Shown: in pieces, positions 1-64,000 of the stretch
Numbering within the stretch: the stretch's first letter is position 1
Layout: the number at the start of each line of letters is the position of its first letter
Assembly: GCA_011391495.1 (NCBI GenBank)
Contig: JAABQK010000003.1
Span: 1-64,000, forward strand
Length of the DNA: 64,000 nt
Source of the DNA: Hydrogenophaga sp.
GTDB lineage: Bacteria; Pseudomonadota; Gammaproteobacteria; Burkholderiales; Burkholderiaceae_C
Reading direction: 5' to 3'
Position numbers and translations under genes: made by a program
Notes under the pieces: model-generated
Told to the model about the DNA's origin: nothing
What the model saw: only the letters and a program-made list of their open reading frames with translations
The model's database searches: none

Positions 1-126
1 CAGGAAGAGAAGCTGCTGCCAGACCTGGGCCAGCGCGTGCGTGACGTGCGGGAAGGCCCCGACGGCTTCATCTACCTGCTGACCGACGAGCGCAACGGGC
101 AGCTGCTGCGGCTGCGGCCCCGGTAA
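1..126 (+). CDS. PQQ-dependent sugar dehydrogenase, C-terminal fragment (cut by window edge)
   Basis: The reading frame is open from the first base and gives the last 41 residues of a protein ending in TAA at 124-126. The tail carries a blade-like pattern (REGPDGFIYLLTDERNG, then LLRL) typical of the last beta-propeller strand of soluble aldose sugar dehydrogenases (YliI/GdhB-like), which oxidise sugars in the periplasm with PQQ. Only the tail is visible, so the catalytic residues and the signal peptide cannot be checked. A related propeller protein is the main alternative. Confidence 0.7.
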   Translation, partial: QEEKLLPDLGQRVRDVREGPDGFIYLLTDERNGQLLRLRPR

Positions 127-257
127 GATTCCCTGTAAGAAAGAGCGGTGCCGTGCGACACACTGGGGTGCGGCAGGAAGATGGGCTGGGGAAGCCACCT
201 GACCCGCCGACTCTCAGGCGTATCCAACCCGGCGTATTCCAACCACCCTCCCCACGC

Positions 258-1643
258 ATGCCGCCCGCCGATCGCACCCTGCTGCTCTTCAACCACGACT
301 GGGACGCCGTGGGCCACGCCCGTGCGGCCGCGGGGCAGGGGCTGTTGCTGGACGAGGCTGGCTTTGACCTGTTTTCCTTTCCGAGCAACGCGCGGCTGGC
401 CTGGTTCGACATGGCGCGTTTCGTCGATGGACTGGCCGGCAGGGCCCGGCAGCGCGGCTGGAGTGCGGTCACTTCCAGCCACGAGCAGTTCGGTGCGCTG
501 GCCGCCGCGCTGCTGGCCGAGCGCATGGGCTGGCCTGGCACGCCGGTGAACGCCATCCTGGCCTGTCAGCACAAGCTCCATGCGCGCGAGGTGCTGCAGC
601 GGGTGGCGCCCGAAGCGAATGTGCCGTTCCAGCTGCTCGACGCAGCCTACGGCGCACCCATTCCGTCGGGGCTGCACTACCCGCTGTTCGTGAAGCCGGT
701 GAAGGCTGCGTTTTCGGTGCTCGCGCGCGAGGTGCACAACCCCGCCGAGCTGCACCGCCACACCCGCTTCGGCGCCTGGGAGCTGTGGGTCATCCGGCGC
801 CTGGTCGAACCCTTCGAGCGCCTGGCGCAGGAGCGGCTGGGTCCGGGCCTGCCCAGCGCGCACCGCATGCTGCTGGAAGAACCGGTGCAGGCCGATCAGT
901 TCAACCTCGACGGCTACGTGTTCGATGGCGAGGTGCAGGCCATCGGCGTGGTCGATGCGGTCATGTACCCTGGCACCCAGGCCTTCATGCGCTTTGAATT
1001 GCCCAGTCAGTTGCCGCAGAGCGTGCAGGCCCGCGCGCTGGACATCGCGCGCCGCTTTCTGCAGGCGGTGGGTTTCACGCACGGCCTGTTCAACATGGAA
1101 TTCTTCTTTGATGCGGCGACCGACCGGCTGACCGTGATCGAATTCAACCCGCGCATGGCATCGCAGTTTTCCGACCTCTACCGGCGTGTGCAGGGGCTGG
1201 ATCTGCACGCGCTGGCGCTGGCGCTGGCCCACGGCCAGGACCCGGCCAGCGTGCCGCGCTTGGCGCCCAGCGCCGGTGCGGCGGCCAGCTTTGTCTACCG
1301 CGTGTTCGATCCGCAACAGAGCGTGACCATGCCCGATGCGCCGCGCCGCCGGGCACTGGCGATGGCTTTCCCCGATGCGCTGCTGTTCACCTACCCCAAG
1401 CCACGCGGTTCGATGCAACGCGACTTCAAGTGGCTGGGCAGCTACCGCTACGGCATCCTGCACCTCGGTGGACGCGATGCGGCCGAGCTGCGTGAACGGT
1501 GCAGCACCGCCAGCGCCCTGCTCGGCTGGCCCGCTCCCTACGCCGAACTTCTGGTGCCGGTGCCGGATCACACCGTACCGGTCGCCGTGCATTCAGCGGC
1601 CCATTCCCTTTCCAACCCCAGCCCTTTGCGGGTGACCCCATGA
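258..1643 (+). CDS. ATP-grasp domain-containing protein
   Basis: 461 residues from ATG 258. An in-frame ATG at 153 exists, but the residues before 258 look like translated intergenic DNA. The order of parts fits an ATP-grasp ligase: an N-terminal Rossmann-like segment, a central segment with FVKPVKAAFS (nucleotide-binding lysine strand), and a C-terminal segment with NMEFFFD and IEFNPRMASQF, the acidic/Asn metal-binding strands of this fold. ATP-grasp enzymes join a carboxylate to an amine or thiol through an acyl-phosphate. The substrate here is unknown. The stop overlaps the start of the YHS lipoprotein gene (ATGA, 1640-1643), so the two are probably translationally coupled. Confidence 0.8.
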   Translation: MPPADRTLLLFNHDWDAVGHARAAAGQGLLLDEAGFDLFSFPSNARLAWFDMARFVDGLAGRARQRGWSAVTSSHEQFGALAAALLAERMGWPGTPVNAILACQHKLHAREVLQRVAPEANVPFQLLDAAYGAPIPSGLHYPLFVKPVKAAFSVLAREVHNPAELHRHTRFGAWELWVIRRLVEPFERLAQERLGPGLPSAHRMLLEEPVQADQFNLDGYVFDGEVQAIGVVDAVMYPGTQAFMRFELPSQLPQSVQARALDIARRFLQAVGFTHGLFNMEFFFDAATDRLTVIEFNPRMASQFSDLYRRVQGLDLHALALALAHGQDPASVPRLAPSAGAAASFVYRVFDPQQSVTMPDAPRRRALAMAFPDALLFTYPKPRGSMQRDFKWLGSYRYGILHLGGRDAAELRERCSTASALLGWPAPYAELLVPVPDHTVPVAVHSAAHSLSNPSPLRVTP

Positions 1644-2254
1644 CCACAACAGCCCAAGCCCTGCGCCGCGCGCTCACCATCACCACCCTGTCGGTCGGCA
1701 TCGCCGGTCTTGCCGGTTGCGGCGCCATGTCGGCGCAAAACCCCTCCGGCAGCCTCAAGCCGGTCAACGCGGTCGAGATCCCGCCCGACGCCCGCGTCAT
1801 GCTCAAAGGCGCCGACGTGGTGGCCTACTTCGTGGAGGGCCAGTACCAGCAGGGCAATCCCGCCTTCAAGAGCACCTACGAAGGCGTGGCCTTCTGGTTC
1901 TCCAGCGCCGGCCACAAGGCCCAGTTCGACCAGTCACCCCAGCAGTACCTGCCGCAATTCGGTGGCTACTGCGCCAACGGGCTGGTCTATGGCATTCCGT
2001 GGGGTGGCGATGCCGACACCTGGAAGATGATCGACGGCAAGCTCTACATCTTTGGCGGCCAGGGCAGCCAGGACGCTTTCCTGCTGGATGAAAAAGCCAA
2101 CGTCGCGCTGGCGCAGAAGTACTGGAACGAAGAAGCCAAGGGCAACAACAGCTTCGTGCAGCGCGCTAGGCGCATGGTGTTCCGCGTGCCGCACTACAAG
2201 AGCGGAGAAGAGCTGGCCAGGGCCGTGGCCGAAGCCAGGGCGCGCAAGCCCTGA
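1640..2254 (+). CDS. YHS domain lipoprotein (Cys form of a '(seleno)protein' family)
   Basis: 204 residues starting at the ATG that overlaps the upstream stop. Residues 1-27 form a lipoprotein signal ending in LAGC, with Cys27 as the lipidation site, so the protein is probably anchored in the outer or inner membrane facing the periplasm. Residues about 55-170 match the YHS family (GADVVAYF, FWFSSAGH, GGYCANG with Cys111). Some members of this family carry selenocysteine at the cysteine of the GGYC motif; here the codon is an ordinary Cys codon. The family's function is not established. The selenium genes lie a few kilobases downstream, but no direct link is shown. Confidence 0.82.
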   Translation: MTTTAQALRRALTITTLSVGIAGLAGCGAMSAQNPSGSLKPVNAVEIPPDARVMLKGADVVAYFVEGQYQQGNPAFKSTYEGVAFWFSSAGHKAQFDQSPQQYLPQFGGYCANGLVYGIPWGGDADTWKMIDGKLYIFGGQGSQDAFLLDEKANVALAQKYWNEEAKGNNSFVQRARRMVFRVPHYKSGEELARAVAEARARKP

Positions 2255-2477
2255 GCGTTTGCGCGGCGGCGCAGCGTGACAAATTGACGGTCTGAGTGAA
2301 GTACCTGCGGTCGAGCAGCAGCAGCAGGGGTTATCCCCGTGCTGGCGGCCCCGTCGTCGGGATATAACCCGGCCAGACAGCAGGCGTGCCCTGCTGCTCA
2401 GAGCCAGCCTGGGGTGCGCTGCGCGCACACCCAGGCGGTTCCGGACCTGTTTCCAACACACCGGGGACGATTGCGCC

Positions 2478-3383
2478 ATGCATGCCTACATCAAATCACT
2501 GTGGCTGGTTCTGTGTCTTGTCGCTGGCCATGCCTGGGCCATTCCTCCCTACTGGGCCGGGCAGAGCCTGACCAAGGCCGACGCGAGCGAGCAGTTGTCG
2601 CGCGTGGAGCGCAAGCTGCAGGCTGCCGGGTTCACCATCCTGGGCCGCCACACACCCAAGGGACTGCCCGATCAGGGCACGGTCGTGTTCACCGACAAGC
2701 GCCTGCTGGACGCGGTGCGCTCTGCGGGTGAGCACGCCATTCTGGCTTCGGGTTTGCGCGTGGGTGTGAACAGCGCTGGCAACCTGAACTTCACCAATCC
2801 GGAATACTGGATGCGCGCCTACCTGCGAGGCAAATACCCGGAAGCCGAGAAGACCGCGCAACAGCTGCAGGCCCGGCTCGAGCAGGCCTTCGGTCCTGTC
2901 CAGCCCATGGGGGGCGATGTGCCGGCGGCGAAATTGGCCAATTACCAGTACATGGCGGGCCTGGAGCGGCTGGAGTCGCTGCGCAGCGAGCTGAAAACCG
3001 GCAACAGCTTCGAGGAAGCGCTGAAGACCGTCCAGACGCACCTGGCCCAAGGCATGGAGGGAACGGCCAAGGTCTATGAGGTGGTGATGCCCGAGCAGAA
3101 GATGGCCGTGTTTGGCGTCGCCATGAACAAAACCGGTGACAGCGAAGCCTGGTGGATCAACAAGCTGGGGGCTGCCGGCCTGGAGCACACGGCCGCCTTG
3201 CCCTACGAGATCTACATCGTCAACGGAAAGCTGTATTCCCTGTACGGACGGTACCGCATCGCTCTGGCCTGGCCTGCGCTGGATCTGGGCCAGTTCATGT
3301 CGATCCGCTATGCGCCCGACGTGATCCTGAACACCATGAAAAAAGTCGCCGGCGCGGCCGAGGCCAACACCTTTGTCAACTGA
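2478..3383 (+). CDS. Secreted protein of unknown function
   Basis: 301 residues with a clear Sec signal peptide (residues 1-21, ending AGHAWA). The mature part begins with a segment pairing KLQAAGFTILGRH with TVVFTDKRLLDAV and a later GVNSAGNLNFTNPEYWMRAYL, which faintly recalls the DUF302 fold. The C-terminal half is helical and then has a second alpha/beta segment. I do not recognise a named family. It stands alone after a 223-base gap and is followed by the patatin gene on the same strand. Confidence 0.7.
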   Translation: MHAYIKSLWLVLCLVAGHAWAIPPYWAGQSLTKADASEQLSRVERKLQAAGFTILGRHTPKGLPDQGTVVFTDKRLLDAVRSAGEHAILASGLRVGVNSAGNLNFTNPEYWMRAYLRGKYPEAEKTAQQLQARLEQAFGPVQPMGGDVPAAKLANYQYMAGLERLESLRSELKTGNSFEEALKTVQTHLAQGMEGTAKVYEVVMPEQKMAVFGVAMNKTGDSEAWWINKLGAAGLEHTAALPYEIYIVNGKLYSLYGRYRIALAWPALDLGQFMSIRYAPDVILNTMKKVAGAAEANTFVN

Positions 3384-3465
3384 GCACCGGACCGGCGCGC
3401 CACGTCCCCCCGGGCCCGCCGGGCCTGCGCAGACGGTGGCCAAGGGTGATGCGCCGCACCTGCGC

Positions 3466-4359
3466 ATGGCCTTTCTGAAACGGCGTCACTGGCTCGGCGG
3501 CGCCCTCGCCGTGACTGTTGGCGCCGGGCTGTCGGTCACGAGCTTCGAGGCCCGGAAGGACCATCGAGCGGCCGATGCGCCCAGCCAGCAGCCCTGGAGC
3601 CGGTCGTTTGGCGTGGCCTGGGTGTTCAGCTCGGGCGGGCCGCGCGGCTTTGTGCACGTGGGCGTCATCAAGGCACTGGACGAGCTCGGTCTGCAGCCCG
3701 ACCTGATCGTGGGCGCCTCGGCCGGTGCGCTGGTCGGCGCGCTGCGGGCAGCCGGTCACCGGGGCCTGGCGTTGCAGGCGCTGGCGCTGCAGGCCCAGCC
3801 CTGGCGCGTGACCCGCCTCAACCCCTGGGGCCCGCCCTGGCTCAGTGGTGACGCGCTGGCCGACTGGGTGCGCGACCACACCGCGCAACGCTCCCTGGAG
3901 CAGCTGGACGTGCCCATGGCCTGCGTGGCGCACCGGCCTGCCTTTGGGGATGTGGTGGCGCTCAACCAGGGTGACACGGGTCTCGCGGTGCAGGCGTCGA
4001 GCGCGATCGAGGGCGATTTCGCTCCGGTGCTGCTGCGGGGCGAAGCGTTCGTGGACGCCGATCTGCACACGCCGCTGCCCGTGCGGCTGGCGCAGCGGCT
4101 GGGCGCATTGCGCGTGCTGGCAGTCGATGCCTCGGCCCATGAGGACCAGGCGCCGCCCGGTACCGAAGCCTGGCGCGCCGGCGACCTGCGCAAGCGCGCC
4201 CTGACCGAACCCGATGCGCGCGCTGCCGACCTGCTGCTGCACCCGGACACCGGTTACTACGCCGGCCTGTCGCGCGCGTACCGCGAGCGCGTCATCGACA
4301 TCGGCTATCGCGAAACCCTGCGCCAGGCCGAAGCCCTGCGTGCCCTGCACCGGGTGTGA
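3466..4359 (+). CDS. Patatin-like phospholipase family protein
   Basis: 297 residues from ATG 3466; an upstream in-frame ATG (3373) would add a proline-rich stretch unlike a real N-terminus. A hydrophobic segment at about residues 10-25 may anchor or export it. Patatin signatures are present: oxyanion-hole GGPRG (about 57-61), nucleophile elbow GASAG with Ser85, and the dyad aspartate region FVDADL (Asp197/Asp199), where most relatives have DGG or DGA. Family members cleave acyl esters of lipids. At 297 residues it is the short bacterial form without a beta-barrel. The 108 bases to the convergent permease gene hold GC-rich inverted repeats but no convincing terminator. Confidence 0.85.
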   Translation: MAFLKRRHWLGGALAVTVGAGLSVTSFEARKDHRAADAPSQQPWSRSFGVAWVFSSGGPRGFVHVGVIKALDELGLQPDLIVGASAGALVGALRAAGHRGLALQALALQAQPWRVTRLNPWGPPWLSGDALADWVRDHTAQRSLEQLDVPMACVAHRPAFGDVVALNQGDTGLAVQASSAIEGDFAPVLLRGEAFVDADLHTPLPVRLAQRLGALRVLAVDASAHEDQAPPGTEAWRAGDLRKRALTEPDARAADLLLHPDTGYYAGLSRAYRERVIDIGYRETLRQAEALRALHRV

Positions 4360-4467
4360 CGGCCAGGCGCCGCGGCGCCGGAGCGCCGCGCTTCAGACCT
4401 CGCAGGCCGGGCGCCAGCTGCTGAACCGCCAGCGTGCGCTGGCGTCGTCATGCTTCCTTCGCCTGAC

Positions 4468-5295
4468 TCAGCGCGTCAGCAGGCGCCGCACGCCGTGGCT
4501 GGCCGCATCCACAAACGTCACCAGCAGCAGCATGGCGCCGAGGAGGGTGGCGGTCTTGCCCATGTGGAACAGGCCCATGTGGAAGGCCAGCAGCTGGCCC
4601 AGGCCGCCCGCGCCCACCACGCCCAGCACGGCCGCGGCGCGGATGTTGTTCTCCCAGCGGTACAGCGTGTAGCTCATGAGCTGCGGCAGCACCTGGGGCA
4701 GCGTAGCGTAGAGGAACACGCGGCCGTCGGGAACGCCCTGCACGCGCAGCGCCTCGCCCGGGCCGGGCGGCGCGTTCTCGATGGCTTCGGCAAACAGGCG
4801 ACCCAGCACGCCTGTGGTGTGCAGCGCCAGCGCCAGCGTGCCGGCCAGCGGCCCCAGTCCGGCAGAGACCAGCAGCAGCGCAGCCCACACCAGTTCGGGG
4901 ATGCTGCGCAGCGCGTTGAGCAGCAGGCGCGTGGGCGTGCGGCCCCAGGCCGCATCCCCCGCATTCAGGCGGCTTGCCGGCAACGCCAGCGCCAGGCCCG
5001 CCAGCGCGGCCAGCACCGTGCCCAGCGCCGACATGGCCAGCGTCTCCCAGGTCCCCTGCGCCACCTTCTTCAGGAAGGCGGACGACGTGTCGGGCGGGAA
5101 GAACTCGCCCAGGAAACGGCCCATGCTCTGCGCCGCTTCCAGCGAGAAGAACTGACCCCATTGCAGATCGAGCGACCAGAAGCTCGCGACCACCAGCACC
5201 AGCAGGGCCGCGGTGAACCAGCAGGCCTTGCAGCGCGCGTCGAACAGCGGCGGCGGCAACCGGTAAGTCTGGTTCGCGGCGCGGGGCTTGTTCAT
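4468..5295 (-). CDS. phnE: PhnE-type ABC transporter permease (second), putative selenate/oxyanion importer
   Basis: 275 residues from ATG 5295, overlapping the preceding permease gene by 4 bases. It has about six hydrophobic segments and the binding-protein-dependent permease signature (EALRVQGVP, then YTLYRWENNIRAAAVLG and GAGGLG) near the C-terminus. The family is PhnE, used by phosphonate, phosphite and related oxyanion importers. The adjacent binding protein belongs to the putative selenate subgroup and selenoneine genes lie next door, so selenate or selenite is the more likely cargo. It is the last gene of a four-gene minus-strand operon. Confidence 0.85.
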   Translation of the reverse strand: MNKPRAANQTYRLPPPLFDARCKACWFTAALLVLVVASFWSLDLQWGQFFSLEAAQSMGRFLGEFFPPDTSSAFLKKVAQGTWETLAMSALGTVLAALAGLALALPASRLNAGDAAWGRTPTRLLLNALRSIPELVWAALLLVSAGLGPLAGTLALALHTTGVLGRLFAEAIENAPPGPGEALRVQGVPDGRVFLYATLPQVLPQLMSYTLYRWENNIRAAAVLGVVGAGGLGQLLAFHMGLFHMGKTATLLGAMLLLVTFVDAASHGVRRLLTR

Positions 5296-6128
5296 CCGAG
5301 AGCCCTTCGCAGCCAGCTGCTCACCCGGTCGGCCAGCGCCACCAGGGCCATGAACACGAGCAACATCGTGGCCACCTCGCCACCGCTGAACATCTTCATC
5401 GAGTTGTCCATCTGCTGGCCCAGGCCGCCTGCACCCACGAAGCCCAGCACCACCGAGGAGCGGATCGCGCATTCCCAGCGGTACACGGTGTAGCTGGTGA
5501 GCTCGGCCGCGCTGGCCGGCAGCAGACCGTAGAAGAAGGCCTGGATACGGCCCGCGCCGTTGCGCAGCAACGCTTCGGTGGCCTGGGTTTCGCCGCTTTC
5601 CAGGATCTCGCCGTACACCTTGCCCAGCATGCCGCCATAGGTGAGCGCGATCGCCAGCACCCCGGCCGTGGGACCCAGGCCCACCACGCGCACGAACACC
5701 AGCGCCCACACCAGCTCGGGGATGCTGCGCAGCACGATCAGCAGCCAGCGCACCAGCTGGCGCAGCCAGAACGGCCCACGCGCCATGCGGCCCGAGAGCG
5801 CCGAGATGGACAGCACGCGGGTCGACAGCAGCGTGAACGGAATGGCCAGTGCCAGTGCCAGCGTGATGCCTGCGCTGGCCATGGCCACGGTGCGCCAGGT
5901 TTCCCGGGCCACCATGAGCAGGAAGTCGCCACTGTGCGCCAGTGGCCAGAAGCTGCCGATGAAATGGGCACTGACCTTCAGGCTCTCGGGTTCGAACATC
6001 ACCCAGGGCCGGAACTCGGTGGCCACCAGCAGCGGCCACAGCAGCACGAACGCCGCGCCGCCCCAGAACAGGCGCGACATCCAGGCCGGGTCGCGGTCTG
6101 GAATGGGACGCAGGCCGAGGTCAGCCAC
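5292..6128 (-). CDS. phnE: PhnE-type ABC transporter permease (first), putative selenate/oxyanion importer
   Basis: 278 residues from ATG 6128. The layout matches the second permease: an N-terminal membrane segment, a periplasmic stretch, then five or so membrane helices carrying LRSIPELVWAL, ATEALLRNG and YTVYRWECAIRSSVVLG plus GAGGLG. The two permeases share these motifs and probably form a heterodimer in the inner membrane. A 102-base gap separates it from the ATPase gene, and most of that gap is a REP-like repeat, so the operon may have an internal processing or attenuation point. Confidence 0.85.
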   Translation of the reverse strand: MADLGLRPIPDRDPAWMSRLFWGGAAFVLLWPLLVATEFRPWVMFEPESLKVSAHFIGSFWPLAHSGDFLLMVARETWRTVAMASAGITLALALAIPFTLLSTRVLSISALSGRMARGPFWLRQLVRWLLIVLRSIPELVWALVFVRVVGLGPTAGVLAIALTYGGMLGKVYGEILESGETQATEALLRNGAGRIQAFFYGLLPASAAELTSYTVYRWECAIRSSVVLGFVGAGGLGQQMDNSMKMFSGGEVATMLLVFMALVALADRVSSWLRRALG

Positions 6129-6162
6129 GGTGAGGTGCCTTCGTCCAGCAGCAGCCGCAGAA

Positions 6163-6229
6163 CCGGCTCCGCCGGGCTGCTGGCTGCGCCCCTGGGGGGT
6201 GACGCGAAGCGGCGCGGGGGGATCTCATG
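6163..6229 (-). repeat. REP-like intergenic repeat, copy A
   Basis: A GC-rich element of about 67 bases lying directly after the stop of the importer ATPase gene. Read on the minus strand it starts CATGA, has a C-rich block, an inner hairpin (CCCC-AGGGG) and ends with CCCGGCGGAGCCGG. A second copy with the same order of parts is at 29438-29508, also just after an ABC-transporter gene. The repeat itself is seen directly; any role in mRNA stability or termination is inference. Confidence 0.65.
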
Positions 6230-6230
6230 A

Positions 6231-7064
6231 TCACCTGCAGTGCATCACCACCGGCTGCGGCGCGGCGGGCGCTTCCACCGGGGCCGGGGGCACTTCGCCG
6301 CGCAGCTCGTGTTCGTACTGGTCGTACAGCGCGGCGAGGCGCTCGCGCGTGACCTGTGCCGCGGGCAGGTCGAAGGCCAGCGCGCCGTCGCGCAAGCCGA
6401 TGATGCGCGGGAAATGGGCGAGTGCCACGTCCACCTGGTGCAGCGTGGCCACCAGCGTCACGCCACGGGTGCGGGCTTCGTCGATCAGCGTGGCCACGGC
6501 CTGCCGCGAGCGTGTGGGGTCCAGCGCGGACAGCGGCTCGTCGATCAGCCAGAGCTTCGCCGGCGCCAGCAGCGCGCGGGCCAGACCCACGCGCTGGCGC
6601 TCGCCGCCCGAGAGGCGGTCCACGCGGTCAAACAGCTTGTCGGCCAGATCGAACCGGTCCAATGCGTCGAAGGCGGCGGGAATGTCCGCTGGGTAAAACA
6701 GCGAACGCAGGCTCTGCCACAGCCCCATGGCGGGCAGGCGTCCTGCCAGCACGGCGGTGACCACGCGCTGGCGCGGTGGCAGCGGCGGCACCTGGGGTGC
6801 CAGAAACAGGCGCCCGCGCAGGCGCTGCAAGTCGCTGCGCGGCAGCTGCCATGGCGCTGCGCCGTCCAGTCGCAACTGGCCTGCGGCCGGCGGCATGGCG
6901 CAGGCCAGCACCTGCAGCAGCGTGGTCTTGCCCGCGCCCGAGGGGCCGATCACGGCCACCTGCTCGCCACTGGCGACCTGCAGGTTCAGGCCCTTGAGGG
7001 CGTGCGCTGCACCCGGCCGCGCCGCCGGATGGCGGGCGCTCACGCCCTGCAGGTCGAGGTTCAA
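6231..7064 (-). CDS. ABC transporter ATP-binding protein (PhnC-like) of the putative selenate importer
   Basis: 277 residues. Walker A is GPSGAGKT (residues 40-47), the signature is LSGGERQRVGLARALL (near 152), and Walker B is LWLIDEPLSALD, followed by a switch histidine in ATLHQVDVA. These are the motifs of a PhnC-type importer ATPase, which powers uptake through the two PhnE-type permeases. The C-terminus has a Pro/Ala-rich tail of about 20 residues. It lies 15 bases after the binding-protein gene and so is surely co-transcribed with it. Confidence 0.88.
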   Translation of the reverse strand: MNLDLQGVSARHPAARPGAAHALKGLNLQVASGEQVAVIGPSGAGKTTLLQVLACAMPPAAGQLRLDGAAPWQLPRSDLQRLRGRLFLAPQVPPLPPRQRVVTAVLAGRLPAMGLWQSLRSLFYPADIPAAFDALDRFDLADKLFDRVDRLSGGERQRVGLARALLAPAKLWLIDEPLSALDPTRSRQAVATLIDEARTRGVTLVATLHQVDVALAHFPRIIGLRDGALAFDLPAAQVTRERLAALYDQYEHELRGEVPPAPVEAPAAPQPVVMHCR

Positions 7065-7079
7065 GGGCCGCTCCTCCGG

Positions 7080-7952
7080 TCAGAGCAGCTCGGCGCTGCG
7101 CGCAGCGGCTTCGATGCCCTTGTAGTTCTCTGCCTTGGTCGGCACGAACCGGGTAGCGCGCTGCAGCTCCAGAATCTCTTTGCCTTCGGGCGTGGCCTTG
7201 GAGAGCGAGGTCAGCGCGTCGGCCAGCTTCTGGCGTGTGGCGGCCGGCATGTCGGCGTGCACCGACCAGTTGTAGTCGAAGTAGGGCGGGGTGGTGAAGA
7301 CCACCCGCACCTTGGTGGGATCCACCTTCTTGTCGGCCACGAACTTCTCCCACACCGAGATGTTGAGCGCGCCGCCCTGCACCTTGCCGGAAGCGACCGC
7401 CGCGATGGTCGCGTCGTGCGCACCGCTGAAGGCCACGCGCTTGAAGTCCTTTTCGGGGTTGATGCCCTGCTGCAGCAGGAAGCTGCGCGGCATCAGGTGG
7501 CCGGAGGTGGAGCTTTGTGAACCGAAGGACACGTCCTTGCCCTTGAGGTCGGCCAGGCTGTTGATGCCCGGGTCGCTGGTGATGAACACCGACCTGAATT
7601 TTTCGTCTTCCTCGCGCTGCACCAGCGGGATGACCTTGCCGCCGGAGCGCACGTGGGCCTGCACGAAGGTGAAGCCGCCGAACCAGGCCATGTCCACCTT
7701 CTTGTTGACCAGGGCTTCCACCGAAGCGGCGTAGTCGGTCACGGGGGTGAACTCGACCTTCATGCCGAGTTTGGATTCGAGGTATTTCACCAGCGGCGCG
7801 GCCTTGCGCGCCAGCTCGGTGGGCGATTCGTCGGGGATGGCGGTGACGCGGAACACCTGCTGGGCCTGGGCCATCGAGGCGATGCCGGTGGCGGCGAGCA
7901 CGGCGCAGGTCAAGAGTGCGCGTCTGGTGCGGGAAAAGGTGCTGTGTTTCAT
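7080..7952 (-). CDS. Putative selenate ABC transporter substrate-binding protein (PhnD superfamily)
   Basis: 290 residues. The first 30 residues are an export signal (twin arginine-like RTRR, hydrophobic stretch, cleavage after AQA). The mature protein has the PhnD-type pattern: IPDESP near the start, VDMAWFGGFTFVQA, and GSQSSTSGHLMPRSFLL, which line the oxyanion pocket in this superfamily. It closely resembles the subgroup called putative selenate ABC transporter periplasmic binding protein, found mainly beside selD or other selenium genes. Here egtD is divergent from it and senABC follow within 4 kb, which supports that role. Phosphonate or phosphite binding is the alternative. It is the first gene of the importer operon. 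Confidence 0.85.
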   Translation of the reverse strand: MKHSTFSRTRRALLTCAVLAATGIASMAQAQQVFRVTAIPDESPTELARKAAPLVKYLESKLGMKVEFTPVTDYAASVEALVNKKVDMAWFGGFTFVQAHVRSGGKVIPLVQREEDEKFRSVFITSDPGINSLADLKGKDVSFGSQSSTSGHLMPRSFLLQQGINPEKDFKRVAFSGAHDATIAAVASGKVQGGALNISVWEKFVADKKVDPTKVRVVFTTPPYFDYNWSVHADMPAATRQKLADALTSLSKATPEGKEILELQRATRFVPTKAENYKGIEAAARSAELL

Positions 7953-8066
7953 GGGTATCCGATCAAGAGGGATAGGGGGATGGTATTAAACCGCGTTGCC
8001 GCGCTTTTTGACCGCCCAGGGGTCTTGTGACCTGTCCCGGCAAGAAAATGCCTGCCCCCACGACCC

Positions 8067-8088
8067 AAACCGGATGGCCCGCCGGTTT
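8067..8088. promoter_or_regulatory. Perfect inverted repeat between importer operon and egtD; candidate operator
   Basis: AAACCGG-N8-CCGGTTT lies in the 170-base divergent region between the binding-protein gene and egtD, 34 bases before the egtD start. A TATAAAG sequence follows at once and could serve as a -10 element for egtD. A partial relative (AAACCGCG-TTGC-CGCGCTTT) sits at about 7988-8007. No regulator can be assigned from the sequence. Confidence 0.4.
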
Positions 8089-8122
8089 ATAAAGTGGTGC
8101 GTCCACACCCACCCCGTTCCCC

Positions 8123-9124
8123 ATGCACCACCCGCCCACCGCCCCCCATTTCGTGCAGCTGCACCAGACCGACCACGACGCCGTGCGCGCCGAGCTGGCC
8201 GCGGGTTTGCTCGCGCAGCCGCCGCAGGTGGCGCCCAAGTTCTTCTACGACGCGCTGGGCTCGCGCCTGTTCGACGCCATCACCGAACTGGCCGAGTACT
8301 ACCCCACGCGCACCGAGGGCGCTATCTTCCGCGAGCACGGCGCTGCCATGGCGCAGCGGGTGACGGCGGGCGCGGTGCTGGTCGATCTGGGCGCGGGCAG
8401 CTGCGCCAAGGCCACAGGGCTGTTTCCCGTGTTGCGGCCGGCGGCCTATGTGGCGGTGGACATTTCGGTAGACTACCTGCGCGAGACCATGGGCGAGCTG
8501 CAGCAGCGGCACCGGGCGATGCCCATGCTGGGGCTGGGCATGGACTTTTCGGCCCAGCTGGCCCTGCCGCCCGCCGTGGCCGACTGGCTGGAGCGGCACG
8601 ACCTCAGCAGCGCGCCGCGTTGCGTGTTCTACCCCGGCTCCAGCATCGGCAACTTCAACCCCGCCGAAGCCCTGGCCCTGCTGCGCCAGGCGCACGCCGT
8701 GTGCGCGGCGGGCGGGCCGGGTGGCGGCATCCTGATCGGGGTGGACCGCGTGAAGGACAAGGCCATTCTGGAGCCCGCCTACGACGACCCGCTGGGTGTG
8801 ACCGCCGCCTTCAACCGCAACCTGCTGCTGCACACCAATGCCCTGCTGGGCACCGACTTCACGCCGGCGCGCTGGAAGCACGTGGCCTTTTTCAATCAGG
8901 CCGAATCGCGCATCGAGATGCACCTGCAGTCCGACGGCGCGCAGACGGTGCGCTGGCCCGGCGGCGAGCGCCGCTTTGCCGATGGCGAGCAGCTGCACAC
9001 CGAGAACTCCTACAAGTGGGAACCGGCCGATTTCGATGCGCTGCTGCGCGAAGCGGGCTTCGGTCCGTCCACCCACTGGACCGATCCGCGCGACTGGTTC
9101 AGCGTGTTTTTTGCGCCGGCCTGA
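8123..9124 (+). CDS. egtD: L-histidine N-alpha-methyltransferase EgtD
   Basis: 333 residues. EgtD uses three S-adenosylmethionine molecules to convert histidine to hercynine (trimethylhistidine), the acceptor for ergothioneine and selenoneine synthesis. Seen in the sequence: an N-terminal helical part with PKFFYDALGSRLFDAI, a SAM-binding strand VDLGAGSCAK (87-96), FYPGSSIGNF (169-178), which is diagnostic for EgtD, and SYKWEP near the C-terminus. Length matches the family. It points away from the importer operon and converges on senA with only 12 bases between stops. Its placement beside senA implies its hercynine feeds selenoneine synthesis; use for ergothioneine as well is possible if egtB lies elsewhere. 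Confidence 0.93.
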   Translation: MHHPPTAPHFVQLHQTDHDAVRAELAAGLLAQPPQVAPKFFYDALGSRLFDAITELAEYYPTRTEGAIFREHGAAMAQRVTAGAVLVDLGAGSCAKATGLFPVLRPAAYVAVDISVDYLRETMGELQQRHRAMPMLGLGMDFSAQLALPPAVADWLERHDLSSAPRCVFYPGSSIGNFNPAEALALLRQAHAVCAAGGPGGGILIGVDRVKDKAILEPAYDDPLGVTAAFNRNLLLHTNALLGTDFTPARWKHVAFFNQAESRIEMHLQSDGAQTVRWPGGERRFADGEQLHTENSYKWEPADFDALLREAGFGPSTHWTDPRDWFSVFFAPA

Positions 9125-9136
9125 CGGCTGCGGCCA

Positions 9137-10384
9137 TCACACCCCGACCGAGCGGAATCCGGCCACGATGTCGTTGCGTTCGGGGGTGAAGTAGTTGCGG
9201 TAGCTGGGGTGGCGCATGCGCGGCACGGTGGCGGGGCTCGCGCCCTTGAGCACCGGGCGGCCGTCGAACCACGGACGCGAATAGTCCACGTAGGGGTGCG
9301 GCGCAAAGCCGGGGAAGGGTGCGAAGGCGCTGGCGGTCCATTCCCACACGCTGCCCCAGTGGAAGTCCGCGTGTTGCGCCGCCACGGCCCACTCGGCTTC
9401 GGTGGGCAGGCGCCGCCCGGCCCAGGCGCACCAGGCCTGCGCTTCAAACGCGGTGAGGTGGCTGGCCGGCGCGGCCGGGTCGAGCGGGTGCCAGCGGCCA
9501 AACACCTGCTGTTCCCAGCCCTGCGCGCCCTGGCGCAGGTAGCGCGGGGCCAGCCGGTCTTGCGAGAGCCGCCAGATCCAGCCCGGTGCACCCCAGAAGC
9601 GGCGTTGCGCGTAGGAGCCGCTTTCGACGAAAGGCAGGAACTGCGCCCAGGTGACGGGCCGTGCGTCGATCTCGAAGGCCGCTACCGGTGCCGCGTGGGC
9701 GTTCAGTTCGTTGTCGAATGCGAAGCCCGGACCGTGGTGGCCGAGTGTCCAGTCGGTGGCGGGGACCTGGAGTGCCCGGGGTTTTCGGCTGTCCGATGCC
9801 AGGGTGTGTGGGGGGGGTGCGGCTCCCGCGCTGAACGGATCCAGGCCCAGCGTCTGCGCCATGTACACCGCCGCCTCGGCGTGCATGTCCTCGTGGAACA
9901 GCGCAAGGCGAAAGAAATACAGGCCGGCGTCGTCTTCCGGCGCATCGGCCAGCCGGGCCAGGATGGCGTCCAGGCTGGCGGCCAGGTCGGCGCGCGTGGC
10001 GTTGGCGTCGGGCAGGTGAAGCTGCCAGCGCCGGTCGTGCGCCACCGCGCTGGAGTTGTAGAGTCCGTCGGCATCCACGCCGCGCGCTGCCTGGCGTGCC
10101 GGGCTGCGCGCCACCGCCGGGTCGGCGTGCACGCCCAGCGGGCACTGGGGATTGCGGGTGATCCACCAGTCGGCGAACCAGCCGATGTGGCCCAGTTCCC
10201 AGAGCGGCAGGTTCAGCTCGGGCGAGCAGGGCACGCGCAGTGCCGGCCCGAGCCCAGCCTCGTAGGCGGCAAACAGCGCCAGGCTGTGGGCCCGCGCGTC
10301 GCGCAGCGCGTCGGCCAGCGCGGTTTTGCCCGCCGTGCGGGCCGCTTCGGCTTCAGACACAATGCGCTGCTGGTTCAAACCCAT
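9137..10384 (-). CDS. senA: Selenoneine synthase SenA (EgtB-like non-heme iron enzyme)
   Basis: 415 residues. An N-terminal DinB-type domain holds the iron-binding triad H66 (HIGWFADWW) and H164/H168 (HEDMH). A C-terminal formylglycine-enzyme/sulfatase-modifying fold (about 205-415) has RRLPTEAEWA and SVWEWT and ends RNYFTPERNDIVAGFRSVGV. EgtB joins a thiol to hercynine; the SenA clade instead joins a selenosugar to hercynine and releases selenoneine. Assignment to SenA rather than EgtB rests on the clade-like C-terminus and on the neighbouring senB and selD homologue. Its ATG overlaps the divergent senB ATG in the tetranucleotide CATG (10382-10385), so its promoter must lie inside senB. Confidence 0.9.
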   Translation of the reverse strand: MGLNQQRIVSEAEAARTAGKTALADALRDARAHSLALFAAYEAGLGPALRVPCSPELNLPLWELGHIGWFADWWITRNPQCPLGVHADPAVARSPARQAARGVDADGLYNSSAVAHDRRWQLHLPDANATRADLAASLDAILARLADAPEDDAGLYFFRLALFHEDMHAEAAVYMAQTLGLDPFSAGAAPPPHTLASDSRKPRALQVPATDWTLGHHGPGFAFDNELNAHAAPVAAFEIDARPVTWAQFLPFVESGSYAQRRFWGAPGWIWRLSQDRLAPRYLRQGAQGWEQQVFGRWHPLDPAAPASHLTAFEAQAWCAWAGRRLPTEAEWAVAAQHADFHWGSVWEWTASAFAPFPGFAPHPYVDYSRPWFDGRPVLKGASPATVPRMRHPSYRNYFTPERNDIVAGFRSVGV

Positions 10385-11363
10385 GAAAAAACCCTCTCTC
10401 TGCATCGTCACACCGGCCCTGGCCGACGCCAACAACGGCAACTGGCAGACCGCGCGCCGCTGGGCGCGCATGCTCTCGGGCCATTATGCGGTGCGGCTGG
10501 TGAAGCAATGGCCCGACGGGGCTTCCACCGACGACGGTGCCGACATCCTGCTCGCGCTGCACGCGCGGCGTTCGGCCGCCAGCGTGGCCGCCTGGGCGCA
10601 GGCGCACCCTGACAAGCCGCTGGTGCTGGCGCTCACCGGCACCGACCTCTACCGCGACATCCAGAGCGACGCCAGTGCGCAGCGTTCGCTGGCGCTGGCG
10701 CATCGGCTGATCGTGTTGCAGGAACAAGGCCCGCTGGAACTGCCACAAACCCTGCGCGCCAAGTGCCGCGTGGTGTTCCAGTCCAGCACGCGGCGCGCCA
10801 CGTTGCCCAAGACCCGCGCTCATCTGCGCGCGGTGATGGTGGGACACCTGCGCGACGAAAAGGCGCCGCAGACCCTGTTTGAAGCCGCGCGCCTGATCCG
10901 GCCCGATGAAGGCATCTTCATCGACCACATCGGCAACGAACTCGACCCCGCCCTCGGCGAGGCCGCGCGCGCCACGCAGCGCGACTGCCCGCACTACCGC
11001 TGGCTCGGCGGGCTGCCGCACGCCGCCACACGCTCGCGCATCCAGCGCGCCCATGGGCTGGTGCACACCAGCCGGATGGAAGGCGGCGCGCACGTGATCA
11101 TGGAAGCCGTGCTGTGCGGCACACCCGTGCTGGCCTCGCGCATCGCCGGCAACGTGGGCATGCTCGGCGCTGACTACGGCGGCTACTTCCCGCCCGGTGA
11201 CGCCACCGCACTGGCCGCGCTGCTGCGTGAGGTCCGCAGGGACATCGCCACCGCCGGCGGCAAGCTCGCCGCGCTGCAAGCACAATGTGAAGCCAGAGCG
11301 CCCCTGTTCGACCCCGCTGCCGAGCAGGCCGGCCTGCTCGGCGTGCTGGCCGAGCTGCTGTAA
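10383..11363 (+). CDS. senB: Selenosugar synthase SenB (GT4-type glycosyltransferase)
   Basis: 326 residues from ATG 10383. It has the two-domain outline of a GT-B glycosyltransferase: an N-terminal IVTPALADANNGNWQTARRW (the hallmark of the former TIGR04348 family), a central LALTGTDLYRDI, and a C-terminal donor site with MVGHLRDEKAP, VHTSRMEGGAHVIMEAV and GTPVLASRIAGNVGMLG. SenB couples selenophosphate to a UDP-sugar to make a selenosugar, the selenium donor for SenA. The gene starts inside the overlapping CATG shared with senA and is followed after 67 bases by the selenophosphate synthetase gene. Confidence 0.9.
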   Translation: MKKPSLCIVTPALADANNGNWQTARRWARMLSGHYAVRLVKQWPDGASTDDGADILLALHARRSAASVAAWAQAHPDKPLVLALTGTDLYRDIQSDASAQRSLALAHRLIVLQEQGPLELPQTLRAKCRVVFQSSTRRATLPKTRAHLRAVMVGHLRDEKAPQTLFEAARLIRPDEGIFIDHIGNELDPALGEAARATQRDCPHYRWLGGLPHAATRSRIQRAHGLVHTSRMEGGAHVIMEAVLCGTPVLASRIAGNVGMLGADYGGYFPPGDATALAALLREVRRDIATAGGKLAALQAQCEARAPLFDPAAEQAGLLGVLAELL

Positions 11364-11430
11364 GCACCCACTGCGCTTCCCGACCCATCCCGGTTGCCCA
11401 CCGTCATCGAATCCCCCTGGAGCCCCGTCC

Positions 11431-12504
11431 ATGAACGCACCCACCACCACCGCCGCCACCCAGCCCCGCCTCACCAGCCTCTCGCATGGCGGTGGCTGCG
11501 GTTGCAAGATCGCGCCCGGCGTGCTGAGCGAGATCCTCAAGGGCACGGCTGCCATGCCCATGCCCAAGGAACTGCTGGTCGGCATCGAGACCGCCGACGA
11601 CGCAGCCGTCTACCAGCTCAACGACGAGCAGGCGCTGATCGCCACCACCGACTTCTTCATGCCGATCGTGGACGACCCCTACGAATTCGGCCGCATCGCC
11701 GCCACCAACGCCATCAGTGACGTGTACGCCATGGGCGGCACGCCCATCATGGCGCTGGCCCTGGTGGGCATGCCCATCAGCGTGCTCAGCACCGAGACCA
11801 TCGGCAAGATCCTGCAAGGCGGACAGGACGTGTGCCGCGCCGCCGGCATCCCCATCGCGGGCGGCCACACCATCGACTCGGTCGAACCGATCTACGGCCT
11901 GGTGGCCATGGGCCTGGTGCACCCCAAGCGCGTCAAGCGCAATGCGGACGCGAAGGTGGGCGACCGCCTGATCCTCGGCAAACCGCTGGGCGTGGGCGTG
12001 CTGTCCGCCGCGCTGAAGAAAGACGCGCTGCCCGCCGAGGGCTACGCGCAGATGATCGCCAACACCACCCAGCTCAACACCCCCGGCCCCGAGCTCGCCG
12101 CGCTCGATGGCGTGCACGCGCTGACCGACATCACCGGTTTTGGCCTGGCCGGCCACACGCTGGAGATGGCGCGGGGCTCCAACACCACGGTGCAGATCGA
12201 CATGGCCCGCGTGCCCCTGATCGGCGGCGTGCGCGAACTGGCTGCGCAGGGCATGGTGACCGGTGCCAGCGGCCGCAACTGGGCCGCCTACGGCCACGAA
12301 GTGCGCCTCGGCGCGAACCTGCAACCGGTGGACCAGGCCCTGCTGAGCGACCCGCAGACCAGCGGCGGCCTGCTCGTGGCCTGCGCGCCCGAGGCCGTGG
12401 CCGAGGTGCTGGCGATCTTCGGGCGCCACGGCTTTGCCGCCGCGGCCGAGGTGGGCGAGATCACCAGTGCCGCCGCCGACGGCGTGCGCCTGCGGGTGGC
12501 CTGA
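11431..12504 (+). CDS. selD: Selenide, water dikinase (SelD/SenC), cysteine form
   Basis: 357 residues from ATG 11431; an upstream in-frame start would run through senB. The enzyme makes selenophosphate from selenide and ATP. The N-terminal catalytic loop GGGCGCKIAP has Cys23 and Lys26, equivalent to Cys17 and Lys20 of E. coli SelD, so this is not a selenocysteine form. Further hallmarks are DDAAVY, ISDVYAMGG, GGHTID, LTDITGFGLAGH and SDPQTSGGLL. As the gene after senB it fills the SenC role. It may also be the only SelD of the cell, serving tRNA or protein selenation; the window does not tell. The methyltransferase gene begins 36 bases after its stop. Confidence 0.92.
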   Translation: MNAPTTTAATQPRLTSLSHGGGCGCKIAPGVLSEILKGTAAMPMPKELLVGIETADDAAVYQLNDEQALIATTDFFMPIVDDPYEFGRIAATNAISDVYAMGGTPIMALALVGMPISVLSTETIGKILQGGQDVCRAAGIPIAGGHTIDSVEPIYGLVAMGLVHPKRVKRNADAKVGDRLILGKPLGVGVLSAALKKDALPAEGYAQMIANTTQLNTPGPELAALDGVHALTDITGFGLAGHTLEMARGSNTTVQIDMARVPLIGGVRELAAQGMVTGASGRNWAAYGHEVRLGANLQPVDQALLSDPQTSGGLLVACAPEAVAEVLAIFGRHGFAAAAEVGEITSAAADGVRLRVA

Positions 12505-12540
12505 AGCCGCAGACCCCCAGGGCCGACTCGGGGACGGGCC

Positions 12541-13146
12541 ATGCAGAACCGCAGCATCGAGTTCTTCGACCGCCAGTTCCGCTCGGCGCCCGCGGCCGCG
12601 GCGCTGAAGCTCAACCCGTTTGAAACGACCGCCCTGCCTTTTCTGCAGGGTGATGTTCTCGACATCGGTTGCGGCATGGGCAACCTGGCCTGTGCCGCGG
12701 CCGCGAGGGGCTGCCGGGTCACCGCGGTCGATGCCAGTCCTGCGGCCGTCGCACACCTGCGTCAGCGCGCCCATGAGGAGCGGCTCGCCGTCAGCGCCAT
12801 CCAGGCCGACCTGCGCGATTACCCCATCGAAGCGGATTACGACACCGTGGTGTCGATCGGCCTGCTCATGTTTTTCGACTGCCCCTCGGCGTACCGCGTG
12901 CTGGCCGAGCTGCAACAGCACCTGCGCCCGGGCGGATGTTTCGTCCTCACCGTCCTGGTCGAAGGCACCACCTACGACGCCATGTTCGAGCCCGCCAGCC
13001 ACTGCCTGTTCCAGCCCGCTGACTTGCTGGACCGCTTTGCGGGCTGGGAGACCGAGCGCTGCCAGTCCGAAGACTTCGAGGCACCCGGCCAGACGCTCAA
13101 GCGCTTTCTCACGCTGGTGGCCCGGAAGCCGCGTGCGGCGACCTGA
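12541..13146 (+). CDS. TehB-like class I SAM-dependent methyltransferase
   Basis: 201 residues. SAM-binding motif I is VLDIGCGMGNLAC (about 40-52), motif II is VTAVDASPAAV, then IQADLRDY and VSIGLLMFF. The compact form resembles TehB, the tellurite-resistance methyltransferase. Members of this group can methylate small metabolites or chalcogen oxyanions, but sequence alone does not give the substrate. It lies 36 bases after selD on the same strand, so it is probably part of the senBC transcript. A role in making methylated, volatile or detoxified selenium is a reasonable inference from position. Confidence 0.75.
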   Translation: MQNRSIEFFDRQFRSAPAAAALKLNPFETTALPFLQGDVLDIGCGMGNLACAAAARGCRVTAVDASPAAVAHLRQRAHEERLAVSAIQADLRDYPIEADYDTVVSIGLLMFFDCPSAYRVLAELQQHLRPGGCFVLTVLVEGTTYDAMFEPASHCLFQPADLLDRFAGWETERCQSEDFEAPGQTLKRFLTLVARKPRAAT

Positions 13147-13296
13147 GCATCCACCGGGGATCGCGCCTGGGACGCAGCGCCATGGCCGCAAGCGATCATG
13201 CGTTTCAGCAGCTGAATCCGGTGCGGGAGACCTGCCCATGGTTCGGCTGGCGGCAGCGTTGAACACGAAAGACGCGAAACACACGAAAGGAGCAAC

Positions 13297-13722
13297 GTGA
13301 ACATTCAGCAGTTCATGCAGGGCTACAAGCTGGCATGGGAGCAGCGCGATGAACGCCTGTTCACCGCCCTGTTCGCCGAAGACGGCGAATACCACAACAC
13401 GCCCTTTGCCATTCAGCGCGGTCACACACAGCTGGCCGAATACTGGCAGCGCGTGAAGCTGCAGGAAGACGTGCACGTTTCCTTCGAGGTCCTGGCATCG
13501 ACAGCGACAGAGGGCATCGCGCACTGGCATGTCACCTACCAGGTGGCGTCAGAGGAGCTGTTCCAGATCTGGGCCCGGTCCACCGGGACCAACCTCGTGG
13601 CCCGCAAGCCAGGCGAGTCCCTGCCGCGGATGGTGCTCGATGGTGTGCTGAAAGCCGGGTTCGAAGGGGGCTTGTGCCAGCGCTGCCAGATCTGGTGGCA
13701 CAGCCTGCCGTTGGCATCGTGA
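13297..13722 (+). CDS. SnoaL/NTF2-like family protein
   Basis: 141 residues from a GTG start preceded by a good ribosome site (AAAGGAG). The opening pattern (IQQFMQGYKLAWEQRDERLFTALFAED, then YWQRV) is that of the SnoaL-like NTF2 fold, a small cone-shaped barrel used by many isomerases and binding proteins. There are no residues that point to a reaction. The 150 bases upstream hold short direct repeats around ACGAAA and no other feature. Confidence 0.65.
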   Translation: MNIQQFMQGYKLAWEQRDERLFTALFAEDGEYHNTPFAIQRGHTQLAEYWQRVKLQEDVHVSFEVLASTATEGIAHWHVTYQVASEELFQIWARSTGTNLVARKPGESLPRMVLDGVLKAGFEGGLCQRCQIWWHSLPLAS

Positions 13723-13864
13723 ACTCCAGCGCGAGCGCGCCGGGAGCACGGGCGCCAACCAAACGCCCTGGAATGCAGGGTGACTCTTGTGCTTCAATCC
13801 GTGACACGCCATCTACCCGTCGCCGCCGGTGCCGGGGTCTGGGGGCATTTCAGGAGACCCACCC

Positions 13865-14086
13865 ATGAATTCCATCAAGCTCGTCGCACTGCTCCTCATT
13901 GCCGCTGGTGTGCTGGCGCTGGCCTACGGGGGCTTCAGCTACACGAAGGACACCACGGCGGTGAAGCTCGGCCCCCTGGAACTCACGGTCCAGGAGAAGG
14001 AGACGGTCAACATTCCCCTGTGGGCAGGCATCGGGGCCATCGTGGTGGGTGGTGCCCTGCTGCTCGTGGGCAGCAAGCGCGGCTGA
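13865..14086 (+). CDS. Small membrane protein, DUF3185 family
   Basis: 73 residues from ATG 13865. Two hydrophobic helices (about 5-24 and 51-69) flank a short polar loop with KDTTAVKLGPLELTVQEKE. This is the usual shape of DUF3185 proteins, tiny inner-membrane proteins without known function. The AGGAG of CATTTCAGGAG precedes the start. It lies 59 bases before the rhodanese gene on the same strand. Confidence 0.7.
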   Translation: MNSIKLVALLLIAAGVLALAYGGFSYTKDTTAVKLGPLELTVQEKETVNIPLWAGIGAIVVGGALLLVGSKRG

Positions 14087-14145
14087 GGCCTGCTGCGGCC
14101 CGCGCAGACACGGCCTGTGGTGATCCAACCAGAGGGGGCTTGTCC

Positions 14146-14610
14146 ATGAAGCACTACGCCGACCTGATCGCCGAATGCCTGGCCGAGGTGAAGGAAGTCA
14201 TGCCCTGGGACCTGGCCGACCGGCTGCAACAGCCCCGGCCACCGCTGCTGCTGGACATCCGCGAGCCGCAGGAATTCGACGCGCTTCACATCGCGGGTTC
14301 GATCTGCGTGCCGCGTGGTGTGCTCGAAGCGGCCTGCGACTGGGACTACGACGACACGGTGCCCGAGCTGGCAGGTGGCCGCGAGCGAGAGATCGTGGTG
14401 CTCTGCCGCTCGGGCAACCGCAGCGTGCTGGCCGCCCACACCATGCAGCGCATGGGTTTCCAGCAGGTGGTGTCGCTCAGGACCGGCGTGCGCGGCTGGA
14501 ACGATTTCGAGCAGCCGCTGGTGGACCGCGAGGGTGTGCCCGTGGACCCCGACCGCGCCGACGAACTGCTGGCGAGCCGGGTGCGGCCGGCGCAGCGGCG
14601 CCCGGCATGA
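14146..14610 (+). CDS. Rhodanese-like domain protein (cytoplasmic)
   Basis: 154 residues from ATG 14146. A single rhodanese domain spans most of it: LLLDIREPQEFDALHIAGS, IVVLCRSGNRSVLAA with the active-site cysteine in the CRSGNRS loop, and VVSLRTGVRGWN. Such proteins carry sulfane sulfur (and in some cases selenium) as a persulfide. There is no signal peptide, so it acts in the cytoplasm. It is one of three rhodanese-domain genes within 5 kb. Confidence 0.85.
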   Translation: MKHYADLIAECLAEVKEVMPWDLADRLQQPRPPLLLDIREPQEFDALHIAGSICVPRGVLEAACDWDYDDTVPELAGGREREIVVLCRSGNRSVLAAHTMQRMGFQQVVSLRTGVRGWNDFEQPLVDREGVPVDPDRADELLASRVRPAQRRPA

Positions 14611-14665
14611 ACCCGGCGCCGGGCCGTTCCCGAGCAGGCTCGCACCGCAGCGCGCAGGTATTCCC

Positions 14666-15373
14666 ATGAACCGCGTGCGCGTCCTCGCTTTCGACATTTT
14701 CGGCACGGTGGTCGACTGGCACGGCAGCATCGTGCGCGAGGTGTGCGCGCTCTATCCGGCGGTGGATGCGGATGCCTTCGCCCTCGCCTGGCGCGCCGGC
14801 TACAAGCCCGCCATGGCCCGTGTGATGTCGGGCGAGCTGGGCTGGACGCGCATCGACGAGCTGCACCGCCTGATCCTGGACGGTCTGCTGCCGCGCTTCG
14901 GGCTGGCCCACCTGGACGGGCCACAGCGCCAGCACCTCAACCGCGTCTGGCACCGGCTTCACCCCTGGCCCGACGCGGTGGCTGGGCTCACCCGCCTGAA
15001 GACCCGGTACACCCTCTGCACGCTGTCGAACGGCAACATCGGCCTGCTGACCGACATGGCCAAGCGCGCCGGCCTGCCGTGGGACTGCATCCTCTCGGCC
15101 GAGGTGTTTCGCGCCTACAAGCCCGACCCGCGCACCTACCTGGGCGTGGCACAGACCTTTGACGCAGCGCCGGCCGAGGTGATGCTGGTCGCCGCCCACC
15201 AGGACGACCTGGACGCTGCCCGCGCCTGCGGGCTGGCCACGGCCTACATCGAGCGGCCGCTGGAGTTCGGTGCGTCGCAGCCCAAGGACGTGTCACCCGA
15301 CCCGGCCAACACGCACCATGCGCGCGACCTGCTGCACCTGGCCGACCTGCTGGGTTGTCCGGCGCCGGCCTGA
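14666..15373 (+). CDS. HAD-family hydrolase, haloacid dehalogenase type II
   Basis: 235 residues from ATG 14666. HAD motif I is AFDIFGTVVDW (nucleophile Asp10), motif II is LCTLSNGN, motif III includes FRAYKPDP, and motif IV is AAHQDDLDAA. The IFGTVVDW and SNGN forms are those of the haloacid dehalogenase type II subgroup, which hydrolyses 2-haloacids; many members instead act on phosphorylated or unknown substrates. It stands between the rhodanese and a DUF3147 gene on the same strand. Confidence 0.82.
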   Translation: MNRVRVLAFDIFGTVVDWHGSIVREVCALYPAVDADAFALAWRAGYKPAMARVMSGELGWTRIDELHRLILDGLLPRFGLAHLDGPQRQHLNRVWHRLHPWPDAVAGLTRLKTRYTLCTLSNGNIGLLTDMAKRAGLPWDCILSAEVFRAYKPDPRTYLGVAQTFDAAPAEVMLVAAHQDDLDAARACGLATAYIERPLEFGASQPKDVSPDPANTHHARDLLHLADLLGCPAPA

Positions 15374-15431
15374 GGGCCGGGGCGGCAAGCGGCATCTCGT
15401 TTCCAGGACTCAGACGGAAGGCATTTCAACC

Positions 15432-15782
15432 ATGTGGCAATACGCAGCCAAGGTCGCGATCTCGGCACTGCTGATCGTGGCCATTGCCGAAATCGCCAAG
15501 CGCAGCGCCTTCTGGGCCGCGGCGCTGGCTTCGCTGCCGGTCACCTCGCTGCTGGCCTTCGTCTGGCTGCAGCTGGACACCGGTGACACCGAGCAGATCG
15601 CCTCCCTGTCGCTGAACATCTTCTGGCTCGTGCTGCCTTCGCTGGTCCTGTTCCTCGCCTTGCCGCTGCTGCTGCGTGCCGGCTGGTCGTTCTGGCCGAG
15701 TCTCGCGCTGGCGTCGGTGGCCACGGCGGCGGCTTACGGTGCCATGGTCTGGGTGCTGACCCGCGTGGGCTGGGCGGCATAG
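15432..15782 (+). CDS. DUF3147 family inner-membrane protein
   Basis: 116 residues from ATG 15432, with about four hydrophobic helices covering nearly all of the chain (for example SALLIVAIAEIAK, IFWLVLPSLVLFLALPLLL). The pattern of a short polar break after the second helix (LQLDTGDTEQIAS) is typical of DUF3147 proteins, whose function is unknown. Confidence 0.7.
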   Translation: MWQYAAKVAISALLIVAIAEIAKRSAFWAAALASLPVTSLLAFVWLQLDTGDTEQIASLSLNIFWLVLPSLVLFLALPLLLRAGWSFWPSLALASVATAAAYGAMVWVLTRVGWAA

Positions 15783-15884
15783 CCGGTGTGCCCGGCGGCC
15801 GGTGCACGTCGGGCGCGGCGGGATGACCCCGGCACCCACGGCCTGTTGAAGCCGCCGACAGGGGATGGGAAAACCCGGGTGACC

Positions 15885-15910
15885 ATCATTCTAAAGATCG
15901 TTAGAATGAT
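15885..15910. promoter_or_regulatory. Perfect 26-bp palindromic operator overlapping the arsR-rhodanese start
   Basis: Two 10-base arms, ATCATTCTAA and TTAGAATGAT, separated by 6 bases form a perfect inverted repeat that ends 4 bases before the preferred ATG at 15915 and contains an alternative ATG at 15906. Position and symmetry fit an ArsR-family operator for self-repression. The inner ATTC...GAAT halves recall operators of sulfide/persulfide-sensing ArsR proteins such as BigR and SqrR. No Shine-Dalgarno sequence precedes the start, so the mRNA could be leaderless. Confidence 0.7.
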
Positions 15911-15914
15911 GACC

Positions 15915-16583
15915 ATGAACAACCGCGAACTCAAGGATCTGCTGTACGAGCAGGTGGCCCGCATCGGCAAGGCCTTGGCCAGCCCCAAGCGGCTGGAGCT
16001 GCTGGAAATGCTGGCGCAGGGCGAGAAGTCGGTGGACATGCTCGCCGCCGAGCTGTCGATCGACATCAAGCTCGCCAGCGCCCACCTCAAGGCGCTGCGC
16101 GACGCCCGCCTTGTGACCTGCCGGCGCGAGGGCAAGTTCATCCTCTACCGGCTGACCGGCCCGGATGTGGCCGGGCTCGGCGTGAAGCTGCGCGAGGTGG
16201 CCGAAGAACACCTGCTGGAGCTGCGTCTGGCGCTGGACCAGATGGTGGCCCACCCCGGTCAGCTCACTTCGGTCGACCGCCAGGCCCTGATGGCGCAGGC
16301 GCAGCGTGGCGAGGTGGTGGTGATCGATGTGCGGCCACAGGACGAGTACGACGTGGCCCACCTGCCGTATGCGCGCTCCATGCCGCTGGCCGAGATCGAG
16401 CAGCGCCTGGCCGCACTGCCGCTCGACAGGGAGATCGTCGCCTACTGCCGCGGGCCGTTCTGCCTGTTGTCCGACGAAGCCGTGGCGCTGCTGCAGGCGC
16501 GGGGTTACCGCGCTCGCAAGGTGTCCGACGGCGTGAGCGAATGGCAGGCCGCGGGTCTGCCGCTGGCGTCGAACACCGATTGA
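15915..16583 (+). CDS. ArsR-type regulator fused to a rhodanese domain
   Basis: 222 residues from ATG 15915 (ATGs at 15906 and 15909 are possible and would lie inside the operator). Residues 1-100 are a winged-helix ArsR domain (ALASPKRLELLEML; recognition helix around SIDIKLASAHLKALRDA; wing with one cysteine, Cys69). Residues about 120-218 are a rhodanese domain: VVVIDVRPQDEYDVAHLP and active-site loop AYCRGPFC with Cys178 and Cys183. Such fusions can sense reactive sulfur through the rhodanese cysteines. It probably represses itself and the genes after it (DsrE-like at 16606, perhaps further). A selenium-responsive role is only a guess from the neighbourhood. Confidence 0.87.
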   Translation: MNNRELKDLLYEQVARIGKALASPKRLELLEMLAQGEKSVDMLAAELSIDIKLASAHLKALRDARLVTCRREGKFILYRLTGPDVAGLGVKLREVAEEHLLELRLALDQMVAHPGQLTSVDRQALMAQAQRGEVVVIDVRPQDEYDVAHLPYARSMPLAEIEQRLAALPLDREIVAYCRGPFCLLSDEAVALLQARGYRARKVSDGVSEWQAAGLPLASNTD

Positions 16584-16605
16584 CTTCAACTTTCAGGAGT
16601 TCGAC

Positions 16606-16956
16606 ATGGGTTCTGTGCTGTTCATCCTCAACGACGCACCCTACGGCAACGAGCGCGCCTACAACGGCCTGCGGCTGGCGGGCGCGATGACCGCCAAAGA
16701 AGGCGTGCAGGTGCGCGTGTTCCTCATGGCCGATGCCGTGGGCTGCGCCAAGGCCGGGCAGAAGGTGCCCGAGGGTTACTACAACCTGCAGCTCATGCTG
16801 GGCAAGGTGTTGCGCAAGGGTGAAGTGGCGCTGTGCGGCACCTGCATGGACGCGCGGGGAATGAGTGAGGCCGACATGGTGGCTGGCGCACAGCGCTCCA
16901 CGCTGGCGCAGCTGGCCGACTGGACGGCCGAGGCCGACAAGGTGCTGGTGTTCTGA
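16606..16956 (+). CDS. DsrE family protein
   Basis: 116 residues with a good ribosome site (CAGGAG). The fold signs are the N-terminal SVLFILNDAPYGNERAYNGLRLA and later VFLMADAVGCAK and LCGTCMDARGM, which bring three cysteines near one face. DsrE/TusD relatives relay sulfane sulfur between carriers. It begins 22 bases after the ArsR-rhodanese gene, so it is likely under that regulator and may be its sulfur-relay partner. Confidence 0.82.
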   Translation: MGSVLFILNDAPYGNERAYNGLRLAGAMTAKEGVQVRVFLMADAVGCAKAGQKVPEGYYNLQLMLGKVLRKGEVALCGTCMDARGMSEADMVAGAQRSTLAQLADWTAEADKVLVF

Positions 16957-17000
16957 ACCACGCCCCTGTCGCGCATGAAAACAAACCTGCAGGTGGTCCC

Positions 17001-17873
17001 ATGAACTTTGAACAATGGACGCTGGCCCACGAGCCGCAGATCCGGATGGGTTTCTTCTTCGGCGTGTTCGCCCTGGTGGCCCTGTGGGAGCTGGCGTCAC
17101 CGCGCCGGGTGCTCCAGCTCACCCGCCAGCAACGCTGGACCGCCAACCTCGGCCTCGTGCTGCTCAACACCGTGGTGGTGCGCCTCGCGTTCCCGACCGC
17201 AGCGGTCGGCATGGCGGCCCTGAGTGCCGACAAGGGCTGGGGGCTGCTGAACAACTTCGCCGTGCCGTTCGGGCTCGCGGTGGCGCTGGCCGTGGTGGCG
17301 ATGGACTTCGTGATCTGGCTGCAGCACGTGATGGTGCACGCCGTGCCCGCGCTGTGGCGGCTGCACCGGGTGCACCACGCCGACCTCGACTACGACCTGA
17401 CCACGGGCACGCGCTTCCACCCGCTGGAGATCGTGCTGTCCATGGGCATCAAGTTCGCCACCATCGTGCTGCTGGGCGCGCCGGTGCTGGCGGTGGTGGT
17501 CTTTGAAGTGCTGCTCAGCGCCTGCGCCATGTTCAACCACGGCAACATCCGCCTGCCCGCGGCGCTGGACCGCGCCTTGCGCTGGATCATCGTCACGCCC
17601 GACATGCACCGCGTGCACCACTCGGTGGAAGACGACGAGAGCAACTCCAACTTCGGCTTCAACCTCACCTGGTGGGACCGCCTGTTCGGCACCTACCGCG
17701 AGCAGCCACGCGCCGGCCAGCTCGGCATGATCATCGGCATCCACGACCACACCGACCCGCACGAGGTGGCGCGCCTGCCGGGCATGCTGGCGCTGCCGTT
17801 CAAGGGCCAGATCACCGACTACGCGATCAACCGGCGCAACTGGACCAGGCCTTCCACGGACGCCCAGGTTTGA
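17001..17873 (+). CDS. Sterol desaturase / fatty acid hydroxylase family protein
   Basis: 290 residues with several membrane helices. The di-iron histidine clusters are in order: HVMVH (about 109-113), HRVHH (about 120-124), NHGN in the middle, and HRVHHS (about 202-207). These define the integral-membrane hydroxylase/desaturase superfamily, which uses O2 to modify lipids. The substrate cannot be read from the sequence. It sits 44 bases after the dsrE-like gene and is followed within 2 bases by the DUF1499 gene, suggesting one transcript. Confidence 0.85.
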   Translation: MNFEQWTLAHEPQIRMGFFFGVFALVALWELASPRRVLQLTRQQRWTANLGLVLLNTVVVRLAFPTAAVGMAALSADKGWGLLNNFAVPFGLAVALAVVAMDFVIWLQHVMVHAVPALWRLHRVHHADLDYDLTTGTRFHPLEIVLSMGIKFATIVLLGAPVLAVVVFEVLLSACAMFNHGNIRLPAALDRALRWIIVTPDMHRVHHSVEDDESNSNFGFNLTWWDRLFGTYREQPRAGQLGMIIGIHDHTDPHEVARLPGMLALPFKGQITDYAINRRNWTRPSTDAQV

Positions 17874-17875
17874 AC

Positions 17876-18634
17876 ATGAGCACCCCAACTTCCTTGAGCC
17901 CGATGAACCTCGAAAGAACCACGCGGTCATCCCGCCTGCCGCTGGCCGGTCTGCTCATCGGGATGGCGTCGCTTGGCGCCGTGCTGGTCGCCGGCATCGG
18001 CTACCGCCAGGGCTGGTGGCATTTTCTGCAAGGTCTGCGGGTCGCCGAGTGGGCGGTTTACGCCGCCGCACTGGGTCTTGTGCTGTCGCTCGCGGGCGTG
18101 GTCCGCTCGCGTCGTCAGCGGGGCGCTGTGGTGACCGGGCTGCTGGGGGTGTTGGTGGCGCTGCCGGTGCTCGGCATGGCGCTGCAGTGGGAGTACGCGA
18201 CGCGCGTCTACCCGCCCATCAACGACATCAGCACCGACACCGACAACCCGCCCGAGTTCTGGGACATGCCCAACCCCATGGCCTACCCGGGCGCGGCGGT
18301 GGCGCAGCAGCAGCGCGCGGGCTACCCCGACCTGGCGCCGCTGACCGTGCCGCAGGCGCCTCCAGCCGTGTTCGAGCAGGCCCTAGAGCTGGTGCAGGAG
18401 CGCGGCTGGACGGTGCTCGCCAGCGACGCCGGGGAAGGCCGCATCGAAGCGGTGGCCACCAGCCGCCTGTTCGGTTTTGCCGACGAAGTGGCCATCCGCA
18501 TTGCGCCGGAGGGCAGCGGCTCGCGCGTGGACATTCGCTCGCGCTCGCGCCTGGGCCAGATCGATCGCGGCACCAACGCACGGCGCATCCGCAGCTGGCT
18601 GGCCGACCTGAAGGCGCGCAGCCAGAACCCTTGA
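17876..18634 (+). CDS. DUF1499 domain membrane protein
   Basis: 252 residues from ATG 17876, starting 2 bases after the hydroxylase stop. Three hydrophobic helices occupy residues about 20-110, followed by a soluble domain with the DUF1499 pattern (RVYPPINDISTDTDNPPEFW, then WTVLASDAGEGRIEAVA and FGFADEVAIRI, then SRSRLGQIDRGTNA). The domain is widespread in proteobacteria and plants and has no known activity. Confidence 0.8.
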   Translation: MSTPTSLSPMNLERTTRSSRLPLAGLLIGMASLGAVLVAGIGYRQGWWHFLQGLRVAEWAVYAAALGLVLSLAGVVRSRRQRGAVVTGLLGVLVALPVLGMALQWEYATRVYPPINDISTDTDNPPEFWDMPNPMAYPGAAVAQQQRAGYPDLAPLTVPQAPPAVFEQALELVQERGWTVLASDAGEGRIEAVATSRLFGFADEVAIRIAPEGSGSRVDIRSRSRLGQIDRGTNARRIRSWLADLKARSQNP

Positions 18635-18733
18635 GCCGGCAAGGAACCGTGGAAACCCTCGGCGTTCTGCCGCCGCCGCCCGGCGACAATATCCGTTGTT
18701 GCTGATATTTAGTCTCATCAAACTGGAAACACC

Positions 18734-19198
18734 ATGAAAATCCGCACCCTGGCCCTTGCGGCCGCCACCGCCGCCAGCCTGCTGCTGGCCCCCGCCGCCC
18801 ACGCCGACAAACAGGCCGACGCCGTCGACGTGATGGAGGGCTACCTCGAATTCGTGGACTACGGCGGCGGCGTGATCTTTGCCGAGCAGATTCCGGCCGA
18901 CGAGTGGAAAAAGATGCTGGTGATCGACGCGCGCGACGCCGGCCAGTTCGCCAAGGGCCACATCCCCGGCGCGATCAACATGGACTGGCGCCAGGTGCTG
19001 GCCAAGCGCAACACCATCCCGAAGGACAAGCCGGTGCTGATCTACTGCAACACCGGTTCGCTCTCGGCCCAGGCCGGTTTCGCCCTGCGCGTGGCGGGCT
19101 GGGACAACCTGCGCATCCTGCAGGGCGGCATGGAAGAGTGGAAGGCCAAGGGCGGTTTCGACGCCGCCGCCAAGGCCACCGCACCGGCCAAACACTGA
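18734..19198 (+). CDS. Periplasmic rhodanese-like protein
   Basis: 154 residues. Residues 1-24 are a Sec signal peptide ending AHA. The mature part is a single rhodanese domain: LVIDARDAGQFAKGHIPGAIN, active-site loop YCNTGSLSAQAGFAL with one cysteine, and LRILQGGMEEW. It would act on sulfur compounds in the periplasm. It is the third rhodanese-domain gene in this stretch and the last plus-strand gene before the long minus-strand block. Confidence 0.83.
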   Translation: MKIRTLALAAATAASLLLAPAAHADKQADAVDVMEGYLEFVDYGGGVIFAEQIPADEWKKMLVIDARDAGQFAKGHIPGAINMDWRQVLAKRNTIPKDKPVLIYCNTGSLSAQAGFALRVAGWDNLRILQGGMEEWKAKGGFDAAAKATAPAKH

Positions 19199-19213
19199 TC
19201 GGGGTCGAGCAGG

Positions 19214-19537
19214 TCAGGCGTCCGGCAGCGAAGCCTTGATCTGACGGATGGCCGACACGTCGCCCAGGAACACCTGCAGCACGTCCTTCTCTTGCTGCGA
19301 CAGCTCGGGGCTCTCCAGCAGCTTCGTCTTCTTCACGATCAGCTCCAGCGCCTCGGCCAGGTGCCCGATCTGCCGGCCGTAGCTGCCCACCTGCTCCAGC
19401 GCCGCCTGTTCCACCGACGGGTTTGACGAGCTGCCGAGGTTCACGTTGAACAGGTGGAACTGCCAGTTCGGCAGGATGGGTTGCGTCAGGCTGGTTGGCG
19501 CCAACTGCCACGTCAAGGGCACAGAGACTTGCTGCAT
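19214..19537 (-). CDS. Hypothetical protein, 107 residues
   Basis: The ATG at 19537 has a good ribosome site (AGGAGCG) just upstream. The first third is rich in Pro, Thr and aromatic residues (WQLAPTSLTQPILPNWQFHL); the rest is predicted helical with ALELIVKKTKLLESPELSQQEKDVL. I do not recognise a family. It is the last gene of the minus-strand block and converges on the periplasmic rhodanese gene with 15 bases between them. Confidence 0.6.
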   Translation of the reverse strand: MQQVSVPLTWQLAPTSLTQPILPNWQFHLFNVNLGSSSNPSVEQAALEQVGSYGRQIGHLAEALELIVKKTKLLESPELSQQEKDVLQVFLGDVSAIRQIKASLPDA

Positions 19538-19634
19538 GGTTCGCTCCTGTCGGGTTGGAATGCCCGCCAGTGAAGCAGAAACGGTGCCACGCCAGGGTGC
19601 CGCGTTCCCCCAGGCGGGGGACGAGATCGCCGGG

Positions 19635-20027
19635 TCAGCCGCCCACGGGCGTGCACAACTCCACGAGCACGCCGTCCGGGCAACGCACATACGACACGAG
19701 CTGCCCCCAGGGCCTGGCCACCGGCGCCGCCATCTCGCGCGCCCCGGCCGCCACCGCCTGCGCATGCGCGGCCGGCACATCGTCCGTCACCAGCGCGATC
19801 TCGAAACCCAGCGGCTGCGCCGAGCTGTCCGCATGCACATGCCCGCCGGCAAAGTTCATGTCGCCCAGCGCGTGCGCGGCGAAGGCCAGCGTGGTCTCGC
19901 CCGTGTCCAGCTCGCCGTAGGTGCCGCTCTCGTGCAGGAACCTGCGCCGCAAGCCGAAGGCCTGTTCGAAGAACGCGAGCGAGGTCGCGACGTCAGGGAC
20001 GTAGACGATGGTGTAGCCGAGTTTCAT
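19635..20027 (-). CDS. VOC (glyoxalase/bleomycin resistance) family protein
   Basis: 130 residues with two beta-alpha-beta repeats: YTIVYVPDVATSLAFFEQAFGL at the start, and GFEIALVTDDVPAAHAQAVAAGA later, ending with SYVRCPDGVLVELCTP. The Glu in VELC and an acidic residue in the first half fit the metal site of the VOC superfamily, which includes glyoxalases, dioxygenases and antibiotic-binding proteins. The substrate is unknown. Confidence 0.8.
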   Translation of the reverse strand: MKLGYTIVYVPDVATSLAFFEQAFGLRRRFLHESGTYGELDTGETTLAFAAHALGDMNFAGGHVHADSSAQPLGFEIALVTDDVPAAHAQAVAAGAREMAAPVARPWGQLVSYVRCPDGVLVELCTPVGG

Positions 20028-20100
20028 GACATCTCCCTGTGCGCCGGCGTGGGCACGGATGGAATGGTTTTATACGCCATGCGGTGCATGGGCGGACCGG

Positions 20101-21303
20101 TTAGGAGCTCACCATCGCCATGGCCCATCCGACGGTCGCACACCCCGCCACCACCACTAAGGGCGGCCACTTCCATCGCATCAGCGCGACCAGCGCCACA
20201 CCGGCCAGCAGCACATCCCCCACCCCGCGAATCCCGCTGGTGATGACCGGGTTCCACAGCGCGGCGAGCAGCAGGCCGATGACGGCGGCATTGATGCCCA
20301 TGAGGGCGGCGCGCACGCGCGGCTGGGCCCTGAGGCTTTCCCAGAACGGCAGGGCGCCGGCGATGAGCAGGAAGGCGGGCATGAAGATGGCCGCGAGCGC
20401 GAGCCCGCCGCCGGCCCAGCCGGTGGGCGTGCCCTGCAGGCTCGCGCCGAGGAAGGCCGCGAAGGTGAACAGCGGGCCGGGCACGGCCTGCGCGGCGCCG
20501 TAGCCGGCGAGGAAGGCTTCGTTGCTAACCCACCCGGTGGGCACCACGCTGGCCTGCAGAAGCGGCAGCACCACGTGGCCGCCGCCGAAGACGAGGGCTC
20601 CCGCGCGGTAGAACGCGTCCACCACAGCCAGCGCCTGCGACGGGAAGGCCGCGGCCAGCAGCGGCAGGCCCAGCAGCAGCGCGAAGAACAGCGCGAGCCA
20701 CGCGGCGCCCGCGCGGCGGCTGACCGGCACGGCCAGCGGTTCGTGCGGCGCGTCGGCCGCTGGCCGCAGCCACGCCAGGCCCACCAGCGCCGCCACGCCG
20801 ATGGCCAGCAGTTGCGCCACGGTGCCGGGCCAGGCGATCAGCAGCGCGGCGGCGGCCAGCATGAGCGCGCGGCGTTGGGTGTCCGGGCAGAGGCTTCGCG
20901 CCATGCCCCACACGGCCTGCGCGACCACCGCCACCGCCACCACTTTCAGACCGTGCAGCAGACCGGGTGACAGGGCGTCACCGGCCTGTGCGATGCCGAG
21001 CGCGAGTGCGATGAGCGCGAGGGCCGATGGCAGGGTGAAGCCGGCCCAGGCGGCGAAAGCGCCGGGGTAGCCGGCGCGCATCAGGCCCAGCGCCAGGCCC
21101 ACCTGGCTGCTGGCCGGGCCGGGCAGGAACTGGCACAGGGCGACGAGGTCGGCGTACGCCGCTTCGCTGAGCCAGCGGCGGCGTTCGACGAACTCGCTGC
21201 GGAAGTAACCGAGGTGCGCAACCGGGCCGCCGAAGGACGTGAGCCCCAGCCGCAGGAAGACCCAGAAGACCTGCCAGGCGCTGCGGTCGTGCCCGGATGT
21301 CAT
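20101..21303 (-). CDS. chrA: Chromate transporter ChrA (long form)
   Basis: 400 residues made of two homologous halves, each with about five to six membrane helices. The first half has RLGLTSFGGPVAHLGYF and QFLPGPASSQVGLALG; the second has GGGHVVLPLL and AAQAVPGPLFTFAAFLG. This is the full-length CHR family arrangement, known for chromate efflux driven by the proton motive force. Its start overlaps the stop of the SelD-N-terminal-type oxidoreductase gene by 4 bases. That tight coupling, in a region with selenium genes, raises the possibility that another oxyanion is its real substrate. Confidence 0.9.
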   Translation of the reverse strand: MTSGHDRSAWQVFWVFLRLGLTSFGGPVAHLGYFRSEFVERRRWLSEAAYADLVALCQFLPGPASSQVGLALGLMRAGYPGAFAAWAGFTLPSALALIALALGIAQAGDALSPGLLHGLKVVAVAVVAQAVWGMARSLCPDTQRRALMLAAAALLIAWPGTVAQLLAIGVAALVGLAWLRPAADAPHEPLAVPVSRRAGAAWLALFFALLLGLPLLAAAFPSQALAVVDAFYRAGALVFGGGHVVLPLLQASVVPTGWVSNEAFLAGYGAAQAVPGPLFTFAAFLGASLQGTPTGWAGGGLALAAIFMPAFLLIAGALPFWESLRAQPRVRAALMGINAAVIGLLLAALWNPVITSGIRGVGDVLLAGVALVALMRWKWPPLVVVAGCATVGWAMAMVSS

Positions 21304-22460
21304 GCCGCTGGCAGCGTGTACCTGGCCATGAAGGCACGGTCGATGCGGTCTTTCCAGCGCCAGGCCCAGCCGCCTTCGGCGTGCAGCGGGCCGTAGCTGG
21401 CGATGGCGTGGCCTGCGCCGCACGAGAGCAGGTTGAGCGTGTTGGCGGGCGGGTGGTGCGGCTTGAGCGGCTGGCCTTCGTGCGCTGCCAGCAGATTGGC
21501 CGCCAGCGGCGGGCCGGCGCGCACGGCGTACACGCCGCTCTTGGCGTGCGGCGCGTCGGCGCGGGTGGCCACGTCCCCGGCCGCGAACACCGCCGGGTGG
21601 CTGGTGCTTTGCTGGAAGGCGTTGACGAGCACGTGGCCGCTCTCGGACAGCGCCAGCCCGCTGCCCTGCAGCCAGGGCGGCGCGTGGGTGCCGATGGCCA
21701 GGATGGGCACGTCGCAAGCCAGGGTGGCGCCGCTGGCCAGGCGGACCGCGCCCGCCTCCACGCCCACACAGGCTTCGCGCAGCACGGTGATGTTTCGGCG
21801 CTTGAGCTGGCGCAGCACGCGGCGCTGCACGCCCTGGGTGTAGTTGGCCGCCACCTCGCCGCCACCCGTGATGAGCGTGAAGCGCGCGGCGTGCCCCTCG
21901 TTGCGCAGGCGCTGTTCGGCGGCGAACAGCAGCTCCAGGCCTGCCGCGCCGGCACCAACGACCGCGATGGAAACCGGCTGGTCGCCGGCCATGGCGACCA
22001 CCTGCGGCCAGAGCGCGGCAAAGGCTTCGATGGGCCGGACGATCAGCGCGCGATCGGCCGCGCCGGGCATCTCGGCTTCCAGGCGGACGCGGTCGATCAC
22101 GGCACCGGTGTCGATGGAAAGCAGGTCGCAGCGCAGCTCGGAGGGCACATCCCGGGCACCGCCGGCCGCCGCCACCTGCACCGTCCCGGCCGCCGCGTCG
22201 ATGCCGGTGCAGCGCCCCTGCACCCAGCGTGCACCGGCCGCCCTGACCAGCGGCTCCAGCGGAATCTGGCATTCGGCCGCGCTGTAGTGGCCGGCCACGA
22301 AGCCGGGTGTCATGCCACTGTAGGTCTGGAACGGGTAGGGTGAGAGGACGGTGACGTCCAGGTCGGCCGGTCGGTGCCGGGCCAGCTGGGCCAGCACATG
22401 CACATGGGCATGACCGGCGCCGAGCAGAAGGAGTTTCTTGATGCCGTGGTGCATGGGCAC
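21300..22460 (-). CDS. FAD/NAD(P)-dependent oxidoreductase, stand-alone form of the SelD-fused N-terminal domain
   Basis: 386 residues. FAD-binding motif LLLGAGHAHVHVLAQL (about 11-26), then YPFQTYSGMTPGFVAGHYS, a second dinucleotide site IAVVGAGAAGLELL, and VFAAGDVA near the C-terminus. The GAGHAHV and YSGMTPG forms are those of the family (TIGR03169) whose members are often fused to the N-terminus of SelD, forming a bifunctional protein. Here it is a separate gene 9 kb from selD and coupled to chrA. Its reaction is not established; a role in keeping selenium reduced before SelD has been proposed from fusion logic. General NADH dehydrogenase activity is the alternative. Confidence 0.8.
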   Translation of the reverse strand: MPMHHGIKKLLLLGAGHAHVHVLAQLARHRPADLDVTVLSPYPFQTYSGMTPGFVAGHYSAAECQIPLEPLVRAAGARWVQGRCTGIDAAAGTVQVAAAGGARDVPSELRCDLLSIDTGAVIDRVRLEAEMPGAADRALIVRPIEAFAALWPQVVAMAGDQPVSIAVVGAGAAGLELLFAAEQRLRNEGHAARFTLITGGGEVAANYTQGVQRRVLRQLKRRNITVLREACVGVEAGAVRLASGATLACDVPILAIGTHAPPWLQGSGLALSESGHVLVNAFQQSTSHPAVFAAGDVATRADAPHAKSGVYAVRAGPPLAANLLAAHEGQPLKPHHPPANTLNLLSCGAGHAIASYGPLHAEGGWAWRWKDRIDRAFMARYTLPAA

Positions 22461-22500
22461 CGATGGTAGCCGGGGAGGGAGCAGGGGCGCTGGTCGCCGC

Positions 22501-23271
22501 TCAGGGCGTGCCCGCGGCCCACTGCAGGTCGGCCACCCAGCCGGTGCTGCGGCTGGCGGTGTTGTCGCTGTCGGCCCCGATCAGGACCGTGCTCACGGCG
22601 GGCACCGCACGGCGTGGCGCCTGTGCACCTTGCGGCAGTTCGTCGCCAAACAGGGTGATGAAGTCCTGCGCCACGTCGCGCGATTCGTTCACCCAGCGGG
22701 CGAGTGGTGCGCCCTGGCCCTGCAGGCTGATGAAGCGCACGCGCCGTGTGTACGGGTTGGCGCCCTGCAGCGGTGCCGGGCTTGCGCTGTCCCACACATA
22801 GCAGAGCGTGGCTGCGGGCAGGGCCTCGCCGCTCACGCTGCGCGCGATGCGCAGCACGGTGCGCTCCAGAAAGGGCACCCGCTCCAGCGGGTGGTCAAAC
22901 ATCACGCAGACCTTCAGCGCGGCGTCGTCGCCGGCCTTGCTGAGCAGGTCGGGCGGGGCCTTGCCGCCGGAGAGCGGTGTGTCCAGCCGCCAGCGCCAGT
23001 TCAGCTGCGTCGGTGGCGCGGCTGCCGCGTCCTTCAGGTCGTGCACCAGCGTGCCGTAGGAGGATGCGGTACTCACCTTCAGCGCGGCTTCACCGTCCAC
23101 GCGGGCGGCCTCAAAGCGGGTGGCCGGCAGGTCGGCGTGTTTTTTCGGGAAGCCCACGAAGCGCCAGGCCGGGTTGAGCGCACCGTCGGCCTGCAGCAGG
23201 GGCGGCAGCGCCTGTGCCTGCGCGCCGATGGCCAGAGAGGTGAGCGCGCACAGCGCGAGCAGCTGGCGCAT
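22501..23271 (-). CDS. DUF3047 domain protein, exported
   Basis: 256 residues with a signal peptide ending AQAQA (about 1-21). The mature part has the DUF3047 pattern: WRFVGFPKKHADLPATRF, YGTLVHDLKD, LNWRWRLDTPL, KVCVMFDHPL and CYVWDSASPA. The fold is thought to be a beta-sandwich; no activity is known. It follows the DUF547 gene by 3 bases, so the two exported proteins are made together. Confidence 0.8.
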   Translation of the reverse strand: MRQLLALCALTSLAIGAQAQALPPLLQADGALNPAWRFVGFPKKHADLPATRFEAARVDGEAALKVSTASSYGTLVHDLKDAAAAPPTQLNWRWRLDTPLSGGKAPPDLLSKAGDDAALKVCVMFDHPLERVPFLERTVLRIARSVSGEALPAATLCYVWDSASPAPLQGANPYTRRVRFISLQGQGAPLARWVNESRDVAQDFITLFGDELPQGAQAPRRAVPAVSTVLIGADSDNTASRSTGWVADLQWAAGTP

Positions 23272-23274
23272 GGT

Positions 23275-24102
23275 TCAGCGGCCCGCGTCGCGAGCGGTGT
23301 CGTTCAACGACCAGTCGTAGTCGAGGTGGCTCACGCCCAGCGTCCTGGCTTTCAGCGCGGCCTGTTCGGCGGGCTGGTCGCTCAGGAGCTCGGCGTATTT
23401 CGCGAACACGTCTTCCACCTGCCTGAAGCCACCGTGGCCTTTTTCAAAGTCTTCCCTGAACCACTTGAAGATGCTGCTGACCTCGACCTTGCCGCCCTTG
23501 ACGCGGTTGCGTGTGCGGTCGCCCATGAAGCGGCGCATGCCGTCTTCGAGCTGGGCTTCGAGCTTGGCGGCGGTGAAGGCCTCGTCGCGCAGCGCCGGGC
23601 AGCCGATGCTGGCGCAGTTGACCGCCGCGTGCACACGCGGTTCGTTGTAGCGCGGGCGCAGCTGTTCGTGTTCGATCCAGTCGAGGTGGCGCTCATCGCC
23701 CAGCAGCGTGAAGAACTTCTTTTTCCAGGCCGACTGCACGAAAGAACCGAGGTCCTTGATGGATTTGAGGTCTGGGTATCGCGTCAGGATCAGCTCGACC
23801 GTGAAAGCGTTGTAGGCGTTGATGAGGAAGGCCATCTGCTGCGGCTGGCTCCAGCCGTCGAACGTCGTCCTGGGCACGGCGCTCATGCCGTCGAGCACGG
23901 CTTTCAGTGCGGCGCGGTCGGTGGCGAAGCCCCTGTAGTTCGCTCTGGACTGCTTGCCGTCTGACAGCCAGCGCACGTGCTTTTTCAGAAGCGCGTCCCA
24001 GGCGGCGTGGCTGTGGTCAAAGGCGGTCGTCTGGGCGTTTGCACCCAGCGGCGCGATGGCGGCAGCGGTGAGCAGGGCGATGAAGTGGCGGCGGGTGTTC
24101 AT
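23275..24102 (-). CDS. DUF547 domain protein, exported
   Basis: 275 residues from ATG 24102; an earlier in-frame start would lack a signal peptide. Residues 1-24 are a signal peptide with a leading arginine pair. DUF547 hallmarks follow: AFLINAYNAFTVELIL, ARPRYNEP-like LRPRYNEPRVHAAVNCASIGCP and KVEVSSIFKWFREDF. The family is periplasmic and sometimes compared with cysteine peptidase or transglutaminase folds because of the conserved N-A-x-N and CASIGCP segments. The reaction is unknown. It lies between the TVP38-reductase gene and the DUF3047 gene. Confidence 0.82.
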   Translation of the reverse strand: MNTRRHFIALLTAAAIAPLGANAQTTAFDHSHAAWDALLKKHVRWLSDGKQSRANYRGFATDRAALKAVLDGMSAVPRTTFDGWSQPQQMAFLINAYNAFTVELILTRYPDLKSIKDLGSFVQSAWKKKFFTLLGDERHLDWIEHEQLRPRYNEPRVHAAVNCASIGCPALRDEAFTAAKLEAQLEDGMRRFMGDRTRNRVKGGKVEVSSIFKWFREDFEKGHGGFRQVEDVFAKYAELLSDQPAEQAALKARTLGVSHLDYDWSLNDTARDAGR

Positions 24103-24145
24103 GGGGTGTGGATTCCGTTGCTGCGTGCAAGGTTCAAGCGCGGCC

Positions 24146-26314
24146 TCAACCACGGCGCCAGTCGTGAAATTTCTTGACCCAGGCCAGCAGCTGCTGCGGC
24201 GCGTGCGCGCGCTTCCATTCGCCGGCCGCGTACTTGTTGGCCTCGGCCAGCGTGGGGTAGGTGTGGATGGTGCCGAGGATCTTGTTCAGGCCCAGGCCGT
24301 GTTTCATGGCCAGCACGTACTCGGCCAGCAGGTCGCCCGCGTGCGTGCCGACGAGGGTCACGCCCAGGATCCTGTCCTTGCCCGGCACGGTGAGCACCTT
24401 CACGAAACCGTGGGCCTCGCTGTCGGCGATGGCGCGATCCAGGTCGTCAATGCCGTACCGGGTGACCTCGTAGGGGATGTTCTTTTCTTTGGCTTCCTGC
24501 TCGTTCAGGCCCACGCGCGCGACCTCGGGGTCGATGAACGTCGCCCAGGGGATCACCGAGTAGTCGGCCTTGAACTTCCTGAAATCGCCGAACAGCGCGT
24601 TCACCGCGGCGTACCAGGCCTGGTGCGCGGCCACGTGGGTGAACTGGTAAGGCCCGGCCACGTCGCCGGCGGCGTAGATGTTCGGATACACCGTTTGCAG
24701 GTATTCGTTGGTTTCGACCGTGCGGTTGGTGGGAATGCCCAGTTCTTCCAGGCCGTAACCCTGCAGGCGCGCCACGCGGCCGACGGCGCAGATCAGTTGG
24801 TCGAAGGCGATGCGTTTTTCTGCGCCGCCGTGTTCCACCACCAGGATCTTTTCACCCTTCACCAGTTCGCACCGCAGCGCCTTGTGCCCCGTCTGCACCA
24901 CCACGCCATCGGCTTCCAGCGACGCCTGGGCGAGCGCGCTGACTTCGTCGTCCTCGCGGATCATGATGCGTGGCGCCATTTCCACCTGTGTCACCTGCGA
25001 GCCCAGGCGGGCAAAGCTCTGGGCGAGTTCGCAGCCGATCGGGCCACCGCCCAGCACCACCAGGCGTTTCGGCACCTCGTCGAGCTTCGAAAATTCGTCC
25101 CACAAAGTGTCGCTGGTCACGTAGCCGACTTCATCGAGCCCGGGCAACGGCGGCACGAAAGGCCGCGCGCCCGCGGCGATCACGATGCTGCGTGCGGTGA
25201 GGCGCTGCGTGCCCCCACCGTTCAGCGCGATCTCCACCGTCCACGGGTTCACCAGCTTCGCGTAGCCCTGGAGCACCTCCACGCCCAGGCCGCTGTAGCG
25301 CTCCACGCTGTCGTGCGGTTCGATGGCGGCAATCACGTCGTGGATGCGCTGCATCACGGCCTTGAAGCTGAAGCTGGGCGTGGCATCGCTCAGGCCGTAG
25401 TTCGAAGCGTGGCGCATCTGGTGTGCGAGCTTCGCGCTCCTGATCAACGCCTTGCTCGGAACGCACCCGTAGTTCAGGCAGTCGCCGCCCATCTTGTGCG
25501 CTTCGATCAGCGTCACCTTGGCCTTCACGGCGGCGGCGATGTAGGCCGACACCAGACCGCCCGCGCCGGCACCGATCACGACCAGGTTGCGGTCGAACTG
25601 GGCCGGGCGCACGCTGGCCCACTTCGCGTACACCTTGCGTTTCTGCACCGCTTCCACCACCTTGCGCGCGATCAGCGGGAACAGGCCCAGCAGCACAAAG
25701 CTGCCCAGCAGGCCAGGGCTGAGGATGCCTTTGAGCGATGTGAGCTGACCCAGCTGCGTGCCCGCGTTCACATACACCGCGGTACCTGCCAGCATGCCAA
25801 GCTGGCTGACCCAGTAGAAGGTCCAGGTCTTCATCTTCGTCAGGCCCATCAGCAGGTTGATCACGAAGAAAGGCACCACCGGGATCAGGCGCAGCGTGAA
25901 CAGGTAGAACGCACCGTCTTTCTGGATGCCCTTGTCCATGTCGGCCAGGCGCTGGCCGAAGCGCGCCTGCACGCTGTCGCGCAGCAGGAAGCGCGCGGTG
26001 AGAAAGGCCAACGTGGCACCGATGCTGGACGCAAACGACACGATCAGCAGGCCCCAGCCGAGGCCGAAGATCGCGCCGCCCGCGAGCGTGACGATGGTGG
26101 CGCCCGGCAGCGAGAGCGCGGTGACCGCCACATAGACCAGGAAGTAGCCCGCTGCCAGCGCCAGCGGCTGCTGCGCGCGCAGCTCGGCAAAGCGCGACTG
26201 GCTTTGCTTGAGGAAGTCGAGGCTGAAGTAGCGGTCCAGACCGAAGACGAAGAAGGCCGCGATGCCCAGCAGCACGGCGATCAGGAGCAGGATTTTTCGG
26301 AGGTTCACGACCAT
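24146..26314 (-). CDS. TVP38/TMEM64 membrane domain fused to a mercuric-reductase-like FAD disulfide oxidoreductase
   Basis: 722 residues from ATG 26314. Residues 1-235 are a TVP38/TMEM64 (DedA-like SNARE-associated) membrane domain with ALSLPGATIVTLAGGAIFG and LRLIPVVPFFVINLLMGLT. Residues about 240-722 are a pyridine nucleotide-disulfide oxidoreductase: VVIGAGAGGLVSAY, redox pair C279/C284 in GGDCLNYGCVPSKA, VVLGGGPIGCELAQ, AAGDVAG, and the dimer domain ending WVKKFHDWRRG. The N-terminal metal-binding and C-terminal vicinal cysteines of true MerA are absent, so mercury reduction is not implied. The membrane anchor suggests electron transfer to a membrane or periplasmic acceptor. Confidence 0.88.
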   Translation of the reverse strand: MVVNLRKILLLIAVLLGIAAFFVFGLDRYFSLDFLKQSQSRFAELRAQQPLALAAGYFLVYVAVTALSLPGATIVTLAGGAIFGLGWGLLIVSFASSIGATLAFLTARFLLRDSVQARFGQRLADMDKGIQKDGAFYLFTLRLIPVVPFFVINLLMGLTKMKTWTFYWVSQLGMLAGTAVYVNAGTQLGQLTSLKGILSPGLLGSFVLLGLFPLIARKVVEAVQKRKVYAKWASVRPAQFDRNLVVIGAGAGGLVSAYIAAAVKAKVTLIEAHKMGGDCLNYGCVPSKALIRSAKLAHQMRHASNYGLSDATPSFSFKAVMQRIHDVIAAIEPHDSVERYSGLGVEVLQGYAKLVNPWTVEIALNGGGTQRLTARSIVIAAGARPFVPPLPGLDEVGYVTSDTLWDEFSKLDEVPKRLVVLGGGPIGCELAQSFARLGSQVTQVEMAPRIMIREDDEVSALAQASLEADGVVVQTGHKALRCELVKGEKILVVEHGGAEKRIAFDQLICAVGRVARLQGYGLEELGIPTNRTVETNEYLQTVYPNIYAAGDVAGPYQFTHVAAHQAWYAAVNALFGDFRKFKADYSVIPWATFIDPEVARVGLNEQEAKEKNIPYEVTRYGIDDLDRAIADSEAHGFVKVLTVPGKDRILGVTLVGTHAGDLLAEYVLAMKHGLGLNKILGTIHTYPTLAEANKYAAGEWKRAHAPQQLLAWVKKFHDWRRG

Positions 26315-26496
26315 TCCTGGTGGGTTCTGTTGAGGGTGAGTCGCAACGGGCCGCCCATTCTTACACCGGGAGGGTTTCCACGCGGCCATGGCTGGGGTGT
26401 TCAAGAGCGCGGCGTGTGGACACAACCGATCGCTGCCCCCGGCCAGACACCTGCCCGCCGGGCCGGCTTGCACCCGTTCCTGGCGGTGGCGGACCT

Positions 26497-27102
26497 TCAG
26501 CGGAAACGCTGCCACCCCCAACCGATCCGCAGCGCGATCGTGATCCCGCACAGCACCGCAAAGCCGTAGGCGATCTGCGGGAACCAGGCGGGCCACAGGC
26601 ACATGGCGGCGAAGGCGGCCATCGTTTCGGTGGCTTCGGTCAGTCCACCGAGAAAGTAGAAACTCTTGTCCGGGAATGCCACGGAGTGCAGGTGCCGCTT
26701 CTCCGCCACGGCGGCGAAGGCGAGGAAGCTGCTGCCGGTGCCGATGAAGCTGGCCAGCAGCACGGCGGCGGGCAGGGCGTTGTTCGCCGGGTCGGCCAGC
26801 GCGAAGGCCAGCGGGATGGCCGCGTAGAACAGGAAGTCGAGCGTGATGTCGAGAAAGCCGCCGCGGTCGGTGGGCTGCGTGGCGCGGGCGACGGCGCCAT
26901 CCAGTCCGTCCATCAGGCGCGAGAGCAGCAGCAGCGCCAGGCCCGGCATGTACTGCTGGAAGGCGATGGCGACCGCGGCAGCCATGCCGATGGCGAAGCC
27001 GGCGAAGGTGATCGCGTCGGCCCCCACACCCAGGCGCACGAGGCCGCGCGCGGCCCGCGTCATGAGCGGGCGAAGCGCCTGCTGCACGGCTTTATCCAGC
27101 AT
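26497..27102 (-). CDS. ynjF: CDP-alcohol phosphatidyltransferase family protein (YnjF-like)
   Basis: 201 residues from ATG 27102, overlapping the end of the ATPase gene by 11 bases. The membrane enzyme signature D-x2-D-G-x2-A-R-x8-G-x3-D-x3-D is complete in the stretch beginning DGLDGAVAR and ending GGFLDITLD. Such enzymes transfer a phosphatidyl or phospho-alcohol group from a CDP-alcohol. Position after a YnjBCD-type transporter matches E. coli ynjF. The acceptor is unknown. Confidence 0.83.
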   Translation of the reverse strand: MLDKAVQQALRPLMTRAARGLVRLGVGADAITFAGFAIGMAAAVAIAFQQYMPGLALLLLSRLMDGLDGAVARATQPTDRGGFLDITLDFLFYAAIPLAFALADPANNALPAAVLLASFIGTGSSFLAFAAVAEKRHLHSVAFPDKSFYFLGGLTEATETMAAFAAMCLWPAWFPQIAYGFAVLCGITIALRIGWGWQRFR

Positions 27103-27742
27103 GGGCCAGCTCCACCACAAGCGTCGGGTCGGCGATGTCGGCGGCATCGTGTGTCACCAGCACGGCGGGGATGTGGCGCTCTCGGATGTGCCCGAAAACG
27201 AAGGCACGGAACTGGTCGCGCAGCGCGGCGTCGAGCTTCGAAAAAGGTTCGTCGAGCAGCAGCGCCTTGGGCTGCGCGAGCAGGGCACGCATGAGCGCGA
27301 CGCGCGCGCGCTGCCCGCCCGAGAGCGTGGCCGGGTCGCGCTCACCATAGCTGCTCAGGCCCGCTTCATGCAGCGCCTGCTGCACCTGGGCCAGCCGCTG
27401 CGCGCGCGGGCCGGGCGGCACGGCGAAGAGCAGGTTCTCGGCGACCGTCATGTGGGCGAAGAGCAGGGCGTCCTGGAACAGCAGGCCGATGCCGCGCTGC
27501 GCCGCTGCGCGGTGCGTGATGTCTTCACCGTTGAGCCGGACCGAGCCCGCGCAACGCAGCGCCTGCGCGCCTTCGGCCACGCTGCCAAGCGTGCCGGCGA
27601 TGGCCGCGAGCACCGAGCTCTTGCCGCTGCCGCTAGCGCCCATGAGCGTCAGGATCTGGCCCGGCGGCACCTCGAAGCGCAGGTGCTGGACCACCGTGCC
27701 TTGCGCGCTGCCCAGGGTGGTGATGTGGACCGAGAGTGTCAT
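27092..27742 (-). CDS. ynjD: ABC transporter ATP-binding protein (YnjD-like)
   Basis: 216 residues from ATG 27742, overlapping the permease stop by 4 bases. Walker A is GASGSGKS, Q-loop LLFQDALLF, signature LSGGQRARVALMRALL, Walker B ALLLDEPFSKLD, and switch LVTHDAADIAD. It powers the importer formed with the fused permease and the YnjB-type binding protein. No extra C-terminal regulatory domain is present. Confidence 0.88.
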   Translation of the reverse strand: MTLSVHITTLGSAQGTVVQHLRFEVPPGQILTLMGASGSGKSSVLAAIAGTLGSVAEGAQALRCAGSVRLNGEDITHRAAAQRGIGLLFQDALLFAHMTVAENLLFAVPPGPRAQRLAQVQQALHEAGLSSYGERDPATLSGGQRARVALMRALLAQPKALLLDEPFSKLDAALRDQFRAFVFGHIRERHIPAVLVTHDAADIADPTLVVELAHAG

Positions 27743-29376
27743 GCTGAAACGACGGTAAAGCGGCGCGGCCGGCCCACCCAGGCGGCGATGCCGAAGGCCA
27801 GCACAGGCAGCACGAACTGAAGACCCGCGTACGCGCTGGTGAGCGAGCGCTGCGCGCCGGCCGCGAGCGTGACGGCTTCGGTGGTGACGCTGGCGAAACG
27901 GCCCGCGCCCACGTACAGCGTGGGCAGGTACTGCGCCACGCTGACCGCAGAACCCACGGCGGCGCTGCTCGCCAGCGCGCGGCGCAGCAGCGGCCACTTC
28001 ACGCGCAGCAGGAAGCGCCAGCGCCCTTGGCCCAGGCTGGCGCTGAGGGCCGCGTAGCGGGGGTCGAAACCGAGGTAGGCGGGCGAGAGCGCGAGCAGCA
28101 CATAGGGCAGCACCATCACGGTGTGCGCGAGCAGCAGGCCGCTCCACCGGCCTTCGAGCCGCAGCCACAGCGCCAGGCTGTACAGGCCCACCACCCAGAG
28201 AACGGCGGGCAGCACGAGCGGCAGGTAGAGCAGCGGTCGCAGGGCGGCGTCCCAGCGGCGGGGGATGAGTTCGAGCCAGGCCACGCACCAGGCCAGCGCC
28301 AGCGCGGAGGAGGCGAGTGCGAGGACCAGCGTGGTGCCGAGTGTGCTGCGGCTGGACCAGACGCTGTGCCAGGCCTGGCCGGTGAGTGCTTCGGGCCAGA
28401 GCGCGGGGAAGGGCCAGATGCCGGCCACGCTGCCGACGGCGAGGGCCAGCAGCACCGTGGCGTAGAGGAGGGCCAGCAGCCACAGGGCTGCGGGTGTGGC
28501 GCGGGAAACGGCTGTGGCGGCACCGCGTGCGCCATTGCACTGGCGTGCGCGCCGCGCGGCGACGGCTTGCACAGCTCGCCAGCTCAAGGCCGACAGCAGC
28601 ACCGCCAGCGCGAGCATGCCGCCCGCCGCCGCGCCCTGCGCGTTGATGGCGAGGTCGGCATCCTGCAGCCACTGCCAGGCCAGCACGGCCAGCGTGGGCG
28701 GCGATGCGGGGCCGATGACCAGGGCCATGTCCACCACGGTGAGGCCATAGGCCAGCACCGCGAGCAGGGGCCAGAACTGGCGCGGCGCCAGTTGCGGCCA
28801 GACCACGCGCCAGTAGGCGCGTTGCGGGCTGTAGCCCAGTGTCTGCGCCAGTGCGTGTTCGGCGCGCCAGCGCTGGCGCACGTCGTCGCGCTGCAGCTGG
28901 GTGGCGGCGGTCCAGAGCAGGAAGGGGATCTCCTTGGCGGTCAGTGCACCGATCAGGCCCAGGCCCCAGGGGTCCTGCGTGGTGGGCCAGGGGGGCGGGA
29001 ATTCAAAGCCGGTGAGCCAGGGCGAAGTGGCACGCAGGAGCCAGCCGCTGGGCGCGAGCAGAAAGGCCAGGCCGATGGCGAGGGCCGCGTGCGGCGTGGC
29101 CAGCATCACCGGCAGGCCGCGCAGCAATCGATTCAGCGATTGCCGAACGAAGCCCTGCGCCAGCAGCGCCGCAGCAGCCCACCAGGCGAGTGCGGTGGAG
29201 GCGAGGCCGGTCCAGAGGCTGTAGGTCAGTGCGCGCAGGAATTGCGGGTCATGCCAGAGCGCACGCCAGGCCGTTGCGTCGAACAAGGCACCGAGCGCCA
29301 ACGCCGCCACGGCCAGCAGCGGCCCGCCCGCGAGCAGGAGCATAGTTGCAGCGAGCGGCAGGCGAAAGGATGTCAT
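27739..29376 (-). CDS. ynjC: ABC transporter permease, two-domain (YnjC-like)
   Basis: 545 residues from ATG 29376. Two permease units of about six helices each lie in tandem, as in ThiP and YnjC. EAA-like loops are visible near ALAQTLGYSPQRAYWRVVWP in the first half and AALSASLGQGRWRFLLRVKWP in the second. It forms the membrane channel of the YnjBCD-type importer. The cargo is unknown; ThiP-like use (thiamin) is less likely because the binding protein is of the YnjB type. Confidence 0.85.
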   Translation of the reverse strand: MTSFRLPLAATMLLLAGGPLLAVAALALGALFDATAWRALWHDPQFLRALTYSLWTGLASTALAWWAAAALLAQGFVRQSLNRLLRGLPVMLATPHAALAIGLAFLLAPSGWLLRATSPWLTGFEFPPPWPTTQDPWGLGLIGALTAKEIPFLLWTAATQLQRDDVRQRWRAEHALAQTLGYSPQRAYWRVVWPQLAPRQFWPLLAVLAYGLTVVDMALVIGPASPPTLAVLAWQWLQDADLAINAQGAAAGGMLALAVLLSALSWRAVQAVAARRARQCNGARGAATAVSRATPAALWLLALLYATVLLALAVGSVAGIWPFPALWPEALTGQAWHSVWSSRSTLGTTLVLALASSALALAWCVAWLELIPRRWDAALRPLLYLPLVLPAVLWVVGLYSLALWLRLEGRWSGLLLAHTVMVLPYVLLALSPAYLGFDPRYAALSASLGQGRWRFLLRVKWPLLRRALASSAAVGSAVSVAQYLPTLYVGAGRFASVTTEAVTLAAGAQRSLTSAYAGLQFVLPVLAFGIAAWVGRPRRFTVVSA

Positions 29377-29437
29377 GTGGGAGTGTTGGGCGCAAAACCA
29401 GTCGGCGCGACGTGCACCCACGCAGAACGCTTTGGTC

Positions 29438-29508
29438 CCGGCTCTGCCGGGCCGCATCGCGTTGCCCCCTTGAGGGGGGCGCGCGCAGCGCGGCGGGGGT
29501 GCTTCATG
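29438..29508 (-). repeat. REP-like intergenic repeat, copy B
   Basis: About 71 bases between ynjB and ynjC, overlapping the last codons of ynjB. On the minus strand it reads CATGAAGCACCCCCGCC, then CGCTGCGCGCG, an inner hairpin CCCCCTCAAGGGGG, and ends CCCGGCAGAGCCGG, the same order of blocks as copy A at 6163-6229. Both copies sit immediately after a transporter gene in the direction of transcription. Confidence 0.65.
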
Positions 29509-30733
29509 TGTACCGGCGAATCCACTCTTTTTCAATCGGCTCCACCCAGGCGGCATGGGGCTCGGGCAGGGTCGGAGCCGGCTTGGCCACCTGGCCCGGC
29601 AGCGGCTGGCTGGGGAACCGGGCACGCTCGGTGGCGGGCAGTCTGGCAAGGTCGAGCACCGTGGGGTCGCCCCACTGGGTGATGTCGGCCTTGCGCGCCT
29701 GGGCCCTGGCCGAGAGCAGGAAATTGGCGACCACCTGGGCGCCTGCAGCGGCCCTGGCGTTGTAGGGGATGGCGACGAAGTGCGTGTTGCCGATGGTGCC
29801 CCTGGCGAATTGCCAGCTGCTCACCGTGGGCGCCAGGCGCTTGGCCATGATCTCGTTGGCCGGTTCGTTGGGGTTGAAGGTGAGGGCGAGCAGCAGCTCG
29901 CCGTCGCTCATCATCTGGCGCACCGCGGCGGGGTTCTGCGGGAACTGCTTGCCGCCACGCCAAAGATGCGGGTGCAGCGCGTCCAGGAACTGCCAAAGCG
30001 GGGCGGTGACCTGTGCAAAGTCCGCCGCCACGGGCGGCTTGCCCAGCACGCGGACATCGGCCACATGCTCGATCAGGGCCTGCTTCACGAAGGTGGTGCC
30101 GGTGAAATCGGGCAGGCGCGGATAGCTGATGCGACCGGGCTGGCGGCGCGCCAGTGCGAGCAGCTCTGCCATGCTCTGTGGCGGCTGCGGCAGGCGCTGG
30201 CTGTCTGCAAACAGCGTGAACTGCGCCATGCCCCAGGGGGACTCCATGCCGTCGGTGGGCACCGAAAAGTCGTTGCGCGTGGTCGGCTTGCCGGTGGTGT
30301 CGACGTACTGGAAATTCGGCAGCGCCTCGGCCCAGGGGCCGAACAGCAGGCCGTCCCGCTTCATGGCGGCGAAGTTCTCGCCGTTGATCCACACCAGATC
30401 CACCGTGCCATCGCCCGCTTTGCGCCCGGCCGCTTTCTCGGCGCGCACGCGCTTGACCACGTCGGCCGCGTCGCTGATCTTCACGTGCTCCAGCTTCACG
30501 CCGTGTGCGGCCAGGATCTCGGTCGCCGCCCACTGGATGTAGGCGTTGATCTGCTCGCTGCCGGCCCAGGCGTTGAAGTACACGGTCTGGCCGCGCGCAG
30601 CCTTTTCGATACCAGCCCAGGCGGGCGCGGCAGTCTGTGCCCAGGCGGGGTGGCAGGCGCTGCCGGTGGCTGCGCCGACGGCGAGCAGGAGGTGGCGGCG
30701 GCTCAGGGCCATGGTGGGGGCGGGGGTCGTCAA
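29504..30733 (-). CDS. ynjB: ABC transporter substrate-binding protein (YnjB-like)
   Basis: 409 residues if the TTG at 30733 is used (it has a GGAGA site 8 bases upstream); ATG 30712 gives 402 residues and starts directly with the export signal ALSRRHLLLAVGAATGSA. The mature part has VYFNAWAGSEQINAYIQW, DLVWINGENFAAMKRDGLLFGPWAEALPN in pieces, SPWGMAQFTLFAD and FTGTTFVKQAL, all typical of the YnjB family. It captures the unknown cargo of the YnjBCD importer in the periplasm. It is the first gene of the ynj-type operon. Confidence 0.87.
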   Translation of the reverse strand: MTTPAPTMALSRRHLLLAVGAATGSACHPAWAQTAAPAWAGIEKAARGQTVYFNAWAGSEQINAYIQWAATEILAAHGVKLEHVKISDAADVVKRVRAEKAAGRKAGDGTVDLVWINGENFAAMKRDGLLFGPWAEALPNFQYVDTTGKPTTRNDFSVPTDGMESPWGMAQFTLFADSQRLPQPPQSMAELLALARRQPGRISYPRLPDFTGTTFVKQALIEHVADVRVLGKPPVAADFAQVTAPLWQFLDALHPHLWRGGKQFPQNPAAVRQMMSDGELLLALTFNPNEPANEIMAKRLAPTVSSWQFARGTIGNTHFVAIPYNARAAAGAQVVANFLLSARAQARKADITQWGDPTVLDLARLPATERARFPSQPLPGQVAKPAPTLPEPHAAWVEPIEKEWIRRYT

Positions 30734-30763
30734 GATGTGGTCTCCAGCAAGGGGTGCCTGAGC

Positions 30764-31261
30764 TTAATTCATGGACAGAGGACGGGCTTCGCGCGGGGCC
30801 AGCCAGCGCTCCAGCCGTGGCTTGAGCCAGGCGCAGTCCACCGACCATTGGCCCACGCCATGAAGCGCCAGCGCGGCGAGCAGCACGCCCCAGGTGATGT
30901 GCTGCTGCAGGGCGGCGGGTGCGATCTCGCCCAGGCTGAGCACGGCCATCACGTTGACCACGCTCAGACCCAGCGCTGCCAAGCGTCCGGCCAGACCGAA
31001 GAGCAGCAGCACCGGCAGCACCAGTTCACCGGCGGTTCCCATGACGGCCGCTACCTCGGGCGACAGCAGGGGCACGTTGTATTCCTCGGTGAACAGCAGC
31101 AGCGTGGTGTCCCAGTCGCGGATTTTGGTCAGACCCGAGAGGAAAAACACCTGGGCGATGTAGGCGCGGGCGACCAGCGCGGCCAGCGGGCGTGCGACAT
31201 CCAGGGCGGCGGTGACGATCCGCCACAGGATGAGGCCACGGTGCAGCAAGGGGGTGTTCAT
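30764..31261 (-). CDS. DoxX family membrane protein of the bufferin operon
   Basis: 165 residues with about four membrane helices; FFLSGLTKIRDW and TAGELVLPVLLLFGLAGRLAALGL are the usual DoxX signs. Its ATG overlaps the bufC stop by 4 bases. DoxX-type genes often end bufferin operons (sometimes called bufD), where the product may provide redox or membrane functions. The exact role is unknown. Confidence 0.83.
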   Translation of the reverse strand: MNTPLLHRGLILWRIVTAALDVARPLAALVARAYIAQVFFLSGLTKIRDWDTTLLLFTEEYNVPLLSPEVAAVMGTAGELVLPVLLLFGLAGRLAALGLSVVNVMAVLSLGEIAPAALQQHITWGVLLAALALHGVGQWSVDCAWLKPRLERWLAPREARPLSMN

Positions 31262-32124
31262 GGCGAGGTCTTCTCCAGGGTGGTGGGTCGGGGAGGTGGA
31301 AGGCCGTGCACGCCGATCACCAGACCATCGGTGACGACGGCCGTGAGCCAGGCTGAGAAATCAAACGCCTCGACCGGGTCTGTGATCGAACAGGCTGCGT
31401 CGAGCGCCTGTGGCAGATCGGCACCAGCGAGCAGGGCTTGCACCAGCTGGGCCGGGGCGGGCGCGATGCCAGCGATGCGCGGGCGTAGTCCTTGGCGCCA
31501 CACCAGCGCGTTTTCGCTCCGACCCTCTCGCAGTCGCTGCGCGGCTTCGGCCAGCCTGGGCGTTCCAGACACATGCGCGCTGATCAGGGTGGCCACGGGG
31601 TAGGGGCTGGCGATCACGGCGGTGCCGGGCGCGAGCGTGAGTGCCAGGCCTTGCGGATCTTCCTGCCCCAGGCGCGCGAAGCTGGGCCAATCGGGTTCGG
31701 CGTCGGGCGCGCCCGCTGCGCGGTGCAGCGCCCATTCGGCCTGCGCCACGTCGCTCAGGTAGGGCGCATCGTCGAGCTGTGCATTGCCCAGCAGAAAGCC
31801 GGGCAGGGCATCGCCCCACTGCGCCAGATCGCCACACTGAGGCGGATGACGGTGCCAGAACTCGCGCGCCAGCAGCGCGAAGTTGTCGCCGCCGATCAGC
31901 GCCGCGATCACCGGGTAGGCCGCGAGCAGCGAGCGCTCGGCCAGCGCGTGGCCGCTGGCCTGGTAGGCGGCGAGGCCGCGCCCGGCTTGGGTGCTGCGCG
32001 TATCAAGCAAGTCCAGCAGCAGCGTTTCAGCGGCATCGGCGTCCGCCGTACCGGGCCGCACCAACAGCGCCTGCAACAGGGCCTGTTGCTGCTGCGCCAG
32101 CGACGAGGAGGGTTGCGTGTTCAT
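31258..32124 (-). CDS. Bufferin maturation partner BufC (DUF2063, putative DNA-binding domain)
   Basis: 288 residues from ATG 32124, overlapping the bufB stop by 4 bases. The N-terminal half has the DUF2063 pattern: [38 protein letters not shown]. The C-terminal half (about 130-280) is a separate alpha/beta region. In MNIO-type RiPP systems the DUF2063 protein is the partner that presents the precursor peptide to the iron enzyme. The older name, DNA-binding domain, reflects the fold and not a proven activity. Confidence 0.85.
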
Positions 32125-33005
32125 GCGGCCATCTCCTGCGGTGCCAGCGCTTGTTGCGCCGCTGCACGGGCGCGAGAAGCTTCGCTCAGCAAAACGTCGA
32201 GTCCGGGGACGTCGGTGTCCCACTCGATCAGTGTGGGCACCGTACCGAAGCGCTGCACCGCGTGCCGGTACAGCGACCAGACGGCATCCACCACGCGGCT
32301 GCCGTGGTCGTCGATCACGATGTCCCCGCAGTGCACGTGTCCGGCGAGGTGCATCTCGGCCACGTGGTCCGGCGCGATGGCGTCGAGCCAGCGCCGGCAG
32401 TCGCCCAGTGGGTCGTGTGCCTCGCCTCGCAGTTGGGCGTTGAGCGCGTTCACGTAAATGTTGTTCACGTCCACCAGCAGCTGGCAACCGGTGCGCTGCG
32501 CGAGCGTGTTCAGAAAGGTGGGTTCGTCCATTTCGGCGTCGCGCCACTGGACATAGGCCGAGAGGTTTTCCACCGCGATGGGGCGGCGCAGGCGGTCCTG
32601 CACCCGGCACACGTTGGCGCACATGGCGTCGAGCGCGGCGTGGCTCATCGGCACGGGCAGCAGGTCGGCAACATGGACGCTCGGGCCCCGCGCGAAGCTG
32701 GCGTGGTCGCTCACGCGCACGGGATCGATGGTGTGCACCAGCCGGGCCAGCTGGTCGAGGTGCCAGGGGTCGATGCCCGCGGCCGATCCCAGCGACAGGC
32801 CCACGCCGTGCAGGCTGACGGGGTAGCGTTCGCGGCCCTCGCGCAGCACCGCGAGCGCGGCGCCACCGGGCGCGAAGAAGTTCTCGGAATGAACCTCTAT
32901 GAAGTCAAGGGCGGGCCGCAGCTCCAGCAGCTCCGCGTAATGGGGGTGCCGCCAACCGATGCCCACAGATGGGGGCAATGGCGCCGGGGTAGGTGTTCCG
33001 GACAT
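32121..33005 (-). CDS. DUF692 multinuclear non-heme iron enzyme (BufB, MNIO family)
   Basis: 294 residues. A TIM-barrel with the DUF692 metal ligands in order: [64 protein letters not shown] and IEWDTDVP. This family includes MbnB and TglH, which oxidise peptide cysteines. Next to a DUF2282 precursor it would be BufB, which turns central cysteines of bufferin into thiooxazoles that bind copper. The gene lies 30 bases after bufA1. Confidence 0.9.
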
Positions 33006-33035
33006 GGCGGACTTCGGGGCGAGCTGCGCGGGCGT

Positions 33036-33356
33036 TCAGCTCTTCTTCTGCATGTCGTCTTTCTTCATCATGTCGTCCTTCTTCATCATGCCGCCCTTGG
33101 CTTCGTCCATGCTCATGCCGTTCATGGTCTTGCAGGTGCCGGCCGCGACGTATTTCCACTCGCCCTTGTCGTTGTCGACCTTGGCCTGGCCGGCACAGGA
33201 GTGCGAGCCAGAGAGGTTGGCGCAGTCGTTCTGGCCGGCCTTGGCGATGCCGAAGCATTTTTCCTTGGCTGCGTTCTGCGCCAGCGCGGGCGACGACAGC
33301 AGGGCGAGAGACATCAGCGAAGTGGCGGCGGCGGTGATCATGGTGCGTTGGTTCAT
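33036..33356 (-). CDS. Bufferin-1 precursor BufA1 (DUF2282)
   Basis: 106 residues from ATG 33356. A signal peptide (1-27, ending ALA) precedes a core with four conserved cysteines, Cys34, Cys45, Cys54 and Cys75 (EKCFG, NDCAN, HSCAG, GTCKT), as in DUF2282 bufferins. The mature RiPP is thought to chelate copper in the periplasm and protect against it. Unusual is the C-terminal tail of about 25 residues: a tandem [12 protein letters not shown] followed by MQKKS, rich in Met, Lys and Asp, which might add metal-binding groups. It is the first gene of bufA1-bufB-bufC-DoxX. Confidence 0.88.
33054..33089 (-). repeat. 18-bp tandem duplication in the bufA1 tail
   Basis: Two adjacent 18-base units each encode MMKKDD (residues 90-95 and 96-101 of BufA1). 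The two units differ by one synonymous base. The repeat keeps frame, so copy-number change would alter tail length without breaking the protein. Confidence 0.7.
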
Positions 33357-33429
33357 GGTGGGACTCCTGGGGGTTGAGTTGAACAATCAACCGGTTGACC
33401 TGATGAAAGGGCTGACCGGTTGAAGTTGA

Positions 33430-33455
33430 GTCGCGGAGCCATGGGGCTTCTTACA
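33430..33455 (-). promoter_or_regulatory. Candidate ECF-sigma promoter for the bufferin operon
   Basis: On the minus strand TGTAAG (33455-33450) is followed after 16 bases by CGAC (33433-33430), about 74 bases before the bufA1 start. The same pair with 17-base spacing precedes the redoxin gene (34073-34047). The two-block shape fits an ECF sigma factor, and one is encoded next door. Confidence 0.45.
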
Positions 33456-33487
33456 TCGATCGGCAAAAAAACAGGTGGATCCTTCGC

Positions 33488-34021
33488 TCACAGCAGTTCG
33501 GCAATGCGGTCCCAGGCCTCGGGCGGCATGCGACCGCTGTAGCGCTCCACCAGGCGGCCCTGCTTGTCGATCAGGCAGGCACTGGGCAGGTGATCGGGCA
33601 GGCCCATGCTGTCGCGAAAGCCAGGTGCGCCCGCCCACAGCGACGTGAACCGCTGAGCCGCAGGCACCGTCTGCCGGACCAGCTGCTCGTACGCCGAGAA
33701 GTCTTGTTGCCGTGCGTCCATGTTCACGCCCAGCAGCGTGAAGGGCTGGCCTTGCCAGCCCGACAGGTTGGCGCGCAGCTCGCGCATCTTGTCGCGGCAC
33801 ACGGCGCATCCGGTGGACCAGTAGAACACCAGCACCACCCGGTCACGCAGACCCGCGAGCCGCAGGCGCTGACCGTTCAGGGCCGTGCCCTCCAACTCGG
33901 GGACACCGTCCGCATCGGGGGTGGCCGCCATCAGCGGCTCTGCTGCGCTGGCGGCCAGCAGCGTCATCAGCATGAAATGCCGACGCTTGAACATGGGAGA
34001 GCGTGTGCTGACGTGTGGCAT
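33488..34021 (-). CDS. Exported redoxin / TlpA-like thioredoxin-fold protein
   Basis: 177 residues from ATG 34021 (ATG 33994 is an alternative). An N-terminal export signal (about 10-33, RRHFMLMTLLAASAA) precedes an AhpC/TSA-like thioredoxin fold with VLVFYWSTGCAVCRDKMRELRAN, giving a CxxC pair at Cys72/Cys75, and GVNMDARQQDF and SACLIDKQGRLV. It would reduce disulfides or act in thiol protection in the periplasm. It lies between bufA1 and the divergent sigma factor and shares a promoter-like motif with bufA1, so it is probably part of the same stress response. Confidence 0.8.
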   Translation of the reverse strand: MPHVSTRSPMFKRRHFMLMTLLAASAAEPLMAATPDADGVPELEGTALNGQRLRLAGLRDRVVLVFYWSTGCAVCRDKMRELRANLSGWQGQPFTLLGVNMDARQQDFSAYEQLVRQTVPAAQRFTSLWAGAPGFRDSMGLPDHLPSACLIDKQGRLVERYSGRMPPEAWDRIAELL

Positions 34022-34046
34022 GGGGTTTCTCCGGTGAGAACCTTTG

Positions 34047-34073
34047 GTCGACCTCTTCCCTCCACTCCTTACA
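34047..34073 (-). promoter_or_regulatory. Candidate ECF-sigma promoter for the redoxin gene
   Basis: TGTAAG (34073-34068) and CGAC (34050-34047) on the minus strand, 17 bases apart and 25 bases from the redoxin start, match the pair in front of bufA1. It lies in the 75-base divergent region between the redoxin and sigma-factor genes. Confidence 0.45.
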
Positions 34074-34096
34074 CTTGCGGTCACATCGCACCCACT

Positions 34097-34678
34097 ATGC
34101 CCCCACACCTCCCCAACGAATTCGAGCAGCAGCTGGTCGCCCAGCGCAGCTACCTCATGCGCTTTGCGCGCCTGCAGTTGCGCAACGATGCCTGGGCCGA
34201 AGATGCGGTCTCGGAAACCATCCTCGCCGCGCTGGCCAAGCCACTGGCGTTCGAGGCGCGCTCGCAGCTCAAGACCTGGCTGGTCGGCATCCTCAAGCAC
34301 AAGATCATCGACTCGATGCGCCAGCGCCAGCGCCGGCGCGAGGTGACGCTGGACAGTGGATCGGAGGACGACAACGCCGACCCGCTGGAGCACATCGCTT
34401 TCAAGACCGACGGCCACTTCGCGGAAAAGCCGGCCGACTGGGGCAACCCCGAGCAGGACCTGAGGAGCCGCCAGTTCATGGCGATCATGGACGCCTGCAC
34501 CGGGAAACTGCCGCCTGTGCAGGGGCGGCTGTTCCTCATGCGCGAGTGGCTGGAAATGTCGAGCGAGGAGATCTGTAAGGAACTGGCGCTGACCCCGACC
34601 AACCTGTACGTCCAGCTGCACCGCGCCCGCTTGCGGCTGCGTGAATGCCTGGAACTCCACTGGTTTGCTGCCCGATGA
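34097..34678 (+). CDS. ECF-type RNA polymerase sigma factor
   Basis: 193 residues from ATG 34097. Region 2 is RSYLMRFARLQLRNDAWAEDAVSETILAAL with LKTWLVGILKHKIIDSMR following; region 4 is FLMREWLEMSSEEICKELALTPTNLYVQLHRARLRLRECL in parts. A middle insert (about 75-125) is longer than in the smallest ECF factors. Its stop overlaps the start of a zinc-finger anti-sigma gene. Divergent placement next to the bufferin operon suggests it controls that operon, as sigma factors do in other bufferin loci. Confidence 0.88.
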   Translation: MPPHLPNEFEQQLVAQRSYLMRFARLQLRNDAWAEDAVSETILAALAKPLAFEARSQLKTWLVGILKHKIIDSMRQRQRRREVTLDSGSEDDNADPLEHIAFKTDGHFAEKPADWGNPEQDLRSRQFMAIMDACTGKLPPVQGRLFLMREWLEMSSEEICKELALTPTNLYVQLHRARLRLRECLELHWFAAR

Positions 34679-34902
34679 ACGCCCTGATGAAGAAACTGCC
34701 CCTCATGCGCTCCTGCAAGGAGGTGACCGCCCTGGTCATTGCCCGGGAAGACCGCGAGCTGCCGCTGACCGAGCAGTTGGCATTGCGCATGCACATGGCC
34801 ATCTGCAAGGCCTGCCCGACCTTCGAGCGCCAGGTGATCACCATGCGCAACGCCATGAAGCAATGGCGCCACTACGGCGGGGACGACGACAGCGGGTCCT
34901 GA
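34675..34902 (+). CDS. Zinc-finger anti-sigma factor (soluble)
   Basis: 75 residues from ATG 34675, overlapping the sigma-factor stop (ATGA). The zinc site H-x3-C-x2-C is seen as HMAICKAC, and SCKEVTALV near the start is the usual anti-sigma helix. No membrane helix follows, so it is a soluble zinc-binding anti-sigma that probably holds the sigma factor inactive until metal or thiol stress. Translational coupling keeps the two in balance. Confidence 0.8.
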   Translation: MNALMKKLPLMRSCKEVTALVIAREDRELPLTEQLALRMHMAICKACPTFERQVITMRNAMKQWRHYGGDDDSGS

Positions 34903-34909
34903 GCTCCGC

Positions 34910-35962
34910 TCAGCTCAGCAGGGCCTGCGCGAATTCCTTCGCGTCGAAGGTCTCCAGGTCTTCCAGCTTTTCACCCACGCCGATGAAATAGATCGGCACC
35001 GGCTTCTCGCGCGCGATCGCGCAGATCACGCCACCCTTGGCGGTGCCGTCGAGCTTGGTGATGATCAGGCCGGTGAGCTGCAGCGCGTCGTCAAACGCCT
35101 TCACCTGCATCAGCGCGTTCTGACCGGTGTTGCCGTCGATCACCAGCAGCACCTCGTGCGGTGCCGTGGCGTCGGCCTTCTGCACCACGCGCCTGATCTT
35201 CTTGAGCTCTTCCATCAGGTGCAGTTGGGTCGGCAGGCGGCCGGCCGTGTCCACCAGCACCACGTCGCGGCCACGGGCGCGCCCGGCGCTCACCGCGTCG
35301 AAGCTCACCGCGGCCGGGTCGCCGCCTTCCTGCGTGATGATCTCGACCGTGTTGCGGTCGGCCCAGACGGCGAGCTGCTCGCGCGCCGCCGCGCGGAAGG
35401 TGTCGGCCGCGGCCAGCAGCACCGATGCGCCTTCGTTGGCCAGGTGGCGCGTGAGCTTGCCGATGGAGGTGGTCTTGCCCGCGCCGTTGACGCCGGCGAC
35501 CATGATCACCGTGGGCTTGTGCTCGCCGATCACCAGCCGCTTCTGCAGCGGCGCCAGCAGGTCGGCGATCGCCTCGGCCAGCAGGCCTTTCACGGCCGCC
35601 GGGTCGGTGGTCTTGCTCTCTTTGACGCGCCGCTTCAGGTCGGCCAGCAGGTGTTCGGTGGCCTTGACGCCGGTGTCGGCCATCAGCAGCGCGGTTTCCA
35701 GCTCTTCGTAGAGCGCATCGTCGATCTGCGTGCCGGTGAAGACGGTGGCGATGCTGGAGCCGGTCTTGCGCAGGCCGGCCTTGAGCTTGTCGAGCCAGCC
35801 CTTGCGTGGCTCGGCTGCGGCAGCTGGAAGCTCTGCAGGCGCAGCACGCACTTCCAGGGGCGCTGGCGATGCCGTCGTCTCTGGCGCTGCGGCGGGCTGC
35901 TGCAGCGCGGGCGCCGTGGGCGTGGGGGGGGCAGGGGGTTTTTTTCGGAAGAACGAGAACAT
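34910..35962 (-). CDS. ftsY: Signal recognition particle receptor FtsY
   Basis: 350 residues. An N-terminal Pro/Ala-rich acidic-poor A domain (about 1-52) leads into the NG GTPase: helical N domain, G1 GVNGAGKTT, DTFRAAAREQL, DTAGR, TKLDGTAKGG and GVGEKLEDL. It docks ribosome-SRP complexes at the inner membrane. The A domain is short. Only 29 bases separate its start from the divergent M16 protease gene, so the two promoters must overlap or lie inside the coding regions. Confidence 0.95.
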   Translation of the reverse strand: MFSFFRKKPPAPPTPTAPALQQPAAAPETTASPAPLEVRAAPAELPAAAAEPRKGWLDKLKAGLRKTGSSIATVFTGTQIDDALYEELETALLMADTGVKATEHLLADLKRRVKESKTTDPAAVKGLLAEAIADLLAPLQKRLVIGEHKPTVIMVAGVNGAGKTTSIGKLTRHLANEGASVLLAAADTFRAAAREQLAVWADRNTVEIITQEGGDPAAVSFDAVSAGRARGRDVVLVDTAGRLPTQLHLMEELKKIRRVVQKADATAPHEVLLVIDGNTGQNALMQVKAFDDALQLTGLIITKLDGTAKGGVICAIAREKPVPIYFIGVGEKLEDLETFDAKEFAQALLS

Positions 35963-35991
35963 TCTGGAATCTCTTGTATCTTCATCATTCT

Positions 35992-37431
35992 ATGAAACGC
36001 AGCTTGCACACCCTCTTCGTCCGCTGCATGGCCATGCTGATGCTGGCGGCCATGGCCACAAGGGCGGGCGCGACGGCCAACCCGCCGAGCCTGGCGCAGC
36101 GCTTTGTCCTGGCCAACGGCATGACGCTGATCGTGCAGCCGGACCGCCGCGCACCCACCGTGGCGCACATGCTCTGGGTCCGGGTGGGAGCCATGGACGA
36201 AGTGGACGGCACATCGGGCGTGGCCCATGTGCTGGAGCACATGATGTTCAAGGGCACGCCCGGCCTCAAGCCTGGCGAATTCTCGCGCCGTGTGGCCGCA
36301 CTGGGCGGGCGGGAAAACGCCTTCACCAGCCGCGATGCCACGGCCTACCACCAGCAGGTGCCGGCGAGCCAGCTCGAAGCGGTGATGCAGCTCGAAGCCG
36401 ATCGCTTTGCCCGCAACCAGTGGACCGATGACGAGTTCAAGCGTGAGATCGAAGTCATCAAGGAAGAGCGACGGCAGCGCACCGAAGAGTCGCCGCGAGC
36501 ACGCATGTTCGAGGCGCTCAACGCCACCGTGTTTCAGGCCAGTCCCTACCGCCGGCCCATCATCGGCTGGATGAGCGACCTGGATGCCATGACACCCGAC
36601 GATGTGCGGGCGTTTTACCAGCGCTGGTACACGCCGGCCAACGCGGCGGTGGTGATCGCCGGCGACGTGGACGTGATGCAGGTGCGTGCACTCGCCGAGA
36701 AGCACTACGGACCGATTCCGGCACGGGCCGTGCCGCCGAGGAAACCCCGTGAGGAACCCGAGCAGGCGGGGCCGCGCCGCGTGGAGTACCGTGCCGTGGC
36801 CGAGCAGGCCCTGGTGGCCCTGGCCTACAAGGTGCCCCGCTGGGACGGCGGCCGGGACCCGGTCCCGGTCAGCCAGGACGCGCTGGCACTCGCCGTGCTG
36901 TCGGCGGTGCTCGACGGCCACAGCGGTGCCCGACTCGAACGCGCGCTGGTTCAGGGCTCGGGCATGGGCGGAAAACGCATCGCCGACAGCGCCGGAGCGT
37001 CGTATGCACTGACGGGCCGCGGGCCGCAGCTGTTTTTGCTGAGTGCCGTGCCGGCGCAGGGCGTGACCGCCGAGATGGCTGCCGCTGCACTCAAGGCCGA
37101 AGTGGCGCGTATCGCCCGTGAGGGGATCCGCGAGGCGGAGCTTCAGCGCGTCAAGACGCAGTGGACCGCGGGCGAGGTCTACAAGCTGGATTCGGTGTTC
37201 AACCAGGCGCGTGAGCTGGGCAACCACTGGGTCAACGGCATGGACCTCGACACCGGCCATCGCCTCATGACACAGCTGCGAGCGGTCACCGCCGCGCAGG
37301 TGCAGTCGGTCGCGCAACGCTATTTTTCCGATGAACAGCTCACCACGGCCGTGCTGGTGCCCGACCCGGGCCGCCGGGGTGCGGTGGCCGCAGCGCCGGC
37401 TTCGCAGCGACCCGTGTTGACGCGGCATTGA
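35992..37431 (+). CDS. M16 family zinc metalloprotease (catalytic subunit), exported
   Basis: 479 residues from ATG 35992. A signal peptide (about 1-27, ending AGA) is followed by two M16 domains. The inverted zinc motif HVLEH (His79, Glu82, His83) and the downstream glutamates in IEVIKEERRQR are intact, so it is the active partner. The second M16 gene follows 7 bases after the stop. Such pairs form periplasmic peptidases of the mitochondrial-processing-peptidase type; the substrate is unknown. Confidence 0.9.
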   Translation: MKRSLHTLFVRCMAMLMLAAMATRAGATANPPSLAQRFVLANGMTLIVQPDRRAPTVAHMLWVRVGAMDEVDGTSGVAHVLEHMMFKGTPGLKPGEFSRRVAALGGRENAFTSRDATAYHQQVPASQLEAVMQLEADRFARNQWTDDEFKREIEVIKEERRQRTEESPRARMFEALNATVFQASPYRRPIIGWMSDLDAMTPDDVRAFYQRWYTPANAAVVIAGDVDVMQVRALAEKHYGPIPARAVPPRKPREEPEQAGPRRVEYRAVAEQALVALAYKVPRWDGGRDPVPVSQDALALAVLSAVLDGHSGARLERALVQGSGMGGKRIADSAGASYALTGRGPQLFLLSAVPAQGVTAEMAAAALKAEVARIAREGIREAELQRVKTQWTAGEVYKLDSVFNQARELGNHWVNGMDLDTGHRLMTQLRAVTAAQVQSVAQRYFSDEQLTTAVLVPDPGRRGAVAAAPASQRPVLTRH

Positions 37432-37438
37432 GGTGCCC

Positions 37439-38800
37439 ATGACAAGCACCCGCTTCCAGTCCATGATCCGCCGCGCGCGATCGGCCTCGCTGGCGGCCAG
37501 CCTGCTGGTGTTGAATGTGCTGCTGCCTGCGCAGGCCGCGATTCCGATTCAACACTGGACGCATGCCAGCGGCGCGCGCATCTACCTCGTGCCCAGCCCG
37601 TCCATCCCGATGCTGGACGTGCAGATCAACTTCGATGGCGGCAGCCGCCGCGACCCCCTTTCGCGGGCGGGGCTGGCTGACGCCACGGCGGCCATGCTGT
37701 CGGCCGGTGTTGCGGCCCATGGAGGCCAGCCTGCCCTGGACGAAAACCGCTTGAGCGAGGCCTGGGTCGATCTCGGTGCCCAGTTCGGGGCGGACGCCAG
37801 CAGCGACCGCTTCAGCCTGTCCCTGCGCAGTCTGACGGAACCCGACCTGCTGCAGCGTGCCGTGGCACTGGCGGCGCACCAGCTGGCGGCCCCGGCCTGG
37901 CCTGAGGCCGTGTGGCAGCGCGACCGGGAGCGCACGCTCGCTGCTCTGAAAGAGGCCGGGAACCGGCCGGCCACGCAGGCGGGGCGGGCGTTCGCCCGTG
38001 CCGTGTACGGCAACCACCCCTACGGTTTCGAGCCCGATGCCGCGAGCCTGAACGCGATCACGGTGGCCGACATGCGCAGCTTCTACCGGCGCCATGTGGC
38101 AGCCTGCCGCGCCCAGGTGAGTCTGGTCGGTGCGATCGACCGGGCGCAGGCCGACCGCATCGTGGAACAGCTCATGGCGGCCGTGAAACCCCATGCTTGC
38201 CAGCCGCTGCCGCCCCTGCCCGAGGTGGCCGCGCTGGAGCGGGCGGCGGAGGTGCGCCTGCCGTTCGAGGCCGCCCAGGCACAGGTGCTGATCGGTCAGC
38301 CGGGCGTGCCGCGCAACGACCCCGACCACTTCCCGCTGCTGGTGGGCAACTACATCCTGGGCGGTGGCGGCTTCGTTTCGCGCCTCACCACCGAAGTGCG
38401 TGAGAAGAGGGGCCTGAGCTACAGCGTTTACAGCTATTTTTCACCCGGCCTGCACGCGGGTGCGTTTCAGCTCGGCCTGAGCACCCGGCCCGATCAGGCG
38501 GAACAGGCCGTGGGCGTGGCACGCCAGGTGGTGCAGCAGTTTGTGGAACAGGGACCCACCGAGGTCGAGCTGCAGGCGGCCAAGGACTTTCTCATCAACG
38601 GGTTTGCCCTGCGCATCGACAGCAACCGCAAGCTGCTCGACAACGTGTCCAACATCGCCTGGCATGGCCTGCCACTGGACTATCTCGACACCTGGACCGA
38701 TCAGGTACAAAAAATCGGCGTGAACGACATCCGCCGCGCCTTCTCCCGCGTGCTGCAACCGCACCGCATGGTGACCGTGCTGGTGGGTGCGAAGCCTTGA
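37439..38800 (+). CDS. M16 family protein (non-catalytic partner), exported
   Basis: 453 residues from ATG 37439. Signal peptide about 1-35 (ending AQA). The HxxEH motif is missing: the equivalent position reads GLADATAAML. The C-terminal domain keeps the substrate-binding pair in REKRGLSYSVYSYF. It is therefore the likely regulatory or binding half of a heterodimer with the upstream protease, as in alpha/beta processing peptidases. Confidence 0.88.
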   Translation: MTSTRFQSMIRRARSASLAASLLVLNVLLPAQAAIPIQHWTHASGARIYLVPSPSIPMLDVQINFDGGSRRDPLSRAGLADATAAMLSAGVAAHGGQPALDENRLSEAWVDLGAQFGADASSDRFSLSLRSLTEPDLLQRAVALAAHQLAAPAWPEAVWQRDRERTLAALKEAGNRPATQAGRAFARAVYGNHPYGFEPDAASLNAITVADMRSFYRRHVAACRAQVSLVGAIDRAQADRIVEQLMAAVKPHACQPLPPLPEVAALERAAEVRLPFEAAQAQVLIGQPGVPRNDPDHFPLLVGNYILGGGGFVSRLTTEVREKRGLSYSVYSYFSPGLHAGAFQLGLSTRPDQAEQAVGVARQVVQQFVEQGPTEVELQAAKDFLINGFALRIDSNRKLLDNVSNIAWHGLPLDYLDTWTDQVQKIGVNDIRRAFSRVLQPHRMVTVLVGAKP

Positions 38801-38858
38801 GCGTGTACCGGGCGTGCCATGCATGCCGCTGCATGCCGGCAGGCATTAAGCTAGCCGC

Positions 38859-39470
38859 ATGAAAAAACCCGTCTCCGCGCGGCGCGCAGCCGCCAGCGCT
38901 CCGCACGAAGTGCGCATCATCGGCGGGCAGTGGAAACGAACGCCACTGCCAGTGCCCGACCGACCCGGTCTGCGGCCCACCCCGGCACGCGCCCGGGAAA
39001 CCCTGTTCAACTGGCTCGGTCAGGACCTGACCGGCCTGCGCTGCCTGGATGCCTTCGCGGGCACGGGCGCCCTCGGTTTTGAGGCCGCTTCGCGTGGGGC
39101 GGCCGAGGTGGTGCTGGTCGAGCAGGACGGTGTCTTGCTGACGGCCCTGAACCGGATCAAGACCCAGCTCAAGGCGGAGGGCGTGCGCGTGGAGCGAGGC
39201 GACGGGGTCGCTGCGCTGCGCCAGCGCAGCGGTCAGGGTCTGGATGTGGTGTTTCTGGATCCCCCCTTCGGGGAGGGCGCCAACGAGGCGCTGTTTGTGG
39301 CCGCCCTCAGCGCAGCGCGGCAGGCCCTTTCGGCAGACGGCCTGATCTATCTGGAGTCGCAGCGTCCCTGGGGTGCCGATGAGCTGGCGCAGATGGGCCT
39401 GCAGCTGCACCGCCAGGGGCGCGCCGGGGCGGTGGCCTTTCACCTGCTGCGGGCTCTGCCTGCCCAGTGA
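38859..39470 (+). CDS. rsmD: 16S rRNA (guanine966-N2)-methyltransferase RsmD
   Basis: 203 residues. RIIGGQWKRTPLPVP and LRPTPARARETLFNWL open the protein, SAM motif I is CLDAFAGTGALGFEAASRGA, and the catalytic DPPF is in VVFLDPPFG. These are the standard RsmD signs; the enzyme methylates G966 of 16S rRNA in the assembled small subunit. It is followed closely by coaD, a common bacterial pair. Confidence 0.94.
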   Translation: MKKPVSARRAAASAPHEVRIIGGQWKRTPLPVPDRPGLRPTPARARETLFNWLGQDLTGLRCLDAFAGTGALGFEAASRGAAEVVLVEQDGVLLTALNRIKTQLKAEGVRVERGDGVAALRQRSGQGLDVVFLDPPFGEGANEALFVAALSAARQALSADGLIYLESQRPWGADELAQMGLQLHRQGRAGAVAFHLLRALPAQ

Positions 39471-39506
39471 GCGGCCGGTGCGACACCCTCACGCATAATT
39501 CGCAGC

Positions 39507-40955
<1,449 letters not shown>

Positions 40956-40983
40956 GCGCAGGATTATCGGTGACGAGGCCAAG

Positions 40984-41010
40984 AAAAACGGCCCGCGAAG
41001 GCGGGCCGTT
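40984..41010 (-). terminator. Rho-independent terminator of rplY
   Basis: Arms AACGGCCCGC and GCGGGCCGTT with a 4-base loop pair perfectly; on the minus strand the stem runs into TTTTTCTT. It lies 28 bases after the rplY stop. Confidence 0.85.
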
Positions 41011-41038
41011 GGCAGTCTGTCGCTGTGACAGCCAGGGC

Positions 41039-41665
41039 TTATTTCTTGCCCTTCTTGCCCTTCTTGTCGTCGGCTGCGGCTTCCACTGGAGCGGCCACGA
41101 CCTCTTCAACCGGCTCGACCAGCGTGGCAACCGTCAAGTTGCTGCGGCCATGCATCACGAGCTTGATGCCCTTGTCCAGAACGATGTCACCGGTGTGCAC
41201 AGTCATGCCCTTGGTGACCTTGCTCAGGTCCACGGTGATGTGCTCGGGGAGCTGGGTGGCCAGGCACTCGATCTCGATCTCGGTCATCACGTGGTTGACC
41301 ACGCACTTGTCGGTCTTGACGGCCGGCGACTCTTCGGCGCCGACGAAGTGCAGGGGCACCTTCTTGTGCAGACGGGTCTTGTCGTCCACGCGCTGGAAGT
41401 CCACGTGCAGGACCTGCGGCTTGTAGGGGTGGTACTGCACATCGCGCAGCAGCACTTTCTGGACCTTGCCAGCCAGTTCCATGTCCAGGATGGACGAGTG
41501 GAAGGCTTCTTTCTTCAGGGCATGCCACAGGGCGTTGTGATCGAGTTCGATCGTGGCCGGAGCGGCTTCGCCACCAAAAACGATACCGGGCGCGCGACCG
41601 GTGTTGCGCAGACGGCGGCTCGCACCCGTACCCTGCTTGGCGCGCTCAAAAGCGACAAATTGCAT
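41039..41665 (-). CDS. rplY: 50S ribosomal protein L25 (long, Ctc-type)
   Basis: 208 residues from ATG 41665. The N-terminal 5S-rRNA-binding L25 domain has [19 protein letters not shown] and [18 protein letters not shown]; the C-terminal TL5/Ctc beta domain (about 100-180) has [23 protein letters not shown]. The tail is charged and ends KKGKKGKK. It lies downstream of prs, as in most betaproteobacteria. Confidence 0.95.
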
Positions 41666-41710
41666 AACGTTCTCCAATTGAGGGGTTCCGCGACCAGAAC
41701 GCCTCTGTTT

Positions 41711-41740
41711 CAAAAGAACGGCCTCCACCATGGAGGCCGT
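41711..41740 (-). terminator. Terminator between prs and rplY
   Basis: Perfect arms ACGGCCTCCA and TGGAGGCCGT with a 3-base loop; on the minus strand the stem is followed by TTCTTTTG. It lies 24 bases after the prs stop, so rplY may be transcribed partly from its own promoter. Confidence 0.7.
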
Positions 41741-41764
41741 CCACTTTTTGCTGCCGTCAGGGCC

Positions 41765-42739
41765 TTAAAACAGGTTGTCCTGATCAGCAAACAAACTCAT
41801 GACCGACTCGCCCGAGGCAATGCGCGCAATGGTTTCGGCCATCAGCGGTGCCACGGAGAGCTGGCGAATCTTGGTGCAGGCCTGTGCCGCCTGCGACAGG
41901 GGGATGGTGTTGGTCACCACCACTTCGTCGAGTGCGTTGCCCTTGGCGATGCGTTCGATCGCCGGACCCGAAAAAATGGGGTGCGTGCAGTAGGCATAGA
42001 CGTGCTTGGCTCCACGCTCCTTCAACACCTCGGCGGCTTTGACCAGCGTGCCGGCGGTGTCGATCATGTCGTCCATGATCACGCAGTTGCGGCCTTCGAT
42101 GTCGCCGATCACGTGCATCACTTCCGACACGTTGGCCTTCGGGCGGCGCTTGTCGATGATCGCCATGTCGCAGTTGAGCTGCTTGGCCAGCGCGCGGGCG
42201 CGCACCACACCCCCCACATCGGGCGAGACCACCAGCAGGTCGGTGTAGTTCTTGGCGCGCAGGTCGCCCAGCAACACCGGCGAGGCGTAGATATTGTCGA
42301 CCGGGATGTCGAAGAAGCCCTGGATCTGGTCAGCATGCAGATCCATGGTGAGGACGCGGTTCACGCCCACGGCCTGCAGCATGTTGGCCACCACCTTGGC
42401 GGTGATGGGCACACGGCTGGAACGGGGACGGCGGTCCTGACGGGCGTAGCCGAAGTAGGGAATGACCGCCGAGATGCGCTCGGCCGAGGCGCGCTTGAGC
42501 GCGTCGACCATGATGATGAGCTCCATCAGGTTTTCGTTGGTCGGAGCGCAGGTGGACTGGATCACGAACACGTGGCGTGCGCGCACGTTCTGGGTGATTT
42601 CCACCGTGACTTCTCCATCGGAGAAGCGTCCCACATTGGCCGCACCGAGCTGCGTGCCCAGATGCTGGGCAATTTCAGCGGCAAGCACCGGATTGGCATT
42701 GCCGGTGAAGATCATGAAATCCGGGGGCTGAACTTGCAT
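41765..42739 (-). CDS. prs: Ribose-phosphate pyrophosphokinase Prs
   Basis: 324 residues from ATG 42739. It makes PRPP from ribose 5-phosphate and ATP. Visible motifs: [14 protein letters not shown] at the start, [33 protein letters not shown] and the PRPP loop [12 protein letters not shown]. Length is typical. A tRNA-Gln gene lies 80 bases upstream on the same strand. Confidence 0.96.
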
Positions 42740-42819
42740 GGTGTTCCCAGCTGCATCAACGGCCAAGGCAATGGCCGAGCAGCGGCATGGCCGCTGCAGG
42801 GTGTGGTTCAAAAAAATGG

Positions 42820-42896
42820 TGGCAGGGGAGGAAGGACTCGAACCCTCGCATGCTGGAATCAAAATCCAGTGCCTTTACCAACTTGGCGACTCCCCT
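42820..42896 (-). tRNA. tRNA-Gln (anticodon UUG)
   Basis: 77 bases including an encoded CCA. The acceptor stem pairs AGGGGAG with CTCCCCT; the D arm reads GTCGCCAAGTTGGTAAAGGC, the anticodon loop TTTTGAT gives UUG (complement of 42860-42862), and the T arm has GGTTCGAGTCC. Discriminator is G. It is placed between ispE and prs as in related genomes. Confidence 0.95.
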
Positions 42897-42907
42897 ACAC
42901 AGGTCGA

Positions 42908-42930
42908 CTGTCTGGCCAACAACCAGACAG
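42908..42930. other. Perfect hairpin between ispE and tRNA-Gln
   Basis: Arms CTGTCTGG and CCAGACAG with a 7-base loop lie just upstream of the tRNA-Gln gene. There is no T-run on either strand, so it is not a standard terminator. A second small inverted repeat (TCCGAT/ATCGGA, 42980-42997) surrounds the ispE stop codon. A role in tRNA leader processing is possible. Confidence 0.4.
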
Positions 42931-42988
42931 GCAACCAAAAATGTCGCAGGTTGCGCATCAACTGCCCTGGCTGACGCACTCCGATATT

Positions 42989-43909
42989 CTAATCGGAACA
43001 CCAGTCAAGCAATGGATGTGCATCCATGTTGCTGCATTCGCGAACCGTCCAGTTGCTCGGAGCATCGGACAGATCCAGCGATTGCCGTATCTGCGCAAAC
43101 ACCGCGGTGCCCGATCCGGTCATGCGTCCCTCAAGCCCGTGGGTGGCAAGCCAGTCCAGGCCATGGCCCACATCGGGACACAAAGCCTGCGCCACGGGCT
43201 GCAAGTCGTTGCGACCGGAGTCCAGAATTTTCTGGAGGTCCAGCGACAACCACTGACGCGGATCGTTTGCAGACGATTCAATTGCAGCAAAGCCTTGGAT
43301 TCTAGCAGTTTTTGTATCGCGTTTGAGGCTGGGTGAATTGAAAATGTGTTGGGTCGATGCGCCCCCCGGCGGTTTGACGACCACAAAACGTGCTGCGGGC
43401 AGGGACACGGGTGTCAGCTGTTCGCCCACGCCTTCGACCCAGGCATTGCGCCCACCCACAAAAAACGGCACATCGGCACCGAGTTGCAGGCCGATGGTCG
43501 CGAGTTGCTGCCGGGTCAGGCCCAGACCCCAGAGCCGGTTGAGCGCCAGCAGGCAGCTGGCGGCATCCGACGACCCTCCGCCCAGGCCCGCCTCGGCCGG
43601 CAGGTTCTTCTCCAGCCCGATGTGCACGCCCAGGCCGCAGCCCGTGGCCTGCTGGAGAGCCTGCGCAGCACGCACCGTCAGGTCCTGCTCGGGCAGATGG
43701 CCAGCGCTGAGATCCTCGCGGCTGACCTGCCCGGTGCGGCGCAACTCGAAATGCAGGTTGTCGCACCAGTCGATCAGCATGAAGACCGATTGCAGCACGT
43801 GGTAGCCGTCGGCGCGCCGTCCGTTGACATGGAGAAAAAGATTGAGCTTGGCTGGGGCCGGCACGTTGAACAGCGCCTGAAGCGGCGCTCTGGCAAGCGG
43901 CAAGCTCAT
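42989..43909 (-). CDS. ispE: 4-diphosphocytidyl-2-C-methyl-D-erythritol kinase IspE
   Basis: 306 residues. A GHMP kinase of the MEP isoprenoid pathway. PAPAKLNLFLHVNGRRADGYH at the N-terminus holds the catalytic Lys and His, the ATP loop is LPAEAGLGGGSSDAA, and GADVPFFVGG and MTGSGTAVFA follow. Its ATG overlaps the lolB stop by 4 bases. Confidence 0.96.
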   Translation of the reverse strand: MSLPLARAPLQALFNVPAPAKLNLFLHVNGRRADGYHVLQSVFMLIDWCDNLHFELRRTGQVSREDLSAGHLPEQDLTVRAAQALQQATGCGLGVHIGLEKNLPAEAGLGGGSSDAASCLLALNRLWGLGLTRQQLATIGLQLGADVPFFVGGRNAWVEGVGEQLTPVSLPAARFVVVKPPGGASTQHIFNSPSLKRDTKTARIQGFAAIESSANDPRQWLSLDLQKILDSGRNDLQPVAQALCPDVGHGLDWLATHGLEGRMTGSGTAVFAQIRQSLDLSDAPSNWTVRECSNMDAHPLLDWCSD

Positions 43910-44409
43910 GGCACAAAAACGATGCGCAGTTCGGCGGTGGGCAGTGGGCTGGCACGCCGCGCGGTCACGCGCCCTTCGGCGTGGCGCGCCAGATCGGCCT
44001 GCCAGCCGCTGGTGCTGGCGGTCTGGCCGCGCAACCAGCCAAACAGTGCCACGACCGGCAAGGGTGTGCCACCGAGTTCGGTGGTGAGCTCGTCCAGGCT
44101 GGCGCGGCGGGTGATCTGTTCCCCCTGACGCAATTCGGCGCCTTCAGGTGTCCAGCGCACGGTGGCGAGGGTGTTGCCCAGCGGCGAGGTGAGTTGAAGC
44201 TCACCGGCGTCGGGCGAGCCGCGCAGATCGAAGCCGGCCGAAAACGATTGCGGAGGATTGCTTTCCACGCGAAGCGCCAATCGTCCGCTCCAGGCCTCCA
44301 TGCCGGGTGCGACCGGGCGTGACGGTGTGGCGCAGGCGGTCAGCAGCAAGGCGCCGCACAGCAGCGCCAGCGTTCTGCCCTGCAGTCTGTTCAGCAGACC
44401 CGCCGTCAT
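43906..44409 (-). CDS. lolB: Outer-membrane lipoprotein LolB
   Basis: 167 residues from ATG 44409. Lipoprotein signal ending LLLTAC with Cys26, then the LolB beta-sandwich with WSGRLALRVES, FSAGFDLRGSPDAGELQLTSPLG in pieces, and PLPVVALFGWLRG. LolB accepts lipoproteins from LolA and inserts them in the outer membrane. It overlaps both neighbours by 4 bases (TPR gene before, ispE after), so the three are coupled. Confidence 0.93.
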   Translation of the reverse strand: MTAGLLNRLQGRTLALLCGALLLTACATPSRPVAPGMEAWSGRLALRVESNPPQSFSAGFDLRGSPDAGELQLTSPLGNTLATVRWTPEGAELRQGEQITRRASLDELTTELGGTPLPVVALFGWLRGQTASTSGWQADLARHAEGRVTARRASPLPTAELRIVFVP

Positions 44410-46247
44410 GGATTGACCTGCAGCCGCTTCAGCGTTGCCCGCAGGGTTTCGTTGTCGTTCGCGAGCAGCAGACCTTCGCGCCATATCTTCTGAGCCTGCT
44501 CGCGCTGACCCTGCGCCCACAGCACCTCGCCCAGGTGGGCTGCAATTTCGGCGTCCGGGCGCTTGACATAGGCCGCCTGCAGAATCTGCAGCGCACGCGC
44601 ACCATTGCCCAGGCGGAACTCCACCCAGCCCAGGCTGTCCTGGATGTACGCATCGTTCGGGGCCAGTTCCACGGCTTTCTCGATCAGCTGCTTGGCTTCG
44701 GGCAAGCGGATGTTGCGGTCTGCCAGCGAATAGCCCAGTGCGTTGTAGGCATGCTGGTCATCGGGTCTGGCGGCCATCACCTGGCGCAGCAACTGCTCCA
44801 TGACGTCTAGCCGGTCAATTTTTTCGGCCATCATGGCCTGGTCGTAGAGCAGGTCGGCATCTTGCGGAAAGCGCCGGACCGCTTCGTCATAAACCTCGTA
44901 GGCCTGCTGGTAGGCCTTGAAATCGCGCAGCAGCTGGGCTTCGGCCACCAGCTTCAGCCGGACGTCTTCTGGCCGGCGTTCGGGCTGGTTGCGCAGCAGG
45001 GCCCGCGCCTGCGGGAGCTGCCCCTGGCGCGCCAGCAGCGAAGCCCGGCGCATCTGAGCCGCCATGATGTCGTCGACGTTCTCGATCCGGTCCAGCCACG
45101 CGTTGGCCGCCGGGAAATCTTGCTGTTTCTCGGCGATCTGCGCCATCAGCAGGTAGGCCTGTGTGAGTCCCCGGGCTGTGCGCTCGTCGCCGGTCTGGCG
45201 CGCCAGGGACATGTAGTTCTGCAATGAGCTTGTGGCTGCGGGAAGGGCGTTGTCCTGTACCTGCAGGGTGGCCAGCAGCAGCCAGGGTTCCGGCAGCTCA
45301 GGCCGGCGGGTGGTCAGCGCGTCGAGCTGCTCGCGCGCCTCGGCGTGGCGTTGCAGGTCGAGCAGGATGCGTGCGTACGCCAGTGCCACGGCCGATGTGT
45401 CCTGCGCGGATTTCGGACTGGCTTGCAGCTGCTGGCGCACGATGGGTTCAGCAGCGGCCTGGCCTCTTTCGAGCAGTTCCAGGGCCAGCAAGGCCGGGAA
45501 GGGCGATCCAGGTTCGACCGCATGGCCTTTCTGTGCCGATACCAGGGCCTGCGGCAGCTGGTCCAGCGCCAGTTCCATGCGGCCCACCGTCGTCCAGGCA
45601 GCGGCGGCCGTCTCGCGTTGTCTGAGTGCGCCAGCCAGAGCCTCGCGCACCACGGTCAGTGCCTGGGCCTTGTCGCTCACCCGAGCGAATGTCTGGGGAA
45701 TCGCGTTGATGGTGTCGTTGCGTTCGGCTGCGCTGCTGCGCTCCAGGATCGCGCGCAGAACCGGGCCGGTTTCACCGGTCCGGTTGAGGGCCAGCAGGAT
45801 CTGCAGCACGAACCGGTCGGCCTCCGGATCCTGGGGCAGGTCTTTCGACCAGGCGCTGGCTGCAGTCAGCGCGGCGTCCCCCGAACGGGCTTGCAGGGCC
45901 ACATCCACGGCGCGTCGGTACAGCGCGGCATCGCGCTGTTTGCGGGCTGCGTCCAGGATCAGGGAGTAACCGGCTCCTGGATCACCCTCCCGCACGTTGA
46001 TTTCGCCCAGCAGCAGTTGGTAGAAGAGTGGCGCGTTCAGGGCAGAATTCACCACAGGATCGGCGTTTGACGCCGCAGCCGCTCCTTGCGAGGACGCTGG
46101 TGGCGCGGATTGCGCCATGGCGCTGGCACTGGTGCCCAGGAGCACTGCGTACAGGAGAGCACGCAAGCGCAGGGCCGGACCTTGCATCGAGAACGCCCGG
46201 TCGGAGCGGGTGGAATCCGGATGCGCGGTGCAAGGCAGGGAGTTCAT
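44406..46247 (-). CDS. Tetratricopeptide-repeat protein, exported
   Basis: 613 residues from ATG 46247; ATG 46187 would start exactly at a signal peptide (MQGPALRLRALLYAVLLG, cleavage near AMAQ) and is a good alternative. The mature part is nearly all helical repeats; clear TPR units appear near the C-terminus (HAYNALGYSLADRNIRLPEA, AYIQDSLGWVEFRLGNGARA, AEIAAHLGEVLWAQGQREQA). Such proteins sit upstream of lolB in many betaproteobacteria and likely scaffold envelope complexes. The role is unknown. Confidence 0.85.
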   Translation of the reverse strand: MNSLPCTAHPDSTRSDRAFSMQGPALRLRALLYAVLLGTSASAMAQSAPPASSQGAAAASNADPVVNSALNAPLFYQLLLGEINVREGDPGAGYSLILDAARKQRDAALYRRAVDVALQARSGDAALTAASAWSKDLPQDPEADRFVLQILLALNRTGETGPVLRAILERSSAAERNDTINAIPQTFARVSDKAQALTVVREALAGALRQRETAAAAWTTVGRMELALDQLPQALVSAQKGHAVEPGSPFPALLALELLERGQAAAEPIVRQQLQASPKSAQDTSAVALAYARILLDLQRHAEAREQLDALTTRRPELPEPWLLLATLQVQDNALPAATSSLQNYMSLARQTGDERTARGLTQAYLLMAQIAEKQQDFPAANAWLDRIENVDDIMAAQMRRASLLARQGQLPQARALLRNQPERRPEDVRLKLVAEAQLLRDFKAYQQAYEVYDEAVRRFPQDADLLYDQAMMAEKIDRLDVMEQLLRQVMAARPDDQHAYNALGYSLADRNIRLPEAKQLIEKAVELAPNDAYIQDSLGWVEFRLGNGARALQILQAAYVKRPDAEIAAHLGEVLWAQGQREQAQKIWREGLLLANDNETLRATLKRLQVNP

Positions 46248-46340
46248 CGGGTCATGATAATGGAAGGTTTCCGGGCTGTTGGGCGTCTGACTCCAAGACC
46301 CCGCTGGCGTTCCTGATCCGCACAAAAAGACCGAGCACAG

Positions 46341-47156
46341 ATGCCCGAACTCCCCGAAGTCGAAGTCACCCGCCGCAGTTTTGCCGACCGCATTGCTGGC
46401 GCCCGTGTGCTCAGCGCCCAGTTGGGGAAACCCTTGCGCTGGCCGCTGGGCATTGCAGTCGATGATCTGGTCGGGCGTCGCGTGCTGCAGGTAGCACGCC
46501 GTGGCAAATACCTGCTGGTGCATCTGGACAACGGGGTGTTGCTGCTGCATCTGGGCATGTCGGGCAGCCTGCAATTCGCATCGACCCTGCCGCCGCGCGG
46601 TGTGCACGATCACTTCGAGCTGGAGACCAGCCAGGGCCTGCTGCGGTTGCACGATCCGCGCAGATTTGGTGCGGTTGTGTTCGCTCCGTCGGTCGATCAT
46701 CCGCGGGCCAGCCAGTTGCTGGGCGGACTGGGCGTGGAACCCTTGGAGGCGGGCTTTGATCCGCTGGCGTTCTACCGGGCGCTGCACCGGCGCCGCGCCA
46801 GCATCAAGCAGGTGCTGATGGCCGGCGATGTGGTGGTGGGGGTAGGCAATATTTATGCCTCTGAGGCCTTGTTCATGGCGGGGATCCGCCCCACGCTGCG
46901 CGCCGACCGCCTGAGCAAGCCTCGCGCGGCGCGTCTGCACGCCGCCATCGTGACCGTGCTGCAGCGCGCCCTGGCCCTTGGGGGGAGCACGTTGCGCGAC
47001 TTTTCCAGTGCCGAAGGTCAGACCGGCTACTTCCAGCTCGACGCGATGGTGTACGGGCGCGAAGGCCTGCCGTGCCGCATGTGTGGCACGCCGGTGAAAA
47101 GCATTCGGCAGGGCCAGCGCTCCACGTTTTTTTGTCCGCAGTGTCAGAAAGCCTGA
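46341..47156 (+). CDS. mutM: Formamidopyrimidine-DNA glycosylase MutM (Fpg)
   Basis: 271 residues starting MPELPEVE, which supplies the catalytic Pro and Glu after removal of Met. A helix-two-turn-helix is seen in [13 protein letters not shown] and the C-terminal zinc finger is CRMC-x16-CPQC. The enzyme removes 8-oxoguanine and opened purines. With mutY 2 kb downstream it forms the GO repair pair. Confidence 0.95.
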
Positions 47157-47254
47157 GGTCGGGAAGCCTGACGCCATTTCTGTGGCGCACGCCAGAGAGA
47201 CGCAGGCAGCCAGAACACGATGCTATATTGGTTTCAACGGAGAGAACACGGCGT

Positions 47255-49198
47255 ATGAGCTTCAATCAGGACTTTGATCAGCACGGTACTTGGCGCAAGC
47301 AGTTTGCACTGCGGCTCAAGTTGCTTTCCGAGTGGCTGACCGATCACGATCTGATGGAGCCCGGCGTGCGGGAACGGCTCGACCAGCTGCATGCCCAGGT
47401 CAAGAACGACAAGATCATGGTGGCCTTCGTGGCCGAGTTCTCCCGAGGCAAGTCCGAGCTGATCAATGCGGTGTTCTTCGCGGGCTACGGCCAGCGCATC
47501 ATGCCCGCCAGTGCGGGGCGCACCACCATGTGCCCGACCGAGCTGGGTTACGACGCGGACGTCCCGCCCTGCCTGCGCCTGTTGCCGATCGAGACGCGCT
47601 TGCAGCCCCAGTCGTTGCTGGACTGGCGCAACGCGCCGGACAAGTGGGAGCGCGTGGATCTGGACGTGAACGACCCCAAGCAGCTGGCCAAGGCGATCCA
47701 GAAGGTGGCCGAGGTGCGCCGTGTCAGCCGCTCTGAAGCGGCGGCGCTCGGGTTCTGGAACGAAGAAACGCCCGATGACAATCCGCTGGCGGGGCCGGAC
47801 GGGCTGATCGAGGTGCCCAAGTGGCGGCACGCTCTCATCAACATGGCGCACCCCCTGCTCAAGCAGGGCCTGGTGATTCTGGACACCCCCGGGCTCAATG
47901 CGATCGGTGCCGAACCCGAGCTCACGGTGAGCCTGTTGCCTCAGGCGCATGCGGTGGTGTTCATCCTCGCGGCGGACACCGGTGTGACCAAGTCCGACCT
48001 GACCATCTGGCGTCAGCACCTGGCGGTGCTCGGAGAGGGCAAGGACTCACGTCTGGTGGTGCTCAACAAGATCGACACCATGTGGGACGCGCTGAGCTCG
48101 CCCGAGCAGGTGCAGTTGCAGATTGCGTCGCAGCGCACCGATTCGGCCGACATTCTGGGTCTGTCTCCGCGGCAGGTGCTGGCGGTTTCGGCTCAGAAGG
48201 GGCTGCTGGCCAAGGTGAACCGGGATGACAAACTGCTGGCGGCCAGCAACCTGCTGGAGCTGGAAGCGGCCTTGGGTGTCGGACTGCTGGGTCAGCGACG
48301 CAAGATACTGACGGCAGCGGTGGCGAGCGGCATTCAGGCCCTGCGGCAGGAAACCGGGCGCCAGGTCCACACCCGCGCCCGCGATCTGGTTGAACAGGTT
48401 CAGGAGCTGGAGGGATTGCGGGGCAAGAACACGGGCGTGATCAAGCAGATGCGGCTGCGCATCGAGCAGGAACAGGCCGAATTCGATGCCAGTGGCGCGA
48501 AGATACAGGCGGTCCGCTCGGTCCACCTGCGGCTGCTCAAGGATCTGTTTGCCCTGCTCAGCGCCACCCATCTCAAGAGCGAGGTGATGGAACTGGGGCG
48601 CGCACTCAAACAGCCCGGTATCAAACTGGGCGTCAAGCGTGCATATGGAAACACCTTTGAGCGTCTGGGCGCTGACCTGCAACGGGCCGATCGGCTGGCA
48701 GGCGAGATCCAGTCCATGCTGGAGGGCAGCTTCAAGGGGCTGAACGCCGAATACGGGTTCTCCCTCCAGGCGCCCACACCGCCCCAGCTCGCCCAGTACG
48801 CCAAACAGCTGGACCTGATCGAAAAGAGCCATCTCCAGTACCTGAGCCTGGGCAATGCGCTGCGCCTGGCGCAACCCGAATTCGGGGAACGTCTGGCGCG
48901 CGCCCTCATGAGTCGCCTGCGCATGGTGTACGAGACGGCGGTGAACGAGGTGGAGCTCTGGAACAAATCGGCGGCTGCGCAGCTTGATGCCCAGTTGCGG
49001 GAGCGCCGGCGCAATTTCGGTCGCCGCATCGAGGCGGTCTCGCGCATCCAGCAGGCGGCCGGGGGGCTGGACGAGCGCATCCGCGAACTGCAGTCGCAGC
49101 AAGCCGAGCTCAATCTGCTGGATGCCAAGCTGGCCGAACTGACCGACCACCTGCTGGCCTCGCCCGAAGACGAACCCATCGCAGACGCGATGGCATGA
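47255..49198 (+). CDS. Dynamin family GTPase
   Basis: 647 residues from ATG 47255 with a GGAGAG ribosome site. G motifs: FSRGKSELINAVFF (Gly65-Lys-Ser67), a switch threonine in GRTTMCPTELGY, DTPGLNAIG, and NKID. After the GTPase domain comes a long helical region (about 370-640) with coiled-coil character (LVEQVQELEGLRGKN, RELQSQQAELNLLDAKLAEL). Bacterial dynamin-like proteins remodel membranes. The stop overlaps the mutY start by 4 bases, an arrangement shared by related betaproteobacteria but without known meaning. Confidence 0.9.
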   Translation: MSFNQDFDQHGTWRKQFALRLKLLSEWLTDHDLMEPGVRERLDQLHAQVKNDKIMVAFVAEFSRGKSELINAVFFAGYGQRIMPASAGRTTMCPTELGYDADVPPCLRLLPIETRLQPQSLLDWRNAPDKWERVDLDVNDPKQLAKAIQKVAEVRRVSRSEAAALGFWNEETPDDNPLAGPDGLIEVPKWRHALINMAHPLLKQGLVILDTPGLNAIGAEPELTVSLLPQAHAVVFILAADTGVTKSDLTIWRQHLAVLGEGKDSRLVVLNKIDTMWDALSSPEQVQLQIASQRTDSADILGLSPRQVLAVSAQKGLLAKVNRDDKLLAASNLLELEAALGVGLLGQRRKILTAAVASGIQALRQETGRQVHTRARDLVEQVQELEGLRGKNTGVIKQMRLRIEQEQAEFDASGAKIQAVRSVHLRLLKDLFALLSATHLKSEVMELGRALKQPGIKLGVKRAYGNTFERLGADLQRADRLAGEIQSMLEGSFKGLNAEYGFSLQAPTPPQLAQYAKQLDLIEKSHLQYLSLGNALRLAQPEFGERLARALMSRLRMVYETAVNEVELWNKSAAAQLDAQLRERRRNFGRRIEAVSRIQQAAGGLDERIRELQSQQAELNLLDAKLAELTDHLLASPEDEPIADAMA

Positions 49199-50286
49199 GT
49201 TCAGCCGTCTGCCCGGCGGGTACGGAGCTGCCCGCAGGTTTTGCCGAGCTTCTCATCGCCTGGCAGCGCCAGCACGGGCGCAGCGGTCTGCCCTGGCAGC
49301 ACACCCGTGATCCCTACCGAGTCTGGCTCTCCGAGGTCATGCTGCAGCAGACCCAGGTCAGCACGGTGCTGTCCTACTTTGCGCGCTTTCTCGATGCTTT
49401 CCCGAGTGTTCAGGTCTTGGCCGCTGCCAGCGCTGACGAGGTCATGGCCTTGTGGGCGGGTCTGGGCTACTACAGCCGGGCGCGCAATCTGCACCGCTGC
49501 GCCCAGGTCGTGGTGGAGCGCCATGGTGGCGTCTTCCCGGGCTCTGCCGAGGCTCTGCAGACCCTGCCGGGCATCGGCGCATCCACGGCCGCCGCGATCG
49601 CGGCGTTCTGCCATGGCGAGCGGGTGTCGATCGTGGACGGGAACGTGCGCCGGGTGCTGGCGCGGCTGCTGGCGTTTGACCGTGACCTCGCGCAGACTGC
49701 GAGCCAGCGCGCGCTGTGGGATCTGGCGCAGGCGCTGTTGCCGCAAGCTCCGGCGCCCGAGGACATGACCGCTTACACGCAGGGCCTGATGGACCTGGGT
49801 GCCACGGTCTGCCTGCGCAGCCGCCCGCAGTGCGAGCGTTGCCCGGTGATGACCCTCTGCCGCGCCAGAGCCGCAGGCACGGCCTCCAGTTTCCCGGTGA
49901 AGACCCGAACCCTGAAGCGCCGGCACGAAAGCTGGTGGCTGTTGCTGCTGCGCCGTCGCGCAGCCGAGGATGCTGACCGGTTCTGGCTGGTGCGCCGGCC
50001 AGCACCGGGCATCTGGGCCGGTCTGTACTGTCCGCCGGTTTTTCAGAGCGAAGCGGCCTTGCTGGACGCTTTGCCCCAGGCGCTGCATCCCGATCTGCAG
50101 GCGCTGGACCCGGTGGCCCACAGCCTCACCCATCGGGAGTTGCGCCTGCACCCCTTGCTGCTGGACGCCGGAACCCTGACCGGCATGCCGGAGATGGCAG
50201 ATGGTCAGTGGGTGCAAGCCGACGCGTTGCAGGCGCATGGCCTGCCCGCACCAGTTCGTCTCTTGCTTCAGCGGTTGCTGGCCTGA
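49195..50286 (+). CDS. mutY: A/G-specific adenine glycosylase MutY
   Basis: 363 residues. VMLQQTQVSTVLSYF with the catalytic Glu of SEVMLQQT, helix-hairpin-helix LPGIGASTAAAIAAF followed by the catalytic Asp in VDGNVRRVLARLL, and the iron-sulfur loop C-x6-C-x2-C-x5-C (CLRSRPQCERCPVMTLC). A C-terminal NUDIX-like domain (about 235-363) reads 8-oxoG. It removes adenine paired with 8-oxoguanine. Confidence 0.95.
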   Translation: MSSAVCPAGTELPAGFAELLIAWQRQHGRSGLPWQHTRDPYRVWLSEVMLQQTQVSTVLSYFARFLDAFPSVQVLAAASADEVMALWAGLGYYSRARNLHRCAQVVVERHGGVFPGSAEALQTLPGIGASTAAAIAAFCHGERVSIVDGNVRRVLARLLAFDRDLAQTASQRALWDLAQALLPQAPAPEDMTAYTQGLMDLGATVCLRSRPQCERCPVMTLCRARAAGTASSFPVKTRTLKRRHESWWLLLLRRRAAEDADRFWLVRRPAPGIWAGLYCPPVFQSEAALLDALPQALHPDLQALDPVAHSLTHRELRLHPLLLDAGTLTGMPEMADGQWVQADALQAHGLPAPVRLLLQRLLA

Positions 50287-50304
50287 GCCAGAAAAGGGAT
50301 CGCG

Positions 50305-51231
50305 TCAGGGATGGGTGCTGGGGGGCTGGGTGGTGCGCACCGGCCAACCCTCGACTTCGCGGTGCCGCACCCGGGTGGACCACTCGGCGGCAAACGCCCT
50401 GGCCAATTGCTCCACCAGGAAAACCGATCGGTGCTGCCCGCCGGTGCATCCAATGGCCACGGTCACGTAACTGCGATGGTCCTGCAGCATCTGCGGCATC
50501 CAGTGACGCAGGAAGCTGGCGATCTGGTCGCGCATCCGCGCGACCTCGGGTTGGGCGTCCAGATAGGCCGCCACTGGGCCGTCGCGGCCCGTCAGGGGCT
50601 TGAGCTCGGGTTCGTAATGCGGGTTCGGCAGCATGCGCACATCGAACACGAAGTCGGCGTCCATCGGTATGCCACGCTTGAAAGCGAAGGACTCAAACAC
50701 CAGCGTCAGCGGAGCCTGAGTGGCCCCCAGCAGATCCTTGATCTGGCTGCGCAGCTGGGACGGCCGGATCAGGCTGGTGTCCAGCACCAGTGCCTGTTCG
50801 CGCAGTTCGGCCAGCAGCTCGCGCTCGTGTTCGATGGCATCGGTCAGTGCCCGGTGCTGATCGTTGACGGTCTTCAGCGAGAGCGGATGCATGCGGCGCG
50901 TTTCGGAAAACCGGCGCACCAGCGTGTCGGTGGTGGCATCGAGGAACACCGTGGTCAGCAGAACCTGACGGCCGGGATCCTCCTGCAGCAGGGCCAGCCG
51001 TTGCGGCAAGCCCGGCAGGGACGCGGCGCTGCGCACATCCATGGCAATCGCCACCTTGTTCGCCCGGTGGGTCTGCTCCAGCGTGATGAACGCTTCGAGC
51101 AATTCGGGCGGCAGGTTGTCGACACAGTAAAAGCCGACGTCTTCCAGCGCGGTGAGTGCCACCGATTTGCCGGAGCCGGACATGCCGGTGATGAGCACCA
51201 GCTGGATCGCTTGCGGGTTCTGGGCGCTCAT
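50305..51231 (-). CDS. rapZ: RNase adapter protein RapZ
   Basis: 308 residues. Walker A is [10 protein letters not shown] (residues 14-23), followed by [18 protein letters not shown]; the C-terminal domain has [27 protein letters not shown] and [19 protein letters not shown]. RapZ binds small RNAs and guides RNase E in enterobacteria, and senses sugar-nucleotide precursors. It is the last gene of nadK-recN-rapZ. A Pro-rich tail of about 10 residues is extra. Confidence 0.93.
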
Positions 51232-51242
51232 GGTCAGACCGT

Positions 51243-52886
51243 TCAGCTGGTCAGCAGTTCGCGGGCATGGGCCAGCGACACTTCCGACGCCTCGCTGCCG
51301 CCGAGCATGCGGGCGAGCTCGCCCACCCGTGCCTCGAAAGCAATGGCCTGCACGGTGCTGAGTGTCTGGCGACCGGCCTTCTGTTTGCTGACCAGCAGGT
51401 GGTGATCGGCGCAGGCGGCCACCTGGGGCAGGTGGGTCACGGCGAGCACCTGGCGGTCTGCCCCAAGCTGGCGCAGCAACTGGCCCACGGTGTGTGCCAC
51501 GGCACCGCCAATGCCCGAGTCGACTTCGTCGAAGATCAGGGTGGGGGCCTGGCCCAGCCGACTGGTGACCACCGAAATCGCCAGCGCGATGCGCGACAGT
51601 TCACCACCCGACGCCACCTTGCCGACCGGGCGTGGCGTGACACCGCTGTGGCCCGCGACCAGAAACTCGACCTGCTCCCAGCCGTGTGCCTGGGGTTCCT
51701 CCAGCCGGTGAAGGGCGACCTCAAAGCGGCCTCCCTGCATGCCCAGGGTCTGCATGGTTTCGGTCACCGCCCTGGAAAGCTTGGGTGCCGCCTGCTGGCG
51801 CAGTTTGCTCAGGCTTTTCAGCTCTGCGGTGAACGCCTGCCAGGCCTGCCGTTCTGCCTGTTGCAGCGTGGCCAAGTCCAGGGCCTGGTCGATCCGGGAC
51901 AGCTCGGTCTTCCATTGTGCGTGCAGTTCAGCCAGTTCCTCGGGCGGACGTCTGTAGCGCCGCGCCAGCGACATCCATTGCGACAGACGCTGATCGAGCG
52001 CCTCCAGGCTGGCCGGGTCCTGGTCGGCGTGGCGGGCGTACTGGTTCAGGCTGTGCACGGTGTCCTGCACCTGGGCCAACGCACCCTCAAGTGCCTCGAT
52101 GGCGCTGCCGAATCTGGGCTCGATATGGGCCTGCGCCTGCAAGGCACCGAGTGCCTGGTGTATCAGGCGGTCCGCGCTGGGCTCGCCTTCGTTCAGCGCC
52201 GACACCGCGGACTGGGTGGCGTCCAGCAGCGCCTGGGCGTTTGCCAGACGGCTGTGCTGGCTGTTGAGTTCTTCCCACTCGCCAGCACGCGGCGCGAGCT
52301 TGTCCAGTTCCGCGATCTGCCAGGACAGGCGCTCGCTCTCCTGCTGCAGGCTGTTCTGGCGCTCGGTGGCTTCGTCGAGCCCCTTGCGCTGTTGCCGCCA
52401 GTGCGTCCAGCCCTTCAAGGCCGCCGCCGTGTCAATGCCGGCGTAGGCGTCTAGCAAATCGCGCACCGCGTCGGCGCGTGTGAGGCTTTGCCAGGCGTGT
52501 TGCCCGTGAATATCGACCAGGTCGTCGGCCAAGGCCTTGAGCTGTGTCATGGTGGCAGCACTGCCGTTGATCCAGGCCCGGCTGCGACCTTCGGTGTCTA
52601 CCGTGCGGCGCAGCAGCAGGCCGTCTTCGATCGGGAAACCCTGCTCTTCCAGCCAGGGCCCGAGCGTTGCAACGCTGTCGAATTCGGCCGCGATTTCGCA
52701 ACGCACCGCACCTTCGCGCACCACGCCACTGTCGGCACGTGCTCCTAGCGCGAGCTGCAATGCGTCGATGAGGATGGATTTGCCGGCACCGGTCTCGCCC
52801 GTCAGTACCGAGAAGCCCCTTTCGAGATCAAGATCGAGGGACTGCACGATGACAAAGTCACGCAGGACAATGCGTCTGAGGCTCAT
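51243..52886 (-). CDS. recN: DNA repair protein RecN
   Basis: 547 residues from ATG 52886. An SMC-like ATPase: N-terminal [21 protein letters not shown] with Walker [17 protein letters not shown], a central coiled coil (about 150-360), and C-terminal [14 protein letters not shown] and [12 protein letters not shown] with VTHLPQVAA. RecN acts in double-strand break repair. It lies between nadK and rapZ, with 58 bases to nadK. Confidence 0.95.
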
Positions 52887-52944
52887 GAGCGTGGGTGCGG
52901 TGGAATCGTTGGAGGACGCGAACCACCGTATTCTGACCGGGTTT

Positions 52945-53862
52945 TCAGGCCCCTTCGTTCCAGTGCAGTTTCTTGCGCAGCGTGTCGAAGTAGCTCCAGC
53001 CCACCGGATGCAGCAGGCGCAGGGCGTGCTCGGAACGGCGCACCACGATACGGTCACCGTGCAGCAGACTGGTCAGCGACTGCATGTCGAAATTGGCACT
53101 GGCGTCCTTGCCCGACACGATCTCCAGCGCCACTTCGCTGTGTGAGGGCAGCACGATCGGCCGGTTGGACAGGGTGTGCGGGGCAATGGGCACCATCACC
53201 CAGCCACCGATGGCGGGATGGAGCAGGGGGCCCCCAGCGGACAAGGCGTAAGCGGTGGAGCCGGTCGGTGAGGCGATGATCAGGCCGTCAGCGCGCTGGT
53301 TGGCCACGAAATGCCCGTCCACCTCCACCCGCAGCTCGATCATGCTGGCCGCCCCGCCGCGGTTGACCACCACATCGTTGAGCGCCGTGGCTTCGAAGAC
53401 GCAACGGCCGTCGCGCCAGACGCTGGCGGCCATCAGGGCGCGCTGGTCCTCCTCGTATTCGCCACGCAGGATGGGGCGCAGTTTCTCTCGGAAACCGTCG
53501 AGCGGGATGTCGGTGATGAAGCCCAGCCGCCCCTGGTTGATCCCCACCAGCGGCAGGCCGTAGCGCGCCAGCTGGCGGCCAATGCCCAGCATGGTGCCGT
53601 CGCCACCCACCACCAGCGCCAGGTCACAGTCCCGACCCATGGTCGGCACGTCGAGGGCAGGGTACTGCAGCAGCCCGGTGTTGAGGGCGGTATCGCGTTC
53701 CAGCGAAACGTCGCAGCCTTCGTCATGCAGGAAGTGCGCGATTTCGTCGACCGCGTTGCGCGAGCCGGGCGCCTGGTATTTGCCGATGATGACCACATGG
53801 GCGAAGCGCAGGGGTCGATCCGTTCTGGACGGCACGGAACGGGAATCAGCGGGCAGGCTCAT
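52945..53862 (-). CDS. nadK: NAD kinase
   Basis: 305 residues from ATG 53862. The GGDGT motif (residues 86-90, [10 protein letters not shown]) and [11 protein letters not shown] are present, with [19 protein letters not shown] and [14 protein letters not shown] further on. The enzyme phosphorylates NAD to NADP. It diverges from hrcA with 96 bases between, a pairing common in Burkholderiales. Confidence 0.95.
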
Positions 53863-53958
53863 GAGCAAATTACAACATAGCCACCGACGCCGGCTGCCCC
53901 CAGGAAACCCTCGCTGTCCGCTGACCCGCAGAGGTCCCGGCATCCGTAGAATCGCAGC

Positions 53959-54984
53959 ATGCTGGATGACCGCGCCAAGCTCCTTCTCAAAGCCCTCGTC
54001 GAGCGTTACATCGCCGACGGCCAGCCCGTGGGCTCGCGCACGCTGGCCAAGGCAGCTGGTCTGGAGTTGTCGCCCGCGACGATCCGCAACGTGATGAGCG
54101 ATCTGGAGGAACTGGGGCTGATTGCCAGCCCGCACACCTCGGCTGGGCGGATTCCCACCCCCCGCGGCTACCGTCTGTTTGTCGACACCATGCTCACCGT
54201 GCGGCGCGAAGGCATGTCGCCGGTGAGCGAGATGACAGCACCGGGCATCGAAGCGGGTCAGCCCCACCGTGTCATCAGTCACGCCGCCCAGATGCTGTCA
54301 AGCCTGTCGCAGTTCGTCGGTGTCGTCATGGCGCCGCGCCGCGCCTCCGTGTTCCGCCACATCGAGTTCCTCAGCCTGTCGGAACGCCGCGTGCTGGTCA
54401 TCATCGTGTCGCCTGAAGGTGATGTGCAGAACCGCATCATCCACACCCAGGTCAGTTTCACCCAGTCGCAGTTGCTGGAGGCGGCCAATTTCCTCAATGC
54501 CCACTACTCGGGACTGACCATGGAGGCCGTGCGCGGGCGCCTCAAGACCGAGGTGGATGCCTTGCGTGGCGAGATTGCGTCGCTGATGAAGGCGGCGGTG
54601 GAAATCGGTGCCGAAGGCGATACGGCGCAGGACGAGGTGGTGGTGTCGGGCGAGCGCAACCTGCTGTCGGTCAGCGAGTTCTCCAGCGACATGGGCAACC
54701 TGCGGCGCATGTTCGATCTTTTTGAACAGAAGACGCAACTGATACGCCTGCTCGACGTGTCGGCACAGGCCGACGGCGTGCGCATCTATATCGGCGGCGA
54801 GAGTCAGGTGGTGCCCTACGAGGACCTGTCGGTGGTCACGGCACCGTACGAGGTCGATGGCCAGGTGGTGGGCACGCTGGGGGTGATCGGCCCTCAGCGC
54901 ATGCCCTACGAGCGGATGATCCAGATTGTCGACGTGACCGCCAAGCTGGTCAGCAACGCGCTGAGTCACGGCAAATCGAGCTGA
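53959..54984 (+). CDS. hrcA: Heat-inducible transcription repressor HrcA
   Basis: 341 residues. Winged-helix start with [24 protein letters not shown] and [35 protein letters not shown] in segments; the GAF-like body has [21 protein letters not shown] and the C-terminus [20 protein letters not shown]. HrcA binds CIRCE elements and represses groESL. I see no CIRCE copy in this window, so it does not appear to repress itself here. Confidence 0.95.
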
Positions 54985-54997
54985 TGTGCTCAGCCCC

Positions 54998-55003
54998 TAC
55001 AAT
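54998..55003 (+). promoter_or_regulatory. Candidate -10 box (TACAAT) of the CAU-anticodon tRNA
   Basis: TACAAT ends 9 bases before the mature tRNA start. No good -35 is visible at the expected spacing. The same hexamer in the same CTACAAT context precedes the next tRNA. Confidence 0.35.
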
Positions 55004-55012
55004 TTGGGGCGC

Positions 55013-55089
55013 GGGCCGTTAGCTCAGTTGGTTAGAGCAGAGGACTCATAATCCTTTGGTCGTTGGTTCAAGTCCAACACGGCCTACCA
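55013..55089 (+). tRNA. tRNA with CAU anticodon, probably tRNA-Ile2 (lysidine type)
   Basis: 77 bases with encoded CCA. The acceptor stem GGGCCGT pairs with ACGGCCT (G1-U72 wobble), the anticodon loop is CTCATAA (CAU), and the T arm is GTTGG-TTCAAGT-CCAAC. Discriminator A73. Pairs C4-G69 and C5-G68, plus the TTGGTCG...TGGTTCAAGTCCA tract, match E. coli tRNA-Ile2 better than elongator tRNA-Met, so TilS would convert C34 to lysidine and the tRNA would read AUA. A plain tRNA-Met call is the alternative. Confidence 0.7.
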
Positions 55090-55101
55090 AAAAAACCGTG
55101 C

Positions 55102-55107
55102 TACAAT
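55102..55107 (+). promoter_or_regulatory. Candidate -10 box (TACAAT) of tRNA-Arg
   Basis: TACAAT in the 29-base spacer between the two tRNA genes, 11 bases before tRNA-Arg. It suggests tRNA-Arg has its own start point as well as read-through from the upstream tRNA. Confidence 0.3.
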
Positions 55108-55118
55108 GCAAGGCTTAC

Positions 55119-55195
55119 GCGGCTGTAGCTCAGCTGGATAGAGTACTTGGCTACGAACCAAGGGGTCGTGGGTTCGATTCCTGCCAGCCGCACCA
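55119..55195 (+). tRNA. tRNA-Arg (anticodon ACG)
   Basis: 77 bases with encoded CCA. The acceptor pairs GCGGCTG with CAGCCGC; the D arm is GCTCAGCTGGATAGAGT, the anticodon stem-loop is CTTGG-CTACGAA-CCAAG (ACG, read as ICG), and the T loop is TTCGATT. It lies 29 bases after the preceding tRNA and is followed by a terminator. Confidence 0.95.
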
Positions 55196-55202
55196 AATGA
55201 AT

Positions 55203-55231
55203 AGCCTGCAGCCAAAAGCTGCGGGCTTTTT
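55203..55231 (+). terminator. Rho-independent terminator after the tRNA pair
   Basis: Arms AGCCTGCAGC and GCTGCGGGCT (one G-T wobble) around a 5-base loop, followed by TTTTTC. It lies 7 bases after tRNA-Arg and 26 bases before greB. Confidence 0.85.
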
Positions 55232-55257
55232 CATTTCCAAATTTGACTCCCACCCCG

Positions 55258-55821
55258 ATGAGCAAGGCCTTCACACGCGAATCAGATCGGGACGACGAGG
55301 ATGACGTCCCTGCTGCAGCGCCTGCGCCGGGGGGCAAGAACTACATCACCCGAACCGGTTATGAGCGCTTGCGCAGCGAGTTGTTCACGCTGATGGACGA
55401 AGAACGACCCCGGATCGTTGAAATCGTCCACTGGGCAGCCAGCAATGGCGACCGTTCCGAGAACGGCGACTACCTGTACGGCAAGAAACGCCTGCGTGAA
55501 ATTGACCGCCGGATCCGTTTCCTGACCCGACGGCTGGAGATTGCCGAGGTCGTCGACGCCTCCCTGCACCAGGGGTCAGACCAGGTTTTTTTCGGTGCCA
55601 CTGTGGCCTATGCGGACGACACCGGGCGGGAGACCGCAGTCACCATCCTGGGGGTGGACGAGGCAGACAGTGCCCAGGGGCAGATCAGCTGGGTGTCCCC
55701 GGTGGCCCGCGCCTTGCTGAAGGCGCGCGTGGGTGACGTGGTCAGGCTGGTGGTGCCCGACGGCGCACAGGAGCTGGAAATCCTGTCGGTCACCTACCCG
55801 GCGCCTGAGTGCCGGGCCTGA
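55258..55821 (+). CDS. greB: Transcription elongation factor GreB
   Basis: 187 residues from ATG 55258. An N-terminal extension of about 30 residues, acidic then Pro/Ala-rich, precedes NYITRTGYERLRSEL and the coiled coil with HWAASNGDRSENGDYLYGKKRLREIDRRI in segments, which carries the acidic tip (Asp and Glu of DRSENGDY) that stimulates RNA cleavage by polymerase. The C-terminal FKBP-like domain ends SWVSPVARALLKARVGDVV. The stop abuts the convergent spoT stop. Confidence 0.93.
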   Translation: MSKAFTRESDRDDEDDVPAAAPAPGGKNYITRTGYERLRSELFTLMDEERPRIVEIVHWAASNGDRSENGDYLYGKKRLREIDRRIRFLTRRLEIAEVVDASLHQGSDQVFFGATVAYADDTGRETAVTILGVDEADSAQGQISWVSPVARALLKARVGDVVRLVVPDGAQELEILSVTYPAPECRA

Positions 55822-58080
55822 TCAGTTTTTGGCGGGCTTGAAGCGTTGGGCCTTCAGGACCGAGGCGGTGCGCTTGAGGCTGCGCAACACCTCGGCCAGG
55901 TGCTGACGATCGCGAACCGCGACCGTGAACCGGATATCGGTGGCTGTCTGTGCAGGCTCTTCCCCCATGTCCACATGGGTGATGTCGGCTTCCGCCGAAG
56001 CGATGGCGGACGCCACGCGCGCGAGCACGCCTTTGCCATTGGTGACCGTCACAACAACCACGGTCTCGAAAGGCCGGACCGGCTCGTCCGCCCACTCCAC
56101 TTCCAGGAAGCGCTCGCTGTCACGCAGCAACAGCCTTTTTCCGGTTGGGCAGTCGTCTGCATGCACGATCAGCCCCTCACCCCGACCGAGGTAGCCCACA
56201 ATCCGGTCCCCCGGAATCGGCTTGCAACAGGGCGCGTATTGCACCGACAGGCCCTCACTGCCGTCCAGTGTGACCACACCCTGGGCCAGTGACTCGTCCC
56301 GCCCGCTGGCGTAGCGCTCTGTGCTGATGAGCAGGGCATCGGGTTTGAGGCCAGTTTCCGAGAGCAGAACGGCGAGCTTCTTGCCGACCATGCTCGCGAT
56401 GCGCCTGCCCATGCCGATGTCGGCCAGCAGTTCGCTGCGGGTCTTGCTGCCGGTGAAGCGCAGCAGCTTTTCCCAGGTCGCCTTGTACGCTCCGACTTCG
56501 GCGGGCAGTGTGGCTATGCCCTCGGAGCGAAGTGCCTGCGTGAGCATGCGCTCCCCCAGTTCGTGGGACTTTTCCTGGGCCATCGTTTTGAGGTGGTGCC
56601 GGATCTTCGATCGCGCCCGACCGGTCTTCACAAACGACAACCAGGCCGGGTTCGGTTCGCCGGTTTCACTGGTCACGATTTCCACCACGTCACCGTTGTT
56701 GAGCTCGGTACGCAGCGGTCGCTGTTCACCGTTGATGCGTGCCGATATTGCCCGGTTGCCCACGCCGCTGTGGATGGCGTAGGCGAAGTCCATCACGGTG
56801 GCGCCCCGCGGCAGCGCCAGGATCTTGCTCTTGGGGGTGAACACATAGACCGCATCCGGGAACAGGTCGATCTTGACGTGGTCCCAGAACTCGGAGGCAT
56901 CGTGGGTTTCTTGCTGGATGTCCAGCAGCGACTGCAGCCATTGCGTTCCCAGCCGCTGCGAGGTGTCACTGTTGGGCTCGCTCGCCTTGTAGAGCCAGTG
57001 GGCTGCCACGCCCGATTCGGCCACCACGTCCATGGCATGGGTGCGCAGTTGGAATTCGATGTTGGTGCCGAAAGGTCCGATCAGCGTCGTGTGCAGGGAC
57101 TGGTAGCCATTGACTTTCGGGATCGCCACGTAGTCACGAAACTTGCCGGGCACCGGCTTGTAGAGCTGGTGCAGGATGCCCAGGCCGGTGTAGCAATCGC
57201 TCAGCTCGGGCACGATGATGCGAAAGCCGTAGATGTCGGTCACCTGCGAAAACGACAGGTGTTTGTTGTCCATCTTGCGGTAGACCGAGTACAGCGTTTT
57301 TTCGCGCCCCAGGATGCGGACCTGCATGCCATGGCGCGCAAACGCGGCCTCTGCCTCGTGTTGGACCCGGGTGATCAGGTCCTTGCGGCGCGTGCGCGAC
57401 TTGTTGAGCGCCTTGGAAAGCACCTCGTATCGCCAGGGATGAAGGAAGCGGAATGCAAGGTCCTGCAGTTCGCGGTAGGTGAAATTCAGACCCAGCCGAT
57501 GGGCAATCGGAGCGTAGATCTCCAGGGTTTCGCTGCTGATGCGCTGCCACTTGTTGCGCGGCATGTCGCCCATGGTGCGCATGTTGTGCGTGCGGTCGGC
57601 CAGCTTGACCAGGATGACGCGCACGTCCTTGGCCATGGCCAGCAGCATTTTCCGGAACGACTCGGCCTGGTTTTGTTCTCGGGTGTCGAACTCGAGCTTG
57701 TCCAGCTTGGTCAGTCCGTCCACCAGTTCGGCCACCGGAGCGCCGAATCGTTCCACCAGGTCTTCCTTGGTCACACCACAGTCTTCTATGGCGTCGTGCA
57801 TCAGCGCCGCCATCAGGGCCTGGGCATCGAGTTTCCATTCGGCGCACTGGGCAGCGACTGCGATCGGGTGGGTGATGTAGGGGTCGCCGTTCTTGCGCAG
57901 TTGACCCAGGTGGGCCTGGTCGGCAAACCGGTAGGCCTGGCGGACGCTTTCAATGTCCGCTGCACCCAGGTAGTCCAGCTTGCCCACCAGCGCCGCGAAA
58001 CTGGCTGCAGCCGCACTGTCCGCTGGATGTGCCTGTGCTTCAGCGGTGGGCGTGGTGCCAGGATCGGGCGCGATGATCAT
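55822..58080 (-). CDS. spoT: Bifunctional (p)ppGpp synthetase/hydrolase SpoT (RelA/SpoT family)
   Basis: 752 residues. The HD hydrolase domain is intact (His71 in YITHPIAVA; His95-Asp96 in MHDAIED). The synthetase domain has DIYGFRIIVPELSDCY and KVNGYQSLHTTLIGPFG in segments; the TGS domain is VYVFTPKSKILALPRGATVMD in parts; a conserved CCKPIPGD stretch and a C-terminal ACT domain follow. It makes and degrades the stringent-response alarmone. It lies downstream of rpoZ but is separated from it by a terminator. Confidence 0.95.
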   Translation of the reverse strand: MIIAPDPGTTPTAEAQAHPADSAAAASFAALVGKLDYLGAADIESVRQAYRFADQAHLGQLRKNGDPYITHPIAVAAQCAEWKLDAQALMAALMHDAIEDCGVTKEDLVERFGAPVAELVDGLTKLDKLEFDTREQNQAESFRKMLLAMAKDVRVILVKLADRTHNMRTMGDMPRNKWQRISSETLEIYAPIAHRLGLNFTYRELQDLAFRFLHPWRYEVLSKALNKSRTRRKDLITRVQHEAEAAFARHGMQVRILGREKTLYSVYRKMDNKHLSFSQVTDIYGFRIIVPELSDCYTGLGILHQLYKPVPGKFRDYVAIPKVNGYQSLHTTLIGPFGTNIEFQLRTHAMDVVAESGVAAHWLYKASEPNSDTSQRLGTQWLQSLLDIQQETHDASEFWDHVKIDLFPDAVYVFTPKSKILALPRGATVMDFAYAIHSGVGNRAISARINGEQRPLRTELNNGDVVEIVTSETGEPNPAWLSFVKTGRARSKIRHHLKTMAQEKSHELGERMLTQALRSEGIATLPAEVGAYKATWEKLLRFTGSKTRSELLADIGMGRRIASMVGKKLAVLLSETGLKPDALLISTERYASGRDESLAQGVVTLDGSEGLSVQYAPCCKPIPGDRIVGYLGRGEGLIVHADDCPTGKRLLLRDSERFLEVEWADEPVRPFETVVVVTVTNGKGVLARVASAIASAEADITHVDMGEEPAQTATDIRFTVAVRDRQHLAEVLRSLKRTASVLKAQRFKPAKN

Positions 58081-58166
58081 CCCTGTACTTTAGCGCGAGA
58101 CGGGTGGGTGCGCAGGCTCTGCAGGCGTCCGGGCAGCGCTCGCCCACCAACAGCGCTAGCTGGAGG

Positions 58167-58193
58167 CGAAAAAAAACACCGCGATGCGGTGTT
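58167..58193 (-). terminator. Rho-independent terminator of rpoZ
   Basis: Arms AACACCGC and GCGGTGTT with a 3-base loop; on the minus strand the stem leads into a run of T. It stands 26 bases after the rpoZ stop and before the spoT start. Confidence 0.85.
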
Positions 58194-58218
58194 CTTTTGG
58201 CGCCCGGTAGAAACCGGA

Positions 58219-58422
58219 TCAGAGAGGGACCTTCTTCAGCATTTCCAAGCCAATCTTGCCCTCGGCGATTTCGCGCAAGGCGGTCACGCCAGGCTTGTTC
58301 TTGCTCTCGATCTTGGGAGCATGGCCCTGGCTGAGCATGCGGGCGCGGTAGGTTGCGGCCAACACGAGCTGAAAGCGGTTGGGAATCTTTTCCAGACAAT
58401 CTTCGACGGTGATGCGTGCCAT
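58219..58422 (-). CDS. rpoZ: DNA-directed RNA polymerase subunit omega
   Basis: 67 residues from ATG 58422: [20 protein letters not shown] is the standard start, followed by [10 protein letters not shown] and [18 protein letters not shown]. Omega helps assemble RNA polymerase and forms part of the ppGpp site. It follows gmk by 28 bases. Confidence 0.95.
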
Positions 58423-58450
58423 GTGCGGGCTCCAGGATGTGTGCGGTGAA

Positions 58451-59071
58451 TCAGTGGATGTTGAGCGCGCTGAAGGTATCGCTGCGGGCGATACGCTGGG
58501 CGGCAAACTTGAGCCGCTGGGCATGGACGATGGCCTTGAGATCAAACAAGGCCCGCTCGAACAACTCGTTAATTATAACGAAGTCGAACTCCCGGGCATG
58601 GGCCATCTCGGTGGCTGCGTTCTGCAGTCGCAGTTCAATCACATCGGCGCTGTCCTCGGCGCGGCGCTCCAGGCGGGAGCGAAGCTCTTCCCAACTGGGC
58701 GGCAATATGAACACCAGCACCGCATTCGGAAAGATGCGCTTGACCTGGACGGCGCCCTGGAAGTCAATTTCCAGCACCACGTCGGCCCCCTGGGCCATCC
58801 GCTGCTCAATGGCCTGCTTGGAGGTCCCGTAGCGGTTGCCATGCACCATGGCCCATTCCAGAAAGGCACCCTGAATGACCATCTGGTCGAAGGTTTCCTT
58901 GCTGACGAAGTAGTACTCCCGTCCATGCAGTTCCTGGCCCCGAGGCGGGCGGGTGGTGTGCGAAACCGAGGGAACGACGCGCGAGTCCAGTTCCATCAGC
59001 GCTTTCACGAGGCTGGATTTTCCAGCCCCGCTGGGGGCCGCGACGACAAACAGGTTTCCGGGGTATTCCAT
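58451..59071 (-). CDS. gmk: Guanylate kinase
   Basis: 206 residues from ATG 59071 (a GTG two codons earlier is possible). The P-loop is [17 protein letters not shown], with [20 protein letters not shown], and [12 protein letters not shown] as the GMP and ATP sites. It phosphorylates GMP to GDP. It sits between yicC and rpoZ. Confidence 0.96.
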
Positions 59072-59083
59072 GGGCACTTGGTG

Positions 59084-60037
59084 TTATTCGATGTTCTGGA
59101 CCTGCTCGCGCATCTGCTCGATGAGCACCTTCATGTCCACAGAAATGCGGGTGATCTCCAGATTCGATGATTTTGAACCCAGGGTGTTGGCTTCGCGGTG
59201 CAGTTCCTGAATCAGGAAGTCCAGCCGCTTGCCCACCTCGGCCCCCTTGTTCAGCAGGCGCTCGATCTCGCTCAGGTGAGAGTCCAGCCGGGTGAGTTCT
59301 TCTGCCACATCGATGCGGATGGCGAAGGCAGTCGCCTCGGTGAGGGCACGGTCCTTGGCCATGTCGCTGGTGATCGCATTGCCCAGGCTGGCTGACGCAC
59401 CGCCCACTGCGGCCGCGGCCGAGGCCCCCAGTGCTTCGTTCCAGCGGTCGATGAAGCGCTGGCGCTGCTGGGCGACCAGCTGTGGAATCAGGGGCTGGGC
59501 GTCTTTGGCCAGCTGGCGCAGCTGCTTGAGCCGGTCGAGCAACATGTCGGCCAGTCGCTGGCCTTCGCGCTCACGAGCGGCCAGCAGACCGTCGAGCCCG
59601 GTCTGGGCCAGTTCGACCAGGGTTTCATGGAGTTGACCAGGGTTGCCCGGCTGGCGTGCCGTCAACTGCAGCACCTCGGCGACAGACAGAGGCGCGGCGG
59701 TGGGTAACCAGGCGCGCACGTTGTCCTGCAGCCCTACGAGCTTCTGCAGTTCGAGTGCGGTCGGGGAGCGTGGTCCGGCATCGGCACGGCCTTCAATCCA
59801 GGCGCGTACCTCCACCTTGCCGCGCTTGAGGGAGGAAGTCAGCATTTCCCGCAGTGCGGGTTCTGTGCCACGCAGGTCGTCCGCCAGCTTGAACGTGAGA
59901 TCGAGAAAGCGGCTGTTGACCGAGCGGATTTCCACACCCAGGACAGGTTTGATATCCCGTCCCGGCTCGCTGGCGTTTGCGGCTGCAGCCCCGCCGGTGC
60001 TGGCCGTGGCGTAGCCGGTCATGCTGTAAACTGCCAT
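59084..60037 (-). CDS. yicC: YicC family endoribonuclease-like protein
   Basis: 317 residues from ATG 60037. MAVYSMTGYA at the start, GVEIRSVNSRFLDLTFKL, and the C-terminal DUF1732 part with RLDSHLSEIERLL and KRLDFLIQELHREANTLGSKSS in segments. YicC proteins are linked to stationary-phase growth and RNA decay. An Ala-rich insert near residues 12-25 lengthens the family's usual N-terminus. It is the first gene of yicC-gmk-rpoZ and diverges from the kinase gene. Confidence 0.92.
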   Translation of the reverse strand: MAVYSMTGYATASTGGAAAANASEPGRDIKPVLGVEIRSVNSRFLDLTFKLADDLRGTEPALREMLTSSLKRGKVEVRAWIEGRADAGPRSPTALELQKLVGLQDNVRAWLPTAAPLSVAEVLQLTARQPGNPGQLHETLVELAQTGLDGLLAAREREGQRLADMLLDRLKQLRQLAKDAQPLIPQLVAQQRQRFIDRWNEALGASAAAAVGGASASLGNAITSDMAKDRALTEATAFAIRIDVAEELTRLDSHLSEIERLLNKGAEVGKRLDFLIQELHREANTLGSKSSNLEITRISVDMKVLIEQMREQVQNIE

Positions 60038-60098
60038 TGAGCTGTGTCCCATCAGGTTGAGTGGTCCAAAACAAGGCGTTCCGGAACCGATCCGAATT

Positions 60099-61106
60099 AT
60101 GTCAAAGGTCAAACCCGCCCCGCTGCCACCGGACACCGTCATCGGTGGCTACCGCATTGTCCGCAAGCTGGCCGCCGGGGGTTTTGGCGTCGTGTATCTG
60201 GCGGTGGACACCGAAGGCCAGCAGGTCGCAGTGAAGGAATACCTGCCATCATCGCTCGCTTCGCGTGGCCCGGGCGAGTTGTTGCCGCAGGTACAGCCCG
60301 AAAAACTGTCGCTTTACCGTCTGGGTCTCAAGAGCTTCTTTGAAGAGGGGCGCGCACTGGCGCAGATCTCGCACGCCTCGGTGGTCAGCGTGCTCAATTT
60401 CTTCCGCGAGAACGAGACCGTCTACATGGTGATGAACTACCTGGAGGGGGCGTCCCTGCAGGAATTCATCATCACGGCGCGCGAACTCAAGAAGCAGAAG
60501 GTGTTCCGTGAGTCCACCATCCGCTCTCTGTACGACGAAGTCCTGAGGGGCTTGCGCATCGTGCACCAGCACAAGATGCTGCATCTGGACATCAAGCCTG
60601 CCAACATCTTCGTGACCGACGACAACCGGTCGGTGCTGATCGACTTCGGTGCGGCGCGTGAGGTGCTCAGCAAGGAAGGCAATTTCATCCGTCCGATGTA
60701 CACGCCCGGTTTTGCTGCGCCCGAGATGTACCGGCGAGATTCCTCCATGGGGCCATGGACCGATATCTACGCCATTGGCGCCTGCATCTACGCCAGCATG
60801 CAGGGCTACCCGCCCAACGACGCGCCCCAGCGACTGGAAAAAGACCGGCTGTCGCTCGCGCTCTCCCGCCTGCGCGGTGTGTACTCCGACAATCTCATCG
60901 AAGTGGTGGAATGGTGCATGTCGCTTGATCCGCTGTCGCGTCCGCAGTCGGTCTTTGCTCTGCAGAAAGAGCTGAGCCGGGAGACGGAGCGCAGCTATAC
61001 CAAGCTGACGGTGGCCGAGAAAATGCGATTGCAGTTCGACAACATCGTGTCGGACAACAAGAAGTCGCCGCGCCGCTCCACTGCACCCGGGACCAAGTTT
61101 CGATGA
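60099..61106 (+). CDS. Serine/threonine protein kinase (Hanks type)
   Basis: 335 residues from ATG 60099. Gly loop LAAGGFGVVYLA, Lys46 in VAVKEYLP, the catalytic loop LHLDIKPANIFV (HLD in place of HRD; Asp164), DFG at 182-184 and APEMY. No transmembrane helix or extracellular domain follows; the chain ends soon after the kinase fold. The gene overlaps the PP2C phosphatase gene by 4 bases, forming a kinase-phosphatase pair with unknown targets, in a setting (yicC-gmk, rph-rdgB) shared by many betaproteobacteria. Confidence 0.92.
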   Translation: MSKVKPAPLPPDTVIGGYRIVRKLAAGGFGVVYLAVDTEGQQVAVKEYLPSSLASRGPGELLPQVQPEKLSLYRLGLKSFFEEGRALAQISHASVVSVLNFFRENETVYMVMNYLEGASLQEFIITARELKKQKVFRESTIRSLYDEVLRGLRIVHQHKMLHLDIKPANIFVTDDNRSVLIDFGAAREVLSKEGNFIRPMYTPGFAAPEMYRRDSSMGPWTDIYAIGACIYASMQGYPPNDAPQRLEKDRLSLALSRLRGVYSDNLIEVVEWCMSLDPLSRPQSVFALQKELSRETERSYTKLTVAEKMRLQFDNIVSDNKKSPRRSTAPGTKFR

Positions 61107-62002
61107 AGTTTTCGGTCTACCAGATCAGTCGCCAGGGTGGCCGCGAGCGCAACGAAGACCGAATGGGCTATGCCTACACCCGTGAGTCCGGGTTGTTCGT
61201 GCTGGCCGATGGCATGGGAGGCCACCCCGAGGGTGCCATGGCAGCGCAGCTGGCCTTGCAGACCTTTTCCGCCTATTTCCAGAAGGCAGCCAATCCGACG
61301 GTGCGTGAGGTACCCGAATTCCTGTCCAGCGCCACCATGGCTGCGCACCACCAGATCATCCGCTACGCATCTGAAAAGGGCATGCTGGACACGCCGCGCA
61401 CCACGCTGGTGGCTGCCGTGATGGAGCGCAACAACGTGCATTGGGTGCACTGCGGCGATTCCCGGCTTTACATCGTGCGAAACGGCGAACTGCTGACCCG
61501 TACGCGGGATCACTCCTACATGGAGCAGCAGGCGCACCTGGGTCGTGCTACCCAGCACATCAACCGCAACATTCTCTTCACCTGCTTGGGTTCGCCGGCC
61601 AAACCGGTTTTCGACCTGTCGGGACCGGTGCAGCTCCAGCAGGGTGACCGTGTCCTGCTGTGTTCGGACGGTCTCTGGGGCACGGTGCACGATCACGAGA
61701 TCGTGCTGGAACTCTCGCGGCACACGCTGGAGCAGGCGGTACCCGAACTGGTCGAGATGGCGCTCAAGCGCGGCGGCGCACGCTGCGACAACGTGACGGT
61801 GCTGGCCATGGAGTGGGAAACACCCGACGAATTCCAGACCACCCGCGTGTCCACCGAAGACATCGACGATGGCGGGTTCGCGTCCACCATCCAGTCGGGC
61901 GTGCCAGATCCGACCATTGAAGACATGGACGATGAGGCGATCGAGCGTTCGATTGCCGAGATCAACGAAGCGATCCGGCGTACCGCCGAACGCAATTCCT
62001 GA
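61103..62002 (+). CDS. PP2C-family protein phosphatase
   Basis: 299 residues. Metal-binding motifs: [13 protein letters not shown] near the start, [38 protein letters not shown] and [11 protein letters not shown]. It would remove phosphates placed by the upstream kinase. The last 60 residues are acidic ([26 protein letters not shown]) and lie outside the catalytic fold. Confidence 0.92.
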
Positions 62003-62012
62003 AGGCATTCCC

Positions 62013-62750
62013 ATGAGCGATTTCATTCGACCCGGCCACCGGGCCGCAGACGCCCTGCGCCCGGTGCGCATCACGCGCGGCTACACCATCCATGCCGAGG
62101 GTTCGGTGCTGATCGAGTTTGGCCACACCAAGGTGCTGTGCACCGCTTCGGTGGAAGAAAAGGTGCCGCCGCACAAGCGTGGCAGTGGCGAGGGCTGGGT
62201 GACCGCCGAATACGGCATGCTGCCGCGCGCCACCCACACGCGCAGCGACCGGGAAGCCGCCAAGGGCAAACAGAGTGGTCGCACGCAGGAAATCCAGCGT
62301 CTGATCGGCCGTTCGCTGCGCGCGGTGTTCGACCTCAAGGCGCTGGGCGAGCGCACCATTTCCCTGGATTGCGACGTGCTGCAGGCCGACGGCGGCACGC
62401 GCACCGCCAGCATCACCGGTGCCTTCGTGGCCGCGCACGATGCGGTGAGCAAGCTGCTGGAAGAGGGCAAGATCGCTGCTTCGCCGATCAAGGACCATGT
62501 GGCGGCCATTTCGGTGGGCATCCTGCATGGCACGCCCTTGCTCGATCTGGAGTACATCGAAGACTCGGCCTGCGATACGGACATGAACGTGGTCATGACC
62601 GGCGCCGGGAACTTCGTCGAAGTCCAGGGAACGGCCGAGGGCGTGGCGTTCAGTCGCAAAGAGATGGACGCCTTGCTGGCACTGGCCGAAAAGGGCGTGG
62701 GTGAACTGGTGGCGCTGCAGAAGCAGAGCCTGGGTCTGCCCTTGGCCTGA
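62013..62750 (+). CDS. rph: Ribonuclease PH
   Basis: 245 residues from ATG 62013. [20 protein letters not shown] opens the fold, with [52 protein letters not shown] and [10 protein letters not shown] as the phosphate and RNA sites. It trims tRNA 3' ends by phosphorolysis. rdgB and hemW follow closely. Confidence 0.96.
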
Positions 62751-62766
62751 GGGCCAGGCCGTCCGC

Positions 62767-63390
62767 ATGAAACTGGTTCTCGCTTCCAACAACACCGGCA
62801 AGCTCGCCGAGCTGCAGGCACTGTTCGCGCCGCTGGGTGTGGAGCTGGTGCGCCAGTCCGATCTGGGTATTCCCGAGGCGCCGGAGCCGCACCGCACCTT
62901 CATTGAAAATGCATTGGCCAAGGCTCGCCACGCCTCGCAGATCAGCGGTCTGCCGGCGCTGGCAGACGATGCGGGGCTGTGTGTGGAAGCGTTTGGTGGC
63001 CTGCCTGGTGTGGACACGGCCTACTACGCCACGCAATTTGGATACGAGAAGGGCGATGCCAGCAACGTGCGCGCCCTTCTGGAGCAGCTGGCGGGTCAGT
63101 CCGACCGGCGCGCTGCGTTGGTGAGCACGCTGGTGGCGGTTCGCCGTGCCGACGATCCCGAGCCCCTGGTGGCCACTGGTCGCGCGCCGGGGCTGATCAC
63201 GCAGCAACCGATCGGTGACAACGGCTTCGGTTTCGACCCGGTGATGTACCTGCCCGAATTCGGTCAGACCTTTGCCCAGCTGCCCACCGACGTCAAGAAC
63301 GCCAACAGCCACCGTGGCAAGGCGGCGCGCCAGATGCTGGAACTGATGCGCGAGCGCTGGTTCGCACCGCCGCCGGCCACACGCTCATGA
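62767..63390 (+). CDS. rdgB: XTP/dITP diphosphatase RdgB (Ham1)
   Basis: 207 residues from ATG 62767. KLVLASNNTGKLAEL at the start, ALADDAGLCVEAFGGLPGV, GDNGFGFDPVMYLPE and NSHRGKAARQM are the family motifs. It hydrolyses non-canonical purine triphosphates. Its stop overlaps the hemW start by 4 bases. Confidence 0.95.
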   Translation: MKLVLASNNTGKLAELQALFAPLGVELVRQSDLGIPEAPEPHRTFIENALAKARHASQISGLPALADDAGLCVEAFGGLPGVDTAYYATQFGYEKGDASNVRALLEQLAGQSDRRAALVSTLVAVRRADDPEPLVATGRAPGLITQQPIGDNGFGFDPVMYLPEFGQTFAQLPTDVKNANSHRGKAARQMLELMRERWFAPPPATRS

Positions 63391-64000
63391 ACCGCGAGGA
63401 GGGGGTGCGGGTTCCGCTGCCGGTCAGCCAGAAGGCGGTGGCCGATCAGGCAGCCCGTGCCAGCGAGGCGCGTTGGAACGACATCCAGCACTGGATGCGC
63501 CCGGGCACCCTGCAGCTGACCAGCCTGCCGCCGCTCTCGCTCTACATCCACCTGCCCTGGTGTCTGAAGAAGTGTCCGTACTGCGATTTCAACTCGCACG
63601 AGTGGAGTGCCACCAGCGAGCCGGGTCAGGCCTTGCCCGAGCAAGCCTACCTGGAGGCCTTGCGTGCCGATCTCGAGGCATCTTTGCCGTTGATCTGGGG
63701 CCGCACCGTGCACAGCGTGTTCATCGGTGGTGGCACGCCCAGCCTGTTCTCTCCCGAGTCCATTGACCGCCTCCTGGGCGATGTGCGCGCGCTGCTGAAG
63801 CTGGATGCCGATGCCGAGATCACGCTCGAAGCGAACCCAGGCACGTTTGAAAAAGACCGCTTTCGCGCTTTCCGCCAGGCCGGCGTGACGCGCCTGTCCA
63901 TCGGGGTGCAGAGCTTCAGCGACGCGCACCTGAAAGCGATCGGGCGTGTGCACAACCGCGCCCAGGCGATCGCGGCGGTCGAAGAGGCGGCACAGGCCTT
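63387..64000 (+). CDS. hemW: Radical SAM heme chaperone HemW (cut by window edge)
   Basis: The first 204 residues are visible. The radical SAM cluster motif CLKKCPYCDF (Cys59, Cys63, Cys66) follows SLYIHLPW; FIGGGTPSLFS, ITLEANPGTF and RLSIGVQSF are the usual next segments. It belongs to the HemN/HemW family; the cluster motif and N-terminus fit HemW, a heme chaperone, not coproporphyrinogen dehydrogenase. The reading frame runs off the window. Confidence 0.92.
   Translation, partial: MNREEGVRVPLPVSQKAVADQAARASEARWNDIQHWMRPGTLQLTSLPPLSLYIHLPWCLKKCPYCDFNSHEWSATSEPGQALPEQAYLEALRADLEASLPLIWGRTVHSVFIGGGTPSLFSPESIDRLLGDVRALLKLDADAEITLEANPGTFEKDRFRAFRQAGVTRLSIGVQSFSDAHLKAIGRVHNRAQAIAAVEEAAQA

Follow-up and report, generated by a model that had tools for sequence, protein, structure and literature searches.

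Eight genes occupy positions 4468–12504 of the window (the whole 64,000-nucleotide stretch of Hydrogenophaga sp. DNA that was analysed), four of which form a PhnCDEE-type ABC importer, whilst the others encode EgtD, SenA, SenB and SelD. The block genes were scored with NCBIfam models against curated cut-offs, and are listed with one further gene of the window:

4468–5295, minus strand, PhnE-type permease 2 (PhnE2); TIGR01097, 264 bits (cut-off 216.7)
5292–6128, minus strand, PhnE-type permease 1 (PhnE1); TIGR01097, 193 bits (under the cut-off of 216.7)
6231–7064, minus strand, PhnC-like ATPase; ABC_tran (PF00005), and 190 bits on the PhnC model TIGR02315 (under the cut-off of 266)
7080–7952, minus strand, substrate-binding protein of the TIGR04553 family, a putative selenium oxyanion binder; TIGR04553, 403 bits (cut-off 250)
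8123–9124, plus strand, EgtD, histidine N-alpha-methyltransferase (hercynine); TIGR03438, 350 bits (cut-off 290.9)
9137–10384, minus strand, SenA, selenoneine synthase; NF041186, 510 bits (cut-off 420)
10383–11363, plus strand, SenB, selenosugar synthase; TIGR04348, 443 bits (cut-off 300)
11431–12504, plus strand, SelD/SenC, selenophosphate synthetase; TIGR00476, 436 bits (cut-off 125)
21300–22460, minus strand, pyridine nucleotide-disulfide oxidoreductase, a type fused to SelD elsewhere; TIGR03169, 331 bits (cut-off 310)

This layout bears out the sequence-only reading, which had clustered egtD, senA, senB and selD with a four-gene importer, seen two permease genes and called the selenoneine gene set complete: all eight genes lie where it placed them, and EgtD, SenA, SenB and SelD all exceed their model cut-offs. 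The two permeases share 40–42% identity; a single fused gene, in the form of a 523-aa open-reading frame at 4468–6039, was rejected, as the PhnE match is confined to its second half and permease 1 lies in another frame. The whole eight-gene arrangement also occurs in relatives (for example loci L095–L098, L100 and L108), L085 carries the run senA-selD-importer-egtD and L203 carries senA-senB-importer. A TehB-like methyltransferase at 12541–13146 was discarded as a conserved part, with 0 matches at E 1e-6 among 172 loci (L062–L233), and across 3000–24000 no Rfam element was found at gathering scores. Variovorax paradoxus likewise groups SenA, SenB and a SelD in its sen cluster (senA, senB, senC). 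The block described here includes EgtD and the four-gene importer, and its SelD, the sole one found in the genome, presumably supplies MnmH too.

Each of the four pathway proteins was inspected for identity. SenA scored 229 bits on the EgtB model (cut-off 360), and in a tree of 45 SenA and 13 EgtB-type rows it fell on the SenA side of a split with 100/100 support, not inside EgtB, as the sequence-only reading had anticipated. The SenA rows owe their label to a bit-score limit of 160 applied ahead of tree building (L152 was omitted as a copy of L140), and all four of the 13 EgtB-type rows that were scanned exceeded the EgtB cut-off. By these measures the protein is a member of the selenoneine synthase family, predicted to join hercynine and a selenosugar. 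EgtD is the single match in the draft genome at E 0.001, and the SelD, single-copy above the cut-off, carries a GCGCK motif which we take to be the active-site Cys/Lys motif. The draft genome holds no EgtB-like match and no SelA, and encodes MnmH (selenouridine synthase). Since this is the sole SelD found in a genome with MnmH, it is not dedicated to selenoneine, although the sequence-only reading labelled it selD/senC. SenB contains an EGGAHV motif and, in published numbering, N20 and T23, with H, D, K and E at 60, 88, 160 and 233, two positions beyond the published numbers (the available text of PMC10891094 gives K158, E231, N20 and T23).

The binding protein belongs, as proposed, to the family that NCBIfam names "putative selenate ABC transporter", in which the function is only putative, and fails the PhnD model (TIGR03431, 170 bits, cut-off 261). 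Its nearest solved structures are those of picocyanobacterial PhnD1 (7S6G, 5LQ5, 5LQ8), the closest chain being 7S6G (42% identity in the fold alignment, against 34% for 5LQ5). As 7S6G and 5LQ5 score 333 and 302 bits on TIGR04553, and the pocket residues of the window protein are those of 7S6G, the crystallised PhnD1 is, on model scores and pocket residues, a member of the same family. PtxB, HtxB and Escherichia coli PhnD share the fold and the transporter type; PtxB, however, stands apart on the tree, with Gln where the family has Asp/Asn and Tyr where it has Trp. The branch separating the whole family from PtxB has 95/68 support in a tree which took 25 of 80 genome-contig loci, did not place HtxB, and in which long outgroup branches meet. 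The arsenic oxyanion-binding PhnD relatives AioX and ArrX (so described by their entry titles) offer a precedent for a metalloid oxyanion binder, but share only 22–27% identity with the window protein. One family member (G200) has Asn-Thr in place of the usual Asp/Asn-Tyr, and two TIGR01098-type binding proteins beside a SenA in L133 fell outside the family by scores and tree. The sen context requires at least ten changes on the tree. On that tree the context label is selD for L122, whose contig also holds a SenA, and none for L107 and L119, where EgtD is adjacent.

The importer family was strongly associated with selenium genes. Among 398 Pseudomonadota genomes, SelD was present in 32/34 carriers vs. 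97/364 others (p 4e-15; by genus, 20/21 vs. 66/191, p 5e-8), and among 175 Cyanobacteriota genomes MnmH was present in all 20 carriers vs. 3/155 others (p 2e-23; p 9e-14 when only the ten carriers of at least 3 Mb were set against all 155 non-carriers), though genomes within a sample share ancestry and these p-values, like those that follow, overstate independence. SenA showed the same tendency, in 7/34 carriers vs. 4/364 others of the Pseudomonadota sample (p 5e-6), in 7/32 vs. 4/97 when only SelD genomes were counted (p 0.005), and in 25 of 30 relatives with the importer vs. six of 30 without. Altogether 60 of 62 Pseudomonadota carriers had a SelA or MnmH match (these two were searched for in 80 chosen genomes only) and 58 had SelD above the cut-off; G326, which holds two family copies, counts as one carrier. 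The carriers with no SelD above the cut-off were two of the 34 in the phylum sample (G200 and G319, the latter 78% complete), G037 and G006 in the relatives, and eight of 50 further carrier genomes (50 of 80 used). The importer is not required for selenium use, since 97 SelD genomes in the Pseudomonadota sample do without it. As plainly observed as the identities, order and conservation of the genes, this association makes the TIGR04553 importer family a general selenium partner, nearly confined to selenium users.

Gene neighbourhoods repeat the pattern at closer range. SelD, SenA, SelA or MnmH lay within 10 kb in 15/34 phylum-sample carriers (p 8e-5) and 22/30 carriers in the relatives (p 1e-9), each vs. 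8/80 in a control made up of every match to the same model that fell below its cut-off; the remaining 19/34 phylum-sample carriers had no sought selenium gene within this distance. One of the eight control rows close to selenium genes, G026, is a fragment at a contig end that probably belongs to a family member, and the other seven come from six genomes, two of them (G037) lying side by side. In different lineages the contexts of the importer include selA (L084, L099, L114, L116) and selD-mnmH (L083, L086–L089), in genomes without SenA above the cut-off as well, so the earlier tie of the importer to selenoneine alone was too narrow. In one family locus set SelD or MnmH matches were found in the fetched flanks of only 4/80 loci, and the neighbour conserved among picocyanobacteria is tesA, which selenium does not explain. 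Clustering of neighbours was blurred by antisense open-reading frames and lacked MnmH as a cluster, and no weight is placed on it.

Because of this genome association the importer is read as a selenium carrier, and the block as a selenium-to-selenoneine unit with a built-in general selenium importer, the oxyanion most likely being selenite, a reading to which we assign a probability of roughly 0.7. The binding protein would capture the oxyanion in the periplasm, and the two PhnE-type permeases and the PhnC-like ATPase would carry it inward. Selenite would then be reduced to selenide, for which the oxidoreductase at 21300–22460 is a candidate reductase, whereupon SelD would make selenophosphate, SenB would move the selenium onto a sugar, EgtD would make hercynine, and SenA would join hercynine and selenosugar to give selenoneine. 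The SelD, SenB, SenA and EgtD reactions are established for homologues elsewhere (in part in the available text of PMC10891094); in the present organism we infer every step, as well as the selenium cargo and its selenite form. As the genome has MnmH, selenouridine synthesis presumably draws on the importer and SelD as well.

The NCBIfam name points instead to selenate, and an organic selenium compound could likewise be the cargo of a selenium importer. Tetrahedral phosphate does fit the PhnD1 pocket (the 7S6G crystal contains phosphate); however, the affinity of Prochlorococcus PhnD1 for it is lower than that for phosphite by a factor of hundreds to thousands, and in a homologue that shares the pocket phosphite is bound at 50–120 nM and phosphate at 55–200 µM. 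From the Synechococcus work its authors deduce that a ligand must offer three or more oxygens, arranged trigonally. Selenite, like phosphite, has three oxygens and such a shape. As a same-pocket member prefers phosphite so strongly over tetrahedral phosphate, selenate is doubtful and selenite the more likely imported form; the proposed "putative selenate" importer thus keeps its family and probably not its substrate, and selenate or an organic selenium compound as the cargo appears unlikely. Our analysis extends the TIGR04553 annotation in this argument for selenite over selenate, and in counting how often the family accompanies genes for Sec, SeU and selenoneine.

A phosphorus importer, carrying phosphite, phosphonate or phosphate in keeping with PhnCDE ancestry and lying beside selenium genes for other reasons, is less probable still. 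The PhnD-type fold and operon fit it, and in the available text of PMC10284923 picocyanobacterial PhnD1 is presented as phosphite-binding and probably a constitutive phosphate transporter, with the phosphite binding considered paradoxical. These proteins also bind phosphate and methylphosphonate, more weakly than phosphite, and Synechococcus WH8102 induces the importer when phosphorus runs short. A preference for phosphite, which the sequence-only reading took as counting against itself, has thus been measured in vitro for homologues of ~40% identity. Yet the window protein passes TIGR04553 and fails the PhnD model, and the family co-occurs near-perfectly with MnmH or SelD. Neither C-P lyase nor phosphite dehydrogenase was found among the window open-reading frames scanned, nor among the 25 commonest flanking families (of 111 and 117 matched) at 22 loci without selenium neighbours, a survey of 87 of 124 listed open-reading frames in which rarer families lie outside the view. 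Moreover, WH8102 and MITS9220 do not grow on phosphite or methylphosphonate, whereas Prochlorococcus MIT9301, equipped with ptxD and another importer, does. The text available from the Synechococcus PhnD1 study makes no mention of selenium oxyanions.

Import of hercynine, ergothioneine or selenoneine could be imagined because the importer adjoins egtD, both here and in relatives, but is very improbable: EgtD makes hercynine uptake needless, SelA or MnmH accompanies the family in genomes that have no SenA above the cut-off, the pocket matches small-oxyanion binders, and a dedicated ergothioneine importer is described elsewhere (available text of PMC9732360). An EgtB identity for SenA, with ergothioneine as the product of the block, is scarcely credible: the two proteins are homologous (229 bits on the EgtB model), but the SenA model score, the 100/100 split, the adjoining SenB and SelD, and the separate EgtB that some relatives also carry all argue otherwise.

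What is new in a selenium-to-selenoneine unit of this kind is the importer, which may be the missing bacterial selenium importer; reviews from 2022 and 2026, in their available text, record no identified prokaryotic transporter with high affinity and specificity for selenium (PMC9312934, PMC13188914). The locus thus names a candidate, and connects it to proteins already crystallised from cyanobacteria that abound in the ocean. We cautiously favour a wider proposal, that the TIGR04553 importer is dedicated in bacteria to high-affinity uptake of selenite, shared by the selenoneine, selenocysteine and selenouridine pathways, including the PhnD1 of Prochlorococcus and Synechococcus, in which phosphite binding would be mimicry and the crystals would show a selenite site. 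If so, the picocyanobacterial PhnD1 genes and structures need re-reading as selenium biology, and it would become clear why these organisms keep a phosphite-binding importer from which most of them can draw no phosphorus. An ABC-ATPase seen near orphan SelD in 2016 (available text of PMC5029168) may then be part of the same importer. The TIGR03169 oxidoreductase is a candidate accessory component, with homologous matches in 12 fetched loci; L122 and L127, both among these, hold the same gene.

Profile scans and reading frames recovered all eight genes that the sequence-only reading had placed at 4468-12504, in this arrangement:

Importer, four genes, - strand: two PhnE-type permeases, a PhnC-like ATPase and the substrate-binding protein (SBP, 7080-7952)
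Then, in order: EgtD (+ strand), SenA (- strand), SenB (+ strand), SelD (+ strand)

The SBP N-terminus resembles a signal peptide by eye. The divergent senA and senB have likely start codons overlapping in CATG at 10382-10385, and the tblastn ends of the pair likewise overlap by two bases in six fetched loci (L091, L100, L109, L110, L111 and L115); if the predicted starts are correct, the pair would lack an intergenic promoter region. A TehB-like SAM methyltransferase directly 3′ of selD (12541-13146) had no match in loci L062-L233; also downstream of the block are a rhodanese-domain protein (13780-14610) and an ArsR-rhodanese fusion (15786-16583), the latter matched in L090, L098 and L100.

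The SenA model gave the window SenA 510 bits, the EgtB model 229 (cut-off 360). A tree was built from 58 SenA-like proteins, 57 of them taken from fetched loci and one from the window. Its 45 SenA-labelled rows, which include the window's, were split from 13 paralogues with 100/100 support, placing SenA outside EgtB as first proposed; all four of the paralogues scanned passed the EgtB model. SenB retains EGGAHV, as well as those residues that the SenB structure paper singles out (PMC10891094). The window belongs to contig C33 of a 3.23 Mb draft genome, 86% complete, so that absences are provisional as 14% may be missing; the closest genomes sampled share its genus and order, and the source is probably a betaproteobacterium of the Burkholderiales. 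At an E threshold of 0.001 this draft gave a single match each for EgtD and for the SenA model, and a single SelD passed its cut-off. No EgtB-like protein was found in this 86%-complete genome by the SenA-model search (E 0.001), where EgtB would have surfaced because scanned EgtB proteins score 347-386 on that model; nor was SelA found in the draft. A different contig (C22) encodes MnmH (tRNA 2-selenouridine synthase), hence the window SelD presumably also feeds selenouridine synthesis. By homology, the block could make selenoneine and is a genuine selenoneine unit, of a kind already known. Three sampled genomes (G302, G418 and G392; loci L143, L147 and L148) carry a second SenA over cut-off, forming its own 100/100 clade, with no SenB match beside it in the fetched 20 kb.

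The SBP was assigned, as the sequence-only reading had it, to the "putative selenate" family TIGR04553 (403 bits, cut-off 250), and failed the PhnD model (170 bits, cut-off 261). To determine who carries this family, we drew 398 Pseudomonadota genomes evenly, of which 34 had an SBP over cut-off (carriers), 129 SelD and 11 SenA. SelD occurred in 32/34 carriers vs. 97/364 others (p 4e-15; this and the other co-occurrence p-values assume independent genomes, which these are not), and by genus in 20/21 vs. 66/191 (p 5e-8). SenA was found in 7/34 carriers vs. 4/364 others (p 5e-6), a difference that persisted within SelD genomes (7/32 vs. 4/97, p 0.005), and among 60 relatives of the window in 25/30 carriers vs. 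6/30 others. Taking both sets together, 60 of the 62 carriers had a SelA or MnmH match, 58 had SelD over cut-off and 30 had SenA. Among 175 Cyanobacteriota genomes, 20 carried the family and 23 MnmH, which was present in every carrier vs. 3/155 others (p 2e-23; p 9e-14 for only the ten carriers of ≥3 Mb vs. all 155 non-carriers). Of 50 carrier genomes picked from 80 loci (41 not titled Prochlorococcus, nine Prochlorococcus), 42 had a SelD scoring over cut-off, mostly as an oxidoreductase-SelD fusion by open frame. An NCBI model labels this fusion type fusion_not_SelD; the Cys/Lys, Asp, GGH and TD(I/V)TG(F/Y)G motifs of SelD were kept in all 11 cyanobacterial fusions examined.

In gene neighbourhoods, SelD, SenA, SelA or MnmH lay ≤10 kb away in 15/34 phylum carriers vs. 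8/80 sub-cut-off matches (p 8e-5), and in 22/30 carriers among the relatives vs. 8/72 of their own sub-cut-off matches (p 1e-9). Within the window's genus, the majority of mapped loci place the importer with the senA-senB-egtD-selD set; L065 and L101 pair senA-senB-egtD with a SelD fusion, L063 has SenA, SenB, EgtD and a SelD fusion with an SBP of a distant subfamily, and L203 (uncultured bacterium) reads senA-senB-importer. L085 is a one-strand run of senA-selD-SBP-phnC-phnE-phnE-egtD, its SenA falling under cut-off. Elsewhere the neighbour is selA (L084, L099, L114 and L116), selD with mnmH and no SenA over cut-off (L083 and L086-L089), or, in cyanobacteria, a SelD fusion with mnmH (L159, L173 and L177) or mnmH alone (L171). 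In one genome (G028) the PhnC gene adjoins senA (L126) and the SBP gene adjoins selA (L099). The sen context requires at least ten changes on the SBP tree, and was therefore gained or lost repeatedly. Family membership and selenium neighbours favour the proposed selenium importer, whilst the selA and selD-mnmH loci without SenA over cut-off remove its exclusive tie to selenoneine; the best reading is of an importer serving selenium in general, which sits next to one selenium pathway or another depending on the genome.

Other importers were seen near these genes. In G037 (L133, 9467-16821) SenA adjoins an importer with two TIGR01098-type SBPs outside TIGR04553, and in two relatives a second PhnCDE-type importer lies near an oxidoreductase-SelD fusion (L248 6740-9185; L249 13270-15631), its SBP only 29-31% identical to the window's. 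Two relatives have another SBP-like protein near selD (L098 5794-6504; L247 8487-9197), that of L098 matching the Rv1680 family at 189 bits, under the cut-off of 400; G021, one of the two, lacks any TIGR04553 protein above the cut-off of that family.

The solved chains closest to the window SBP are picocyanobacterial PhnD1 proteins (7S6G, E 3e-56; 5LQ5, 2e-43), with PtxB (1e-34) and E. coli PhnD (2e-19) more distant. A structure search with an AlphaFold model (mean pLDDT 92, built with a 28-row family alignment) likewise ranked three PhnD1 entries first. The portions of 7S6G and 5LQ5 returned by the chain search score 333 and 302 bits on TIGR04553 and only 122 and 123 on the PhnD model, and both nest inside the family in a 93-row tree, where the branch parting it from PtxB has 95/68 support. 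The importer family thus includes crystallised proteins currently classed under phosphorus. The phosphate ligands of 7S6G (Tyr44, Ser124-Thr125-Ser126, His156, Asp203 and Tyr204, plus Thr65, Ser123, Asp11 and Asn174; PMC10284923) are all identical in the window SBP. Among 140 family rows taken from the loci, Tyr44, the STS motif and His156 never vary. Position 203 is occupied by Asp (106 rows) or Asn (34 rows), and 138 rows keep Tyr204. PtxB carries Gln at position 203, and Tyr in place of the family's Trp60. The two exceptions at Tyr204 come from G326, where one member of a tandem pair reads Asn-Asn, and from G200, whose copy reads Asn-Thr; the search of G200 gave no SelD.

The genome association points to selenium as the importer's substrate, probably carried as selenite rather than selenate, by analogy with PhnD1. 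Selenite has three oxygens in a trigonal arrangement, selenate four in a tetrahedral one. For Prochlorococcus PhnD1 the reported affinities are 50-120 nM with phosphite but a far weaker 55-200 µM with phosphate (PMC8786288). Hypophosphite affinity of Synechococcus PhnD1 was not measurable, from which the authors inferred that a ligand must offer three or more oxygens, trigonally arranged (PMC10284923). A shift to a metalloid oxyanion has precedent, since the related PhnD-type binders AioX and ArrX bind arsenite and arsenate, going by structure entry titles. The alternative is an importer for phosphorus, as published for PhnD1: the study calls the importer paradoxical, most strains being without known phosphite or phosphonate pathways, and concludes in favour of a constitutive phosphate transporter; its accessible text has no match to the string "selen" (PMC10284923). 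Two of its observations speak against selenium, namely induction of the WH8102 importer under phosphorus deficiency and tesA as a conserved neighbour. In 22 of our loci without a selenium neighbour (87 of 124 flanking ORFs scanned), none of the 25 most common families listed was a phosphonate or phosphite family.

Two reviews, from 2022 and 2026, state that a specific high-affinity selenium transporter has not been identified in prokaryotes (PMC9312934, PMC13188914), and a 2015 survey put forward a different protein, YedE (PMC5322559). The literature found, which covers few subscription journals, yielded, by title, abstract or accessible text, no experimental link of the PhnCDE/TIGR04553 importer to selenium or selenoneine; one paper uses "putative selenate ABC transporter" as an annotation name. 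The prediction of the importer is already known, as an NCBIfam name; new here are the counts that associate the family with three pathways of selenium use, and its identity with PhnD1.

Downstream of the block lies a further group of genes:

21300-26602, - strand: TIGR03169 oxidoreductase, DUF547 protein, and a fusion of a VTT domain with a pyridine nucleotide-disulfide oxidoreductase

TIGR03169 is the domain fused to SelD in other genomes, and the trio is a possible candidate for a selenium-reducing module. Homologous matches lay in 12 (TIGR03169), six (DUF547) and ten (VTT fusion) of the fetched loci, all of them picked for an SBP, SenA or SelD.
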